Below are positions 1 through 36,871 of a DNA stretch of 36,871 bases, piece by piece. The notes under the pieces are model-generated. The model was not told where the DNA came from, ran no database searches, and was given only the letters and a program-made list of their open reading frames with translations. This stretch comes from Candidatus Rokubacteria bacterium GWA2_73_35 (GTDB lineage Bacteria; Methylomirabilota; Methylomirabilia; Rokubacteriales; CSP1-6): NCBI GenBank assembly GCA_001790205.1, contig MGBU01000238.1, positions 1-36,871 on the forward strand, read 5' to 3'. The first letter of the stretch is position 1; each line of letters begins with the position of its first letter. The position numbers were made by a program, and so were the translations under genes.

Positions 1-706
1 CCTCGCCGCGCTCGCCCAGGTGAGCTTCGCGGTGCGGGCGGGCGAGGTCTTCTCGGTCATCGGACCGAACGGCGCCGGCAAGTCCACGCTCTTCAACGTG
101 ATCTCCGGCCTCTACCCGCCGACCGCCGGGCGCGTCGTCTTCCAGGGCCGGGACCTCGTCGGGCTCGAGCCCGAGGTCGTGAACCGCCTCGGCCTCGCCA
201 AGACCTTCCAGATCACGAACATCTTCCCGGAGATCTCGGTCTTCGAGAACGTGCGCGTGGCCGCCCAGTCGCGGGCGGCGGTGGCGGGCCGGCTGGCCTC
301 GCTCTGGCGCCTGCCCGACGTCGAGCCCGCCGTGCTGGACCTCCTCGGCACGTTCGGCCTGGCCGGGCGGCGGGAGGAGGCGGCCGAGAACCTCTCGCAC
401 GGCGAGCAGCGCTACCTCGAGATCTGCCTGGCGCTCGCCACCGGCCCCACCCTGCTCATGCTCGACGAGCCCACGGCCGGCATGACGCCGGGCGAGACCC
501 GCGACGCGACCGCTCTGATCCGGAAGATCGTCAAGGAACGCGGCCTCACCCTGCTCCTCATCGAGCACGACATGGGCGTGGTCATGGGCATCTCGGACCG
601 GGTCGCGGTGCTCCACTTCGGCGAGAAGATCGCCGAGGGCGCGCCGGACGAGATCCGCGGCGACCCCCGGGTGATCGAGGCCTACCTGGGCGGGGCCGAG
701 GACTGA
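1..706 (+). CDS. livG: LivG-type branched-chain amino-acid ABC transporter ATPase (5' truncated)
   Basis: ATP-binding subunit of a high-affinity branched-chain amino-acid (LIV/HAAT) importer, acting on the cytoplasmic face. Walker A is GPNGAGKST, the signature is LSHGEQR, Walker B is LLMLDEP and the switch His is in IEHDM, all in the usual order. The ORF track begins at a GTG (20), but the frame stays open to the window edge and reads LAALAQVSFAV, which is typical LivG sequence before the first beta strand, so the true start lies outside the window. LivF follows after 5 nt. Permease and binding-protein genes would be expected upstream. The substrate could be another amino acid, amide or urea, since this family is broad and often expanded in such genomes. 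Confidence 0.93.
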   Translation, partial: LAALAQVSFAVRAGEVFSVIGPNGAGKSTLFNVISGLYPPTAGRVVFQGRDLVGLEPEVVNRLGLAKTFQITNIFPEISVFENVRVAAQSRAAVAGRLASLWRLPDVEPAVLDLLGTFGLAGRREEAAENLSHGEQRYLEICLALATGPTLLMLDEPTAGMTPGETRDATALIRKIVKERGLTLLLIEHDMGVVMGISDRVAVLHFGEKIAEGAPDEIRGDPRVIEAYLGGAED

Positions 707-711
707 GCGCG

Positions 712-1419
712 ATGCTCAGGATCCGCGACCTCCACGCGGGCTACGGCGCGACGCCGATCCTCTTCGGCGTGGCGCTCGAGGTGCGGGCGGGCGAGGCCGT
801 CGCGCTCCTCGGCAAGAACGGCATGGGCAAGACCACGCTGATGAAGACCGCCATCGGCTTCCTCAAGCCGACCCGCGGGTCCATCGAGTTCGACGGGCAC
901 GAGCTGACCCGGCTCGCGCCCCACGCCATCGCGCGCCTCGGCGTGGGCTTGGTGCCCGAGAGCCGGCGCATCTTCCCCGGCCTTACCGTGCGCGAGAACC
1001 TCGAGCTCGGCCTCTCGGCCGCCGCCGACCGCTCGGCCGCGGTGCGCGAGCGGCGCCTCGCGGAGGTCTTCCAGCACTTCCCGCGACTTCAAGAAAGGCT
1101 GCGCCAGGCCGGCCGCACCCTCTCCGGCGGCGAGCAGCAGATGCTCGCGATCGCGCGCGTGATGATGGCCGGGGCGCGGATCATCCTGATGGACGAGCCC
1201 ACGCAGGGGCTCGCGCCCCAGTTCGTGCGCCACATCCGCGACATGGTGGGCGAGCTCAAGCGGCTCGGCGTGACCGTGCTGCTGGTCGAGCAGAACGCGC
1301 GCGTCGCGCTGGCCGTCTGCGACCGCGGTTACATCATGGAGAAGGGCGTGATCGTCTTCGAAGGGCCGGCGAAGGAGCTCCGGGAGAGCCCGGTCACCCG
1401 CGAGAAGCTCGGGGTATAG
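712..1419 (+). CDS. livF: LivF-type branched-chain amino-acid ABC transporter ATPase
   Basis: Second ATPase of the LIV importer, pairing with LivG to drive uptake. At 235 aa it has the usual LivF length. Walker A is GKNGMGKTT, the signature LSGGEQQ, Walker B IILMDEP, and the H-loop reads VEQN, the form typical of LivF rather than LivG. ATG at 712 is 5 nt after the livG stop, so the two genes are translationally linked. The next gene (tlpA-like) starts 21 nt downstream and may be a read-through member of the operon, although its function is unrelated. The ligand cannot be read from the ATPases. Confidence 0.95.
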   Translation: MLRIRDLHAGYGATPILFGVALEVRAGEAVALLGKNGMGKTTLMKTAIGFLKPTRGSIEFDGHELTRLAPHAIARLGVGLVPESRRIFPGLTVRENLELGLSAAADRSAAVRERRLAEVFQHFPRLQERLRQAGRTLSGGEQQMLAIARVMMAGARIILMDEPTQGLAPQFVRHIRDMVGELKRLGVTVLLVEQNARVALAVCDRGYIMEKGVIVFEGPAKELRESPVTREKLGV

Positions 1420-1440
1420 ACGGGAGACCCGCCGCGCGCC

Positions 1441-2082
1441 GTGAAGAGCTGGGCCACGCACGCGCTCGCCGTCCCGGGACGCCGGCAGCACCTGCTGCGC
1501 ATCGCGCTCGCCGTCGTGGTCCTCGGCGCGCTCCTGTGGGCGCTGCCCGTGCGGCGGCCGGGCGAGGAGGGGGGCCACCGCGTCCCCGCGTCGGTCCGGC
1601 TCGACGCCTTCGAGCGCGCCGGCATGATCGAGCTGACCGAGGGCCAGCGCGGCCCCGCGTTCCGGCTTCCGACGCTCGCCGGCGGCCAGGCCGGGCTCGA
1701 GGACTTCCGGGACAAGCTCGTCGTCGTCAACTTCTGGGCGACGTGGTGCACGCCCTGCACGGTCGAGATGCCGACGCTCGAGGCGCTCTGGCGGGCCTAC
1801 CGCGAGCGCGGCCTGGTCGTCCTCGGCGTGTCGGTGGACGTCGGTGCGCCGCGGGGCCTGATCGAACCCTACGTCCAGAACCTCGGGCTCACCTTCCCGA
1901 TCCTGCTCGACGCCGACATGGCGGTGGCGCGCGCCTGGCGCGTCACGGGGCTCCCCGCCACGTTCGTCGTCCGGCCGGGCGGCGAGGTCGTGGGCATGGC
2001 GGTTGGCATGCGCGAGTGGAACGCGGAGCCGATGCGCGCGCTGCTCGAGCCGATGCTGCCCGGCGCACGCGCGCGCCGCTAG
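1441..2082 (+). CDS. Membrane-anchored TlpA/ResA-like thioredoxin
   Basis: A 213-aa thiol-disulfide oxidoreductase. An uncleaved N-terminal anchor (about residues 20-37, rich in L/V/A) precedes a periplasmic AhpC/TSA-thioredoxin fold with the active-site motif WCTPC (Cys103, Cys106) inside FWATWCTPC. The later GLPATFVV segment contains the expected cis-Pro loop. Proteins of this type reduce apocytochrome c thiols or other periplasmic cysteines. That would suit a window with many CxxCH haem sites, but the link is inference. GTG at 1441 is the first start giving the anchor; no strong ribosome-binding site is visible. No ccm or ccs genes are present beside it. Confidence 0.85.
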   Translation: MKSWATHALAVPGRRQHLLRIALAVVVLGALLWALPVRRPGEEGGHRVPASVRLDAFERAGMIELTEGQRGPAFRLPTLAGGQAGLEDFRDKLVVVNFWATWCTPCTVEMPTLEALWRAYRERGLVVLGVSVDVGAPRGLIEPYVQNLGLTFPILLDADMAVARAWRVTGLPATFVVRPGGEVVGMAVGMREWNAEPMRALLEPMLPGARARR

Positions 2083-2150
2083 CCCGGAGCCCATCGCGAT
2101 GTCGAGGGGCGCGCCACGGCTGGGCCGGGGCGTCCCGAGCGCCTGGGGGG

Positions 2151-2177
2151 CATGGGGGGCGCCCGGAGCCCCCCATG
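2151..2177. repeat. G-run/C-run hairpin (possible REP-like element)
   Basis: CATGGGGGGC and GCCCCCCATG form a perfect 10-bp stem around the 7-nt loop GCCCGGA. No U-tract follows, so it is not a classical terminator. The GGA next to GCCCCCC is shared with the hairpin at 20490-20508. Confidence 0.6.
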
Positions 2178-2245
2178 AGATCAGACGCCCGGGCACCGAA
2201 CGCGATCGAGCCGCCGGGAGTCCGCCAGCGCCACGACGCTGGGTA

Positions 2246-2251
2246 TATCAT
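2246..2251 (+). promoter_or_regulatory. Candidate -10 box of a leaderless pncA promoter
   Basis: TATCAT lies 7 nt before the ATG at 2259; an overlapping reading is TATATC at 2244. No convincing -35 or Shine-Dalgarno is visible. The spacing puts transcription initiation at about the start codon. Confidence 0.5.
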
Positions 2252-2258
2252 CCGGCTG

Positions 2259-2888
2259 ATGCGACCCGGCGAGCGCGACGTGCTGCTGGTCGTCGACGTC
2301 CAGGCCGACTTCTGCGCCGGCGGGGCCCTGGCGGTCCCGCGCGGCGACGAGGTCGTCCCGCTGGTCAATCGCCTCGCGCGCGCGTTCGTCCACGTGGTCC
2401 TCACGCAGGACTGGCACACCCCGGGCCACGTGTCGTTCGCGTCGAGCCACCCGGGCCGCAAGCCCTTCGAGACGATCGAGCTGGCGTACGGCGCCCAGGT
2501 GCTCTGGCCCGACCACTGCGTGCAGGGCACGCCCGGCGCCGCGCTCCATCCCGCGCTCGCGATCCCGCGCGCCGAGCTGATCATCCGCAAGGGCTACCGC
2601 CGCGAGGTCGACTCCTACTCGGCGTTCTGCGAGGCCGACCGGCGCACCGCCACCGGGCTCGCCGGCTACCTGCGCGAGCGCGGCCTCGCGCGGGTGTTCC
2701 TCGCCGGCCTGGCGACGGACTTCTGCGTGGCGTGGTCGGCGCTCGACGCGCGCGCGCGCGGCTTCGAGGCGACCGTCGTCGAGGACGCCTGCCGCGGCAT
2801 CGACACCGGCGGCTCGCTCGCGCAGGCCTGGGCCGAGATGGCCGCCGCGGGCGTCGGCCGCATCGCCGCCGCCGCGCTCGTCGCCTAG
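2259..2888 (+). CDS. pncA: Nicotinamidase (pyrazinamidase family)
   Basis: Hydrolyses nicotinamide to nicotinate and ammonia in the cytoplasm, for NAD salvage. The isochorismatase fold shows all expected residues: catalytic Asp in VVDVQADF, metal-binding Asp/His in DWHTPGH, catalytic Lys in IIRKGY and nucleophilic Cys in ATDFCV. From ATG 2259 the product is 209 aa, the normal family length. The ORF track extends much further upstream (1536) in a shadow frame, and an ATG at 2175 would add 28 residues from a hairpin region. ATG 2259 is preferred because a -10 box sits 7 nt before it and the conserved domain begins at once. Confidence 0.93.
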   Translation: MRPGERDVLLVVDVQADFCAGGALAVPRGDEVVPLVNRLARAFVHVVLTQDWHTPGHVSFASSHPGRKPFETIELAYGAQVLWPDHCVQGTPGAALHPALAIPRAELIIRKGYRREVDSYSAFCEADRRTATGLAGYLRERGLARVFLAGLATDFCVAWSALDARARGFEATVVEDACRGIDTGGSLAQAWAEMAAAGVGRIAAAALVA

Positions 2889-2915
2889 GGCGCGCCGCTC
2901 GGCACCGGTCTGCAC

Positions 2916-2929
2916 ATGACGCCCGTCAT
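2916..2929. promoter_or_regulatory. FNR/DNR-like palindrome upstream of the stress-protein gene
   Basis: ATGAC-GCCC-GTCAT is a perfect 5-bp inverted repeat with a 4-nt spacer, the geometry of Crp/Fnr-family sites (FNR TTGAT-N4-ATCAA, DNR/NNR TTGAC-N4-GTCAA). Its centre is about 43 nt upstream of the predicted transcription start, close to the class II activator position. The outer base (A/T rather than T/A) differs from the textbook site. Confidence 0.5.
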
Positions 2930-2930
2930 A

Positions 2931-2959
2931 TTGCGGCGCCCCCCGCGCGCGCTTAGGAT
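2931..2959 (+). promoter_or_regulatory. Sigma70-type promoter of usp
   Basis: TTGCGG (2931-2936), a 17-nt spacer and TAGGAT (2954-2959), followed 7 nt later by the ATG at 2967. This is the best -35/-10 pair in the window. The predicted transcription start coincides with the start codon. Confidence 0.6.
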
Positions 2960-2966
2960 GGCCCCG

Positions 2967-4187
2967 ATGGCCGACGACGCCATGCTCCGGTCCATCCTGG
3001 TGGCCGTGGATGGCTCTGCCTACAGCGGCTGGGCGGCTGATGCGGCGCTCGCGCTCGCGGCCGACTTCGGCGCCAGGATCACCGGCATCCACGTCTACGC
3101 GGCACGGCTGCACGAGCGGCGGTTCCGGGACATGGAGCCGGGGCTGCCGGAGGAGTACCGCGAGCCCGCGGTGCTGGCCCGCCAGCGCGAGGTGCACGGC
3201 ACGCTGATCGAGAAGGGGCTCCGCCTGATCTCGGACTCCTACCTCGGCGCCCTCGAGCGGCGGTGCCTCGACGCGGGCATCGCCTTCACCGGCAAGACGC
3301 CTGAGGGCAAGAACTACGCGGAGCTGGTCCGGGACATCGCCCAGGACGCGTACGACCTGCTCGTCGTCGGCGCCCGCGGCACGGGGGAGGTCTGGCGGCG
3401 GGGCGAGCGGCGCGACCACGTGCTCGGCAGCGTCTGCGAGCGGCTCGCGCGCCGCGTGCGGCGCGACCTGCTCGTCGTGAAGGACGCGCGCTCGCTCGCC
3501 GGCACGTTCGTGGTGGGCGTCGACGGCAGCGCCCGGGGCTTCGGCGCCCTGCGGCTCGCCCTCGCCCTCGCCGCGAGAACGGGGGCCCGCGTCCAGGCCG
3601 TGGCCGCCTACGATCCGTTCCTCCACAAGACGGTCTTCACGCAGCTCGAGCACGTCCTCACCGAAGACGCCCGCCGCGTCTTCGACAGCGAGGCGCAGCG
3701 ACGACTCCACGACGAGCTGGTTGACGGCGGCATCGCTCGACTCTACGAGGGCCACCTCGAGGAGGCGCGCCGTCTCGCCGCCGGGATGGGAGCGGAGATC
3801 GAGACCCGCCTGCTCGCCGGGCGCGCCTGGGAGGCGATGCTCCGGCACGTGGCCGAGAGCCGCCCCGCGCTCCTGGCCCTCGGGCGCACCGGGCTCCACG
3901 CCGACGAGGGCCTCGACATCGGCGGGAACGCCGAGACCCTGCTCCGGCTCGCGCCCTGTCATGTCCTGCTCGCCGCAGGCACGCTCGAGGCGCTCGGCCC
4001 ACCTGCCGCCAGCGAGGTTCCCGACGCCCTGCCGTGGACCGAGGAGGCCCTCGCCCGGCTGGAGCGCGTCCCGGAGTTCGTGCGAGGGATGGTCCGTCGC
4101 GCCGTCGAGGCGCACGCGCGCCGGCGGGGCCTCGCGGCGGTCGACGCGCGGGTCGTGGAGGAGGCCCGGGCCACGTTCCGCGGCTGA
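2967..4187 (+). CDS. Tandem universal stress protein with C-terminal PCP_red-like domain
   Basis: A 406-aa cytoplasmic protein. The first UspA domain (about residues 5-180) starts RSILVAVDGS and carries the nucleotide-binding GARGTG then LGS pattern. The second (about 185-345) starts FVVGVDGSARGFGALR and has GRTGLHADEG. The last about 50 residues (PWTEEALARLERVPEFVRG and onwards) match the PCP_red domain of light-independent protochlorophyllide reductase subunits, a small helical module also seen as a tail on redox proteins. Start choice: the ORF track uses ATG 2916, which lies inside the palindromic operator. ATG 2967 fits the promoter spacing, and ATG 2982 is also possible. The kinase gene follows after 15 nt, so this looks like a stress/redox signalling operon. 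Confidence 0.85.
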   Translation: MADDAMLRSILVAVDGSAYSGWAADAALALAADFGARITGIHVYAARLHERRFRDMEPGLPEEYREPAVLARQREVHGTLIEKGLRLISDSYLGALERRCLDAGIAFTGKTPEGKNYAELVRDIAQDAYDLLVVGARGTGEVWRRGERRDHVLGSVCERLARRVRRDLLVVKDARSLAGTFVVGVDGSARGFGALRLALALAARTGARVQAVAAYDPFLHKTVFTQLEHVLTEDARRVFDSEAQRRLHDELVDGGIARLYEGHLEEARRLAAGMGAEIETRLLAGRAWEAMLRHVAESRPALLALGRTGLHADEGLDIGGNAETLLRLAPCHVLLAAGTLEALGPPAASEVPDALPWTEEALARLERVPEFVRGMVRRAVEAHARRRGLAAVDARVVEEARATFRG

Positions 4188-4202
4188 GCGGAGGCGGCGT
4201 GC

Positions 4203-6524
4203 ATGCTGAACGTCGACAAGCTCTTCCCGCGGCTCTCGATCCGGGCCAAGCTGGTGGTCGCGTTCTGCTTTTTCGGCGTCGTCCCGGTGGCGGTCGTGGG
4301 GGGCTACGGCGCGCTCCATTCCTACATCCTGCTGAACGACGCGACCCGCGACCGCCTGAAGGCCGGCGTCGTCATGAAGGCCGAGGAGATCCAGCGGCTC
4401 CTGCGGGGCGTGCGTGAGGACGTGGTCTACCTGGCCGGGCTGCCGACGGTCGAGGCCCTCGCGAACCTGCCCCCGGGCGCCGGCGCCGAGCGTCACCACC
4501 TGGTCGCCCGGCTCCGCGACGAGTTCCTCTCGTTCTCCCGTGCCAGGAGCGTGTACCACCAGGTCCGGTTCATCGACGAGACCGGGCGAGAGATCGTCCG
4601 CGTCGACTTCGACGGCGAGCGGCCGCACCTCGTCGCCCCCGGGGCGCTGCAGACCAAGCGCGACCGCTACTACTTCACGGAGGCGATGGTGACGCCGCCC
4701 GGGAGTGTCTACGTCTCACCGATGGACCTGAACGTCGAGTACGGCGCCGTCGAGGTGCCGCCCCGGCCGATGGTCCGGTACGCCGTGGCCCTCCGGACCG
4801 CCCGGGGGGCGCCGCGCGGCATCGTCATCCTCAACCTGCACGCGTCGAGGATCCTGGGGCAGGTCCTTGCCCTCGGCCGGGAGCTCGGGAGCGTCTCGCT
4901 GGCCAGCTCGACCGGCCACTATCTCTCCCGCTCGGAGTGGGTCCGCGGGCCGACGGATGCGCCGTTCGCGCGCCGCCCCGAGGGGGTGGCGCAGGACTTC
5001 GCGCCCGCCCTCGCGGCAACCATCCTCGCGGGCACACCCGCGACGATCGCCGAGCCCGGCTTCGGCGGGCGCGTCGTCGCGTTCGCGCCGATCTTCCCGC
5101 GGCCGGACGCCGGCGCCGAGTTCTGGGTGCTCGCGCACGCCTACCGCAAGCGCGAGGTGCTCGCGTCGATCTGGTCGCTGCAGCTCGTGGTCGTGACCCT
5201 CGGCGCGGGCGTTCTGGGCGTGGCCGTCGTGCTCGGCGTCGTCGCCGCCCGTCACTTCACCCGGCCGATCACGGCGCTCAGCACCGCGGCGGAGGCCGTC
5301 GCGAGCGGCAACTACGCGCAGCGGGTCCGGGTCGAGACCAACGACGAGCTGGAGGACCTGGCGCGGCACTTCACCCGAATGGCGACACGGCTCGAGCACC
5401 GCGAGCGCGAGCTCCGGGAGGCGTCCGAGCGCGCGGAGCGGAAGGCGATGGAGTCGCAGGCGCTCTACGGGATCGGCACGGAGGTGCTCGGGCTCCTCGC
5501 GCTGCCGCGGATCCTCGATCGCGTCGCGGACAAGGCCCGCGAGCTGCTCCGCGCCGACGTCGCGATGCTGTGCCTCGCCACGCCGGAGCGGCCGCTCCGC
5601 CTCGGCGCCATGAGCGGCGCCACCGAGGCGCTGGGCCTGGCGCCCGGCGATCGCATCCCGGTCTGCGCGTGCGCGCAGGCCGGCTGCGTCGAGGTGCTCT
5701 GCCCGGCGGTCGTCGGCACGCCGTTCACGACGCACGTCGCCGTGCCGATGAAGAGCCGTGACCGCGTGGTCGGCGACCTCTGCGTGGCCTTCCTCGAGCC
5801 GCGCGCGCTCGGGCCCGACGAGCGGGAGTTCCTGACGGGCCTCGCGAATCTCGCGACGATCGCGATCGAGAAGGCCCGGCTCCACGACGAGGTCACCGAG
5901 CTGACCCGCCTCGAGGAGCGCGAGCGGATCGCCGCCGACCTCCACGACGGCATCATCCAGTCCATCTACGCGGCGGGGCTCGGGCTCGAGGAGTGCGTGC
6001 GTCTGGCCGACGAGGCGCCCGTCGCGATGCAGCGCCGGCTCGAGGAGCTGATCGACGCGCTGAACGTCGTGATCCGCGACGTCCGGAACTACGTCGTCGG
6101 ACTCGCGCCCGAGCGGCTTCAGGACAGAGACCTCTGCCAGGCGCTCGCCGATCTCGCTCGCGGTCTCTCGCTCAACGGGCTCCTCGAGCTCGAGCTGGAG
6201 CTCGAGCCCGGCGTCGAGGGGCGGCTCACGCCGGCGCAGACCGCCGAGCTCTACCACATCTGCCGCGAGGCGCTCACCAACATCGTCAAGCACGCGCGCG
6301 CCTCGCGCGTCGTCCTGAGCGTCGCGCGCGACGGCGACGCGCTCCGCGTCACCGTCGAGGACGACGGCGTCGGCTTCGAGGTCCCCGCGCGCCGGCAGGC
6401 CGGGCGGGGCCTGCGGAACATGACGGATCGGGCCCGCCGCCTCGGGGGCGACCTGGCGGTGGAAAGCCTGCCGGGCCGGGGCACGCGCATCACCGTGGCG
6501 ATCCCAGCGGAGGTCGCGGCGTGA
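4203..6524 (+). CDS. NarX-type membrane sensor histidine kinase (HAMP-GAF-HisKA_3)
   Basis: A 773-aa sensor. Transmembrane helix 1 is at about residues 16-38, a large periplasmic Cache-like domain at 39-325, TM2 at about 325-347, then HAMP, a GAF domain (about 420-560), a HisKA_3 dimerisation domain with phospho-acceptor His581 in ADLHDGIIQ, and a HATPase domain with N-box EALTNIVKHA and glycine boxes DDGVGF and GRGLRNM. This is the NarX/NarQ/LiaS architecture. The GAF domain contains four closely spaced cysteines, VCACAQAGCVEVLC (Cys488, 490, 495, 500), which could hold a metal or Fe-S cluster. GGAGG lies upstream of the ATG. Its stop overlaps the GTG of the regulator gene. The ligand is unknown; nitrate, oxygen or redox state are possible. 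Confidence 0.9.
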   Translation: MLNVDKLFPRLSIRAKLVVAFCFFGVVPVAVVGGYGALHSYILLNDATRDRLKAGVVMKAEEIQRLLRGVREDVVYLAGLPTVEALANLPPGAGAERHHLVARLRDEFLSFSRARSVYHQVRFIDETGREIVRVDFDGERPHLVAPGALQTKRDRYYFTEAMVTPPGSVYVSPMDLNVEYGAVEVPPRPMVRYAVALRTARGAPRGIVILNLHASRILGQVLALGRELGSVSLASSTGHYLSRSEWVRGPTDAPFARRPEGVAQDFAPALAATILAGTPATIAEPGFGGRVVAFAPIFPRPDAGAEFWVLAHAYRKREVLASIWSLQLVVVTLGAGVLGVAVVLGVVAARHFTRPITALSTAAEAVASGNYAQRVRVETNDELEDLARHFTRMATRLEHRERELREASERAERKAMESQALYGIGTEVLGLLALPRILDRVADKARELLRADVAMLCLATPERPLRLGAMSGATEALGLAPGDRIPVCACAQAGCVEVLCPAVVGTPFTTHVAVPMKSRDRVVGDLCVAFLEPRALGPDEREFLTGLANLATIAIEKARLHDEVTELTRLEERERIAADLHDGIIQSIYAAGLGLEECVRLADEAPVAMQRRLEELIDALNVVIRDVRNYVVGLAPERLQDRDLCQALADLARGLSLNGLLELELELEPGVEGRLTPAQTAELYHICREALTNIVKHARASRVVLSVARDGDALRVTVEDDGVGFEVPARRQAGRGLRNMTDRARRLGGDLAVESLPGRGTRITVAIPAEVAA

Positions 6525-7171
6525 GGGCCCGGCGCGTCGGCGTGCTCATCGTCGACGACCACGAGGTCGTGCGCCTCGGCCTGCGCTCCCTCCTGGGCCG
6601 GGAAAAGGCGATCGAGATCGTGGGCGAGGCGGCGACGGCGGAGGAGGCGGTCGCGCAGGCCGAGCGCCTCCGGCCGACGGTCGTCGTCATGGACGTGCGG
6701 CTCCCCGACCGGAGCGGGATCGAGGCGTGCCGCGAGATCCGGGCGGCGGCGCCGGACACGCGGGTGATCATGCTCACGTCGTACGCCGACGACGAGGCCG
6801 TCTTCGCCTCGATCCTCGCCGGCGCCTCGGGCTACCTGCTCAAGCAGGCAGGGGGACTCGACCTCGTGCGCGCCATCGAGCGGGTCGCCGACGGCCAGTC
6901 GCTGCTCGACCCCGGGGTGACGGAGAAGGTTCTCGAGAAGGTCAAGCGGCTGGCGAGCGGCCAGCCCGACGAGGTCACGAGTCTCTCGCCCCAGGAGCAG
7001 AGGGTCCTCGCCCTCGTCGCCGAGGGCAAGACCAACAAGGAGATCGCGACCGCCCTGGGGCTCAGTGACAAGACCGTCAAGAACTACCTCTCCAACGTCT
7101 TCGACAAGCTCCACCTCTCGCGCCGGGCGGAGGCCGCCGCCTTCTTCGCCCGCCGCCGCCCCGCCGGCTAG
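6521..7171 (+). CDS. NarL/FixJ-family response regulator
   Basis: A 216-aa regulator, cognate to the preceding kinase. The receiver domain has acidic residues in IVDDHE, phospho-acceptor Asp58 in VVVMDVRLPD, a conserved Thr/Ser in MLTSYADD and Lys in GYLLKQ. The C-terminal LuxR-type helix-turn-helix reads LSPQEQRVLALVAEGKTNKE and then DKTVKNYLSNVFDKL. GTG at 6521 overlaps the kinase stop as GTGA; the longer ORF from 5993 is a shadow inside the kinase. Translational coupling and domain types make this a NarXL-like pair. Plausible targets are the respiratory operons immediately downstream and the divergent Nxr-like operon, but no heptamer sites were verified. Confidence 0.93.
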   Translation: MRARRVGVLIVDDHEVVRLGLRSLLGREKAIEIVGEAATAEEAVAQAERLRPTVVVMDVRLPDRSGIEACREIRAAAPDTRVIMLTSYADDEAVFASILAGASGYLLKQAGGLDLVRAIERVADGQSLLDPGVTEKVLEKVKRLASGQPDEVTSLSPQEQRVLALVAEGKTNKEIATALGLSDKTVKNYLSNVFDKLHLSRRAEAAAFFARRRPAG

Positions 7172-7184
7172 CGCCAGAGCCGAT

Positions 7185-7207
7185 CGGCCCTGGCCAGGTC
7201 AGGGCCG
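7185..7207. terminator. Hairpin after the response-regulator gene
   Basis: CGGCCCTG and CAGGGCCG form a perfect 8-bp stem around a 7-nt loop, 13 nt after the stop. It is followed by GAAAG rather than a T-run, so it could be a Rho-independent-like terminator without U-tract or another RNA structure. Confidence 0.4.
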
Positions 7208-7250
7208 AAAGACTCACGACCTTCCCCGTTCGGCACTTCGCTCCCCCGCG

Positions 7251-7269
7251 CCAGGCGCGGTACGCCTGG
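7251..7269. other. Second intergenic hairpin before the cupredoxin operon
   Basis: CCAGGCG and CGCCTGG form a perfect 7-bp stem with loop CGGTA, 66 nt before the next start codon. With the hairpin at 7185 it fills most of the 163-nt gap 7172-7334. No clear -10 box was seen in that gap. Confidence 0.4.
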
Positions 7270-7334
7270 TGTGGCGCAATCCGCCGCGGCGCGGGCCCCG
7301 GCCCCCCGCGAGCGATACGAAGGAGGTCGCGCAC

Positions 7335-8060
7335 GTGAGAACCCTGGGGGCGCTCGTTCTCTCGGCGGTGCTGGCGGCACCGTCGCTCGCGGCCGGCTAC
7401 GACGTGGCGCCGGTCGCCGGTGGGGGCACGGTGGCGGGCAAGGTCTCGTTCAAAGGCGAGGCGCCGAAGCCCAAGCGGATGCTGATCACCAAGAACAAGG
7501 AGGTCTGCGGCGAAGGACAGCGGGAGATCGTCGAGGTGGCCGTCAAGGGCGGCGCGCTCGGGAACGCCGTGGTCGTCCTCGACGGCATCGCCAGGGGCAA
7601 GGCGTGGGCGCCACAGAAACCGCTCCTAGACCAGAAGGGTTGCCGGTTCATCCCGCCCCTGATGGTCGTCCGGAAGGGCGCGGACATCGACATCCTCAAC
7701 AGCGACCCGGTCCTGCACAACATCCACACCTACGAGATCATCGGCTCGGCGCGCCGCACCCTCTTCAACTTCGGCCAGCCGAACCAGGGGCAGACGCTCG
7801 GCAAGCCTGTCAACCTCCGCCGCGGCGAGTGGGTGAAGGTCGAGTGCGACGCCCACGACTTCATGCACGCGTGGATGTACGGGGCAGCCTCGCCGTACGT
7901 GGCCGTCACCGGCGAGGACGGCAGCTTCACGATCGGCGACGTGCCGCCCGGGAAGTACAAGATCCGCGCCCTGCATCCGGTCCTCGGCGCCAGGGAGGGT
8001 GAGGTGACGGTGACGGCGAAGGGCAAGGCGGAGATCTCGTTCGACTTCCCGGCGCGGTGA
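7335..8060 (+). CDS. Exported cupredoxin-like protein with carboxypeptidase-regulatory-like C-terminus
   Basis: A 241-aa periplasmic protein. The start is GTG 7335, chosen because a perfect AAGGAGGT lies 7 nt upstream (7320-7327) and because a signal peptide follows (VLAAPSLAAG, cleavage near SLAA). The mature part contains a type-1-copper-like pattern: His in LHNIHTYE, then Cys, His and Met in CDAHDFMHAWMY, typical of plastocyanin-like 'methylamine utilization' proteins. The C-terminus (VTGEDGSFTIGDVPPGKYKI) is a carboxypeptidase-regulatory-like beta domain. It is 15 nt from the di-haem peroxidase and probably opens that operon, perhaps as an electron shuttle to the peroxidase or Rieske/Mo enzyme. 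Copper binding is predicted, not shown. Confidence 0.82.
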   Translation: MRTLGALVLSAVLAAPSLAAGYDVAPVAGGGTVAGKVSFKGEAPKPKRMLITKNKEVCGEGQREIVEVAVKGGALGNAVVVLDGIARGKAWAPQKPLLDQKGCRFIPPLMVVRKGADIDILNSDPVLHNIHTYEIIGSARRTLFNFGQPNQGQTLGKPVNLRRGEWVKVECDAHDFMHAWMYGAASPYVAVTGEDGSFTIGDVPPGKYKIRALHPVLGAREGEVTVTAKGKAEISFDFPAR

Positions 8061-8075
8061 GCGAGGAGGCTGGCC

Positions 8076-10262
8076 ATGGGCGGACGCGCCTCTGTCGGTG
8101 GGCTGATCGCCGCGTTCGGCTTCGTCCTCGCCGTCGGCGCCGCGCGGGCCGAGCCGCTCGCGCCGCTGCCGCCGCTCCCGGCGTCCCCGCCCGAGCAGGT
8201 GGCGCTCGGGAGGCTCCTGTTCTTCGACACGCGCCTGTCGGGCGACGCCTCGATCTCGTGCGCCTCCTGCCACGACCCCAGGAAGGCGTGGGGTGACGGC
8301 AAGCCGCTCTCGACCGGCTACCCCGGCGCCGAGTACTTCCGCAACGCGCAGACCCTCCTGAACGCGGCGCACTACCGGCGCAGCTACTGGGACGGGCGGA
8401 TGGACGGCCGCGACCTGCCGACGCTCGTCCGCGACCACCTGACCGAGCCGGCCCTCATGCAGGTCGACGGCCGGCTCTTCCCCGAGCGCCTCAAGCAGGT
8501 GCCGGAGTACGACGCGATGTTCCGGAGGGTCTTCGGCGGCGAGCCCTCGTTCGGGCGCTCGCTGAACGCGATCGCGGCCTTTGTCCGGACCCTCACCTCC
8601 CGCGGCGCCCCGCTCGACCGCTACCTCGAGGGTGACACCGCCGCGCTGAGCCCCGCGGCCCGGGACGGGTTGGCGTTGTTCCAGGGCAAGGCGGGCTGTC
8701 TCCGGTGCCACGACGGCCCGCTGCTCTCGGACCAGAAGTTCCACGCCCTCGGCGTCCAGGACAGCGCCGCGGTCTTCGGCGAGCCCCTGCGGCACATCAC
8801 CTTCCGGTGGTTCATGAAGACGCTCGGCACGCCGAACTACACGAATCTCAGGGAGGACGTGGGCCGGTACGCCGTGACCAAGGAGCCGCCGGACCGCGGC
8901 AGGTTCAGGACGCCGTCGCTCCGCGATGTCGCGCTGACGGCTCCGTACATGCACAACGGGACCCTCGCGACGCTCGAGGAGGTCGTGGAGTTCTACAACC
9001 GGGGCGGCGGCATCCATCGGAACAAGAGCCCGCTGCTGGCACCGCTCGGGCTCGGTGCCGCCGAGAAGAAGGCACTGGTGGAGTTCCTCGAGGCGCTGAC
9101 CGGCGAGCCCGTCGTCGTCGACCCGCTGGCGCCGCCCGAATACAAGCTCCGGGCTCTCGGCAAGGGCTCGCCCGCTCCCGCCGGGCTGGTCGCGGCCTCC
9201 ACGGGCACCGCGCAGTCCGGGAAGTTCCGGGCGCTCGGGCCGCTCGGCCCCGTGCCCGTGCCCCGGGACAACCCGATGTCGGATGCGAAGGTGGAGCTGG
9301 GCAAGTTCCTGTTCTTCGATCCGCGGCTCTCCGGCGACGTCTCGACCCCCTGCGTCGCGTGCCACAACCCCGAGGCGGGCTGGGGCGACGGCAGCGACGT
9401 CTCGCGCGGCTATCCCGGGACCCAGCACTGGCGCAACTCGCAGACGGTCCTGAACGCCGCGTACTACTTCAAGCTCTTCTGGGCCGGCGAGGTGACGAGC
9501 CTCGAGGCCCAGGCCGTCGCCGCGGCGACCGGCAACGTCGCCGGCAACGGCGACCCGATGATGATGGAGGAGCGCCTGCGCCAGATCCCGGAGTACGTCC
9601 GCCGCTTCAAGGCCGTGTTCGGCACCGAGCAGCCGAGGATCATGGACGCCTGGAAGGCGATCGCCGCCTTCGAGCGGACGCTCGTCTCGAAGCCCGAGCA
9701 GGTGCCCTTCGACCGGTTCGTGAAGGGCGACCCCAAGGCGATCACCGACGAGGCCAGGCGCGGCCTCGCGCTCTTCCTGGGCAAGGCCGGCTGCATCCAG
9801 TGCCACAACGGTCCGCTCCTCTCCGACGACGACTACCACGCCCTTGGCGTGCCGAAGAACCCGGTGTTCGAGGAGGACCCGCTCCGGCAGATCACGCTCC
9901 GCTTCCAGCACGTGATCCGCGGCGTCCCGGAAGAGCTCTACCGGGTCGCCGACCGAGATCTCGGCCTCTACTACACGACCAAGCGCGAGGCCGACAGGGG
10001 CAAGTTCAGGACCCCGGGGCTGCGGGAGCTCAAGTACACGGCGCCCTACATGCACAACGGCGCGTTCTTCACGCTGGAGGAGGTGCTCGACTTCTACGAT
10101 CAGGGCGGCGGGAACGACGCGAACAAGAGCCCGCTCCTCAGGCCGCTCAAGCTTACGGCGCAGGAGAAGAAGGACCTCCTGGCCTTCCTCCTCTCGCTCT
10201 CGAGCGACCAGCCGATCGTCGTGCCGGCGCCCCAGCTGCCCGAGTACGCGGTCGTGAAATAG
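8076..10262 (+). CDS. Tandem (fused) di-haem cytochrome c peroxidase / MauG-like protein
   Basis: A 728-aa periplasmic protein made of two complete di-haem peroxidase modules. The signal peptide ends ARA-EP near residue 25. Module 1 has CASCH (62-66) and CLRCH (208-212) and ends PYMHNGTLATLEEVVEFYNR. Module 2 has CVACH (426-430) and CIQCH (573-577) and ends PYMHNGAFFTLEEVLDFYDQ. The haem spacing is nearly identical (146 and 147 residues), showing an internal duplication. Ordinary CcpA/MauG proteins are about half this length. In known idr clusters two separate peroxidases, IdrP1 and IdrP2, accompany the Mo and Rieske subunits; here they appear as one chain. AGGAGG precedes the ATG, and the Rieske gene starts 12 nt after the stop. 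Confidence 0.9.
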   Translation: MGGRASVGGLIAAFGFVLAVGAARAEPLAPLPPLPASPPEQVALGRLLFFDTRLSGDASISCASCHDPRKAWGDGKPLSTGYPGAEYFRNAQTLLNAAHYRRSYWDGRMDGRDLPTLVRDHLTEPALMQVDGRLFPERLKQVPEYDAMFRRVFGGEPSFGRSLNAIAAFVRTLTSRGAPLDRYLEGDTAALSPAARDGLALFQGKAGCLRCHDGPLLSDQKFHALGVQDSAAVFGEPLRHITFRWFMKTLGTPNYTNLREDVGRYAVTKEPPDRGRFRTPSLRDVALTAPYMHNGTLATLEEVVEFYNRGGGIHRNKSPLLAPLGLGAAEKKALVEFLEALTGEPVVVDPLAPPEYKLRALGKGSPAPAGLVAASTGTAQSGKFRALGPLGPVPVPRDNPMSDAKVELGKFLFFDPRLSGDVSTPCVACHNPEAGWGDGSDVSRGYPGTQHWRNSQTVLNAAYYFKLFWAGEVTSLEAQAVAAATGNVAGNGDPMMMEERLRQIPEYVRRFKAVFGTEQPRIMDAWKAIAAFERTLVSKPEQVPFDRFVKGDPKAITDEARRGLALFLGKAGCIQCHNGPLLSDDDYHALGVPKNPVFEEDPLRQITLRFQHVIRGVPEELYRVADRDLGLYYTTKREADRGKFRTPGLRELKYTAPYMHNGAFFTLEEVLDFYDQGGGNDANKSPLLRPLKLTAQEKKDLLAFLLSLSSDQPIVVPAPQLPEYAVVK

Positions 10263-10274
10263 GAGGCGCACCCC

Positions 10275-10826
10275 ATGAGCCCGCACGAACACTCCGCCGA
10301 GCGGCCGTGCCTGTCGCGGCGCGCCTTCCTCCTGTCGGGCGGCACGGCGGTCACCGTGACGCTCCTCGACGGCCCCTTGAACCGCGCCTTCGGCCAGGGT
10401 GCCGCGCTCAAGCGGGCCAGCTACCCCGCGCGGCGGATCGGCCGGATCAGCCAGCTCGCGGTGGACCGGCCCGTGCCGTTCCAGTACCCGTGGAAGGACG
10501 CCTACTCCGCGAACATGCTCGTGAAGCTCGGCGTGCCCGCGGGCGGCGGCGTCGGCCCGGCCCGGGACGTCGTCGCGTTCTCGACGCTCTGCACCCACAT
10601 GGGCGGGCCGCTCGCCGGCCAGTACCGCGGCCAGCACAAGGTCGTGGGGCCCTGCCCCCTCCACCTCACCACGTTCGACCTCACCAAGCACGGCATGGTC
10701 GTCTCCGGCCAGGCCACCGAGACCCTCGCCCAGGTCGTGCTCGAGGCGCGCGGCGACGAGATCTGGGCCACCGGCGTCATGGGGCTCATCTACGGCTACC
10801 ACTCGAACCTGGCCGGGCGGGCCTGA
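10275..10826 (+). CDS. Tat-exported Rieske [2Fe-2S] subunit (AioB/IdrB-like)
   Basis: A 183-aa small subunit. The twin-arginine motif SRRAFLLSGG (about residues 14-23) predicts Tat export. The Rieske cluster ligands are Cys106/His108 in CTHMGG and Cys127/His130 in CPLHLTTFDL. The extra cysteine pair that makes the disulfide in bc1-type Rieske proteins is absent, as in some AioB proteins. Residues around CPLHLTTFDL are the AioB/IdrB form. The partner molybdopterin subunit is encoded 13 nt downstream and has no signal of its own, so co-export as a folded complex is expected. AGGAGG starts inside the previous stop codon region. The role is electron transfer between the Mo subunit and a periplasmic cytochrome or cupredoxin. 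Confidence 0.9.
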   Translation: MSPHEHSAERPCLSRRAFLLSGGTAVTVTLLDGPLNRAFGQGAALKRASYPARRIGRISQLAVDRPVPFQYPWKDAYSANMLVKLGVPAGGGVGPARDVVAFSTLCTHMGGPLAGQYRGQHKVVGPCPLHLTTFDLTKHGMVVSGQATETLAQVVLEARGDEIWATGVMGLIYGYHSNLAGRA

Positions 10827-10839
10827 GGAGGCGAGCCAC

Positions 10840-13509
10840 ATGGCGCAGGGCGTGACCCCCTACTACCTGCCGGAGGACCGGATCCCGCTCCCGCCGGCCG
10901 ACGCGAAGGTGACGACGACGGCGTGCGACTACTGCATCGTCGGCTGCGGCTACAAGGTCTACACCTGGCCGCTCGGCCGCGAGGGCGGCCCCCGCGCGAG
11001 CCAGAACGCGCTCAGGGCCGAGTTCCCGGCGAAGGTGAACAGCGGCAAGTGGATCAGCCCGAACATGCACAACCTCGTGATGGTGGAGGGCCGGCCCCAT
11101 CACGTCCTCGTGGTCCCCGACGGCGACGCCAGGGTCGTGAACGTCGGCGGCAACCACTCGATCCGCGGCGGCGTGCTCGCGCAGAAGTGCTTCAACCCGA
11201 ACAAGCCCTCGCAGGAGCGGCTGCTCTACCCGATGATGCGGGTGCGCGGGACACTCCAGCCGGTGTCGTGGGACACGGCGCTCGACGTGATGGCCGGTGT
11301 CTCCCGTCACGTCCTCGACCGGCACGGCGAGCACGCGTGGGCGATGAAGACCTACTCCTACCAGTATTTCGAGAACACGTACGCGATCAGCAAGCTCGCG
11401 TTCGGCGCGATCGGCACGCCGGCCTACGCGCCTCACGACAAGCCGGGTCCCGGGCCCGACACGCCGGGACTCGACTGGGCCGGGATCGACGCCTTCAGCG
11501 CCTCGTACGAGGACTGGGGCATGGCCGATGTGATCTTCTTCTCCGGGGTGGACCCCTACGAGACCAAGTCGGTCCTGTTCACGTCCTGGATCATGCACGG
11601 CCAGAACCCTGACAAGAAGCTGATCTTCGCGCTGCCACGCAAGACGATGGGCGTCGCCTGGGGCGAGCAGCGGGGCGGGCTCTTTCTCCAGGTGATCCCC
11701 GGCACCGACACCGTGCTCCACCTGGCGCTGATCCGGATCATCCTCGAGAACGGCTGGGAGGACCGGGACTTCATCGACAGGTGGGTCGCCAATTCCTGGG
11801 AGATCGACGCCGGCATGGGGCGCGGCACCCGGAACACGCCCTGGCAGTGGTTCACGACGTGGGGACGCTACGGGATCGACTTCGCTGGGTACAGGAAGTG
11901 GATCCTCGGCTACAGGTGGGCCGAGCTCGACACCGCCGCTCGGCTCACGGGCGTGCCGGCCGCGTCCATCAGGCAGGCGGCCGAGATGCTCGCCAGGCCG
12001 CGGCCGGACGGCTCGCGCCCCAGGACGTCCTTCATGCTCGAGAAGGGCAACTACTGGTGCAACAACCTCGGCAACACGACGTCGTATGCGGCGCTCGGGC
12101 TCGTCTGCGGGGCCGGCAACCGGCCGGGCCGCGTGATCTCACGCGGCGGCGGCCATCAGCGGGGCTGGATGGGCGGGGCCGGCTACCCGCGCGGCCTCTC
12201 GCCCGAGAAGTATCCCGGGCGGCGAAAGAAGGAAATCGACCTCGACCGCTGGGTTGCCGAGGGCAACGTGCGCTTCGCCTGGGTGATCGGGACCACCTGG
12301 CTGCAGGCCATGGCCGCCTCGCAGGAGCTGATGGACGTCTTCCACCGGCTCACGCGCCAGAGCCCGCACCAGATCGCGAGCACGCGCCCGGCGGCCGCGA
12401 TCGAGAGCCTCACGCGACGCGCGGACTCGGGCGGCATGGTGGTCGTGCACCAGGACATCTACCCGGTGGACCCGATCGGCACCCAGCTCGCCGACCTCGT
12501 CCTGCCGGCCGCCACGTGGGGCGAGGAGGACTTCACCCGCTGCAACGGCGAGCGCCGCCTCCGACTGTACGCGCAGTTCAACGACCCGCCCGGCGAGGCC
12601 AGGCCCGACTGGCAGATCATCGCCGGGTTCGCCAGGAAGATGGGCTTCGAGGGCTTCGACTGGAAGGACTCGAACGAGATCTTCGAGGAGGCCGCGCGCT
12701 TCGGCCGGGGCGGCGTGCTCAACTACCACCCGCTCGTCGTGAAGGCCAAACAGGAGGGCAGGCGCGCCCACGACCTGCTGCGGGCGTACGGCACCGAGGG
12801 CATCCAGACGCCGATCCGGATGGTCGGCGGCAAGCTCGTCGGCACCAAGCGCCTGCACGACTCGACGCTCCAGCTCGGCACCCCGGAGGGCCCCACGACC
12901 CATCCGAAGTGGCTCACGGCCTTCGGCACCCATTCGGGGAAGGCCGTGCTCCTCAGGAGCTACTGGGAGGATTTCCAGGACTTCTACGAGGCGGTCAAGC
13001 CCACCGGTGACGAGCTGTGGGTCACCAACGGACGGATCAACGAGACGTGGCAGTCGGGCTACGACGACTTCCGCCGCCCCTACATCATGGCCCGGTGGCC
13101 CTCGATGTTCGTCGAGATGCACCCGGATGACGCCAGCGCGCGGGGCATCGAGAGCGGCGACCTCGTCGCCGTCGAGAACGACCGTGTGCTCGTGCAGACG
13201 GGCGGCTTCCAGGGGGTGGAAGAGAAGGAGCTCACGTTCACCGAGCTCCGCCGGGCCGGCCACATCAAGACGACCACCGCGAGCTTCACGGCGGTGGCCG
13301 TCGTCTCCGACGCGGTGCGCCGGGGCGTGGTCTGGGCGCTCATGCTCTGGCCGGGCTCGCCCGCCAACTCGGTCGTGCCCCAGGTGCCGGACCCGGTGAC
13401 GAACCGGGCGCGCTTCAAGCTCGGCAAGGGCCGGGTCACGAAGCTCGGCGAGAGCCCGCACAAGCGGTCGTTCACGACGATGTCGCTCAAGCCCCGGCCG
13501 ATCGTGTGA
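10840..13509 (+). CDS. AioA/IdrA-type molybdopterin oxidoreductase large subunit (iodate-reductase-like)
   Basis: An 889-aa member of the arsenite-oxidase branch of the DMSO-reductase family. The N-terminal Fe-S motif is C-x2-C-x3-C (Cys29, 32, 36 in CDYCIVGCGYKVYTWP), as in AioA. A fourth cysteine is not at the usual place, but one occurs nearby in AQKCFNPN. Further AioA-like segments are SYEDWGMADVIFFSG, TDTVLHLALIRIILENGW, GGHQRGWMGG and ITNGRINETWQSGYDD-like sequence near the C-terminus. Arg and His in SRGGGHQ match AioA Arg419/His423, but the region that holds AioA His195 and Glu203 has neither residue. No signal peptide; export with the Rieske subunit is likely. With two peroxidase modules and a Rieske protein beside it, an IdrA-like function (iodate or a related oxyanion) is more likely than arsenite oxidation. 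The substrate is inferred. Confidence 0.85.
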   Translation: MAQGVTPYYLPEDRIPLPPADAKVTTTACDYCIVGCGYKVYTWPLGREGGPRASQNALRAEFPAKVNSGKWISPNMHNLVMVEGRPHHVLVVPDGDARVVNVGGNHSIRGGVLAQKCFNPNKPSQERLLYPMMRVRGTLQPVSWDTALDVMAGVSRHVLDRHGEHAWAMKTYSYQYFENTYAISKLAFGAIGTPAYAPHDKPGPGPDTPGLDWAGIDAFSASYEDWGMADVIFFSGVDPYETKSVLFTSWIMHGQNPDKKLIFALPRKTMGVAWGEQRGGLFLQVIPGTDTVLHLALIRIILENGWEDRDFIDRWVANSWEIDAGMGRGTRNTPWQWFTTWGRYGIDFAGYRKWILGYRWAELDTAARLTGVPAASIRQAAEMLARPRPDGSRPRTSFMLEKGNYWCNNLGNTTSYAALGLVCGAGNRPGRVISRGGGHQRGWMGGAGYPRGLSPEKYPGRRKKEIDLDRWVAEGNVRFAWVIGTTWLQAMAASQELMDVFHRLTRQSPHQIASTRPAAAIESLTRRADSGGMVVVHQDIYPVDPIGTQLADLVLPAATWGEEDFTRCNGERRLRLYAQFNDPPGEARPDWQIIAGFARKMGFEGFDWKDSNEIFEEAARFGRGGVLNYHPLVVKAKQEGRRAHDLLRAYGTEGIQTPIRMVGGKLVGTKRLHDSTLQLGTPEGPTTHPKWLTAFGTHSGKAVLLRSYWEDFQDFYEAVKPTGDELWVTNGRINETWQSGYDDFRRPYIMARWPSMFVEMHPDDASARGIESGDLVAVENDRVLVQTGGFQGVEEKELTFTELRRAGHIKTTTASFTAVAVVSDAVRRGVVWALMLWPGSPANSVVPQVPDPVTNRARFKLGKGRVTKLGESPHKRSFTTMSLKPRPIV

Positions 13510-13533
13510 GGGCGGGGATCGCGAGAGCTGGGA

Positions 13534-13539
13534 TATAGT
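13534..13539 (+). promoter_or_regulatory. Candidate -10 box of a leaderless cydA-like promoter
   Basis: TATAGT is 8 nt before the ATG at 13548, in the 38-nt gap after the Mo-subunit gene. The preceding GCTGGGA resembles the sequence before the pncA -10 box (GCTGGGT). No -35 or ribosome-binding site is evident. Confidence 0.5.
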
Positions 13540-13547
13540 CTCGTGCG

Positions 13548-15542
13548 ATGACGCCTCGAGCGCGGGAGCGCCCGCGCGGCCGGACGCGCCGGACGGCCGC
13601 GAGCCTCGTCGCCTTCGCCTGCGTCCTGGCCGCGGCCGTCGCCCTGGCGGCCGGCCCGCCCGCGGCGGCCGCCGGCGGGGCCGCGGCGGCCGAGTACCGG
13701 AGCTTCTACGGGACCAGCGCGCGCCTCGTCGTCTGGATCGTCGCCGAGCTGCACCTGATGTTCGGCGCGTTCGTCCTCGGCGTGCCGATCTTCGCCTCGA
13801 TCGTCGAGGTCATCGGCTGGCGCGGCGGCGACCCACGCTACGACCGGCTCGCCCACGAGTTCACGGGGCTCCTCGCGGCCGCGTTCTCGACGACGGCGGC
13901 GTTCGGCGGGCTCCTGGTGTTCGCGCTGATCGGCCTCTACCCGCGGTTCATGACCTTCCTGACCTCGGTCTTCCACGAGACCTACTACGTCTACGCGCTC
14001 CTGTTCTTCGCCGAGGGCTTCACCCTCTATCTCTACTACTACGGCTGGGACCGGATGCGCGGGCGCCTGAAGGGGCTCCACGTCGCCCTCGGGATCCTCC
14101 TGAACGTCTGGGGCACGGTGCTGATGCTGATCGCGAACGCGTGGGTCGCCTACATGATGGCGCCCACCGGGATCGACAGGAAGACGCTGGAGTTCGTGGG
14201 GACCACCTGGCAGGCGGTGGCGAACCCTCTCTGGATCCCGCTCGCGATCCACCGCGTGCTCGGCAACGTCGCGTTCGGCGGCTTCATCGTCGGCGCGTAC
14301 GCGGCCGTCAGGTTCCTGGGCGCGCGCACCGAGGCGGCGCGGGCCCACTACGACTGGATGGGCTACGTCGGCAACTTCGTGGGCCTCGGCGCGCTGATCC
14401 CGCTGCCCTTCGCGGGCTACTACCTGGGCCGGGAGATCTACTCCACGAGCGCGGTCATGGGCAACAACATGATGGGCGGCGCCTTCTCGTGGACCTTCAT
14501 CCTCCAGGCCGTGCTGATCGGGATCCTGTTCATCGGCGGCAACTACTATCTCTGGATCGGCATGGGCCGCATCGAGGGCGCCGAGCGCTACCGGCCGTGG
14601 GTCAAGTACATCAACCTGGTGCTCCTCCTCTCCTTCGCCGTCTGGCTCACGCCGCGCAACGTCCCGCTGACGGGCGAGGAGCAGACGGCCCTGGGCGGCC
14701 AGTTCCACCCGCTGCTCAAGTACCTCGGGCTCATGTCGGCGAAGAACGCGGCGGTGAACTTCATCATCCTCAGCACGTTCTTCTCCTTCCTCCTCTACCG
14801 CCGCGGCAACAAGGGACGCCCGCGCCCCTTCGCCGCGCACGGGCGCGTGGGCCTGCTCGTGCTGACCGCGGGCGCCGCCGTCGCGATCTCGATCCTCCTC
14901 TGGTACGCGCGCGCCCTGCTCACCCTCGACCCGAAGACGCTCGACCTCACCGCGGCCCAGGCCGGCTACTTCAAGCCGCCCGCGTACCTCCTGCTCGGCC
15001 AGGCCGTCATGGTGCTCGTGACCGCGACGCTCGCCCTCCGCGATCGGGGGACGCTCGCCCAGGCGCTCTTCTTCGCCTCCACGACGCTGGCGTCGGTCTT
15101 CGTGCTCGGCGTCTACGGCTTCGTCGTCATGGAGCGCGCGAACCCCTTCCTCCGGAACGTGGCGGTCGCCCAGTGGCTCATGGTGATGGTGTGCCTCCTC
15201 TGGAACACGGTGCTCGATGTCCTCGTGTTCCGCGGCGCCGAGACCGCGGGCGGCATCCGCTGGGGCCGGATGCCCGCGCGCTCGCAGTACACGCTGATTC
15301 TCCTCTGCGTGACGATCGTGATGCTGATGGGGCTCATGGGCTTCATCCGCTCGGGCCTGCGCGAGGACTGGCACGTCTACGGCGTCCTCCAGGACACCTC
15401 GCCGTGGGCCTGGACCCCGACCACCGCGTACATGACCCGGGTCGTCGGCGCGATCGTGCTCGGCTTCCTCGGCCTGGTGGCCTTCGTCTTCTGGCTCGCG
15501 GGGCTCGGCGAGAAGAAGGACCACGGCGGGGCGCCCGCGTGA
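13548..15542 (+). CDS. Extended CydA-like (cytochrome bd superfamily) membrane protein, no CydB
   Basis: A 664-aa integral membrane protein with about 15 hydrophobic segments, against nine in classical CydA. The N-terminal half resembles CydA: His in ELHLMFGAFVLG (like haem-ligand His19), FFAEGFTLYLYYYGWDRM (like the helix ending GWDRL), LIANAWVAYM (like VANGWM) and His in LAIHRVLGNVAFGG (like His186). The periplasmic Q-loop with the quinol-binding Lys/Glu of E. coli CydA is not recognisable, and the position of E. coli Glu99 reads Val. No cydB follows; instead two multihaem cytochromes c are encoded in overlap. This suggests a bd-family oxidase or oxidoreductase that exchanges electrons with cytochrome c, as proposed for bd-like oxidases of Nitrospira-type bacteria. 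Catalytic activity is unproven. Confidence 0.8.
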   Translation: MTPRARERPRGRTRRTAASLVAFACVLAAAVALAAGPPAAAAGGAAAAEYRSFYGTSARLVVWIVAELHLMFGAFVLGVPIFASIVEVIGWRGGDPRYDRLAHEFTGLLAAAFSTTAAFGGLLVFALIGLYPRFMTFLTSVFHETYYVYALLFFAEGFTLYLYYYGWDRMRGRLKGLHVALGILLNVWGTVLMLIANAWVAYMMAPTGIDRKTLEFVGTTWQAVANPLWIPLAIHRVLGNVAFGGFIVGAYAAVRFLGARTEAARAHYDWMGYVGNFVGLGALIPLPFAGYYLGREIYSTSAVMGNNMMGGAFSWTFILQAVLIGILFIGGNYYLWIGMGRIEGAERYRPWVKYINLVLLLSFAVWLTPRNVPLTGEEQTALGGQFHPLLKYLGLMSAKNAAVNFIILSTFFSFLLYRRGNKGRPRPFAAHGRVGLLVLTAGAAVAISILLWYARALLTLDPKTLDLTAAQAGYFKPPAYLLLGQAVMVLVTATLALRDRGTLAQALFFASTTLASVFVLGVYGFVVMERANPFLRNVAVAQWLMVMVCLLWNTVLDVLVFRGAETAGGIRWGRMPARSQYTLILLCVTIVMLMGLMGFIRSGLREDWHVYGVLQDTSPWAWTPTTAYMTRVVGAIVLGFLGLVAFVFWLAGLGEKKDHGGAPA

Positions 15543-16525
15543 GACGGCCGTTCCTCGGCGTCGCCGTCTTCACGGTCGTCGTCGTGCTCGCGATCGCGGC
15601 CGTCGGCGAGATGATCACGCGCGTCTCCGGCGAGGGCGGGCGCCGGCCCGCCGTGGCCGTCAGCGCCGGGACCATCACCCCCGAGGCGGGCGAGACGGTC
15701 TTCTGGGGCAAGGGCAAGTGCTCGACCTGCCATGCCGTCGGCACGCGGGGCGGCGCGGTGCGCGGCCCCAACCAGGGCGAGGGGGGGCCGCTGGGCTTGC
15801 CGATCGGCGCGCGCGCCGGGGAGCGGGCCCGCGAGCGGGCGAGGGCGACGGGCAAGCCGTACACGGCGACGGACTACCTCGTGGAGGCGCTGGCGGACCC
15901 GGGCGCCTACGTCGTGCAGGGCTACAAGAACGAGATGCCGAACCCGTTCCAGCCGCCGATCCGCCTCGGCTCCGACGAGGTCCGCGCCGTGATCGCGTAC
16001 CTCCAGTCCCTCGGGGGCACGGTGGATCTCGCCGCCATCAAGCTCCCCGCCGGGCTCGAGGCGAAGTCCCGCGCGGCGGCGGAGTGGAAGCCCTACGTCG
16101 CCGGCGACAGCGAGAAGGGCGAGAAGCTCTTCTTCGACGTCGACTCGAGCGCGGGCTGCGGCAAGTGCCATCGCGTGGGCACGCGCGGCGGCAGCGTCGG
16201 ACCCGAGCTGACCACGGTGGCCGGCACGCGGGATCCCGTGTTCATCGTCGAGTCGATCCTGGAGCCCTCGAAGGTGATCGCCTCGGGCTACGAGACCGTG
16301 CTGATCATCACGAAGAGCGACCAGTACGTCACCGGCATCGTCAAGAGGGAGGACGCGACGACGGTCGAGGTCGCCGACAGCCAGGGGAGGATCCAGCAGG
16401 TCGCCAGGGCCGACATCAAGCAGCGGACGCCCCAGACCGTCTCGATGATGCCGGGGAACTTCAAGGAGATCCTCACGGTCGAGGAGTTCCACGACCTGCT
16501 CGCGTTCGTCCTGGGGCTCCGGTGA
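15539..16525 (+). CDS. Membrane-anchored di-haem cytochrome c with TIGR02603-like domain
   Basis: A 328-aa protein. One N-terminal transmembrane anchor (about residues 5-23) is followed by a first cytochrome c domain with CSTCH (61-65) and a second with CGKCH (207-211). The region from GPELTTVAGTRDPVFIVESI through SMMPGNFKEILTVEEFHDLL matches the putative haem-binding domain TIGR02603 known from planctomycete cytochromes. GTG 15539 overlaps the cydA-like stop as GTGA; the longer ORF from 14141 is a shadow of the cydA-like gene. The next gene overlaps its stop in the same way. The tight coupling argues that this is a structural partner of the CydA-like protein, probably carrying electrons to or from it on the periplasmic face. 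Confidence 0.87.
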   Translation: MRRPFLGVAVFTVVVVLAIAAVGEMITRVSGEGGRRPAVAVSAGTITPEAGETVFWGKGKCSTCHAVGTRGGAVRGPNQGEGGPLGLPIGARAGERARERARATGKPYTATDYLVEALADPGAYVVQGYKNEMPNPFQPPIRLGSDEVRAVIAYLQSLGGTVDLAAIKLPAGLEAKSRAAAEWKPYVAGDSEKGEKLFFDVDSSAGCGKCHRVGTRGGSVGPELTTVAGTRDPVFIVESILEPSKVIASGYETVLIITKSDQYVTGIVKREDATTVEVADSQGRIQQVARADIKQRTPQTVSMMPGNFKEILTVEEFHDLLAFVLGLR

Positions 16526-18855
16526 GTCGGCCGCGCCGCCTGCCCCTCTTCTGGAACGTCGTCATCGCGCTGGCGATCGTCTGGGCGCTCCTCGCGTGGG
16601 GCCTGCCCTGGCTCGGGATGTGGGTGACGGGCGGGCCGCGGCCGCTCCCCGTGCCGGGCGTCGTCCGCCTGATCTACCTGCTGCTCGCCCTCGTCGGCGC
16701 GGCGGTCTACGTGACGATCAGCGACGAGTCGCTCCGCGAGTTCCTCCGGCCACCGGTCGCGGGCTTGCGCGGGCCCGACCCGGCCGCGCCGCACGCGCGC
16801 TGGCGCAGGCTCGCGCGCCTGGTCGTCCTCGTCCTCCTTCCGCTGCTCGCGGGCGCCGCCGTCTACGCCCGCACGGCGCCGACGGCCCAGAGCCCGACCA
16901 TCTTGCGGATCCAGCACCCGACGATCCCGGGGGCGTACGAGAAGCGCTCGAACCCGTTCCGTGGGCGGTCCGACGAGGCCGCGATCCTCGCCGAGGGGCG
17001 GGAGATCTTCCAGATCAACTGCCGCCCCTGTCACGGCGACGCCGCCGACGGCGCCGGGCCGATGGCCTGGGGCTTTCGGCTCAAGCCCGCGAATTTCACC
17101 GACGCCGGCACGATCGCCACCGTCGTCGAGTCGTACGCCTTCTGGCGCGTCACCGTGGGCGGGCCCGGCCTGCCGCCGGAGGCGACGCCGTGGGACTCGG
17201 CGATGCCGACCTGGCGCCACGACCTCACCGACGAGCAGAAGTGGAAGGCCGTGATGGCCGCCTACGACCTGGCCGGCGTCGAGCCGCGCAAGCCGGAGAG
17301 GCTCGGCTGGCTCCATCCGTCCGGCGCCTGGGCGCAGACGACGCCCGCGGGGACGCCCGAGGGCCTCGCGCGCGGCAAGCGGATCTACGCGAAGCGCTGC
17401 CAGGCCTGCCACGGCGAGAAGGGCGACGGGCTCGGCCCCGTGGCGCCCTACCTGAACCCGCGGCCGCGCGACTTCACGCTCGGCGCGTTCAAGTTGAGGA
17501 CCACGGGCTCGGGCGAGCCGCCGACGGACGAGGACCTCTTCCGCGTCGTGACGCGCGGCGTCCCCGGCACCGCGATGTCGGGCTGGACGACGCTCTCGGC
17601 CGACGAGCGCTGGCAGGTGATCGCATACCTCAAGACGTTCAGCACCGCGTTCCAGGAGCCGCGCACCGTGGTGAGCGCGGGGCGCGGGCCCGCGGCTTCG
17701 CCGGAGCTGCTCGCCCGGGGCCGGCAGGTCTACCAGAAGGCCAAGTGCTGGGAGTGCCACGGCGAGAGCGGCCGGGGCGACGGGCCCGCGGCGCCGACCC
17801 TGAAGGACGACGCGAAGAACACCATCCGCGCCGCCAATCTCCAGAAGGGCTGGCTCATGAAGGGCGGCCGCGAGGCCGCGGACATCTTCATGCGCTTCTC
17901 CACCGGGGTCGACGGCACCCCCATGCCCTCGTACGCCGACTCGCTCTCCGAGGACGAGCGCTGGGCCCTCGCCCACTACGTGACGTCGCTCCAGACGACG
18001 GAGGAGCCGGGCGCGGAGGTCGTCCTGCGGGCCACCCGGGTCGCGGGCCCATTGCCCGGCGACCCCGCCGATCCCCGCTGGCGGGCGCAGCCCTTCCTCG
18101 CCGTGCCGCTCGCGGGCCAGGTCCTCGCCAGGCCGCGCTGGCAGAACCACGCCGTCGACGTCGTCAGCATCCGCGCCCTCTACGACGAGCGCGCGATCGC
18201 GTTCCTGCTCGAGTGGGACGACCGCTTCGAGGACGTCGAGCACCGGCCCGGTCCCGAGCCGGCGCTCGCCCCGTGGACCTACCCCAGGATCGACCTCGAC
18301 CCCGAGCGCCGGGAGCGGCTGCGGGACGCGATCCGGCTCCAGTTCCCGGTGGCGATCCCGACGGGGCCCGAGCGCCCGCACTTCTTCCTCGGGAACCCCG
18401 GGCGCCCGGTCGCGCTCTGGCACTGGCGCGCCGACGCGAACGGGCGGGGCGACGCCGCCGTCGTCAAGGAGCGCGCCGAGGGGTGGGAGAAGCCCGTCGT
18501 CGAGCTGCCCGCGGCGAGCCAGGACGTGAGCGCCCGCGGGGCGTGGAAGGACGGCCGCTGGCGCGTCGTCCTGACGCGCCCGCTCGGGCCGAAGGACCCC
18601 GCGAGCGACGTGGCCTTCGAGCCCGGCCGCCTCGTGCCCTTCGCGGTCCACGCCTGGGACGGCTCGAACGGCGAGCGCGGGCTCAGGATGTCGCTCTCGT
18701 CCTGGAGCTTCGTCGTCCTCGACGCGCCCCCGCCGGCGACCGTCTACGTCTACCCGCTGCTGGGCGTCGGCCTCGTCGGCGTCGCGGAGTGGTGGCTCGT
18801 CAGGCGCGTGCGGCGGCGGGCGCCTCAGGCCGACGCGGCCGCGCGCGACGCGTAG
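16522..18855 (+). CDS. Tri-haem cytochrome c fused to EBDH-gamma-like haem b domain
   Basis: A 777-aa protein. Three N-terminal hydrophobic segments (about residues 8-30, 45-65, 95-117) are followed by three cytochrome c domains with CRPCH (167-171), CQACH (293-297) and CWECH (409-413). A C-terminal region of about 240 residues (RVAGPLPGDPADPRWRAQPF onward, with SIRALYDERAIAFLLEWDD and RMSLSSWSFVVL) matches the gamma subunit fold of ethylbenzene dehydrogenase/DMS dehydrogenase. A C-terminal membrane helix ends in RRVRRR. GTG 16522 overlaps the previous stop. The minus-strand gene 25537-27225 has the same fusion with two haems, so the two operons share a subunit type. The tail overlaps the convergent gene by 31 bp. 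Likely a wire between periplasmic enzymes and the membrane protein. Confidence 0.87.
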   Translation: MSRPRRLPLFWNVVIALAIVWALLAWGLPWLGMWVTGGPRPLPVPGVVRLIYLLLALVGAAVYVTISDESLREFLRPPVAGLRGPDPAAPHARWRRLARLVVLVLLPLLAGAAVYARTAPTAQSPTILRIQHPTIPGAYEKRSNPFRGRSDEAAILAEGREIFQINCRPCHGDAADGAGPMAWGFRLKPANFTDAGTIATVVESYAFWRVTVGGPGLPPEATPWDSAMPTWRHDLTDEQKWKAVMAAYDLAGVEPRKPERLGWLHPSGAWAQTTPAGTPEGLARGKRIYAKRCQACHGEKGDGLGPVAPYLNPRPRDFTLGAFKLRTTGSGEPPTDEDLFRVVTRGVPGTAMSGWTTLSADERWQVIAYLKTFSTAFQEPRTVVSAGRGPAASPELLARGRQVYQKAKCWECHGESGRGDGPAAPTLKDDAKNTIRAANLQKGWLMKGGREAADIFMRFSTGVDGTPMPSYADSLSEDERWALAHYVTSLQTTEEPGAEVVLRATRVAGPLPGDPADPRWRAQPFLAVPLAGQVLARPRWQNHAVDVVSIRALYDERAIAFLLEWDDRFEDVEHRPGPEPALAPWTYPRIDLDPERRERLRDAIRLQFPVAIPTGPERPHFFLGNPGRPVALWHWRADANGRGDAAVVKERAEGWEKPVVELPAASQDVSARGAWKDGRWRVVLTRPLGPKDPASDVAFEPGRLVPFAVHAWDGSNGERGLRMSLSSWSFVVLDAPPPATVYVYPLLGVGLVGVAEWWLVRRVRRRAPQADAAARDA

Positions 18856-19715
18856 AGCTCGGCGCAGCGGGCGCACACACCGTCGGCGGGCCGCCAGGCC
18901 GGGAAGTCGCGGACGATCGCCGCGAGCGCGCGGCCCGCGAGCGTCGCGCCGGCGACCACGACGGGTCCCGGCAGGTCGCAGAGCCCGCAGCGGGGCCGCG
19001 GGGCGGCCTCCGGACCACCGACGGCGAACGCCATGAGGTCCGCGTGGCTGCGCTGGTCGGCGTCGAAGAAGCGCGCGAAGGCCGACTCGGCGGCCTCGCC
19101 CAGGTAGGCGTACGCGCGCGCGAACTCGCGAAGGCGCTCGGCGCGCGAGCCGGCGGGGAGGCACCCGCGGCGCGCGAGCCGCCCGTCCACGTAGGCGTTC
19201 CAGAGCACGCGGTAGTTCTCGCGGACGAGGTGCTCGCGCGGGCCGCCGGCGACGTCGGCCGGCACCCCCGGCGCGTAGCCGAAGCGCGGGTCGAGCATGT
19301 CGGCCACGTGCAGCAGCTCGCGGCGGAGGAGGACGCCCAGCCGCGCCGGCGCGGCGACGGTCTCGCAGGTCACCCGGACGAGGAGCGTCGGGGAGGCCCC
19401 CGGGGGGACGAGCAGGTCGGCGCCCTCGTCACCACGCCGGCGCGCCCAGGCGACGAGCCAGCGCGCGCAGCGGGCGACGATCGCCGGCCGCTCCTCGAGG
19501 GCCTCGCGGAACGGCCGGTCGAGTCCCAGGCGCGCGAACCACGCCGCGTGGAGCGTGTCGAAGGCCGTCTCGCGCTCGGCGCCCTCGGCGATCCCGTAGA
19601 GCCGGTCGCGCTCGGCGCGGAAGCGTGCCTCCTCCGCCCGCCCGGCCACGGCGAGGAGCACGGCCCCCTCGACGAGACGCGGCTCCCACTCGGGCTCGAG
19701 GCGCGCCGGCGTCAT
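18825..19715 (-). CDS. Uncharacterised protein with paired C-terminal CxxC motifs, last gene of the Nxr-like operon
   Basis: A 296-aa cytoplasmic protein that I cannot assign to a named family. The N-terminal two thirds are helical and Arg/Ala-rich. In the middle, RRELLHVADMLDPRFGY resembles a zinc-peptidase HExxH helix in which the first His is Arg. The C-terminus has CGLCDL and, about 45 residues later, CARC, together a possible zinc ribbon or rubredoxin-like knuckle. The start is ATG 19715, overlapping the TorD stop as ATGA; the ORF track start at 20039 lies inside torD and is a shadow. Its coupling to torD suggests an assembly or cofactor-insertion factor for the molybdoenzyme. The 3' end overlaps the convergent cytochrome gene. 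Confidence 0.75.
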   Translation of the reverse strand: MTPARLEPEWEPRLVEGAVLLAVAGRAEEARFRAERDRLYGIAEGAERETAFDTLHAAWFARLGLDRPFREALEERPAIVARCARWLVAWARRRGDEGADLLVPPGASPTLLVRVTCETVAAPARLGVLLRRELLHVADMLDPRFGYAPGVPADVAGGPREHLVRENYRVLWNAYVDGRLARRGCLPAGSRAERLREFARAYAYLGEAAESAFARFFDADQRSHADLMAFAVGGPEAAPRPRCGLCDLPGPVVVAGATLAGRALAAIVRDFPAWRPADGVCARCAELYASRAAASA

Positions 19716-20548
19716 GCCTCGAGCGGGGCGCCGGCCGGCCCGCAGGCCATCGGCGTCGCGTCGGGCGCCGTGGAGCGGAGGCTGAGAAAGGACGGGCCGA
19801 CGGCGACGCCCGCGCGCCCGCACTCGGCGGTGACGACCCCGACGAGCAGGCCGCCGAGCACACCGTAGAACCCATCGGGGTCGAGTCGCGCGAGCGCGCC
19901 GCCGAAGGCGGGCGCCCAGCGGCCCAGGTGGTCGCGGAGGAACAGGCGCGTGGCGCGGCGCGCCTCGTCGCCGAGCGGCGCGTCGCCGAGCGCCGAGGCG
20001 CGCGCCTCGCGCCGCGCCAGGACGAGGAGGAACTCGCACTCGCAGGCGATGTGGTCGGGGCGCTCGCGGGCGCCGGGATCGAGCACGAGGCCGAAGGCGC
20101 GGAAGAACGCCCCGAGGTCGCTCATCTCGCGCTGAGGCGCCCAGAGCGAGTCCTCGCCGTACTCGGTCTCGTAGGGCGACGCCGCGCCGCGCGCGGTGTG
20201 GCCGAACAGGCGGCCGTATGCGAGGCCGAGCGCCTCGCCCGACGGCGCCGGCGCGACGGCGAGCGCCCGCACCAGCGGCGCGAGCGCGGTCCCGTCCGCG
20301 GCGTCGAGCGGCGCGGCCGCCTCGGCGAGCGCGCCCGCCCCCTCGGCCCGTGCGAGCCGCGCGACCGTCTCCTCGGTCGGTGGGCAGAAGCCAAGCACCA
20401 GCGCCTCCCAGAGGGCGCTTCGACAGAGCAAGAGATCCACCGCTTCGAGCGCGGGCTTTGCCCGCGCCTTCGACGGGGGGAGGTTCGGAAGGGGGGCGGA
20501 GCCCCCCTCCGAGCTAGATCGAGTTGGCGTGCCTGCTCGATCGGACAT
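19712..20548 (-). CDS. TorD/NarJ-family molybdoenzyme chaperone
   Basis: A dedicated chaperone that holds the apo Mo subunit and guards its Tat signal. Family motifs: YGRLFGH, SPYETEYGED, MSDLGAFFRAFGL, ERPDHIACECEFLLVLARRE and TRLFLRDHLGRWAPAF. The start is uncertain. ATG 20548 has GAGGAG 7 nt upstream but overlaps the beta-subunit gene by 35 bp and makes about 36 N-terminal residues (GGSAPLPNLPP...) from two strong hairpins. GTG 20440 would give a 242-aa protein starting VDLLLCRSALWEAL, closer to the usual family length. The 3' end overlaps the next gene by ATGA. It serves the alpha subunit encoded upstream in the same operon. Confidence 0.87.
   Translation of the reverse strand: MSDRAGTPTRSSSEGGSAPLPNLPPSKARAKPALEAVDLLLCRSALWEALVLGFCPPTEETVARLARAEGAGALAEAAAPLDAADGTALAPLVRALAVAPAPSGEALGLAYGRLFGHTARGAASPYETEYGEDSLWAPQREMSDLGAFFRAFGLVLDPGARERPDHIACECEFLLVLARREARASALGDAPLGDEARRATRLFLRDHLGRWAPAFGGALARLDPDGFYGVLGGLLVGVVTAECGRAGVAVGPSFLSLRSTAPDATPMACGPAGAPLEA
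20449..20467. repeat. Hairpin at the beta-subunit/torD junction (inner)
   Basis: GCGCGGGC and GCCCGCGC form a perfect 8-bp stem around a TTT loop (AAA on the coding strand), just upstream of the alternative GTG start of torD at 20440. Confidence 0.5.
20490..20508. repeat. G-run/C-run hairpin at the beta-subunit/torD junction (outer)
   Basis: AGGGGGGC and GCCCCCCT form an 8-bp stem with the triloop GGA, 6 bp from the beta-subunit stop. It resembles the hairpin at 2151-2177 and may be a copy of the same palindromic family. Confidence 0.55.
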
Positions 20549-21779
20549 GGATCGGCTCCTCGACCTTCGTCCGGAACAGCTCCTCGCCGCGCCGCCCGTA
20601 GGCGATCACCGTGTCGTCGTGGACCGTGACCTTCCTGCCGCGCAGCGTGCCCTCGTACACCTTCGGACCCTCGACGACCTTGTAGCCGAAGATGATCTTG
20701 TTCGACCGCCGGAAGAGCTGGAGCACGGCGGTCAGCTCGCGGTCGGGCTTCTCGTAGCGCTCGAGCGCCGCGTCCACGCCGGGGCCGAACATCTGCCGGA
20801 GGTAGGGGCGCGGCACCCAGCGCGGGGGAATGTAGTAGCCGTTCGGCTCGGTGCCGAACTGCGGGTAGAGCGGCAGGGCCACCTTCGCCACATGCACGAG
20901 GTAGTAGAGCGGGTTCTGCCGGTCCTCGGCCCAGGTGCCGTCCGGGTTCAGCCTGACGAGCCCCTGGAGCCGGATCTGGCCGATGCACGCCGCCATGCAG
21001 CGCGTCTCGAGCGGCACGCCGCCGCTCTCCGGGTCCCTGCCCTCGACGCGCGGGTAGCAGGCGACGCACTTCTCCGACACCCGCGTGTTGCCGCGGTACA
21101 TCGACTTCTTGTACGGGCACGCCTCGACGCACTTCCGGTAGCCGCGGCACTCGGCCTGATCGATGAGGACGATCCCGTCCTCGGGCCGCTTGTAGATCGC
21201 CTTGCGCGGGCAGGCGGCCAGACAGGCCGGATACTGGCAGTGGTTGCAGATGCGCGCGAGATAGAAGAACCAGGTCTTGTGCTCCGGCAGCGACTCGCCG
21301 GTCCTGTGGTACTCGCGGGGCTTGCCGCGCTCGCCGACGGGGTTGTCCTCGTAGATGTTCGGCGAGTTCCACTCGTCGTCGGCCGGCAGGTAGCCGAGCA
21401 CGCGCGCGCTGTCGGGGGTCAGCATGCGTGGGGCCTCGAAGATCGTCTGCCCCTCGAACCGACCCCAGGGGCCCCGAGGGTCGCCGGCGGGCGCGCCGGT
21501 CCAGCGCTGGCCGTCCGGGTTTGCGCGCTCGAGCAGCTCCAGGATCTTCATGTCCCAGAACATCGGGTAGCCGCCGTAGGGCTTCGTCTCGACGTTGGCC
21601 CACCACATGTGCTCCTGGCCCTTCGAGAAGGTCCACGTGGACTTGCAGGCCATCGTGCAGCTCTGGCAGGCGATGCAGCGGTTGATGTTGAACACGAACG
21701 CGAACTGCGCGCGGGGATACGCCGCATCGTACGTGTAGGTCATCTCCCGGCCGAGCTGCCAGTTGTGGACGCGCGCCAT
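20514..21779 (-). CDS. NxrB/NarH-like iron-sulfur beta subunit
   Basis: A 421-aa electron-transfer subunit with four Fe-S cluster motifs: CIACQSCTMACKSTW, CNHCQYPACLAACPRKA, CRGYRKCVEACPYKK (Tyr in place of a Cys, as Trp is in NarH, implying a [3Fe-4S] cluster) and CVACYPR paired with CMAACIGQIR. NWQLGREMTY, NVETKPYGGYP and VALPLYPQFGTEPNGYYIPP are strongly like NxrB/NarH-type subunits of type II DMSO reductases, especially the periplasmic Nxr group. It has no signal peptide, so it would be exported with the Tat-targeted alpha subunit. ATG 21779 is 3 nt after the stop of the 97-aa gene. It relays electrons between the Mo site and the haem-containing gamma-like subunit. Confidence 0.93.
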   Translation of the reverse strand: MARVHNWQLGREMTYTYDAAYPRAQFAFVFNINRCIACQSCTMACKSTWTFSKGQEHMWWANVETKPYGGYPMFWDMKILELLERANPDGQRWTGAPAGDPRGPWGRFEGQTIFEAPRMLTPDSARVLGYLPADDEWNSPNIYEDNPVGERGKPREYHRTGESLPEHKTWFFYLARICNHCQYPACLAACPRKAIYKRPEDGIVLIDQAECRGYRKCVEACPYKKSMYRGNTRVSEKCVACYPRVEGRDPESGGVPLETRCMAACIGQIRLQGLVRLNPDGTWAEDRQNPLYYLVHVAKVALPLYPQFGTEPNGYYIPPRWVPRPYLRQMFGPGVDAALERYEKPDRELTAVLQLFRRSNKIIFGYKVVEGPKVYEGTLRGRKVTVHDDTVIAYGRRGEELFRTKVEEPIHVRSSRHANSI

Positions 21780-21782
21780 ACG

Positions 21783-22076
21783 CTAGTCCCTCCCGGTCAC
21801 TTCGGCGGCCGGCGGCCCCGTGTGGGCGCCGAACACGCCGACGCACTCCCGGACGATCGCGGTGACTTCGGTCTCCCCGAGCAGTCGAAGAGCGCGGTGG
21901 GCGCCGGCGTAGAACGGCGACCGGAACAGGCCGAGGATCCGCGGCGCGTCGAATCCCATGCGCGCGAACTCCTCGGCGAACACCCAGGCCATGTCCCGCG
22001 TCGCCTCCAGCTCCGCCGGAAGCGCCACGCCCACCAGGACGCCGGGATCGGTCGGATCCGGGTCGCCGTACGGCAC
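21783..22076 (-). CDS. 97-aa uncharacterised protein between alpha and beta subunit genes
   Basis: A small protein with no family I recognise. It starts at GTG 22076, 1 nt after the alpha-subunit stop, and ends 3 nt before the beta-subunit ATG, so it is locked into the operon. The sequence is mildly acidic and helical: a D/P-rich start (MPYGDPDPTDPG), then EATRDMAWVFAEEFARMGFD and GLFRSPFYAGAHRALRLLGE. There are no cysteines, no signal peptide and no membrane segment. The codon pattern (G/C at third positions) matches its neighbours, supporting a real gene. It could be a small chaperone or an extra subunit of the complex; neither can be shown from sequence. Confidence 0.75.
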   Translation of the reverse strand: MPYGDPDPTDPGVLVGVALPAELEATRDMAWVFAEEFARMGFDAPRILGLFRSPFYAGAHRALRLLGETEVTAIVRECVGVFGAHTGPPAAEVTGRD

Positions 22077-22077
22077 G

Positions 22078-25000
22078 CTAGGCCTTCCGGTAGAGGTCGC
22101 CGGCGATGTAGCGCTTCATGAACTCGTTCTCGTTGTCGGGCGTGAATCCGGTCGTCGCGGGCGCCCAGACGCCCCTGCCGCCGAGGCCGCCGTCCTCGGC
22201 CTTGGTGACCTTCACGAGCGTCTCCTTGGGCACCGTGTTGAGCGCGTGGTTGTCCGCCTCGCCGCCGAAGATGAACCCCATGAAGACCTTGGCCTTGTGG
22301 AACAGCGAGTCGGTCTGGTGCATCGGCATGTGCCAGTTGCGCGTGACGGACTGCTGCGAGCCGTAGCGCAGGTTCGCCTGGTAGCCGGTGTTCTCGCTGA
22401 GCGCGCGGCCGTCGGGACGGGTTTCGTGCGCCTTCACGCTCTTCTCGGTGGCGATGAACGGCGCGTGCTTCATCATGACGCAGTCGTACGGGTACGCGTG
22501 GTTGTACTTCACGCGGAGCATGCAGCGCGACACGCGATAGAACGGGTCGTCGGGCCGTGCGCCCAGGTACGGCCGGTCGGCCGGGTTCGCGTCCACGTAA
22601 ACATAATCGCCGTCGTTGATTCCCAGGTCGCGCGCAGCCTGAGGATTCATGTGGAGCTGGTGCTCCCCGACCGAAGGGGCCCGCTTGTCGAGACGGTACG
22701 GATCCCCGAAGTTGGAGTCGTACAGCATGTGCCAGTCCACGTTCGACCAGCCCGAGTGGACGCGGTGGCGCGTCTTCGGCGTGAGACAGTAGAAGTGGTA
22801 GCCCTTCTCCCAGAGGAAGTTCTTCGTCCCTTTGACCCGGCTCCACGGGAGCTTCACGTTGCGGATCGTTCGCTCGTCCCAGTGCTCCGCCGTGAGCGGG
22901 ATCCCGTAGTCGTCCGGGCGAACGAGCGGGTTCGAGGACACGATGACGTTCGGCAAGTACGGCGTCGCCTCCGGGCCCTCGCGGTGCACGATGAAGTTCT
23001 CGCCATACTCGATCGCCTCGGGGACGTCGGCGTACGCGTGGAGCCGCCCGGTGTCGGTGTGGAACGGCTCCGAGTCGTGGACCTGCTCCCAGAACGGGAT
23101 GCGCGGATAGGTGCGGAAGAGCATGAGCGCGCCGCCGCGCGGCCCGTACTTGCCCGCCATGATGTCGGCGAGCCTGTAGCCGGCGGTCGTCGTCGAGGTG
23201 TCGAGCAGGCGCTGGATGTAGACCTCGCGCCCGCCCGCGAGCGCGAACTTGAAGTAGTCGGCGAAGCGCCGGTCGCCGGTGACGTCCGCGAGCGCCTTCG
23301 CGATCCCCGCGAGGATCATCAGGTCGTCGCGGCTGTCGAAGACCGGCGGAATGCCGCCCTTCCAGATCTGGAGGAACGGGTTCGAGCAGCTCGCCGTCAC
23401 CTCGAGCCCCTCGAACTCCAGCCAGCTGTTGGCCGGCAGCGCGATGTCCGCGTACTCGATCGACGCGGTCATCTGGATGTCGATCGCGACGATCATCTCG
23501 ACCTTCGGGTTCACGTTCTTGATGACGCCGTACGCCCACTTGGCGTTGTTGATCAGGTTGACGTTCGTGAAGATGATCGCCTTGCTCGGCGTGGGCATGT
23601 GGGTGTCGCCGGTGAAGTTCCGCCGGCCGTACTTCGGCGTGTCGACGATCAGCGCGAGGTCGCCGTGGTTCCAGTACGCGGGCTCCTCGTCCTTCGTGTA
23701 CGCGTGCGCCTCCACGTCGCGGCCGTGGGCGCCGGGGTCGAGGTTCGGCTGGAACGGGTCCTCGGCGACCCAGCCCTTGAAGCCCGGGCCCGTCTCCTTC
23801 GAGCCCTGGAAGAGGGCCGCCTTGTAGTTCCCCGCCCAGGTGTGGCACCCCGCGCCGGGCTTGCCGATGTTGCCGGTGAGCATCAGCGGCAGGTACGCGG
23901 CGCGGTTCATCTCGGTCGCGTGGAACCAGTGGTTGATCCCCTCGCCCTGGTGGATCGCCACCGGCCTCATCGTGCCGATGTCCTGCGCGAGCTGCCGGAT
24001 CAGGTCCCCGGGCGCCTGGGTGATCTCGACGACCGTGTCGAGGTCGTAGTCCTTGAGGTGCGTGCCGTAGAGGGTCCAGAGGGTGGCGACCTCCACCTCC
24101 GCGCCGTCCACGAGCTTCACCTTCCAGGTTCCGTCGAGAGCCGGCCGGATGCCCTTCGCCGCCATCCGCGCACCGACGTCGTCGCGCGTGAGGGCGCGCA
24201 GGGCCCCCGCCTGCGCGTCCCAGACGACGTAATCGCCGAGCCTGGCGTGCTGCTCGGCCGTGAGTCCCTGGACCTTCACCGAGGGGCCGTCGGGCGCGAG
24301 CGTCGTCCTGTAGCCGGGGAAGACCTCGTGGGCGCGCAGGCGCCGCAGCGTGTCGGTGCGGACGAGGAGCGGGAAGTCGGTGAAGGCCCGGACGAAGCCC
24401 TCGTCGTACCACTTGTTCTCGAGCATCAGGCGCGTGACGCCGAGCCAGAGGGCGGCGTCGGTCTGGGGCCGGATGGGGATCCAGTAGTCCGCCTTGGTGG
24501 ACGGCGGCCCGTACTCGGGCGCGATGACGACGATCTTCGCGCCGCGCTCCATGCACTCGATGAACCAGTGGGAATCGGTGAGCTTGTTCTCCACCAGGTT
24601 CTTGCCGTCCATGATGATGAGCTTGGAGAACCGGAGGTCGTTGAAGTCGCAGTCCGAGGCCTGGAGCCCGTGCACCCAGGGGTGGCCGGGCGCCTGGTCG
24701 CCGTGCCAGGTGTAGTTGGACCAGTTGCGGCCGGCCTTCGCGTCCTTCGATCCGACGCGACGGATCGCCGCGTCGAGCAGCGCGAGGGAGTTGTTGAGCC
24801 GGTACATGCCGTACTTGCCGATGACGCCGAGGAGCCCCATGCCGCCGCGCATCTTGATCGTGCGCGTGCCGGCGCCTCCCATCGCCTCGACCATCTCCGG
24901 CTGGTAGCCCTGCGCGAGCAGGCGCGCCTTCCCGTCCTCGCCGCTGTAGCTTTCGGCGATCTTGACCAGCGCCTTCGCGATGCAGGCGAAGGCGTCCTCC

Positions 25001-25515
25001 CACGCGATCTGGACGAACTCGTCCTGGCCGCGCGCGTCGAACATGTACTTCGTGCGGAGCTCGGGCGTGAGCTCGGGGAAGCCGGCGTCGGCCCACGCCT
25101 TCCAGCCCCTGCGCACGATCGGGTGCTTGAGGCGGTAGGGCCCGTAGAGCACCCGGTGGAACGTGTAGCCCTTGGCGCACTGGCGCGGGTTCCAGTTCGC
25201 GGTGGCGTGGTTGCCGTCGAGGTCGGCATAGGTCTGGTAGTCGTAGGTGTTGCCCAGCCGCGTGACGACGCCGTTGCGCACGAAGGCTCGCACGCGGCAG
25301 GCGTGGGTGTCGTTGGGCGAGCAGACCCAGTCGAAGGTGCGGTCGTAGGCGTACTGGTCGCGGTAGATCTTCTCCCAGTCGCGGGCCACCGAGCCCGCCA
25401 GGGGGTTCTGGTCGGGATCGGCCGCCGCAAGGAGCCTGAGCGGCAGCGCGAGCTCGGTCGCGGCCGCCGTGCCGGCGCCGAGGCCGAGCCAGCGGAGGAA
25501 TTCACGTCGCTCCAT
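22078..25515 (-). CDS. Tat-exported NxrA/NarG-like molybdopterin alpha subunit (type II DMSO reductase family)
   Basis: An 1145-aa catalytic subunit. The Tat signal is MERREFLRWLGLGAG. The N-terminal cluster region is DWVCSPNDTHACRVRAF, followed by NWNPRQCAKG and YGPYRLKHPIVRRG. Aligned by eye with NarG, the second ligand position is Asp (Cys-x3-Asp-x3-Cys...Cys). QASDCDFNDLRFSKLII carries the Asp expected to bind molybdenum in type II enzymes (NarG ESSDWYNS). Later blocks include HQGEGINHWFH, GNIGKPGAGCHTWAGN and PANSWLEFEG. The size and NxrB-like partner place it near nitrite oxidoreductase/periplasm-facing nitrate reductase; selenate, chlorate or another substrate cannot be excluded. The gamma-like gene lies 21 nt upstream, and GAGGAAG precedes the ATG. 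Confidence 0.9.
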   Translation of the reverse strand: MERREFLRWLGLGAGTAAATELALPLRLLAAADPDQNPLAGSVARDWEKIYRDQYAYDRTFDWVCSPNDTHACRVRAFVRNGVVTRLGNTYDYQTYADLDGNHATANWNPRQCAKGYTFHRVLYGPYRLKHPIVRRGWKAWADAGFPELTPELRTKYMFDARGQDEFVQIAWEDAFACIAKALVKIAESYSGEDGKARLLAQGYQPEMVEAMGGAGTRTIKMRGGMGLLGVIGKYGMYRLNNSLALLDAAIRRVGSKDAKAGRNWSNYTWHGDQAPGHPWVHGLQASDCDFNDLRFSKLIIMDGKNLVENKLTDSHWFIECMERGAKIVVIAPEYGPPSTKADYWIPIRPQTDAALWLGVTRLMLENKWYDEGFVRAFTDFPLLVRTDTLRRLRAHEVFPGYRTTLAPDGPSVKVQGLTAEQHARLGDYVVWDAQAGALRALTRDDVGARMAAKGIRPALDGTWKVKLVDGAEVEVATLWTLYGTHLKDYDLDTVVEITQAPGDLIRQLAQDIGTMRPVAIHQGEGINHWFHATEMNRAAYLPLMLTGNIGKPGAGCHTWAGNYKAALFQGSKETGPGFKGWVAEDPFQPNLDPGAHGRDVEAHAYTKDEEPAYWNHGDLALIVDTPKYGRRNFTGDTHMPTPSKAIIFTNVNLINNAKWAYGVIKNVNPKVEMIVAIDIQMTASIEYADIALPANSWLEFEGLEVTASCSNPFLQIWKGGIPPVFDSRDDLMILAGIAKALADVTGDRRFADYFKFALAGGREVYIQRLLDTSTTTAGYRLADIMAGKYGPRGGALMLFRTYPRIPFWEQVHDSEPFHTDTGRLHAYADVPEAIEYGENFIVHREGPEATPYLPNVIVSSNPLVRPDDYGIPLTAEHWDERTIRNVKLPWSRVKGTKNFLWEKGYHFYCLTPKTRHRVHSGWSNVDWHMLYDSNFGDPYRLDKRAPSVGEHQLHMNPQAARDLGINDGDYVYVDANPADRPYLGARPDDPFYRVSRCMLRVKYNHAYPYDCVMMKHAPFIATEKSVKAHETRPDGRALSENTGYQANLRYGSQQSVTRNWHMPMHQTDSLFHKAKVFMGFIFGGEADNHALNTVPKETLVKVTKAEDGGLGGRGVWAPATTGFTPDNENEFMKRYIAGDLYRKA

Positions 25516-25536
25516 CCGCTTCCTCCTCAGAGCGAG

Positions 25537-27225
25537 TCATGGTTCGAGCACGAGGTCCTGCCAGATCGTGACGGACTTCTTGCCGTCCCTATCCCCGGCG
25601 CTGCCGTTCCAGACCGCGAAGCCCACCGAGACCGTCGTGCCCGGCGTCAGCGTGACGGCGCCCGCGCCGCGGCCGGCGAGGTCGCGGCGGAACATCACGC
25701 GGTACGTCCCGGTCGCGTAGACGCCGCGCGCGTCCACCGCCTGGTCGCCGCGCGAACGCGCGCGGAGGGTGCCGAACCCCTGGGCGACGAGGTCCTCCGC
25801 CGGGCTCCGTCGCGAAGGGTCGGAGACGATGTTGCCGGCGCCCCAGCCGGTCACGAACGTCGGATCCGAGTCGAGCGTCAGCGCGTGCCGCGTCGGCTGC
25901 TCGTACGGCGCCACCAGGAGGTTCGGATAGGAGTCGATACCGAGGTTCGGGTAGACCTTCTCGAGATCCTGGAAGGCGGGTTCGAGATCCGCCTGCCGCT
26001 CCGACTTCCACATCCAGATGTTGACGAACCGTTCCCGCTCCCCCATCGCGAAGAACGGCGGATCGGCGGTCGGCGAGAACTGAACGGCCACCGCGTCGCG
26101 GAAGTCCTGGGGCCGCATCGCGGTGTGGTCGTGTGTGGCGTCCGACCACATGAGGAGGAGCGCCACTTGCTTGCCGTCGTGCAGCGCGCGCACCGTGACC
26201 TCCTCCGGCCGGTCCGTCCGCCACCAGAGCGGCATCAGGTGGAGGTTCACGGGCTGGGCCCGGCGCCACGCCCCGGAGTCCGGATGCTCGGGCAGCCGGT
26301 CGACCCGCCGCGCGAGGATACGGAACTTCCGCATCTCGGCGCGCGCGCGCTGCGCGTCGCTCGACCAGGACCGGATCAGGTTCACGAGGTGCCACGCCTC
26401 GTCGCCGTACGCCCAGTCGCTCATCGGCATCGGCGTCCCCGGCAGTCCCGCCACGATCCGTCGATAGAGGTGGACGGGGTCCGGGGCCCCCTTGAAGACC
26501 CCCAGCGTCAGGTCCCGCGGGCGCGTCGGATAGCCCAGATCGTCCTTCTGGGCCTCGGCACCGTCGCCCTTGCCCGTCGGACCGTGGCACGAGGCGCACG
26601 CGTCGGCGTACCGATCGAGCGCGAGCTTGCGCGCCGCAGCGGTGAACGCCGGCGCGGGCGGCACGCGGATCAGGCCCGTGCCGGCCTGGCCTTCGCCCTT
26701 CGGATCAGCCGCGGCGGCGAGGATCCAGGGCTTGGTGGCGAAGCTCTTGATGTAGTGGACGAGCGCCCAGCGCTCCTCCTCCGACAGGTGGCCCCACGAG
26801 GGCATCGCCGACCCGGGCATGCCGCGGGAGATGGTGAGGTAGAGATCCTCGTCGGTCGGCACGCGCTCCCACGTCGACACCAGGCGGTAGTTGCCGGTCG
26901 TGAAGTCCCGCGGCTTCGGGTAGAGCAGGTATGCGGCCTCGCCGGCGCCGCGTCCGGTCGTGCCATGACAGGCCGCGCACTGCCGGTCGTAGACGCGCTT
27001 GCCGAGGGCCAGGAGCTCCGGTGACGCGGGCCGACCGAGCATCGGCGTCAGCCTGACCGGGAGCGGCTGGCCGGTGCCGGCGACCACCGCCGCCGCGACG
27101 GGCGTGCCCGCCGCCGGCCCGGCGGGGCCGGGCGAGGCGGGCTGGGACGTCGTACACCCGGTGCCGCCGAGCAGCGCCGAAGCGAGAACCGCGGCCGGGA
27201 CTCCGTGGCGCAGGCGCACACCCAT
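25537..27225 (-). CDS. Di-haem cytochrome c fused to EBDH-gamma-like haem b domain (Nxr-like gamma subunit)
   Basis: A 562-aa exported protein, first gene of the operon. The N-terminal hydrophobic stretch ends LLGGTGC, an imperfect lipobox, so it may be a lipoprotein. Two cytochrome c motifs follow, CAACH (83-87) and CASCH (210-214). Residues about 295-560 form an ethylbenzene-dehydrogenase-gamma-like domain (NLHLMPLWWRTDRPEEVTVR, VALLLMWSDATHDH, FRDAVAVQFSP), which binds haem b in known members. The start is ATG 27225 with GGGAGG 10 nt upstream. In the Nxr/Ser/Ebd group, gamma subunits accept or deliver electrons at the outer membrane-side end of the complex; here two c haems extend the chain. 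It is a paralogue of the plus-strand gene at 16522. Confidence 0.88.
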   Translation of the reverse strand: MGVRLRHGVPAAVLASALLGGTGCTTSQPASPGPAGPAAGTPVAAAVVAGTGQPLPVRLTPMLGRPASPELLALGKRVYDRQCAACHGTTGRGAGEAAYLLYPKPRDFTTGNYRLVSTWERVPTDEDLYLTISRGMPGSAMPSWGHLSEEERWALVHYIKSFATKPWILAAAADPKGEGQAGTGLIRVPPAPAFTAAARKLALDRYADACASCHGPTGKGDGAEAQKDDLGYPTRPRDLTLGVFKGAPDPVHLYRRIVAGLPGTPMPMSDWAYGDEAWHLVNLIRSWSSDAQRARAEMRKFRILARRVDRLPEHPDSGAWRRAQPVNLHLMPLWWRTDRPEEVTVRALHDGKQVALLLMWSDATHDHTAMRPQDFRDAVAVQFSPTADPPFFAMGERERFVNIWMWKSERQADLEPAFQDLEKVYPNLGIDSYPNLLVAPYEQPTRHALTLDSDPTFVTGWGAGNIVSDPSRRSPAEDLVAQGFGTLRARSRGDQAVDARGVYATGTYRVMFRRDLAGRGAGAVTLTPGTTVSVGFAVWNGSAGDRDGKKSVTIWQDLVLEP

Positions 27226-27279
27226 ACTCTCGGGCCTCCCGTTGCCGAGGACTGTCAGCCAGGCGCGCCCGCGCCCGAT

Positions 27280-27293
27280 ATGACGCAGATCAT
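27280..27293. promoter_or_regulatory. FNR/DNR-like palindrome upstream of the Nxr-like operon
   Basis: ATGAC-GCAG-ATCAT keeps the 5-4-5 geometry of the site at 2916-2929, with one half ATGAC and the other ATGAT. Its centre is about 61 nt upstream of the 27225 start codon. A good -10 box at the matching class II distance was not found, so promoter architecture is uncertain. Confidence 0.45.
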
Positions 27294-27301
27294 ACCCGCG
27301 G

Positions 27302-27325
27302 CCCCCGCCCCCCGGGGGGCGGGGG
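27302..27325. repeat. 24-bp perfect G/C palindrome in the divergent gap
   Basis: C5-G-C6 is followed directly by G6-C-G5, a 12-bp inverted repeat with no spacer. More G-runs continue to 27337. It separates the two divergent promoters and could extrude as a cruciform or form G-quadruplex-like structure. Confidence 0.55.
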
Positions 27326-27373
27326 AGGGGCGGGGGAGTGCCAACCCTCTTGGGACTGGAACATACTTCACTA

Positions 27374-27390
27374 ACTGAATATCATTCAGT
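27374..27390. promoter_or_regulatory. TetR/FadR-type operator overlapping a -10 box
   Basis: ACTGAAT-ATC-ATTCAGT is a perfect 7-bp inverted repeat. It covers the -10 box TATCAT (27380-27385), which is 6 nt before the GTG at 27392. The TGAAT...ATTCA core resembles TetR-type FadR boxes of fatty-acid degradation genes. A bound repressor would block polymerase. The TetR gene at 34915 is the natural candidate. Confidence 0.6.
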
Positions 27391-27391
27391 C

Positions 27392-28543
27392 GTGACCGAC
27401 GCCGCCCCCTGGCTCACGGCCGAGCACGAGGAGTTCCGGCGCGCGCTCCGCGCCCTGGTGGCGCGCGAGCTCGCCCCCCACGCCGACGCGTGGGAGGCGG
27501 CGGGGCTCTTCCCCCGCGAGCTCTACGGCCTGATGGGGAAGCTCGGCTATCTGGGCCTCCGCTACTCACCCGAGTACGGCGGCGCCGGCCTCGACTTCCG
27601 GTACACGCTGATCCTCGCCCAGGAGCTGGTGAAGTGCGGGAGCGTCGGCACCGCCGTCGGCCTGCTCGCCCATATGGAGTTCGCGCTCTCGGTCATCGAC
27701 GCGCGCGGGACGCCGGCGCAGAAGCGCGAGTTCCTCGCCCCGGCGATCCGCGGCGAGCGGATCGCCGCGATCGGGATCAGCGAGCCCGGCGCCGGCTCGG
27801 ACGTGGGGGCGATCCGGACGACGGCGCGCCGCGAGGGCGGCGACTGGGTCATCAACGGGTCGAAGACCTTCATCACGAACGGCACGCGGGCGGACTTCGT
27901 CTCGCTCGTCGCGCGCACGGGCGGGCCCGGGCCGAAGGGGCTGTCGGTCATCCTGCTGCCCAGCGACACCAGGGGCTTCCGCGTGGGCAAGGCCCTCCAG
28001 AAGATGGGCTCGCGCGCCTCGGACACCGCGGAGCTCTTCTTCGACGACTGCCGGGTGCCGCTCGGGAACCTCGTCGGCGAGGAGGGCCGGGGGTTCGGCT
28101 ACGTCATGGACCACTTCAAGGGCGAGCGGCTCGTCATCTCGGCCTTCGCGCTCGGCGTGATGGAGCGCCTCTGGGAGGAGGGCACGCGGTACGCGGCCGA
28201 GCGCCAGGTGTTCGGGCAGCCGCTCGGCAAGTTCCAGGCGTGGCGCCACCGCCTCGCCGACGTCCGCACCACAATGGAGGCGACGCGCCAGCTCGTCCAC
28301 TGGGCCTGCGACCGCCTGAGCCGCGACGCCCCGGACGCGAGCCTCGCCGCCTCGATGGCGAAGCTCTTCTCGTGCGAGCAGGTCAAGCACGTCGCCAACG
28401 AGGTCTTCCAGCTCCACGGCGGGTACGGCTTCATCGAGGAGTCCCCCGTGTGCCGGCTCTACCGGGACGTGTCCGCGTTCACGATCGGCGCGGGCACGAG
28501 CGAGATCATGCGCGAGATCATCGCCCGCGAAACACAGCTCTGA
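27392..28543 (+). CDS. Acyl-CoA dehydrogenase (first copy)
   Basis: A 383-aa flavoprotein that would oxidise an acyl-CoA to the 2,3-enoyl-CoA and pass electrons to ETF. Family blocks: GISEPGAGSD, WVINGSKTFITNG, FDDCRVPLGNLVGEEGRGF, ERQVFGQPLGKFQAWRHRLA, and LHGGYGFIEESPVCRLYRD near the catalytic-base region, ending GAGTSEIMREIIARE. GTG 27392 is chosen: a -10 box/operator lies directly upstream and the conserved N-terminal helix begins at once. The ORF-track start at 27338 would translate the operator. This is the first gene of an eight-gene same-strand series ending with a TetR regulator. Chain length or branched/cyclic substrate preference cannot be read. Confidence 0.93.
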   Translation: MTDAAPWLTAEHEEFRRALRALVARELAPHADAWEAAGLFPRELYGLMGKLGYLGLRYSPEYGGAGLDFRYTLILAQELVKCGSVGTAVGLLAHMEFALSVIDARGTPAQKREFLAPAIRGERIAAIGISEPGAGSDVGAIRTTARREGGDWVINGSKTFITNGTRADFVSLVARTGGPGPKGLSVILLPSDTRGFRVGKALQKMGSRASDTAELFFDDCRVPLGNLVGEEGRGFGYVMDHFKGERLVISAFALGVMERLWEEGTRYAAERQVFGQPLGKFQAWRHRLADVRTTMEATRQLVHWACDRLSRDAPDASLAASMAKLFSCEQVKHVANEVFQLHGGYGFIEESPVCRLYRDVSAFTIGAGTSEIMREIIARETQL

Positions 28544-28582
28544 ACGCTCGAGCGCCCGGCACTCACGGTGACCGGGTGGGGG

Positions 28583-28618
28583 GTGTCGGGGAGGAGCGGC
28601 GCTCGCTCCCCCCGACGC
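28583..28618. repeat. Bulged intergenic hairpin before the amidohydrolase gene
   Basis: GTCGGGG plus GGAGCG pair with CGCTCC plus CCCCGAC, giving 13 bp with one bulged A and a 5-nt loop. It fills most of the 85-nt gap between acyl-CoA dehydrogenase and amidohydrolase and ends 10 nt before the ATG. Confidence 0.55.
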
Positions 28619-28628
28619 CGATCAGACC

Positions 28629-29483
28629 ATGGAGAAGATCGGCGCGATCGACGCGTGGGCGACCCTCGTGACGCCGGAGGGCGCCACGCAGTGGCCGCCG
28701 GAGTTCGTCCACATCTTCAAGCGGTACAAGGTCGATCGCCGGATGCTCGAGGGCATGACGCTCGAGACGATGCTCGCCGAGATGGACGAGGCCGACGTCG
28801 AGATCGCGGTCTTCTCCGCCTTCGGCTACGGGAACCTCCACGTGATGCGGAACGAGACCGTCGGCGAGACCGTCCGGAAGCACCCCGACCGGTTCATCGG
28901 CGCCGGCACCGTGGACCCGCGCAAGCGGCCGATGGACGTCGCCCGCGAGATCGAGCGGCTGGTGCGCGAGCTCGGCATCCGGCTCGTGCGCCTCGAGCCG
29001 TACGCCTACGGCGGCGACGACTACACGGGGCTCCCGCCCAACGACAAGCGCTACTGGCCCGTGTACCTCAAGTGCGCCGAGCTGGGCGCCGCCGTCGCGA
29101 TCCAGGTCGGCCACACGGGCCCGCTGATGCCGTCGGAGTGCGGACGGCCGATCTACCTCGACGAGGTGGCGCTCGCCTTCCCCGAGCTGGTGATCCTCGG
29201 CTGCCACCTCGGCCAGCCCTGGCACGAGGAGATGATGACGCTCGCCTGGAAGCACCCGAACGTGTACGTGGAAACCTCCGCGCGCCCGGCGAAGCTCTGG
29301 CCTCCTGAATTCCTCGACTTCGTCCGGGGCTGGGGCCAGGACAAGGTGATCTGGGCGACGGACTACCCGCTCGTGAGCTTCAAGCGCGCCCGCGAGGACG
29401 TGGACGCGCTCGGGCTGCCGCTCCCCGTCAAGCGGAAGCTCCTGCGCGAGAACTTCCTGAGAGCGCTCACAATCCCGCGCTGA
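28629..29483 (+). CDS. Amidohydrolase-2-family protein lacking the N-terminal HxH
   Basis: A 284-aa TIM-barrel protein of the ACMSD/amidohydrolase-2 family. Typical later blocks are present: GAGTVDPRK, IRLVRLEPYAYGG, VGHTGPL with the beta-5 His, GCHLGQPW with the beta-6 His, and WATDYPL with the terminal Asp. The first strand reads IDAWATLVTP instead of the usual DxHxH, so two metal ligands are missing. The protein may use a mononuclear site with fewer ligands or have lost catalysis. Relatives decarboxylate or hydrolyse beta-keto acids and lactones. No good ribosome-binding site precedes the ATG; a hairpin lies there instead. The acyl-CoA ligase gene starts 13 nt after it, which places it in the acid-degradation operon. 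Confidence 0.82.
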   Translation: MEKIGAIDAWATLVTPEGATQWPPEFVHIFKRYKVDRRMLEGMTLETMLAEMDEADVEIAVFSAFGYGNLHVMRNETVGETVRKHPDRFIGAGTVDPRKRPMDVAREIERLVRELGIRLVRLEPYAYGGDDYTGLPPNDKRYWPVYLKCAELGAAVAIQVGHTGPLMPSECGRPIYLDEVALAFPELVILGCHLGQPWHEEMMTLAWKHPNVYVETSARPAKLWPPEFLDFVRGWGQDKVIWATDYPLVSFKRAREDVDALGLPLPVKRKLLRENFLRALTIPR

Positions 29484-29496
29484 CGGAGGCGCAGCC

Positions 29497-31074
29497 ATGA
29501 TTCACCCCTACGCGTACTACCTCGGCCGCGCGGCGCGGTGGTATCCGGAACGGACCGCGGTCATCGAGGGCGAGACGCGGCTCGCCTACCGGGCGCTGGA
29601 CGCCCGCGCGAGCGGGCTCGCCCGCGCGCTGATCCAGCTCGGCGTGCGGCCGGGCGACCGCGTCGCCGTGCTCCAGGCCAACAACCACGAGTTCATGGAG
29701 GCGCTCGCCGGCATCGCACGCAGTGGCGCGGCCTTCGTCCCGATGCTCGGGATGCTCACCGAGGCCGACCACGCCCACATGGTGGCGGACTGCGGAGCCC
29801 GGGTCCTGATCGCCCCGGCGCCCGCGCTCGCTCCCCGGGCGCACGCGCTGCGCGCGCTCCTCCCGGACGTCCGGTACGTGATCGCGCCGGGCGGAGGCGA
29901 CGGCGTGCTCGACTACGAGGACCTCCTGCGGCTCCACGCCGGCGAGGCGCCCGTGATCCGCGGCTCGGAGGGCGAGCTCGGCCAGATCCTCTACACCTCG
30001 GGCACGACCGGGAAACCCAAGGGCGTGGCCCACACGTACGCGAGCACCGAGGCGGCGATGTTCGCGTGGGCCCAGATCGCGCGGCGCCAGGCCGGAGACG
30101 TCGGGCTCCTCTACACGCCGATGAGCCACTTCGCCGCGCGCCTCATGGACTCGGGCTGGGTCACGGGGAGCACGGCGGTGATCCTCCAGGCGCCGGATCC
30201 CGTGCAGACGTTCGCGGCGATCGAGCGCCACCGCGTGACCCATCTCCTCGCCATCCCCACCCTGCTCCAGATGTTTCTCGGCCACCCCGAGATCAACCGC
30301 CACGACCTCTCGAGCCTCGCGTTCATCTGCTACGCGGCGGCGCCGGCGTCGTCCGCCCTCGTGCGCCGGGCGATCGAGCGCTTCGGCCCGATCCTGCACA
30401 CGGGCTGGGGCGGCACCGAGGCGTACGGTCTGAACACCCACACGACGCCGGCCGAGCATCAGGCGGCACTCGAGGGCCACGAGGAGCGGCTGCTCTCGTG
30501 CGGGCGCGAGAACTCGCTCGGCGGCCGCGTCCGCATCCTCGACGAGTCGGGGCGCGACGTGCCCGTCGGGGAGGTCGGCGAGGCGTGCGTGCGCGCGCCG
30601 TGGATGACGACCGGCTACTGGAACCTGCCGGAGCTGACCGCACGGACGATCGTGGACGGCTGGCTCCACTTCGGCGACCTCGCCCGCGTGGACGCGGACG
30701 GCTACGTCTATCTGGTCGACCGCAAGGGCGACATGATCATCACCGGCGGGATGAACGTCTACCCGCGCGAGGTGGAGGACATCCTCTACCAGCACCCGGC
30801 CCTGCTCGAAGCCGCCGTCGTCGGTGTCCCCGACGAGAAGTGGGGCGAGGCCGTGAAAGCCGTCGTGGCGCTCAAGAGCGGGCAGACCGTCGACGAGGCG
30901 GAGCTCCTCGCGTTCGCGAAGGAGCGGCTCGCGCCGTTCAAGGCGCCGAAGTCGCTCGAGATCCGTGCCTCCCTGCCGAAGACGCCCGTCGGGAAGATCT
31001 CGCGCCGCGACGTCAAGGCGCCGTACTGGGCGGGCCAGGAGCGGATGATCCACGGCGCCGGGGGCCGGGCGTGA
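29497..31074 (+). CDS. AMP-dependent acyl-CoA synthetase/ligase
   Basis: A 525-aa adenylate-forming enzyme that activates a carboxylic acid with ATP and CoA in the cytoplasm. The phosphate-binding loop is LYTSGTTGKPKGVAHTY; the acceptor/adenine region is GWGGTEAYGLNTHTT; the hinge and A8 motif are GDLARVDADGYVYLVDRKGD then ITGGMNVYPREVE; and the catalytic Lys lies in TPVGKISRRDVK. GGAGG precedes the ATG. It probably feeds the two acyl-CoA dehydrogenases and the hydratase encoded around it. The Gly/Ala-rich acid pocket does not define a substrate; medium-chain, branched, alicyclic or aromatic acids are all possible. The next gene overlaps its stop as GTGA. Confidence 0.93.
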   Translation: MIHPYAYYLGRAARWYPERTAVIEGETRLAYRALDARASGLARALIQLGVRPGDRVAVLQANNHEFMEALAGIARSGAAFVPMLGMLTEADHAHMVADCGARVLIAPAPALAPRAHALRALLPDVRYVIAPGGGDGVLDYEDLLRLHAGEAPVIRGSEGELGQILYTSGTTGKPKGVAHTYASTEAAMFAWAQIARRQAGDVGLLYTPMSHFAARLMDSGWVTGSTAVILQAPDPVQTFAAIERHRVTHLLAIPTLLQMFLGHPEINRHDLSSLAFICYAAAPASSALVRRAIERFGPILHTGWGGTEAYGLNTHTTPAEHQAALEGHEERLLSCGRENSLGGRVRILDESGRDVPVGEVGEACVRAPWMTTGYWNLPELTARTIVDGWLHFGDLARVDADGYVYLVDRKGDMIITGGMNVYPREVEDILYQHPALLEAAVVGVPDEKWGEAVKAVVALKSGQTVDEAELLAFAKERLAPFKAPKSLEIRASLPKTPVGKISRRDVKAPYWAGQERMIHGAGGRA

Positions 31075-31919
31075 AGCGGCCGGGGACCGAGTCCTGGCAG
31101 GGCTACTGGACGACCAAGATCGGCTGGGCGGAGTCGGGCACGATCCTCGTCCGCGGCTACCGCGCCGAGGCGCTGATCCGCGCGCTCACCTTCCCCGAGG
31201 CCACGTACCTCGTCATCCGTGGCGAGCTGCCGACACGCGCCCGGGCGCGGGCGCTCGACGCCGTCCTGCGCTCGGGGCTCGACCAAGCCTTCATCAGCTC
31301 GGCGGTCCCCGCCGCGCGCTTCGCCGCCTCCGCGGCGCCCGAAGCGCCTGCGGCGGCGATCGCGGCGGGCGTGATCGCCTTCGGCTCGGTGACGGGCTCG
31401 CCGCGCGAGTGCGCCGAGATGCTCGCGGCGGCGCACGCGGCGCGCACGCGCGACGGCCTCTCGCGCGCCGAGGTCGCGCACCGGACCGTCGAGGCGTACG
31501 CGAAGGACAAGCGCCGGATCCCGGGCCTCGGCCACCCGGTGCACAGGCGACGCGAGCCCCGGGCCGCCGCGCTCCGCGCGGTCGCGCTCGAGCTCGGCGT
31601 GTGGGACGAGCAGGCGCGGCTCTTCGATGCGATCGCGCGCGAGGCGGCGAGGCGCTCGGGCCACCCCCTGCCGCCGAATCTGGCCGGGGTCATCGCGGCG
31701 GTCCTGCTCGAGATCGGGTTCGAGCCGCTCGAGATGGTCGGCCTCGGCGTCCTCTCCTACCTCCCGGCGCTGATCGCCCACACGACCGAGGAGATCCGCG
31801 AAGGCCGCCCGCTCAGGATCATCCCGGAGGCACTCGGCGCGCGTTACGCCGGCCCCGCCGAACGCCGCCTGCCGAAGCGCTACGAGAAGGAGCCCACGAG
31901 GGCGAGGGACGGACCATGA
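31071..31919 (+). CDS. Citrate-synthase-fold (citryl-CoA-lyase-like) protein with altered catalytic residues
   Basis: A 282-aa protein of the short citrate synthase/citryl-CoA lyase family, starting ESWQGYWTTKIGWAESG. GTG 31071 overlaps the ligase stop, and the 3' end overlaps the hydratase start by ATGA. The citrate-binding His is kept (His155 in GLGHPVHRRREPR). However, the usual first catalytic His (family pattern DHGF) reads Gln72 in LDQAFISS, and the usual catalytic Asp (family pattern NxDG) reads Ala205 in PPNLAGVIAA. These comparisons are from memory. The changes suggest a pseudoenzyme, a binding protein or a different C-C lyase. Position between ligase and hydratase argues for a role with the same acyl-CoA. 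Confidence 0.82.
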   Translation: MKRPGTESWQGYWTTKIGWAESGTILVRGYRAEALIRALTFPEATYLVIRGELPTRARARALDAVLRSGLDQAFISSAVPAARFAASAAPEAPAAAIAAGVIAFGSVTGSPRECAEMLAAAHAARTRDGLSRAEVAHRTVEAYAKDKRRIPGLGHPVHRRREPRAAALRAVALELGVWDEQARLFDAIAREAARRSGHPLPPNLAGVIAAVLLEIGFEPLEMVGLGVLSYLPALIAHTTEEIREGRPLRIIPEALGARYAGPAERRLPKRYEKEPTRARDGP

Positions 31920-32704
31920 CATTCGAGACGATCACGGTCGGGGAAGCCGACGGCGTCGTGACGCTGACCCTCAATCGCCCGGACAAGCTCAACGCCCTCA
32001 GCGTGGCGATGGGCGAGGAGCTGTGCGCCGCGCTGGAAGCGCTGGGCAGGAGCACCAGCGCCCGGGTGCTCGTGGTCACGGGCGCCGGGCGGATGTTCAG
32101 CGCCGGGGGCGACCTCTCCTCGATGGATCAGGTGGTCGGCAGCGCGGCCGCCATCGACCACAGCGTCAGGATCTACTGCGAGGTCGCGCGGCGGCTGCGC
32201 GAGCTGCCGCTGCCCGCCGTGGCGAAGCTGAACGGCGACGCGTTCGGCGGCGCGCTCGGCATCCTCATGGCGTGCGACCTCAGGCTCGCCCGCGACGACG
32301 CCCGCCTCGGCTTCGTGTTCACCCGCGTCGGGCTGAGCGGCGCCGACGCGGGTGTGAGCTATCTCCTGCCGCGCCTGGTCGGCGTGGCGAAGGCGATGGA
32401 GCTCTTGCTCCTCGGCGAGACCATCGTCGCCACCGAAGCCGAGCGCGTCGGGCTGATCCACCGTGCCGTCCCCGCCGCGCAGCTCGACCAGGTGACCGAC
32501 GGCATCGTGGGGCGCCTCGCCGCGGGGCCGCCGCTCGCCCTCCGCGCCACGAAGCGCGCGCTCTACGACGGGCTCAGCCGGGACATGGCGGTCGATTTCG
32601 AGGACGAGTGCCGCGTCCAGGCGCTCTGCTTCCAGAGCGAGGACCACAAGGAAGGACTCCGCGCCTTCCGGGACAAGCGTGCGCCCGTGTTCCGTGGGCG
32701 CTGA
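31916..32704 (+). CDS. Enoyl-CoA hydratase/isomerase family protein
   Basis: A 262-aa crotonase-fold protein. Family blocks: TLNRPDKLNALSVAMGEEL, VVTGAGRMFSAGGDLSSM (oxyanion hole), LNGDAFGGALGILMACDLRLA and FTRVGLSGADAGVSYLLPRLVG. The two Glu residues of classical crotonase are not evident in the GGALG and FTRVG segments; an Asp in GADAG, as in dienoyl-CoA isomerase-like members, may serve instead. The reaction could therefore be hydration, isomerisation or another thioester chemistry. ATG 31916 overlaps the previous stop as ATGA; the longer ORF at 31409 is a shadow. An alcohol dehydrogenase follows after 15 nt, which would suit oxidation of a hydroxyacyl-CoA product. Confidence 0.88.
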   Translation: MTFETITVGEADGVVTLTLNRPDKLNALSVAMGEELCAALEALGRSTSARVLVVTGAGRMFSAGGDLSSMDQVVGSAAAIDHSVRIYCEVARRLRELPLPAVAKLNGDAFGGALGILMACDLRLARDDARLGFVFTRVGLSGADAGVSYLLPRLVGVAKAMELLLLGETIVATEAERVGLIHRAVPAAQLDQVTDGIVGRLAAGPPLALRATKRALYDGLSRDMAVDFEDECRVQALCFQSEDHKEGLRAFRDKRAPVFRGR

Positions 32705-32719
32705 GCGGGCGCTCTCCTG

Positions 32720-33760
32720 ATGCGCGCGGCGCGGTTCTACGCGGCGAAGGAGCCGCTCAGGATCGAGGAGGTCGAGGCTCGGACGCCGGGCGAGAGTGAA
32801 GTCCGCGTCGCCGTCGAGGCGTGCGGGATCTGCGGCACCGATCTCCACGTCGCGATCGAGGGGACGATCCAGCTCCCGACGACGCCGATCGTCCTCGGCC
32901 ACGAGGCCGCCGGCGTCGTCGCCGACGTCGGCGCCGGCGTCACCGGCTGGAAGCCCGGCGACCGCGTGACGATCTTTCCCAGCGTCGCCTGCGGCCGGTG
33001 CCACGCGTGCCGCCGGGGGCGCGAGGTGCTCTGCCAGCAGGCGCAGGTGCTCGGGATCAACCGTGAGGGCGCCTTCGCCGAGTCCATCACGCTCCCCGCC
33101 TCGTGCCTGCTGCCCCTGCCCGCCGAGGTCTCGTTCCCCGTCGGCGCGATCGTGGCCGACGCCGTCTCGACGGCATACCGGGCGCTGGCCCATCGAGGGG
33201 CGCTGCGACCCGGCGAGAGGGTCGCCGTCTTCGGCTGCGGCGGCCTCGGTGTCCACGGGATCAAGCTCGCGAAGCTCCTCGGCGCGTCTGAGGTGATCGG
33301 CGTGGACGTCGCCCGCGGCGCGCTCCGGCGCGCCGTGGAGGCCGGCGCAACCCACGTCGTGGACGCCACGGGAGGCGACGCGGCGAAGCAGATCCGCGGG
33401 CTCGCCGCAGGGGAAGGCGTCGACCTCGCCGTCGAGTTCGTCGGCCTCAAGGCCTCGGTGACCGAGGCGATGCGGAGCCTCAGGCGCGGCGGGCGCGTGG
33501 TGATCGCGGGCGTGGGCGGCGACCGCGTCGAGCTGCCGCCGCTTCGCTCCTTCGTCGGCGGCGAGCTGGCCGTCCTCGCCTCCATGGGCTTCGACCGCGA
33601 GGAGGTCGAGACGGTGATCCGCCTCGTCGCCTCGGGAGCGCTGGACCTCTCGTCCTCGGTCACCGACGTGATCCCGCTCCCGGCGATCAACGAGGGCTTC
33701 CGCCGGGCGTTCACCAAGGAGGGCGACCCGATCCGCATCGTCGTGCGCCCGGGAGGCTAG
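32720..33760 (+). CDS. Zinc-dependent medium-chain alcohol dehydrogenase
   Basis: A 346-aa MDR-family NAD(P)-dependent dehydrogenase. Catalytic-zinc residues lie in CGICGTDLH and GHEAAGVV; the structural zinc is held by the four cysteines in VACGRCHACRRGREVLC; the Rossmann loop is GCGGLGVHGIKLAKLLGA followed by VIGVD. In this operon it may oxidise a hydroxyacyl-CoA, much as the MDR enzyme Had does in anaerobic benzoyl-CoA degradation; the segment VADAVSTAYRAL is reminiscent of that group. That is a weak inference, and a simple alcohol or aldehyde is also possible. The next acyl-CoA dehydrogenase starts 1 nt after its stop. Confidence 0.92.
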   Translation: MRAARFYAAKEPLRIEEVEARTPGESEVRVAVEACGICGTDLHVAIEGTIQLPTTPIVLGHEAAGVVADVGAGVTGWKPGDRVTIFPSVACGRCHACRRGREVLCQQAQVLGINREGAFAESITLPASCLLPLPAEVSFPVGAIVADAVSTAYRALAHRGALRPGERVAVFGCGGLGVHGIKLAKLLGASEVIGVDVARGALRRAVEAGATHVVDATGGDAAKQIRGLAAGEGVDLAVEFVGLKASVTEAMRSLRRGGRVVIAGVGGDRVELPPLRSFVGGELAVLASMGFDREEVETVIRLVASGALDLSSSVTDVIPLPAINEGFRRAFTKEGDPIRIVVRPGG

Positions 33761-33761
33761 C

Positions 33762-34901
33762 ATGGAGTTCGCCTTCACACCTGAGCAGGTCGAGTTCCAC
33801 CGGAGCGTCGCCCAGTTCTGCGAGCGCGAGATCGTCCCGATCGCGGGCGAGTGCGACGCCCGCGGCGAGTTCCCGCTCCACCTCTTCCGGGCGCTCGGCC
33901 GGCTCGGGTGGCTCGGCGTGAAGTTCCCGGCCGAGTGGGGCGGCGCGGGCGAGGGCAACGTCACCTACGCGATCCTCGCCGAGGAGCTGGGCCGCGCCTC
34001 CGCCGGCATCGCCCTCGGCTTCTACGTCCACGTGGCGCTCGCGCTGACGGCGATCAGCGCGTTCGGGACCAGTGAGCAGAAGGCGCGCTATCTGAGGCCC
34101 GGGATTGCCGGCGAGAAGATCGGCGCGTGGTCCTTCGCCGAGCCCGGCGCGGGCTCGGACCCGGGCTCGATCGCCTGCCGCGCCGAGAAGACGGCCGCGG
34201 GCTATCGCATCACGGGCACCAAGATGTTCACCACGAACGGCCCCTTCGCCGACTTCGTCGTGCTCACCGCCGCGACGGCGCCCGGCCAGGGCGTCCGGGG
34301 GCTCTCGCTCTTCCTCGTGGACCGCGGGCTCCCCGGCTTCACGGTGGCGCGCCGGATCGAGACCATGGGCATGCGCGCCGCGCAGACGGCCGAGCTCGTC
34401 TTCGACGGCTGCGAGGTCCCCGCCGCCGCGCTCCTGGGCGAGGAGAACCGCGGGGCGATGACGGCGATGCAGACGCTGACGCTCGGGCGGATCACCGCCG
34501 CGGCGTACGCCGTCGGCACCGGCCGCGCGGCGCTGGAGGCGACGCTCGCGTACGTCCGGCAGCGCCAGCAATTCGGCCAGCCCGTCGGGAAGTTCCAGGG
34601 CGTCCAGTGGATGCTCGCCGACATGGCGACGGCGCTCGAGGCCGCGCGCCTGCTCACCTACCAGGCCGCGTGGCTCGCCGACGCGGGACGCCCCCATATC
34701 ATGGAGGCGTCCATGGCCAAGCTCTTCGCCACGGAGACGGCCACGCGCCTGGCGAACGACGCGCTCCAGCTCCACGGGGGCTACGGCTACGTCACGGAGT
34801 CGCCCATCCAGCGCCTCTACCGCGACGTGAAGCTCTTCGAGATCGGCGAGGGCACCTCGCAGATCCACCGGAACATCATCGCCCGCCAGCTCGGGCTCTG
34901 A
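33762..34901 (+). CDS. Acyl-CoA dehydrogenase (second copy)
   Basis: A 379-aa flavoprotein of the same family as the enzyme at 27392 but clearly divergent. Blocks: FAEPGAGSDPGSI, GYRITGTKMFTTNGPFADFV, FDGCEVPAAALLGEENRGA, YVRQRQQFGQPVGKFQGVQW, and LHGGYGYVTESPIQRLYRD, ending GEGTSQIHRNIIARQLGL. The start is ATG 33762, 1 nt after the alcohol dehydrogenase stop, so translation is coupled. Two acyl-CoA dehydrogenases in one operon suggest either two successive desaturations, as for alicyclic acids, or two chain lengths. Electrons would go to ETF; no etf genes are in the window. Confidence 0.93.
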   Translation: MEFAFTPEQVEFHRSVAQFCEREIVPIAGECDARGEFPLHLFRALGRLGWLGVKFPAEWGGAGEGNVTYAILAEELGRASAGIALGFYVHVALALTAISAFGTSEQKARYLRPGIAGEKIGAWSFAEPGAGSDPGSIACRAEKTAAGYRITGTKMFTTNGPFADFVVLTAATAPGQGVRGLSLFLVDRGLPGFTVARRIETMGMRAAQTAELVFDGCEVPAAALLGEENRGAMTAMQTLTLGRITAAAYAVGTGRAALEATLAYVRQRQQFGQPVGKFQGVQWMLADMATALEAARLLTYQAAWLADAGRPHIMEASMAKLFATETATRLANDALQLHGGYGYVTESPIQRLYRDVKLFEIGEGTSQIHRNIIARQLGL

Positions 34902-34914
34902 TCCGCCTGCTGGA

Positions 34915-35760
34915 ATGGGGACTTCGCACCGGAAGGTCCGCGAGCGCCGCGCCCGGAGACAGGCCCTCCAGGCGGCGGCCGTCAGTGTCTTCGCCGAGAA
35001 GGGGTTCTCGCGCGCGACGATCGAGGACATCGCACGACAGGCCGAGGTCTCCGTCGGGACGATCTACCTCTACTATCGCTCCAAGGAAGACCTCTACGTC
35101 TCGCTCCTCTTCGAGAGCATGGAGCGCATGCGCGAGGCGATCGAGAAGATCATGGCGTCCGGGCTCGCGCCCGACCGGCAGCTCAAGCGCGTGTGGGACT
35201 ACTTCCACGCCTACCACGCGCGCTTCCCGCAGTCCTATCGCGTGCTGGTGTTCCTCCAGCAGCCGGGCCTCACCGCGGGCATCTCGCCGAAGACGCTCCA
35301 GGAGATCAACGTGCGTGCGGCGCGGAACTTCTCGCTGGTGAGCCACATCGTGGCGGCGGCGATCGACAAGGGGATCTACCGGCCTCACGAGCCGCGGGAG
35401 ATCGTGGATCTCCTCTGGTCGTTGTTCCTGGGGCTCGTCCACCTTTCGGAGACCCGCGCCAACCTCGGCGTGCGGATCTCGAGGCTCGAGGATCTGCACC
35501 GCAAGGCGTTCGCCTGGTTCGAGGAGGGACTGCGCACGGCGTCACGGGGCGGGGCCGCCTCATCGGCGACGACCGCGCGGATCACACCGCCTGCGCCTCC
35601 TCGGGCAGCGCCACGCGCTCGGGCACGGCGCCGAGCGCCTCGACCTCGGCCGCGATCCACGCCGCGAGCAGCGCGGCGGCGGCCGCGTGGAGCCGCTCGG
35701 GTGTCGCGCCGGCCACCGCGCCGGCGAACGCCTCCGCCCAGCGCCCGAGGTGGTCGGTGA
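34915..35760 (+). CDS. TetR/FadR-type transcriptional regulator with read-through tail
   Basis: The helix-turn-helix domain is typical TetR: AAAVSVFAEKGFSRATIEDI then AEVSVGTIYLYYRSKEDLY. A ligand-binding helical domain continues to AFAWFEEGLRTASRG at about residue 207. The remaining 70-odd residues are Pro/Arg/Ala-rich (PPAPPRAAPRARARRR) and lie antisense to the chaperone gene, so they look like a tail created by the lack of a stop codon rather than a domain. The gene follows the acyl-CoA operon by 13 nt. The GTIYLYYRSKEDL helix resembles FadR of Bacillus-type fatty-acid regulators, and the palindrome at 27374 resembles their box. Autoregulated repression of the operon by an acyl-CoA effector is the likely model. 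Confidence 0.85.
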   Translation: MGTSHRKVRERRARRQALQAAAVSVFAEKGFSRATIEDIARQAEVSVGTIYLYYRSKEDLYVSLLFESMERMREAIEKIMASGLAPDRQLKRVWDYFHAYHARFPQSYRVLVFLQQPGLTAGISPKTLQEINVRAARNFSLVSHIVAAAIDKGIYRPHEPREIVDLLWSLFLGLVHLSETRANLGVRISRLEDLHRKAFAWFEEGLRTASRGGAASSATTARITPPAPPRAAPRARARRRAPRPRPRSTPRAARRRPRGAARVSRRPPRRRTPPPSARGGR

Positions 35761-36265
35761 GGAAGGCGCGCTCCACGCCTCGCGTCACCGCGAGGGTGTC
35801 CGGCTCGTCGTCGGCCAGCGCGCAGGCCTCGCGGAGCGCGAGCCCGCCCATGAACTCGAGCTCCGCGGCGATGTGGTCCTCCATGTCGGGCTCCGCGGCG
35901 GAGCCGGCTCCGAACGTCTCGTAGAAGCCGACGACGTCGGCCACGCACGCCGCCGCGTCGGCGAACGACGAGAGGTCGCCGCAGACGCTCTCCCAGGGCG
36001 CGCAGCGTTCCGTGCGCCCGAAGAGGAAGGCGTGCTCGGCGGCCGCGGCGGACAGGTCCACCTCGCTCGCGGCCAGCGCGAGCCCCGCGAGCCGGTCGCG
36101 CAGGGCCCCGCGGGCCGCGGCGGCCGCAGTCGCGCCGCCGAGCGCCACCTCGGCGAGGCGCGCCTCGGTCGGGTGGCGGAACGCGGCGCCGAGGAGCCGG
36201 TAGATGGCAGCGCGCTGGAGGGCCTCCGCCACGAGCACCGCGTCCGCCGGACTTGAGAACTTCAT
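35582..36265 (-). CDS. TorD/DmsD-family molybdoenzyme chaperone (second copy)
   Basis: A 227-aa cytoplasmic chaperone with family blocks RAAIYRLLGAAFRHPTEARL, EHAFLFGRTERCAPWESV, VGFYETFGAG, MEDHIAAELEFMGGLALRE and RAFLTDHLGRWAEAFA. It differs well from the operon-linked copy at 19712, so it probably serves another client. The Aio/Idr-like operon lacks its own chaperone, but a Mo enzyme beyond the window is equally possible. The ATG at 36265 has no strong ribosome-binding site. The gene is divergent from the Crp/Fnr gene and overlaps the TetR reading frame by 179 bp at its 3' end. Confidence 0.88.
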   Translation of the reverse strand: MKFSSPADAVLVAEALQRAAIYRLLGAAFRHPTEARLAEVALGGATAAAAARGALRDRLAGLALAASEVDLSAAAAEHAFLFGRTERCAPWESVCGDLSSFADAAACVADVVGFYETFGAGSAAEPDMEDHIAAELEFMGGLALREACALADDEPDTLAVTRGVERAFLTDHLGRWAEAFAGAVAGATPERLHAAAAALLAAWIAAEVEALGAVPERVALPEEAQAV

Positions 36266-36379
36266 CCCAGCCTGCCGGATCGCAAGAGCGATGCCACGGG
36301 CCGGGCCCCGCTAAGTCCTTGATTCGCCGAACGGCCCAGGTCCGTGGTGCGGGCGGCCCAGCGGGCGGCTTGGGGCGGC

Positions 36380-36398
36380 GGCGCCCACGTGGGGCGCC
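36380..36398. other. Hairpin in the torD-crp divergent gap
   Basis: GGCGCCC and GGGCGCC form a 7-bp stem with a 5-nt loop in the 192-bp gap 36266-36457. Apart from this and the promoter below, I see nothing else distinct in that gap. Confidence 0.4.
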
Positions 36399-36442
36399 CT
36401 CGCCCCGCGCCCGCCTCGCGTCGGCCCGGGCGCGGGGGCGCG

Positions 36443-36451
36443 TGCTACTAT
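36443..36451 (+). promoter_or_regulatory. Extended -10 promoter of the crp/fnr-like gene
   Basis: TGC-TACTAT is an extended -10 element (TGn plus hexamer) 6 nt before the GTG at 36458. The +7 position from the hexamer falls exactly on the G of the start codon, predicting a leaderless mRNA. Confidence 0.55.
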
Positions 36452-36457
36452 CCGCGC

Positions 36458-36871
36458 GTGCCAGGCCACGACGTCGGCGCATTCCTCGGAACGAGCCCGA
36501 TGTTCGCGGGGCTGCCGGGCAAGGAGGTCCAGGCGCTCGCGACGGTCGCGCGCGAGGAGGCGTACCGCCCGCGCGAGTACATCTTCATGGAGGGCGAGCC
36601 CGCGCTCTGGTTCTGCGTCGTCAGGTCGGGGCACGTCAAGATCCTCAAGCACTCCCGCACGGGCAAGGACGTCGTCCTCGAGCTCCTCGGCCCGGGCGAG
36701 CCCTTCGGCGGCATCGCGGTCATCGAGCGGCGCACCTACCCCGCCGCGGCGCAGGCCACCGAGCCGAGCGTGATCGTCAGGATCCCCCGGGAGCCGGTCG
36801 TCGCGCTCGCCGAGCGCTACCCGTCGATCATCAAGGAGATGGCGCTCATGGTCGGCCGGCGACTCCGGGAC
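36458..36871 (+). CDS. Crp/Fnr-family regulator (3' truncated by window end)
   Basis: The first 138 residues of a Crp/Fnr regulator, not listed in the ORF track because it runs off the window. It begins VPGHDVGAFLGTSPMFAGL. The cyclic-nucleotide-binding-like beta roll follows: YRPREYIFMEGEPALWFCVV, RSGHVKILKHSRTGKDVVLE, LLGPGEPFGGIAVIERRTYP. The start of the dimer helix is ALMVGRRLRD. The DNA-binding domain lies outside. No N-terminal four-cysteine Fe-S cluster like that of FNR is present, so it is closer to Crp/DNR/NnrR types that sense cAMP, haem-NO or other signals. It is the best candidate to bind the ATGAC-N4-GTCAT sites. Confidence 0.9.
   Translation, partial: MPGHDVGAFLGTSPMFAGLPGKEVQALATVAREEAYRPREYIFMEGEPALWFCVVRSGHVKILKHSRTGKDVVLELLGPGEPFGGIAVIERRTYPAAAQATEPSVIVRIPREPVVALAERYPSIIKEMALMVGRRLRD

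Follow-up and report, generated by a model that had tools for sequence, protein, structure and literature searches.

Does the large molybdenum enzyme encoded at this locus oxidize arsenite, as the family model that recognizes it would suggest, or does it act on another oxyanion? The uninterrupted open reading frame (ORF) of 889 codons lies in the window, i.e., the whole stretch of 36,871 nucleotides from Candidatus Rokubacteria bacterium GWA2_73_35 that was analyzed, and its product scores 452.9 bits (cut-off 359.05) with TIGR02693, the model for the large subunit of arsenite oxidase. It is the single TIGR02693 match over the cut-off in a genome that is ~77% complete, so that gene absences carry little weight. 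A chlorite-dismutase-family match elsewhere in this genome is weak and partial. A first-pass annotation had suggested that the protein lacks the arsenite-binding His and Glu of AioA and that a different substrate is likely, with an Idr assignment gaining support if IdrA shares the Pro/Ala pattern of the loop. Taking clade, operon and pocket columns together, the ORF is very probably idrA, encoding the catalytic subunit of a predicted periplasmic respiratory iodate reductase of a Rokubacteria-type Methylomirabilota, which best explains the locus as a whole. The coordinates of all features are collected in Table 1.

Table 1. Genes and residues of the idr locus, with positions in the window (row counts refer to the IdrA and AioA sequences of the column alignment).
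Feature	Position	Strand	Basis or conservation
Fused IdrP2-IdrP1, 728 aa, two CCP/MauG di-haem peroxidase domains, one Sec-type signal	8076..10262	+	Pfam CCP_MauG, two stretches
IdrB, Rieske [2Fe-2S] small subunit, twin-arginine leader SRRAFLL	10275..10826	+	TIGR02694, 124.1 bits (cut-off 95.65)
idrA (IdrA, 889 aa, Mo-bisMGD catalytic subunit)	10840..13509	+	TIGR02693, IdrA clade, AlphaFold fold
Ser173 = AioA funnel-mouth Asp169 (NT-26)	11356..11358	+	IdrA: Ser in 85 of 85 rows covering this column; AioA: Asp in 11/11
Mo-facing loop, IGTP to SYED, inside the 889-aa ORF	11410..11514	+	Reads IGTPAYAPHDKPGPGPDTPGLDWAGIDAFSASYED
His199, H of HDKP = AioA His195 (A. faecalis) / His199 (NT-26)	11434..11436	+	His in 86/86 IdrA
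Asp207 = AioA Glu203 (A. faecalis) / Glu207 (NT-26)	11458..11460	+	Asp in 84/86 IdrA; Glu in 11/11 AioA
Lys402 = AioA Lys413 (NT-26)	12043..12045	+	Common to both classes
Arg435 = AioA Arg419 (A. faecalis) / Arg447 (NT-26)	12142..12144	+	Arg in 86/86 IdrA
His439 = AioA His423 (A. faecalis) / His451 (NT-26)	12154..12156	+	His in 86/86 IdrA
Arg441 = AioA funnel-mouth Glu453 (NT-26)	12160..12162	+	Arg in 85/86 IdrA; Glu in 10/11 AioA
CydA-like membrane cytochrome	13548..15542	+	Pfam Cyt_bd_oxida_I, aa 58-294; 38 bases past idrA
Di-haem cytochrome c, after the CydA-like gene	15539..16525	+	2 CxxCH; start inferred
Tri-haem cytochrome c, C-terminal ethylbenzene-dehydrogenase-type (EB_dh) domain	16522..18855	+	3 CxxCH; start inferred

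The gene directly 5' of idrA, separated from it by a 13-base gap, encodes the Rieske subunit with a Tat leader that is expected of an IdrB. Both expected peroxidases, IdrP1 and IdrP2, are encoded as well, as two domains fused in one ORF with four CxxCH motifs (aa 62, 208, 426 and 573). In the relatives G012, G009 and G052, as well as in Azonexus, each domain matches an ORF of its own, the two being neighbors. The junction in the window (about 9130-9220) has the sequence LGKGSPAPAGLVAASTGTAQSGKF, whereas G012 has LGKN followed by a stop and then a new start with a signal peptide ending in LLVGTVTAQSGK. This comparison indicates that, in fusing, IdrP2 and IdrP1 lost the stop between them and most of the second (IdrP1) signal peptide. 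Similar single-ORF versions occur at five further loci (L056, L091, L094, L096 and L100) from Pseudomonadota, Planctomycetota and Myxococcota, and no mention of the fusion was found in the literature on idr. Two peroxidase domains lie upstream at 65 of the 66 testable IdrA loci versus neither of the two AioA loci, and no peroxidases were seen at annotated AioA neighborhoods. Further upstream of the idr operon (4203-7168), the window has genes for a HAMP- and GAF-containing sensor histidine kinase and for a response regulator of the LuxR type, in place of which the idr loci of Azonexus and Azoarcus DN11 have a sigma-54 two-component pair.

Downstream of idrA, a CydA-like gene and two cytochrome c genes follow. 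The CydA-like gene also adjoins idrA in two other genomes (G012 and G036), representing at least the first genes of the module. The module is not specific to idr, as the same three genes are present without idr in five genomes of the phylum (G021, G037, G003, G032 and G033; loci L119-L123), and idr may therefore have joined an existing cytochrome module. The idr cluster of Denitromonas iodatirespirans IR-12 has no quinone oxidoreductase (PMC8692401), which makes the CydA-like/cytochrome c genes a candidate electron supply to Idr. The opposite strand of the window (25537-27225, -) encodes another EB_dh-domain cytochrome c protein, to which the C-terminal part of the tri-haem protein is related.

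Among solved structures, the AioAs of NT-26 and A. faecalis are closest in sequence, and the stretch from IGTP to SYED aligns with both without gaps, as was correctly noted in the first-pass annotation. In A. faecalis AioA, H195, E203, R419 and H423 hold three substrate-site waters (PMC3758308, which also gives the Cys21/Cys24/Cys28/Ser99 motif of the [3Fe-4S] site); the NT-26 equivalents are His199, Glu207, Arg447 and His451 (PMC10448176). With residue 103 as the start of the segment in the 1G8K chain, the H of HNRP is residue 195 and the E of NSEC is residue 203. As a control on numbering, the [3Fe-4S] ligands Cys21, Cys24, Cys28 and Ser99 of 1G8K come out as three Cys and one Ser (C29/C32/C36/S107 in the window protein), and the eight NT-26 residues named in PMC10448176 all agree with the NT-26 sequence with zero offset. 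In this gap-free register, His195 corresponds to the His of HDKP itself and Glu203 to Asp207, so the claim that both residues are missing is wrong. It is true that neither His nor Glu follows HDKP, but the residues taken as replaced were not His195 and Glu203, since their register was mistaken; the His appears to have been sought too far downstream, and the next downstream His of AioA (His205) is kept in only seven of the 11 AioAs. An equivalent His and Glu supplied from a shifted loop had been named as refuting evidence, and this comes out half true: the His is there, an Asp takes the place of the Glu, and no shifted loop is involved. The counterparts of Arg419 and His423 were rightly recognized as kept (R435 and H439).

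The inner pocket thus reads H/D/R/H versus H/E/R/H in AioA, with one of four positions differing, acid for acid; the His195/Glu203/Arg419/His423 set by which an AioA is recognized is retained in the window protein except for Glu203, which is Asp207. The putative acid/base pair is retained in the alignment across IdrA as a whole, as Asp for Glu203 next to an invariant His195. The only members of the IdrA clade without Asp in this column are L101 (Ser) and L015 (Ala), both on long deep branches. The suggestion of a less polar pocket holds for the change from AYNS to GPGP, but not for Asn196, which becomes Asp, nor for the Glu203 column, which is still acidic. Ala199 of AioA, at what we take to be the usual Mo-ligand position, is Gly203 in the window and S/G/A/Q/M across IdrA. 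The window protein therefore combines the [3Fe-4S] motif with the lack of a conserved Mo ligand, as expected of an IdrA; IdrA is also listed as having no amino-acid ligand to Mo (PMC10100899).

Homologues were gathered from plasmids, from genomes of the phylum and from one genome-collection scan, and were aligned with 11 AioA-like sequences. Column counts compare 86 distinct IdrA rows with 11 AioA rows, the latter being a small sample of which two are divergent. Twelve columns are fixed within each class but differ between IdrA and AioA, and several of these are among the second-sphere residues listed for NT-26 AioA (PMC10448176). To judge from these columns, the strongest difference between the classes lies not in the inner pocket but at the funnel entrance, where Asp169 is replaced by Ser and Glu453 by Arg (NT-26 numbering). 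The window follows IdrA in both, with Ser173 and Arg441 instead of the two funnel-mouth acids expected of an AioA. In addition, Arg201 of NT-26 AioA corresponds to Lys in 79 of the 86 IdrA rows. Exchanging two acids for Ser and Arg would suit iodate, an anion, in place of As(OH)3, which is neutral. Note that one peptide pattern of the genome scan includes Ser173-Tyr174, which could bias selection. Yet, the conservation of Ser173 is no search artefact, since 23 IdrA rows were matched solely by the other pattern and Ser occurs in all IdrA rows covering the column. Neither pattern includes the Asp207 or the Arg441 column.

The loop sequence itself varies across IdrA. The full GPGPDTPGLDW/IDF loop is limited to the Methylomirabilota-Nitrospinota group in alignment and tree, whereas a GPG start extends beyond these two phyla to some further deep branches. 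Proteobacterial IdrAs, verified ones included, have loops such as HDKASATND or HDKCSATND. For instance, the IdrA of IR-12 (L038), whose idrA knock-out loses growth on iodate (PMC8692401), reads HDKASATNDATGLDDAG in this region, and that of Roseovarius azorensis (L062), identified in an iodate-reductase active band (PMC11445184), reads HDKPMRGPDATGLDDAG. As far as the aligned sequences indicate, the Pro/Gly loop is a mark of the Methylomirabilota/Nitrospinota branch and not of IdrA at large. The proposed check, whether IdrA shares the Pro/Ala pattern, accordingly gives a mixed outcome. Such a branch-specific loop could mean that the IdrA homologues of Methylomirabilota and Nitrospinota have shifted to another oxyanion (e.g., bromate, chlorate or selenate) through the Pro/Gly Mo loop and the LDW/IDF motif. 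The GPGPDTPG loop with an aromatic residue after LD/ID occurs in this branch only, we found no assayed IdrA of either phylum in the literature, and the cytochrome module stands beside idr in three genera while it was unseen at most other idr loci. We nonetheless consider this shift improbable, as the columns typical of the IdrA class are kept, inner quartet and funnel mouth included, and the idrP2-P1-B-A layout is unchanged.

Placing the protein in its family addresses the name that NCBIfam would give it. A maximum-likelihood tree of 96 rows separates 85 IdrAs from the 11 AioAs by a branch with an SH-aLRT of 100 and places the window protein inside IdrA, where it groups with six Methylomirabilota IdrAs (SH-aLRT 98) and then with five Nitrospinota-type ones (100). 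As the tree was a quick one and has long branches joining at its AioA root, the deep branch order is not relied on. An arsenite oxidase with an unusual pocket would account for the TIGR02693 score above the cut-off and for the shared cofactor motifs and fold: the first 11 PDB matches of the AlphaFold model (24-row alignment; pLDDT 82.4, pTM 0.87) are all AioA (TM 0.75-0.84), and no IdrA structure is among the matches of the model. The pLDDT of this model falls below 50 at residues 438-440, which is too low for reading pocket geometry. It is, however, very improbable that a protein outside the AioA clade, with 48-81% identity to IdrA-clade proteins versus at most 32% to plasmid AioAs, is an AioA, all the more so as its operon carries a peroxidase where the AioA loci examined have none and as Asp169, Glu207 and Glu453 of AioA are replaced by Ser, Asp and Arg. 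The same family also includes genomes with true AioAs (HNRPAYxSE, Asp169, Glu453), namely G014 and G007 (loci L023 and L024), so the phylum holds both enzymes. In NCBI records, the IdrA-clade protein at L013 (5983-8661) and those of other plasmid records are named 'arsenate reductase (azurin) large subunit', the product name of TIGR02693. As NCBI's annotation gives this name to an IdrA-clade protein of Azonexus, TIGR02693 does not separate AioA from IdrA. Finally, an open and apolar pocket without the arsenite-binding His and Glu deserves next to no credence: no His or Glu follows HDKP and AYNS of AioA has become GPGP, but the gap-free register, fixed by Cys21/24/28 and Ser99, identifies the His of HDKP as His195 and pairs Glu203 with Asp207.

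The assignment as IdrA therefore agrees with the earlier suggestion of a different substrate and an Idr system in its outcome, but not in the reason given for it, the loss of His and Glu. As an IdrA, the protein would reduce iodate. The Tat signal on IdrB would co-export IdrA and IdrB, and electrons may pass from a c-type cytochrome via the Rieske center of IdrB and the [3Fe-4S] cluster of IdrA to Mo-bisMGD. Iodate would enter the funnel past Ser173 and Arg441, where AioA has two acids, and be deoxygenated near His199, Asp207, Arg435 and His439 at a Mo that has no conserved side-chain ligand. The fused IdrP2-P1 might then remove peroxide or another oxidant arising en route to iodide, a role proposed in literature. 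A broader and rather doubtful proposal is twofold: the choice between arsenite and iodate would be set mainly by funnel-mouth charge and the one-carbon trim from Glu203 to Asp around a shared inner Mo site, and Rokubacterial Idr would be coupled to a CydA-like quinol/cytochrome module of its own; we found no description of such a dedicated quinol input in any idr operon.

Left uncorrected, the register error would have pointed to a new enzyme. Its correction also yields a practical tool: a test of three columns (Asp169/Glu207/Glu453 in AioA, NT-26 numbering, versus Ser/Asp/Arg in IdrA) separates arsenite oxidases from iodate reductases, a split not made by TIGR02693, a widely used family model. 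If the funnel-mouth switch sets the substrate, As(III) oxidation versus iodate reduction on one Mo scaffold would be testable by two to three point mutations.

Rokubacterial idr was known before, as idr has already been listed in Rokubacteria and NC10 (PMC8692401) and reported in Ca. Methylomirabilis iodofontis (PMC10989891); new here are minor features, i.e., the fused IdrP2-P1 and the adjacent cytochrome module. Among known systems, the idrABP1P2 clusters of IR-12, Roseovarius azorensis and Azoarcus sp. DN11, compared here on the first two, resemble the window in clade, length and cofactor motifs, in the inner pocket H/D/R/H with a Ser/Arg funnel mouth, and in a Rieske IdrB with two di-haem peroxidases upstream. 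They differ in that the window IdrA is 60-62% identical to those of IR-12 and R. azorensis, that its GPGPD loop replaces ASATND/MRGPD, and that in the window IdrP2 and IdrP1 are fused and idrA is directly followed by CydA-like and cytochrome c genes. The idr loci of other Methylomirabilota share the phylum, the gene order P2-P1-B-A, one branch of the tree and the loop; the closest relatives compared are 78-83% identical and, unlike the window, have IdrP2 and IdrP1 in separate ORFs where both halves are on the contig. AioA (A. faecalis 1G8K/8CFF; NT-26 4AAY) has in common with the window protein the fold (TM 0.75-0.84), the [3Fe-4S] site, a Rieske partner, the lack of a conserved Mo ligand residue, and His195, Arg419, His423 and Lys413 (NT-26). 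It is set apart by an identity of ~30%, by the changes of Glu203 to Asp, Asn196 to Asp, Asp169 to Ser and Glu453 to Arg in the window, and by loci that, where examined, have no peroxidases.

Follow-up and report, generated by a model that had tools for sequence, protein, structure and literature searches.

The three-gene module at positions 13548-18855 of the DNA analysed here is best explained as a whole by a membrane-bound complex that exchanges electrons with periplasmic molybdenum (Mo) enzymes, with the quinone side favoured in the membrane; we put the probability of this reading at roughly 0.58. The window, i.e., the whole stretch of 36,871 nucleotides that was analysed, is an entire contig (36.9 kb) from a metagenome-assembled genome (MAG) of Rokubacteria (Methylomirabilota), the host being a soil/groundwater bacterium. 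The module is already known from Nitrospira, Nitrospina and anammox bacteria, and the window holds its Rokubacterial form. New are its linkage to an Idr-type operon, a paralogous clade that is encoded in the operon of a haem-copper oxidase and, in Scalindua, is fused to a cytochrome, and the loss of haem ligands in the EB_dh domain together with a correlated residue swap. Gene content, linkage, the fold of the core, the loss of Q-loop and CydB and the conservation of the module are shown by the analysis.

Gene Content and Core Protein of the Module

The module consists of three genes:

13548-15542, plus strand: CydA-like (bd-like, clade I) membrane protein, 664 aa, 15 TM helices, without Q-loop (PF01654, tree, AlphaFold model)
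15539-16525, plus strand: membrane-anchored dihaem cytochrome c with a TIGR02603 domain, 328 aa (CSTCH, CGKCH)
16522-18855, plus strand: monohaem cytochrome c fused to a dihaem c/EB_dh "alternative NxrC", 777 aa (CRPCH, CQACH, CWECH)

A first-pass annotation of the sequence had described an extended CydA-like protein of about 15 helices without CydB, followed by two cytochrome c genes with GTGA overlaps and carrying five c-type haems. Coordinates and motifs bear this out: the start/stop overlaps lie at 15539-15542 and 16522-16525, and the two cytochrome genes contain 2 + 3 = 5 CxxCH motifs. The cytochrome c linkage of the CydA-like protein claimed in that annotation is likewise supported, and the three proteins (CydA-like, dihaem c, trihaem c/EB_dh) would form a single complex. 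The CydA-like protein is 82-83% identical to its closest named relatives, from Candidatus Rokuibacteriota. The gene set and its order are identical in the related MAGs L150, L155, and L159, which makes a chimeric contig improbable.

The AlphaFold model of the CydA-like protein (mean pLDDT 88.6, pTM 0.87) showed an N-terminal signal/anchor helix and then 15 TM helices, and its PDB matches at E < 0.001 were cytochrome bd subunits only. The PF01654 match (80 bits) was restricted to residues 58-294 and ended at profile position 234 of 418; the model has TM helices where the Q-loop would be. The Q-loop had been called unrecognisable before, and an intact one was looked for by alignment and not found. 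Lys252 and Glu257 are the quinol residues of canonical cytochrome bd; in a weak alignment to the mycobacterial enzyme, extended by a few residues, their positions are taken by invariant Met304 and Met309.

The ligand roles of the CydA residues His19, His186, Met393, and Glu445 are established from cytochrome bd structures. When the family profile was aligned with E. coli CydA, His19 and Glu107 fell on H69 and E156 in well-aligned stretches (z of 13-17 over shuffles for the N-terminal half), Glu99 fell on Y149, and hhalign placed His186 on H235, which upholds the earlier statement that the His equivalents of CydA are kept. The C-terminal halves aligned with a z of 0.7, i.e., not above chance, so equivalents of Met393 and Glu445 cannot be placed; for the same reason the pairs Glu445 = Ser602 and Arg448 = Arg605, assigned by eye, were dropped. 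H69 is present in 77/80 clade I and 32/32 clade II sequences, and Y149, E156, and H235 are invariant in the sequences compared. Three betaproteobacterial clade I proteins (L051, L058, L081) carry Lys instead of H69. The clade II partners of these three retain His at the site.

No CydB was found in this genome (77% complete) or in 46 of the 48 other module genomes, while 10 of 14 control genomes were positive; these and the other presence/absence counts come from incomplete MAGs. The two relatives with CydB encode it on a contig other than that of the module, and a cydB consistently paired with this cydA was thus not seen. An ordinary cytochrome bd quinol oxidase with an overlooked cydB would account for the PF01654 match, but is contradicted by the missing Q-loop and by the CydB counts, which leave it practically no probability. 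The earlier placement of the protein within the bd superfamily, but apart from the quinol oxidases, is supported. The module shares with canonical cytochrome bd (CydAB) the fold of the N-terminal half and the equivalents of His19, Glu107, and His186, but differs from it in lacking Q-loop and CydB, in six additional TM helices and in the replacement of Glu99 by Tyr, and its C-terminal half is unrecognisable by sequence.

Relation to Described Gene Clusters

In Nitrospira moscoviensis, the module comprises an alternative NxrC, two cytochromes c and bd-like_3, with bd-like_4 downstream (PMC6606698). For Nitrospina and Kuenenia, PMC3578206 describes cytochromes c with one and with two haems, alternative NxrC, cupredoxin-like proteins and a bd-like oxidase that has 14 TM helices and, at the site of the Q-loop, three helices; the function is called "enigmatic." The shared gene content makes the window module a member of this described module, and the novelty first attributed to the complex did not hold. 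The clusters of N. moscoviensis, Nitrospina gracilis and Kuenenia have in common with the window a CydA-like core of about 14-15 TM helices in which TM helices stand instead of the Q-loop, cytochromes c of the mono- and dihaem kind, alternative NxrC, a cupredoxin-like protein, a chaperone and a nearby NXR. Compared with them, the window differs in the fusion of the monohaem cytochrome c to the alternative NxrC, in the changed haem b ligands of the EB_dh domain, in the idr-type operon directly upstream and in an NXR operon convergent with the module.

The Idr-Type and NXR Operons Flanking the Module

The neighbouring genes are:

7335-8060, plus strand: cupredoxin-like protein with a signal peptide and, at its C-terminus, a carboxypeptidase-regulatory-like domain; GTG start after AAGGAGG
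8076-10262, plus strand: two fused dihaem peroxidase-like (MauG/CCP) units of IdrP2-IdrP1 type, four CxxCH (PF03150, 280 bits)
10275-10826, plus strand: Rieske subunit of IdrB type with a Tat-like N-terminus (TIGR02694, 124 bits, above cut-off; RRAFL motif)
10840-13509, plus strand: molybdopterin subunit of IdrA type (identity, tree)
18825-19718, minus strand: protein containing two pairs of Cys; may correspond to the "putative zinc finger" known from NXR clusters
19715-20548, minus strand: NarJ/TorD-type chaperone (PF02613, 73.7 bits; TIGR03482 below its cut-off)
20514-21779, minus strand: NXR beta subunit, Fe-S (93% identical in L150)
22078-25515, minus strand: NXR alpha subunit (full-length match to Kuenenia NXR-A 7b04_B, 1767 bits)
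25537-27225, minus strand: NXR gamma subunit with a dihaem c domain

The large subunit at 10840-13509 is about 60% identical to that of the Azonexus ccp-ccp-small(Rieske)-large(Mo) cluster and 30-32% identical to true AioA. Upstream of the module we thus found both a large subunit of the IdrA clade and the gene order P2-P1-B-A, the published order of iodate reductase genes (PMC10989891). Judged by these features, the Mo enzyme directly upstream is of the iodate-reductase (IdrP-B-A) type; iodate reduction by it is putative. With described Idr (PMC8692401, PMC10989891) the operon shares two CCP genes, here fused, as well as the Rieske and Mo subunits and the gene order; the halves of the fused protein match separate tandem genes in other loci. 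The operon is 48-60% identical to plasmid-borne idr-like clusters and, unlike described Idr, precedes a bd-like module. The openly licensed literature searched contained no report joining iodate reductase and cytochrome bd, and a search for CydA-like relatives on plasmids gave distant partial matches only.

In the protein encoded at 7335-8060, His, Asn and C-x2-H-x2-M are invariant in 72/72 homologues, and a homologue lies at most 1.5 kb upstream of 56/116 CydA-like genes. Its copper domain had no identifying match in Pfam, NCBIfam or the PDB, so the assignment as cupredoxin rests on the motif, which we take to be that of type-1 copper in cupredoxins resembling amicyanin. Further upstream (4203-7168), a sensor kinase and a LuxR-type response regulator are encoded; the kinase probably regulates idr, since a 55% identical copy adjoins the idr operon in locus L156, which is without the cydA module.

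The downstream operon (20514-27225), with a full-length NXR-A together with NXR-B and NXR-C, is by its sequence a true NXR of the Nitrospira/anammox type. The module therefore sits between an IdrA-type enzyme and NXR, in line with the periplasmic Mo enzymes assumed as electron sources in the first-pass annotation. A family search with the protein at 18825-19718 gave no match; a homologue stands at the equivalent place beside NXR in the congeneric L150, and its Cys pairs are C-terminal. The region 27338-34898 (acyl-CoA dehydrogenases, amidohydrolase, AMP-binding enzyme, zinc alcohol dehydrogenase) is an unrelated catabolic region.

Conservation of the Module and Its Linkage to Mo Enzymes

A CydA-similarity scan yielded 576 relatives, of which 79 loci were retained. 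Although these were fetched by CydA similarity alone, they show in many phyla the conserved order cupredoxin, cydA, dihaem c, monohaem c, dihaem c/EB_dh. Of the 24 proteobacterial loci whose upstream flank reaches at least 6.5 kb, 22 have the idr operon upstream on the same strand, the starts of idrA and the cydA-like gene being 4.7-6.4 kb apart. The operon also adjoins the module in SAR324, in the window and in two other Rokubacteria (G132/G137), whereas in Nitrospinota it lies on the module contig within about 12-15 kb and in another orientation. In proteobacterial loci, a gene for a HEAT-repeat protein of about 750 aa separates idrA from the bd-like module (L079:6955-9216 and similar).

There are exceptions to the linkage: of the 10 Methylomirabilota genomes in which IdrA was matched, 7 are without clade I. 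IdrA was detected in 29 and NxrA in 9 of the 48 module genomes, and about 11 of the 48, some of them incomplete, show neither. We rejected the idea of a module specific to NXR, given the 9/48 count. In the anammox loci, NxrC and NxrB come after the module. We also rejected a clade of bd-linked IdrA copies apart from the others, as linked and unlinked IdrA are interleaved in the tree (at least 4 changes).

The presence of bd-like genes beside an iodate-reductase-like enzyme in many bacteria suggests a job broader than nitrite oxidation. A further consequence concerns the equation of a complete idrABP1P2 set with iodate respiration: many such sets carry an added membrane module. The proteobacterial hosts may moreover grow more easily than anammox bacteria or Nitrospina.

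Two Clades of CydA-Like Proteins

In a quick tree, the CydA-like proteins fell into clades I and II (SH-aLRT 100; long branches). Clade I comprises the window copy and those of anammox bacteria, Nitrospinota and Nitrospirota, apart from clade II; the second CydA-like copy of this genome (contig C150, L123) belongs to clade II. In Rokubacteria, clade II shares an operon with COX1: a haem-copper oxidase operon comes after its module in 16/20 fetched loci and in this genome. Of the remaining four loci, L179 and L180 stop at the edge of their contig, and L181 and L185 come from different families of the class. The clade II protein of two Scalindua species carries, fused at its C-terminus, a cytochrome c with two CxxCH (L125:8283-10817, L127:6686-9232; PF01654 at 46-279 and PF00034 at 753-838), a physical link between core and cytochrome for the paralogue. 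The strict anaerobes Kuenenia, Brocadia, and Jettenia have clade I and lack clade II.

The two clades could be thought to form an obligate heterodimer in which a second CydA-like protein replaces CydB, as clade II is encoded in this genome (C150) and forms a tandem pair with clade I in the majority of proteobacterial loci. However, among 95 Methylomirabilota genomes clade II occurs in about 50 and clade I in about 11, most anammox genomes searched have clade I alone, and each clade has its own set of cytochromes. We rejected an obligate pairing as contradicted by this distribution and regard it as improbable.

The Electron Partner on the Membrane Side

Most likely, the complex serves as cytochrome c/cupredoxin-coupled membrane electron transfer for periplasmic Mo enzymes. 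A CydA-derived core without the canonical quinol site would be joined to five periplasmic c-haems and the alternative-NxrC domain, and the cupredoxin would be the likely mobile carrier. Electrons would pass in either direction between the Mo enzyme (IdrA-type upstream, NXR downstream), the cupredoxin and c-haems, and the b-haems of the core, whose partner on the membrane side would be the quinone pool, with the exchange linked to the proton-motive force. Such an exchange was proposed earlier for nitrite oxidisers (PMC3578206, PMC6606698). If coupled in this way, the flow could be reversible for different partners.

For the membrane-side partner itself, the quinone pool with proton-motive force coupling is our tentative first choice, at somewhat under even odds. 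We favour it over O2 because clade I is retained without clade II in strict anaerobes, because three members have Lys at the His19 site and because the paralogue shares an operon with a haem-copper oxidase. Counting against it, no quinone site can be indicated in the CydA-like protein, the Lys252/Glu257 positions being Met304/Met309 in the weak alignment, and the kept equivalents of His19, Glu107, and His186 are what one would expect of an O2-reducing core.

A cytochrome c:O2 oxidoreductase (OR-N type "CydAA-prime"), passing electrons of the Mo enzymes via the c-haems to O2 at a b- or d-type haem pair, is accordingly the weightiest alternative and a realistic one, if less probable. Almost all members retain the superfamily oxygen-site residues His19 and Glu107, and the fold of the core matches cytochrome bd only. 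The OR-N family (Murali et al., 2021, via PMC10839748 and PMC12342949) is likewise CydA-only, without quinol site and linked to cytochrome c, and its members are classed in the latter two papers as putative cytochrome c-oxidising O2 reductases. However, strictly anaerobic anammox genomes retain clade I without clade II, Glu99 is replaced by an invariant Tyr, three members have Lys at the His19 site, and the Rokubacterial clade II module belongs to the operon of a haem-copper oxidase. Of the first-pass wording, "c-linked bd-type oxidase or oxidoreductase," the c-linked, non-quinol type thus stood, while the same three observations (anaerobes, Lys at His19, operon of the paralogue) speak against the oxidase part as a necessary function.

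The repeated Idr-type linkage in several phyla together with the operon of the paralogue points to a general partner of periplasmic electron-exchange enzymes, a role that narrows the hypotheses on the module. In its boldest form, the bd fold would be reused as a reversible cytochrome c/cupredoxin:quinone oxidoreductase, coupled to the proton-motive force and serving any high-potential periplasmic Mo enzyme (NXR, Idr); we consider this rather doubtful, but if true, it would in effect be a third type of complex III, one with a cytochrome bd core. Numerous Rokubacteria that carry the clade II module encode a haem-copper oxidase but no bc1 cytochrome b. An argument for complex III replacement from this absence was dropped, as a control detected ActD of alternative complex III in 69/95 Methylomirabilota genomes, so that a quinol:cytochrome c enzyme is not missing in most Rokubacteria. 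Alternative complex III resembles the module in its proposed quinone-cytochrome c linking role and its oxidase gene neighbours, but no common subunits were found, and it (ActD) is encoded separately in this genome.

Haem Ligands of the EB_dh Domain

The third protein (16522-18855) had been assigned an EBDH-gamma domain. The EB_dh match (79 bits) stands, but the known haem b ligands of the EbdC type are absent, both having been replaced (Met by Leu623 and Lys by Met723). Residues 620 and 723 vary together in the 81 homologues compared, with His/Met in 36/81 and Tyr/Lys in 17/81, counts that are inflated by relatedness. From this swap of Tyr/Met/Lys to His/x/Met we would guess that haem b in alternative NxrC may be ligated by His and Met (620/723). 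Unlike alternative NxrC, the genuine NXR gamma subunit (25537-27225) keeps both the Met and the Lys ligand.
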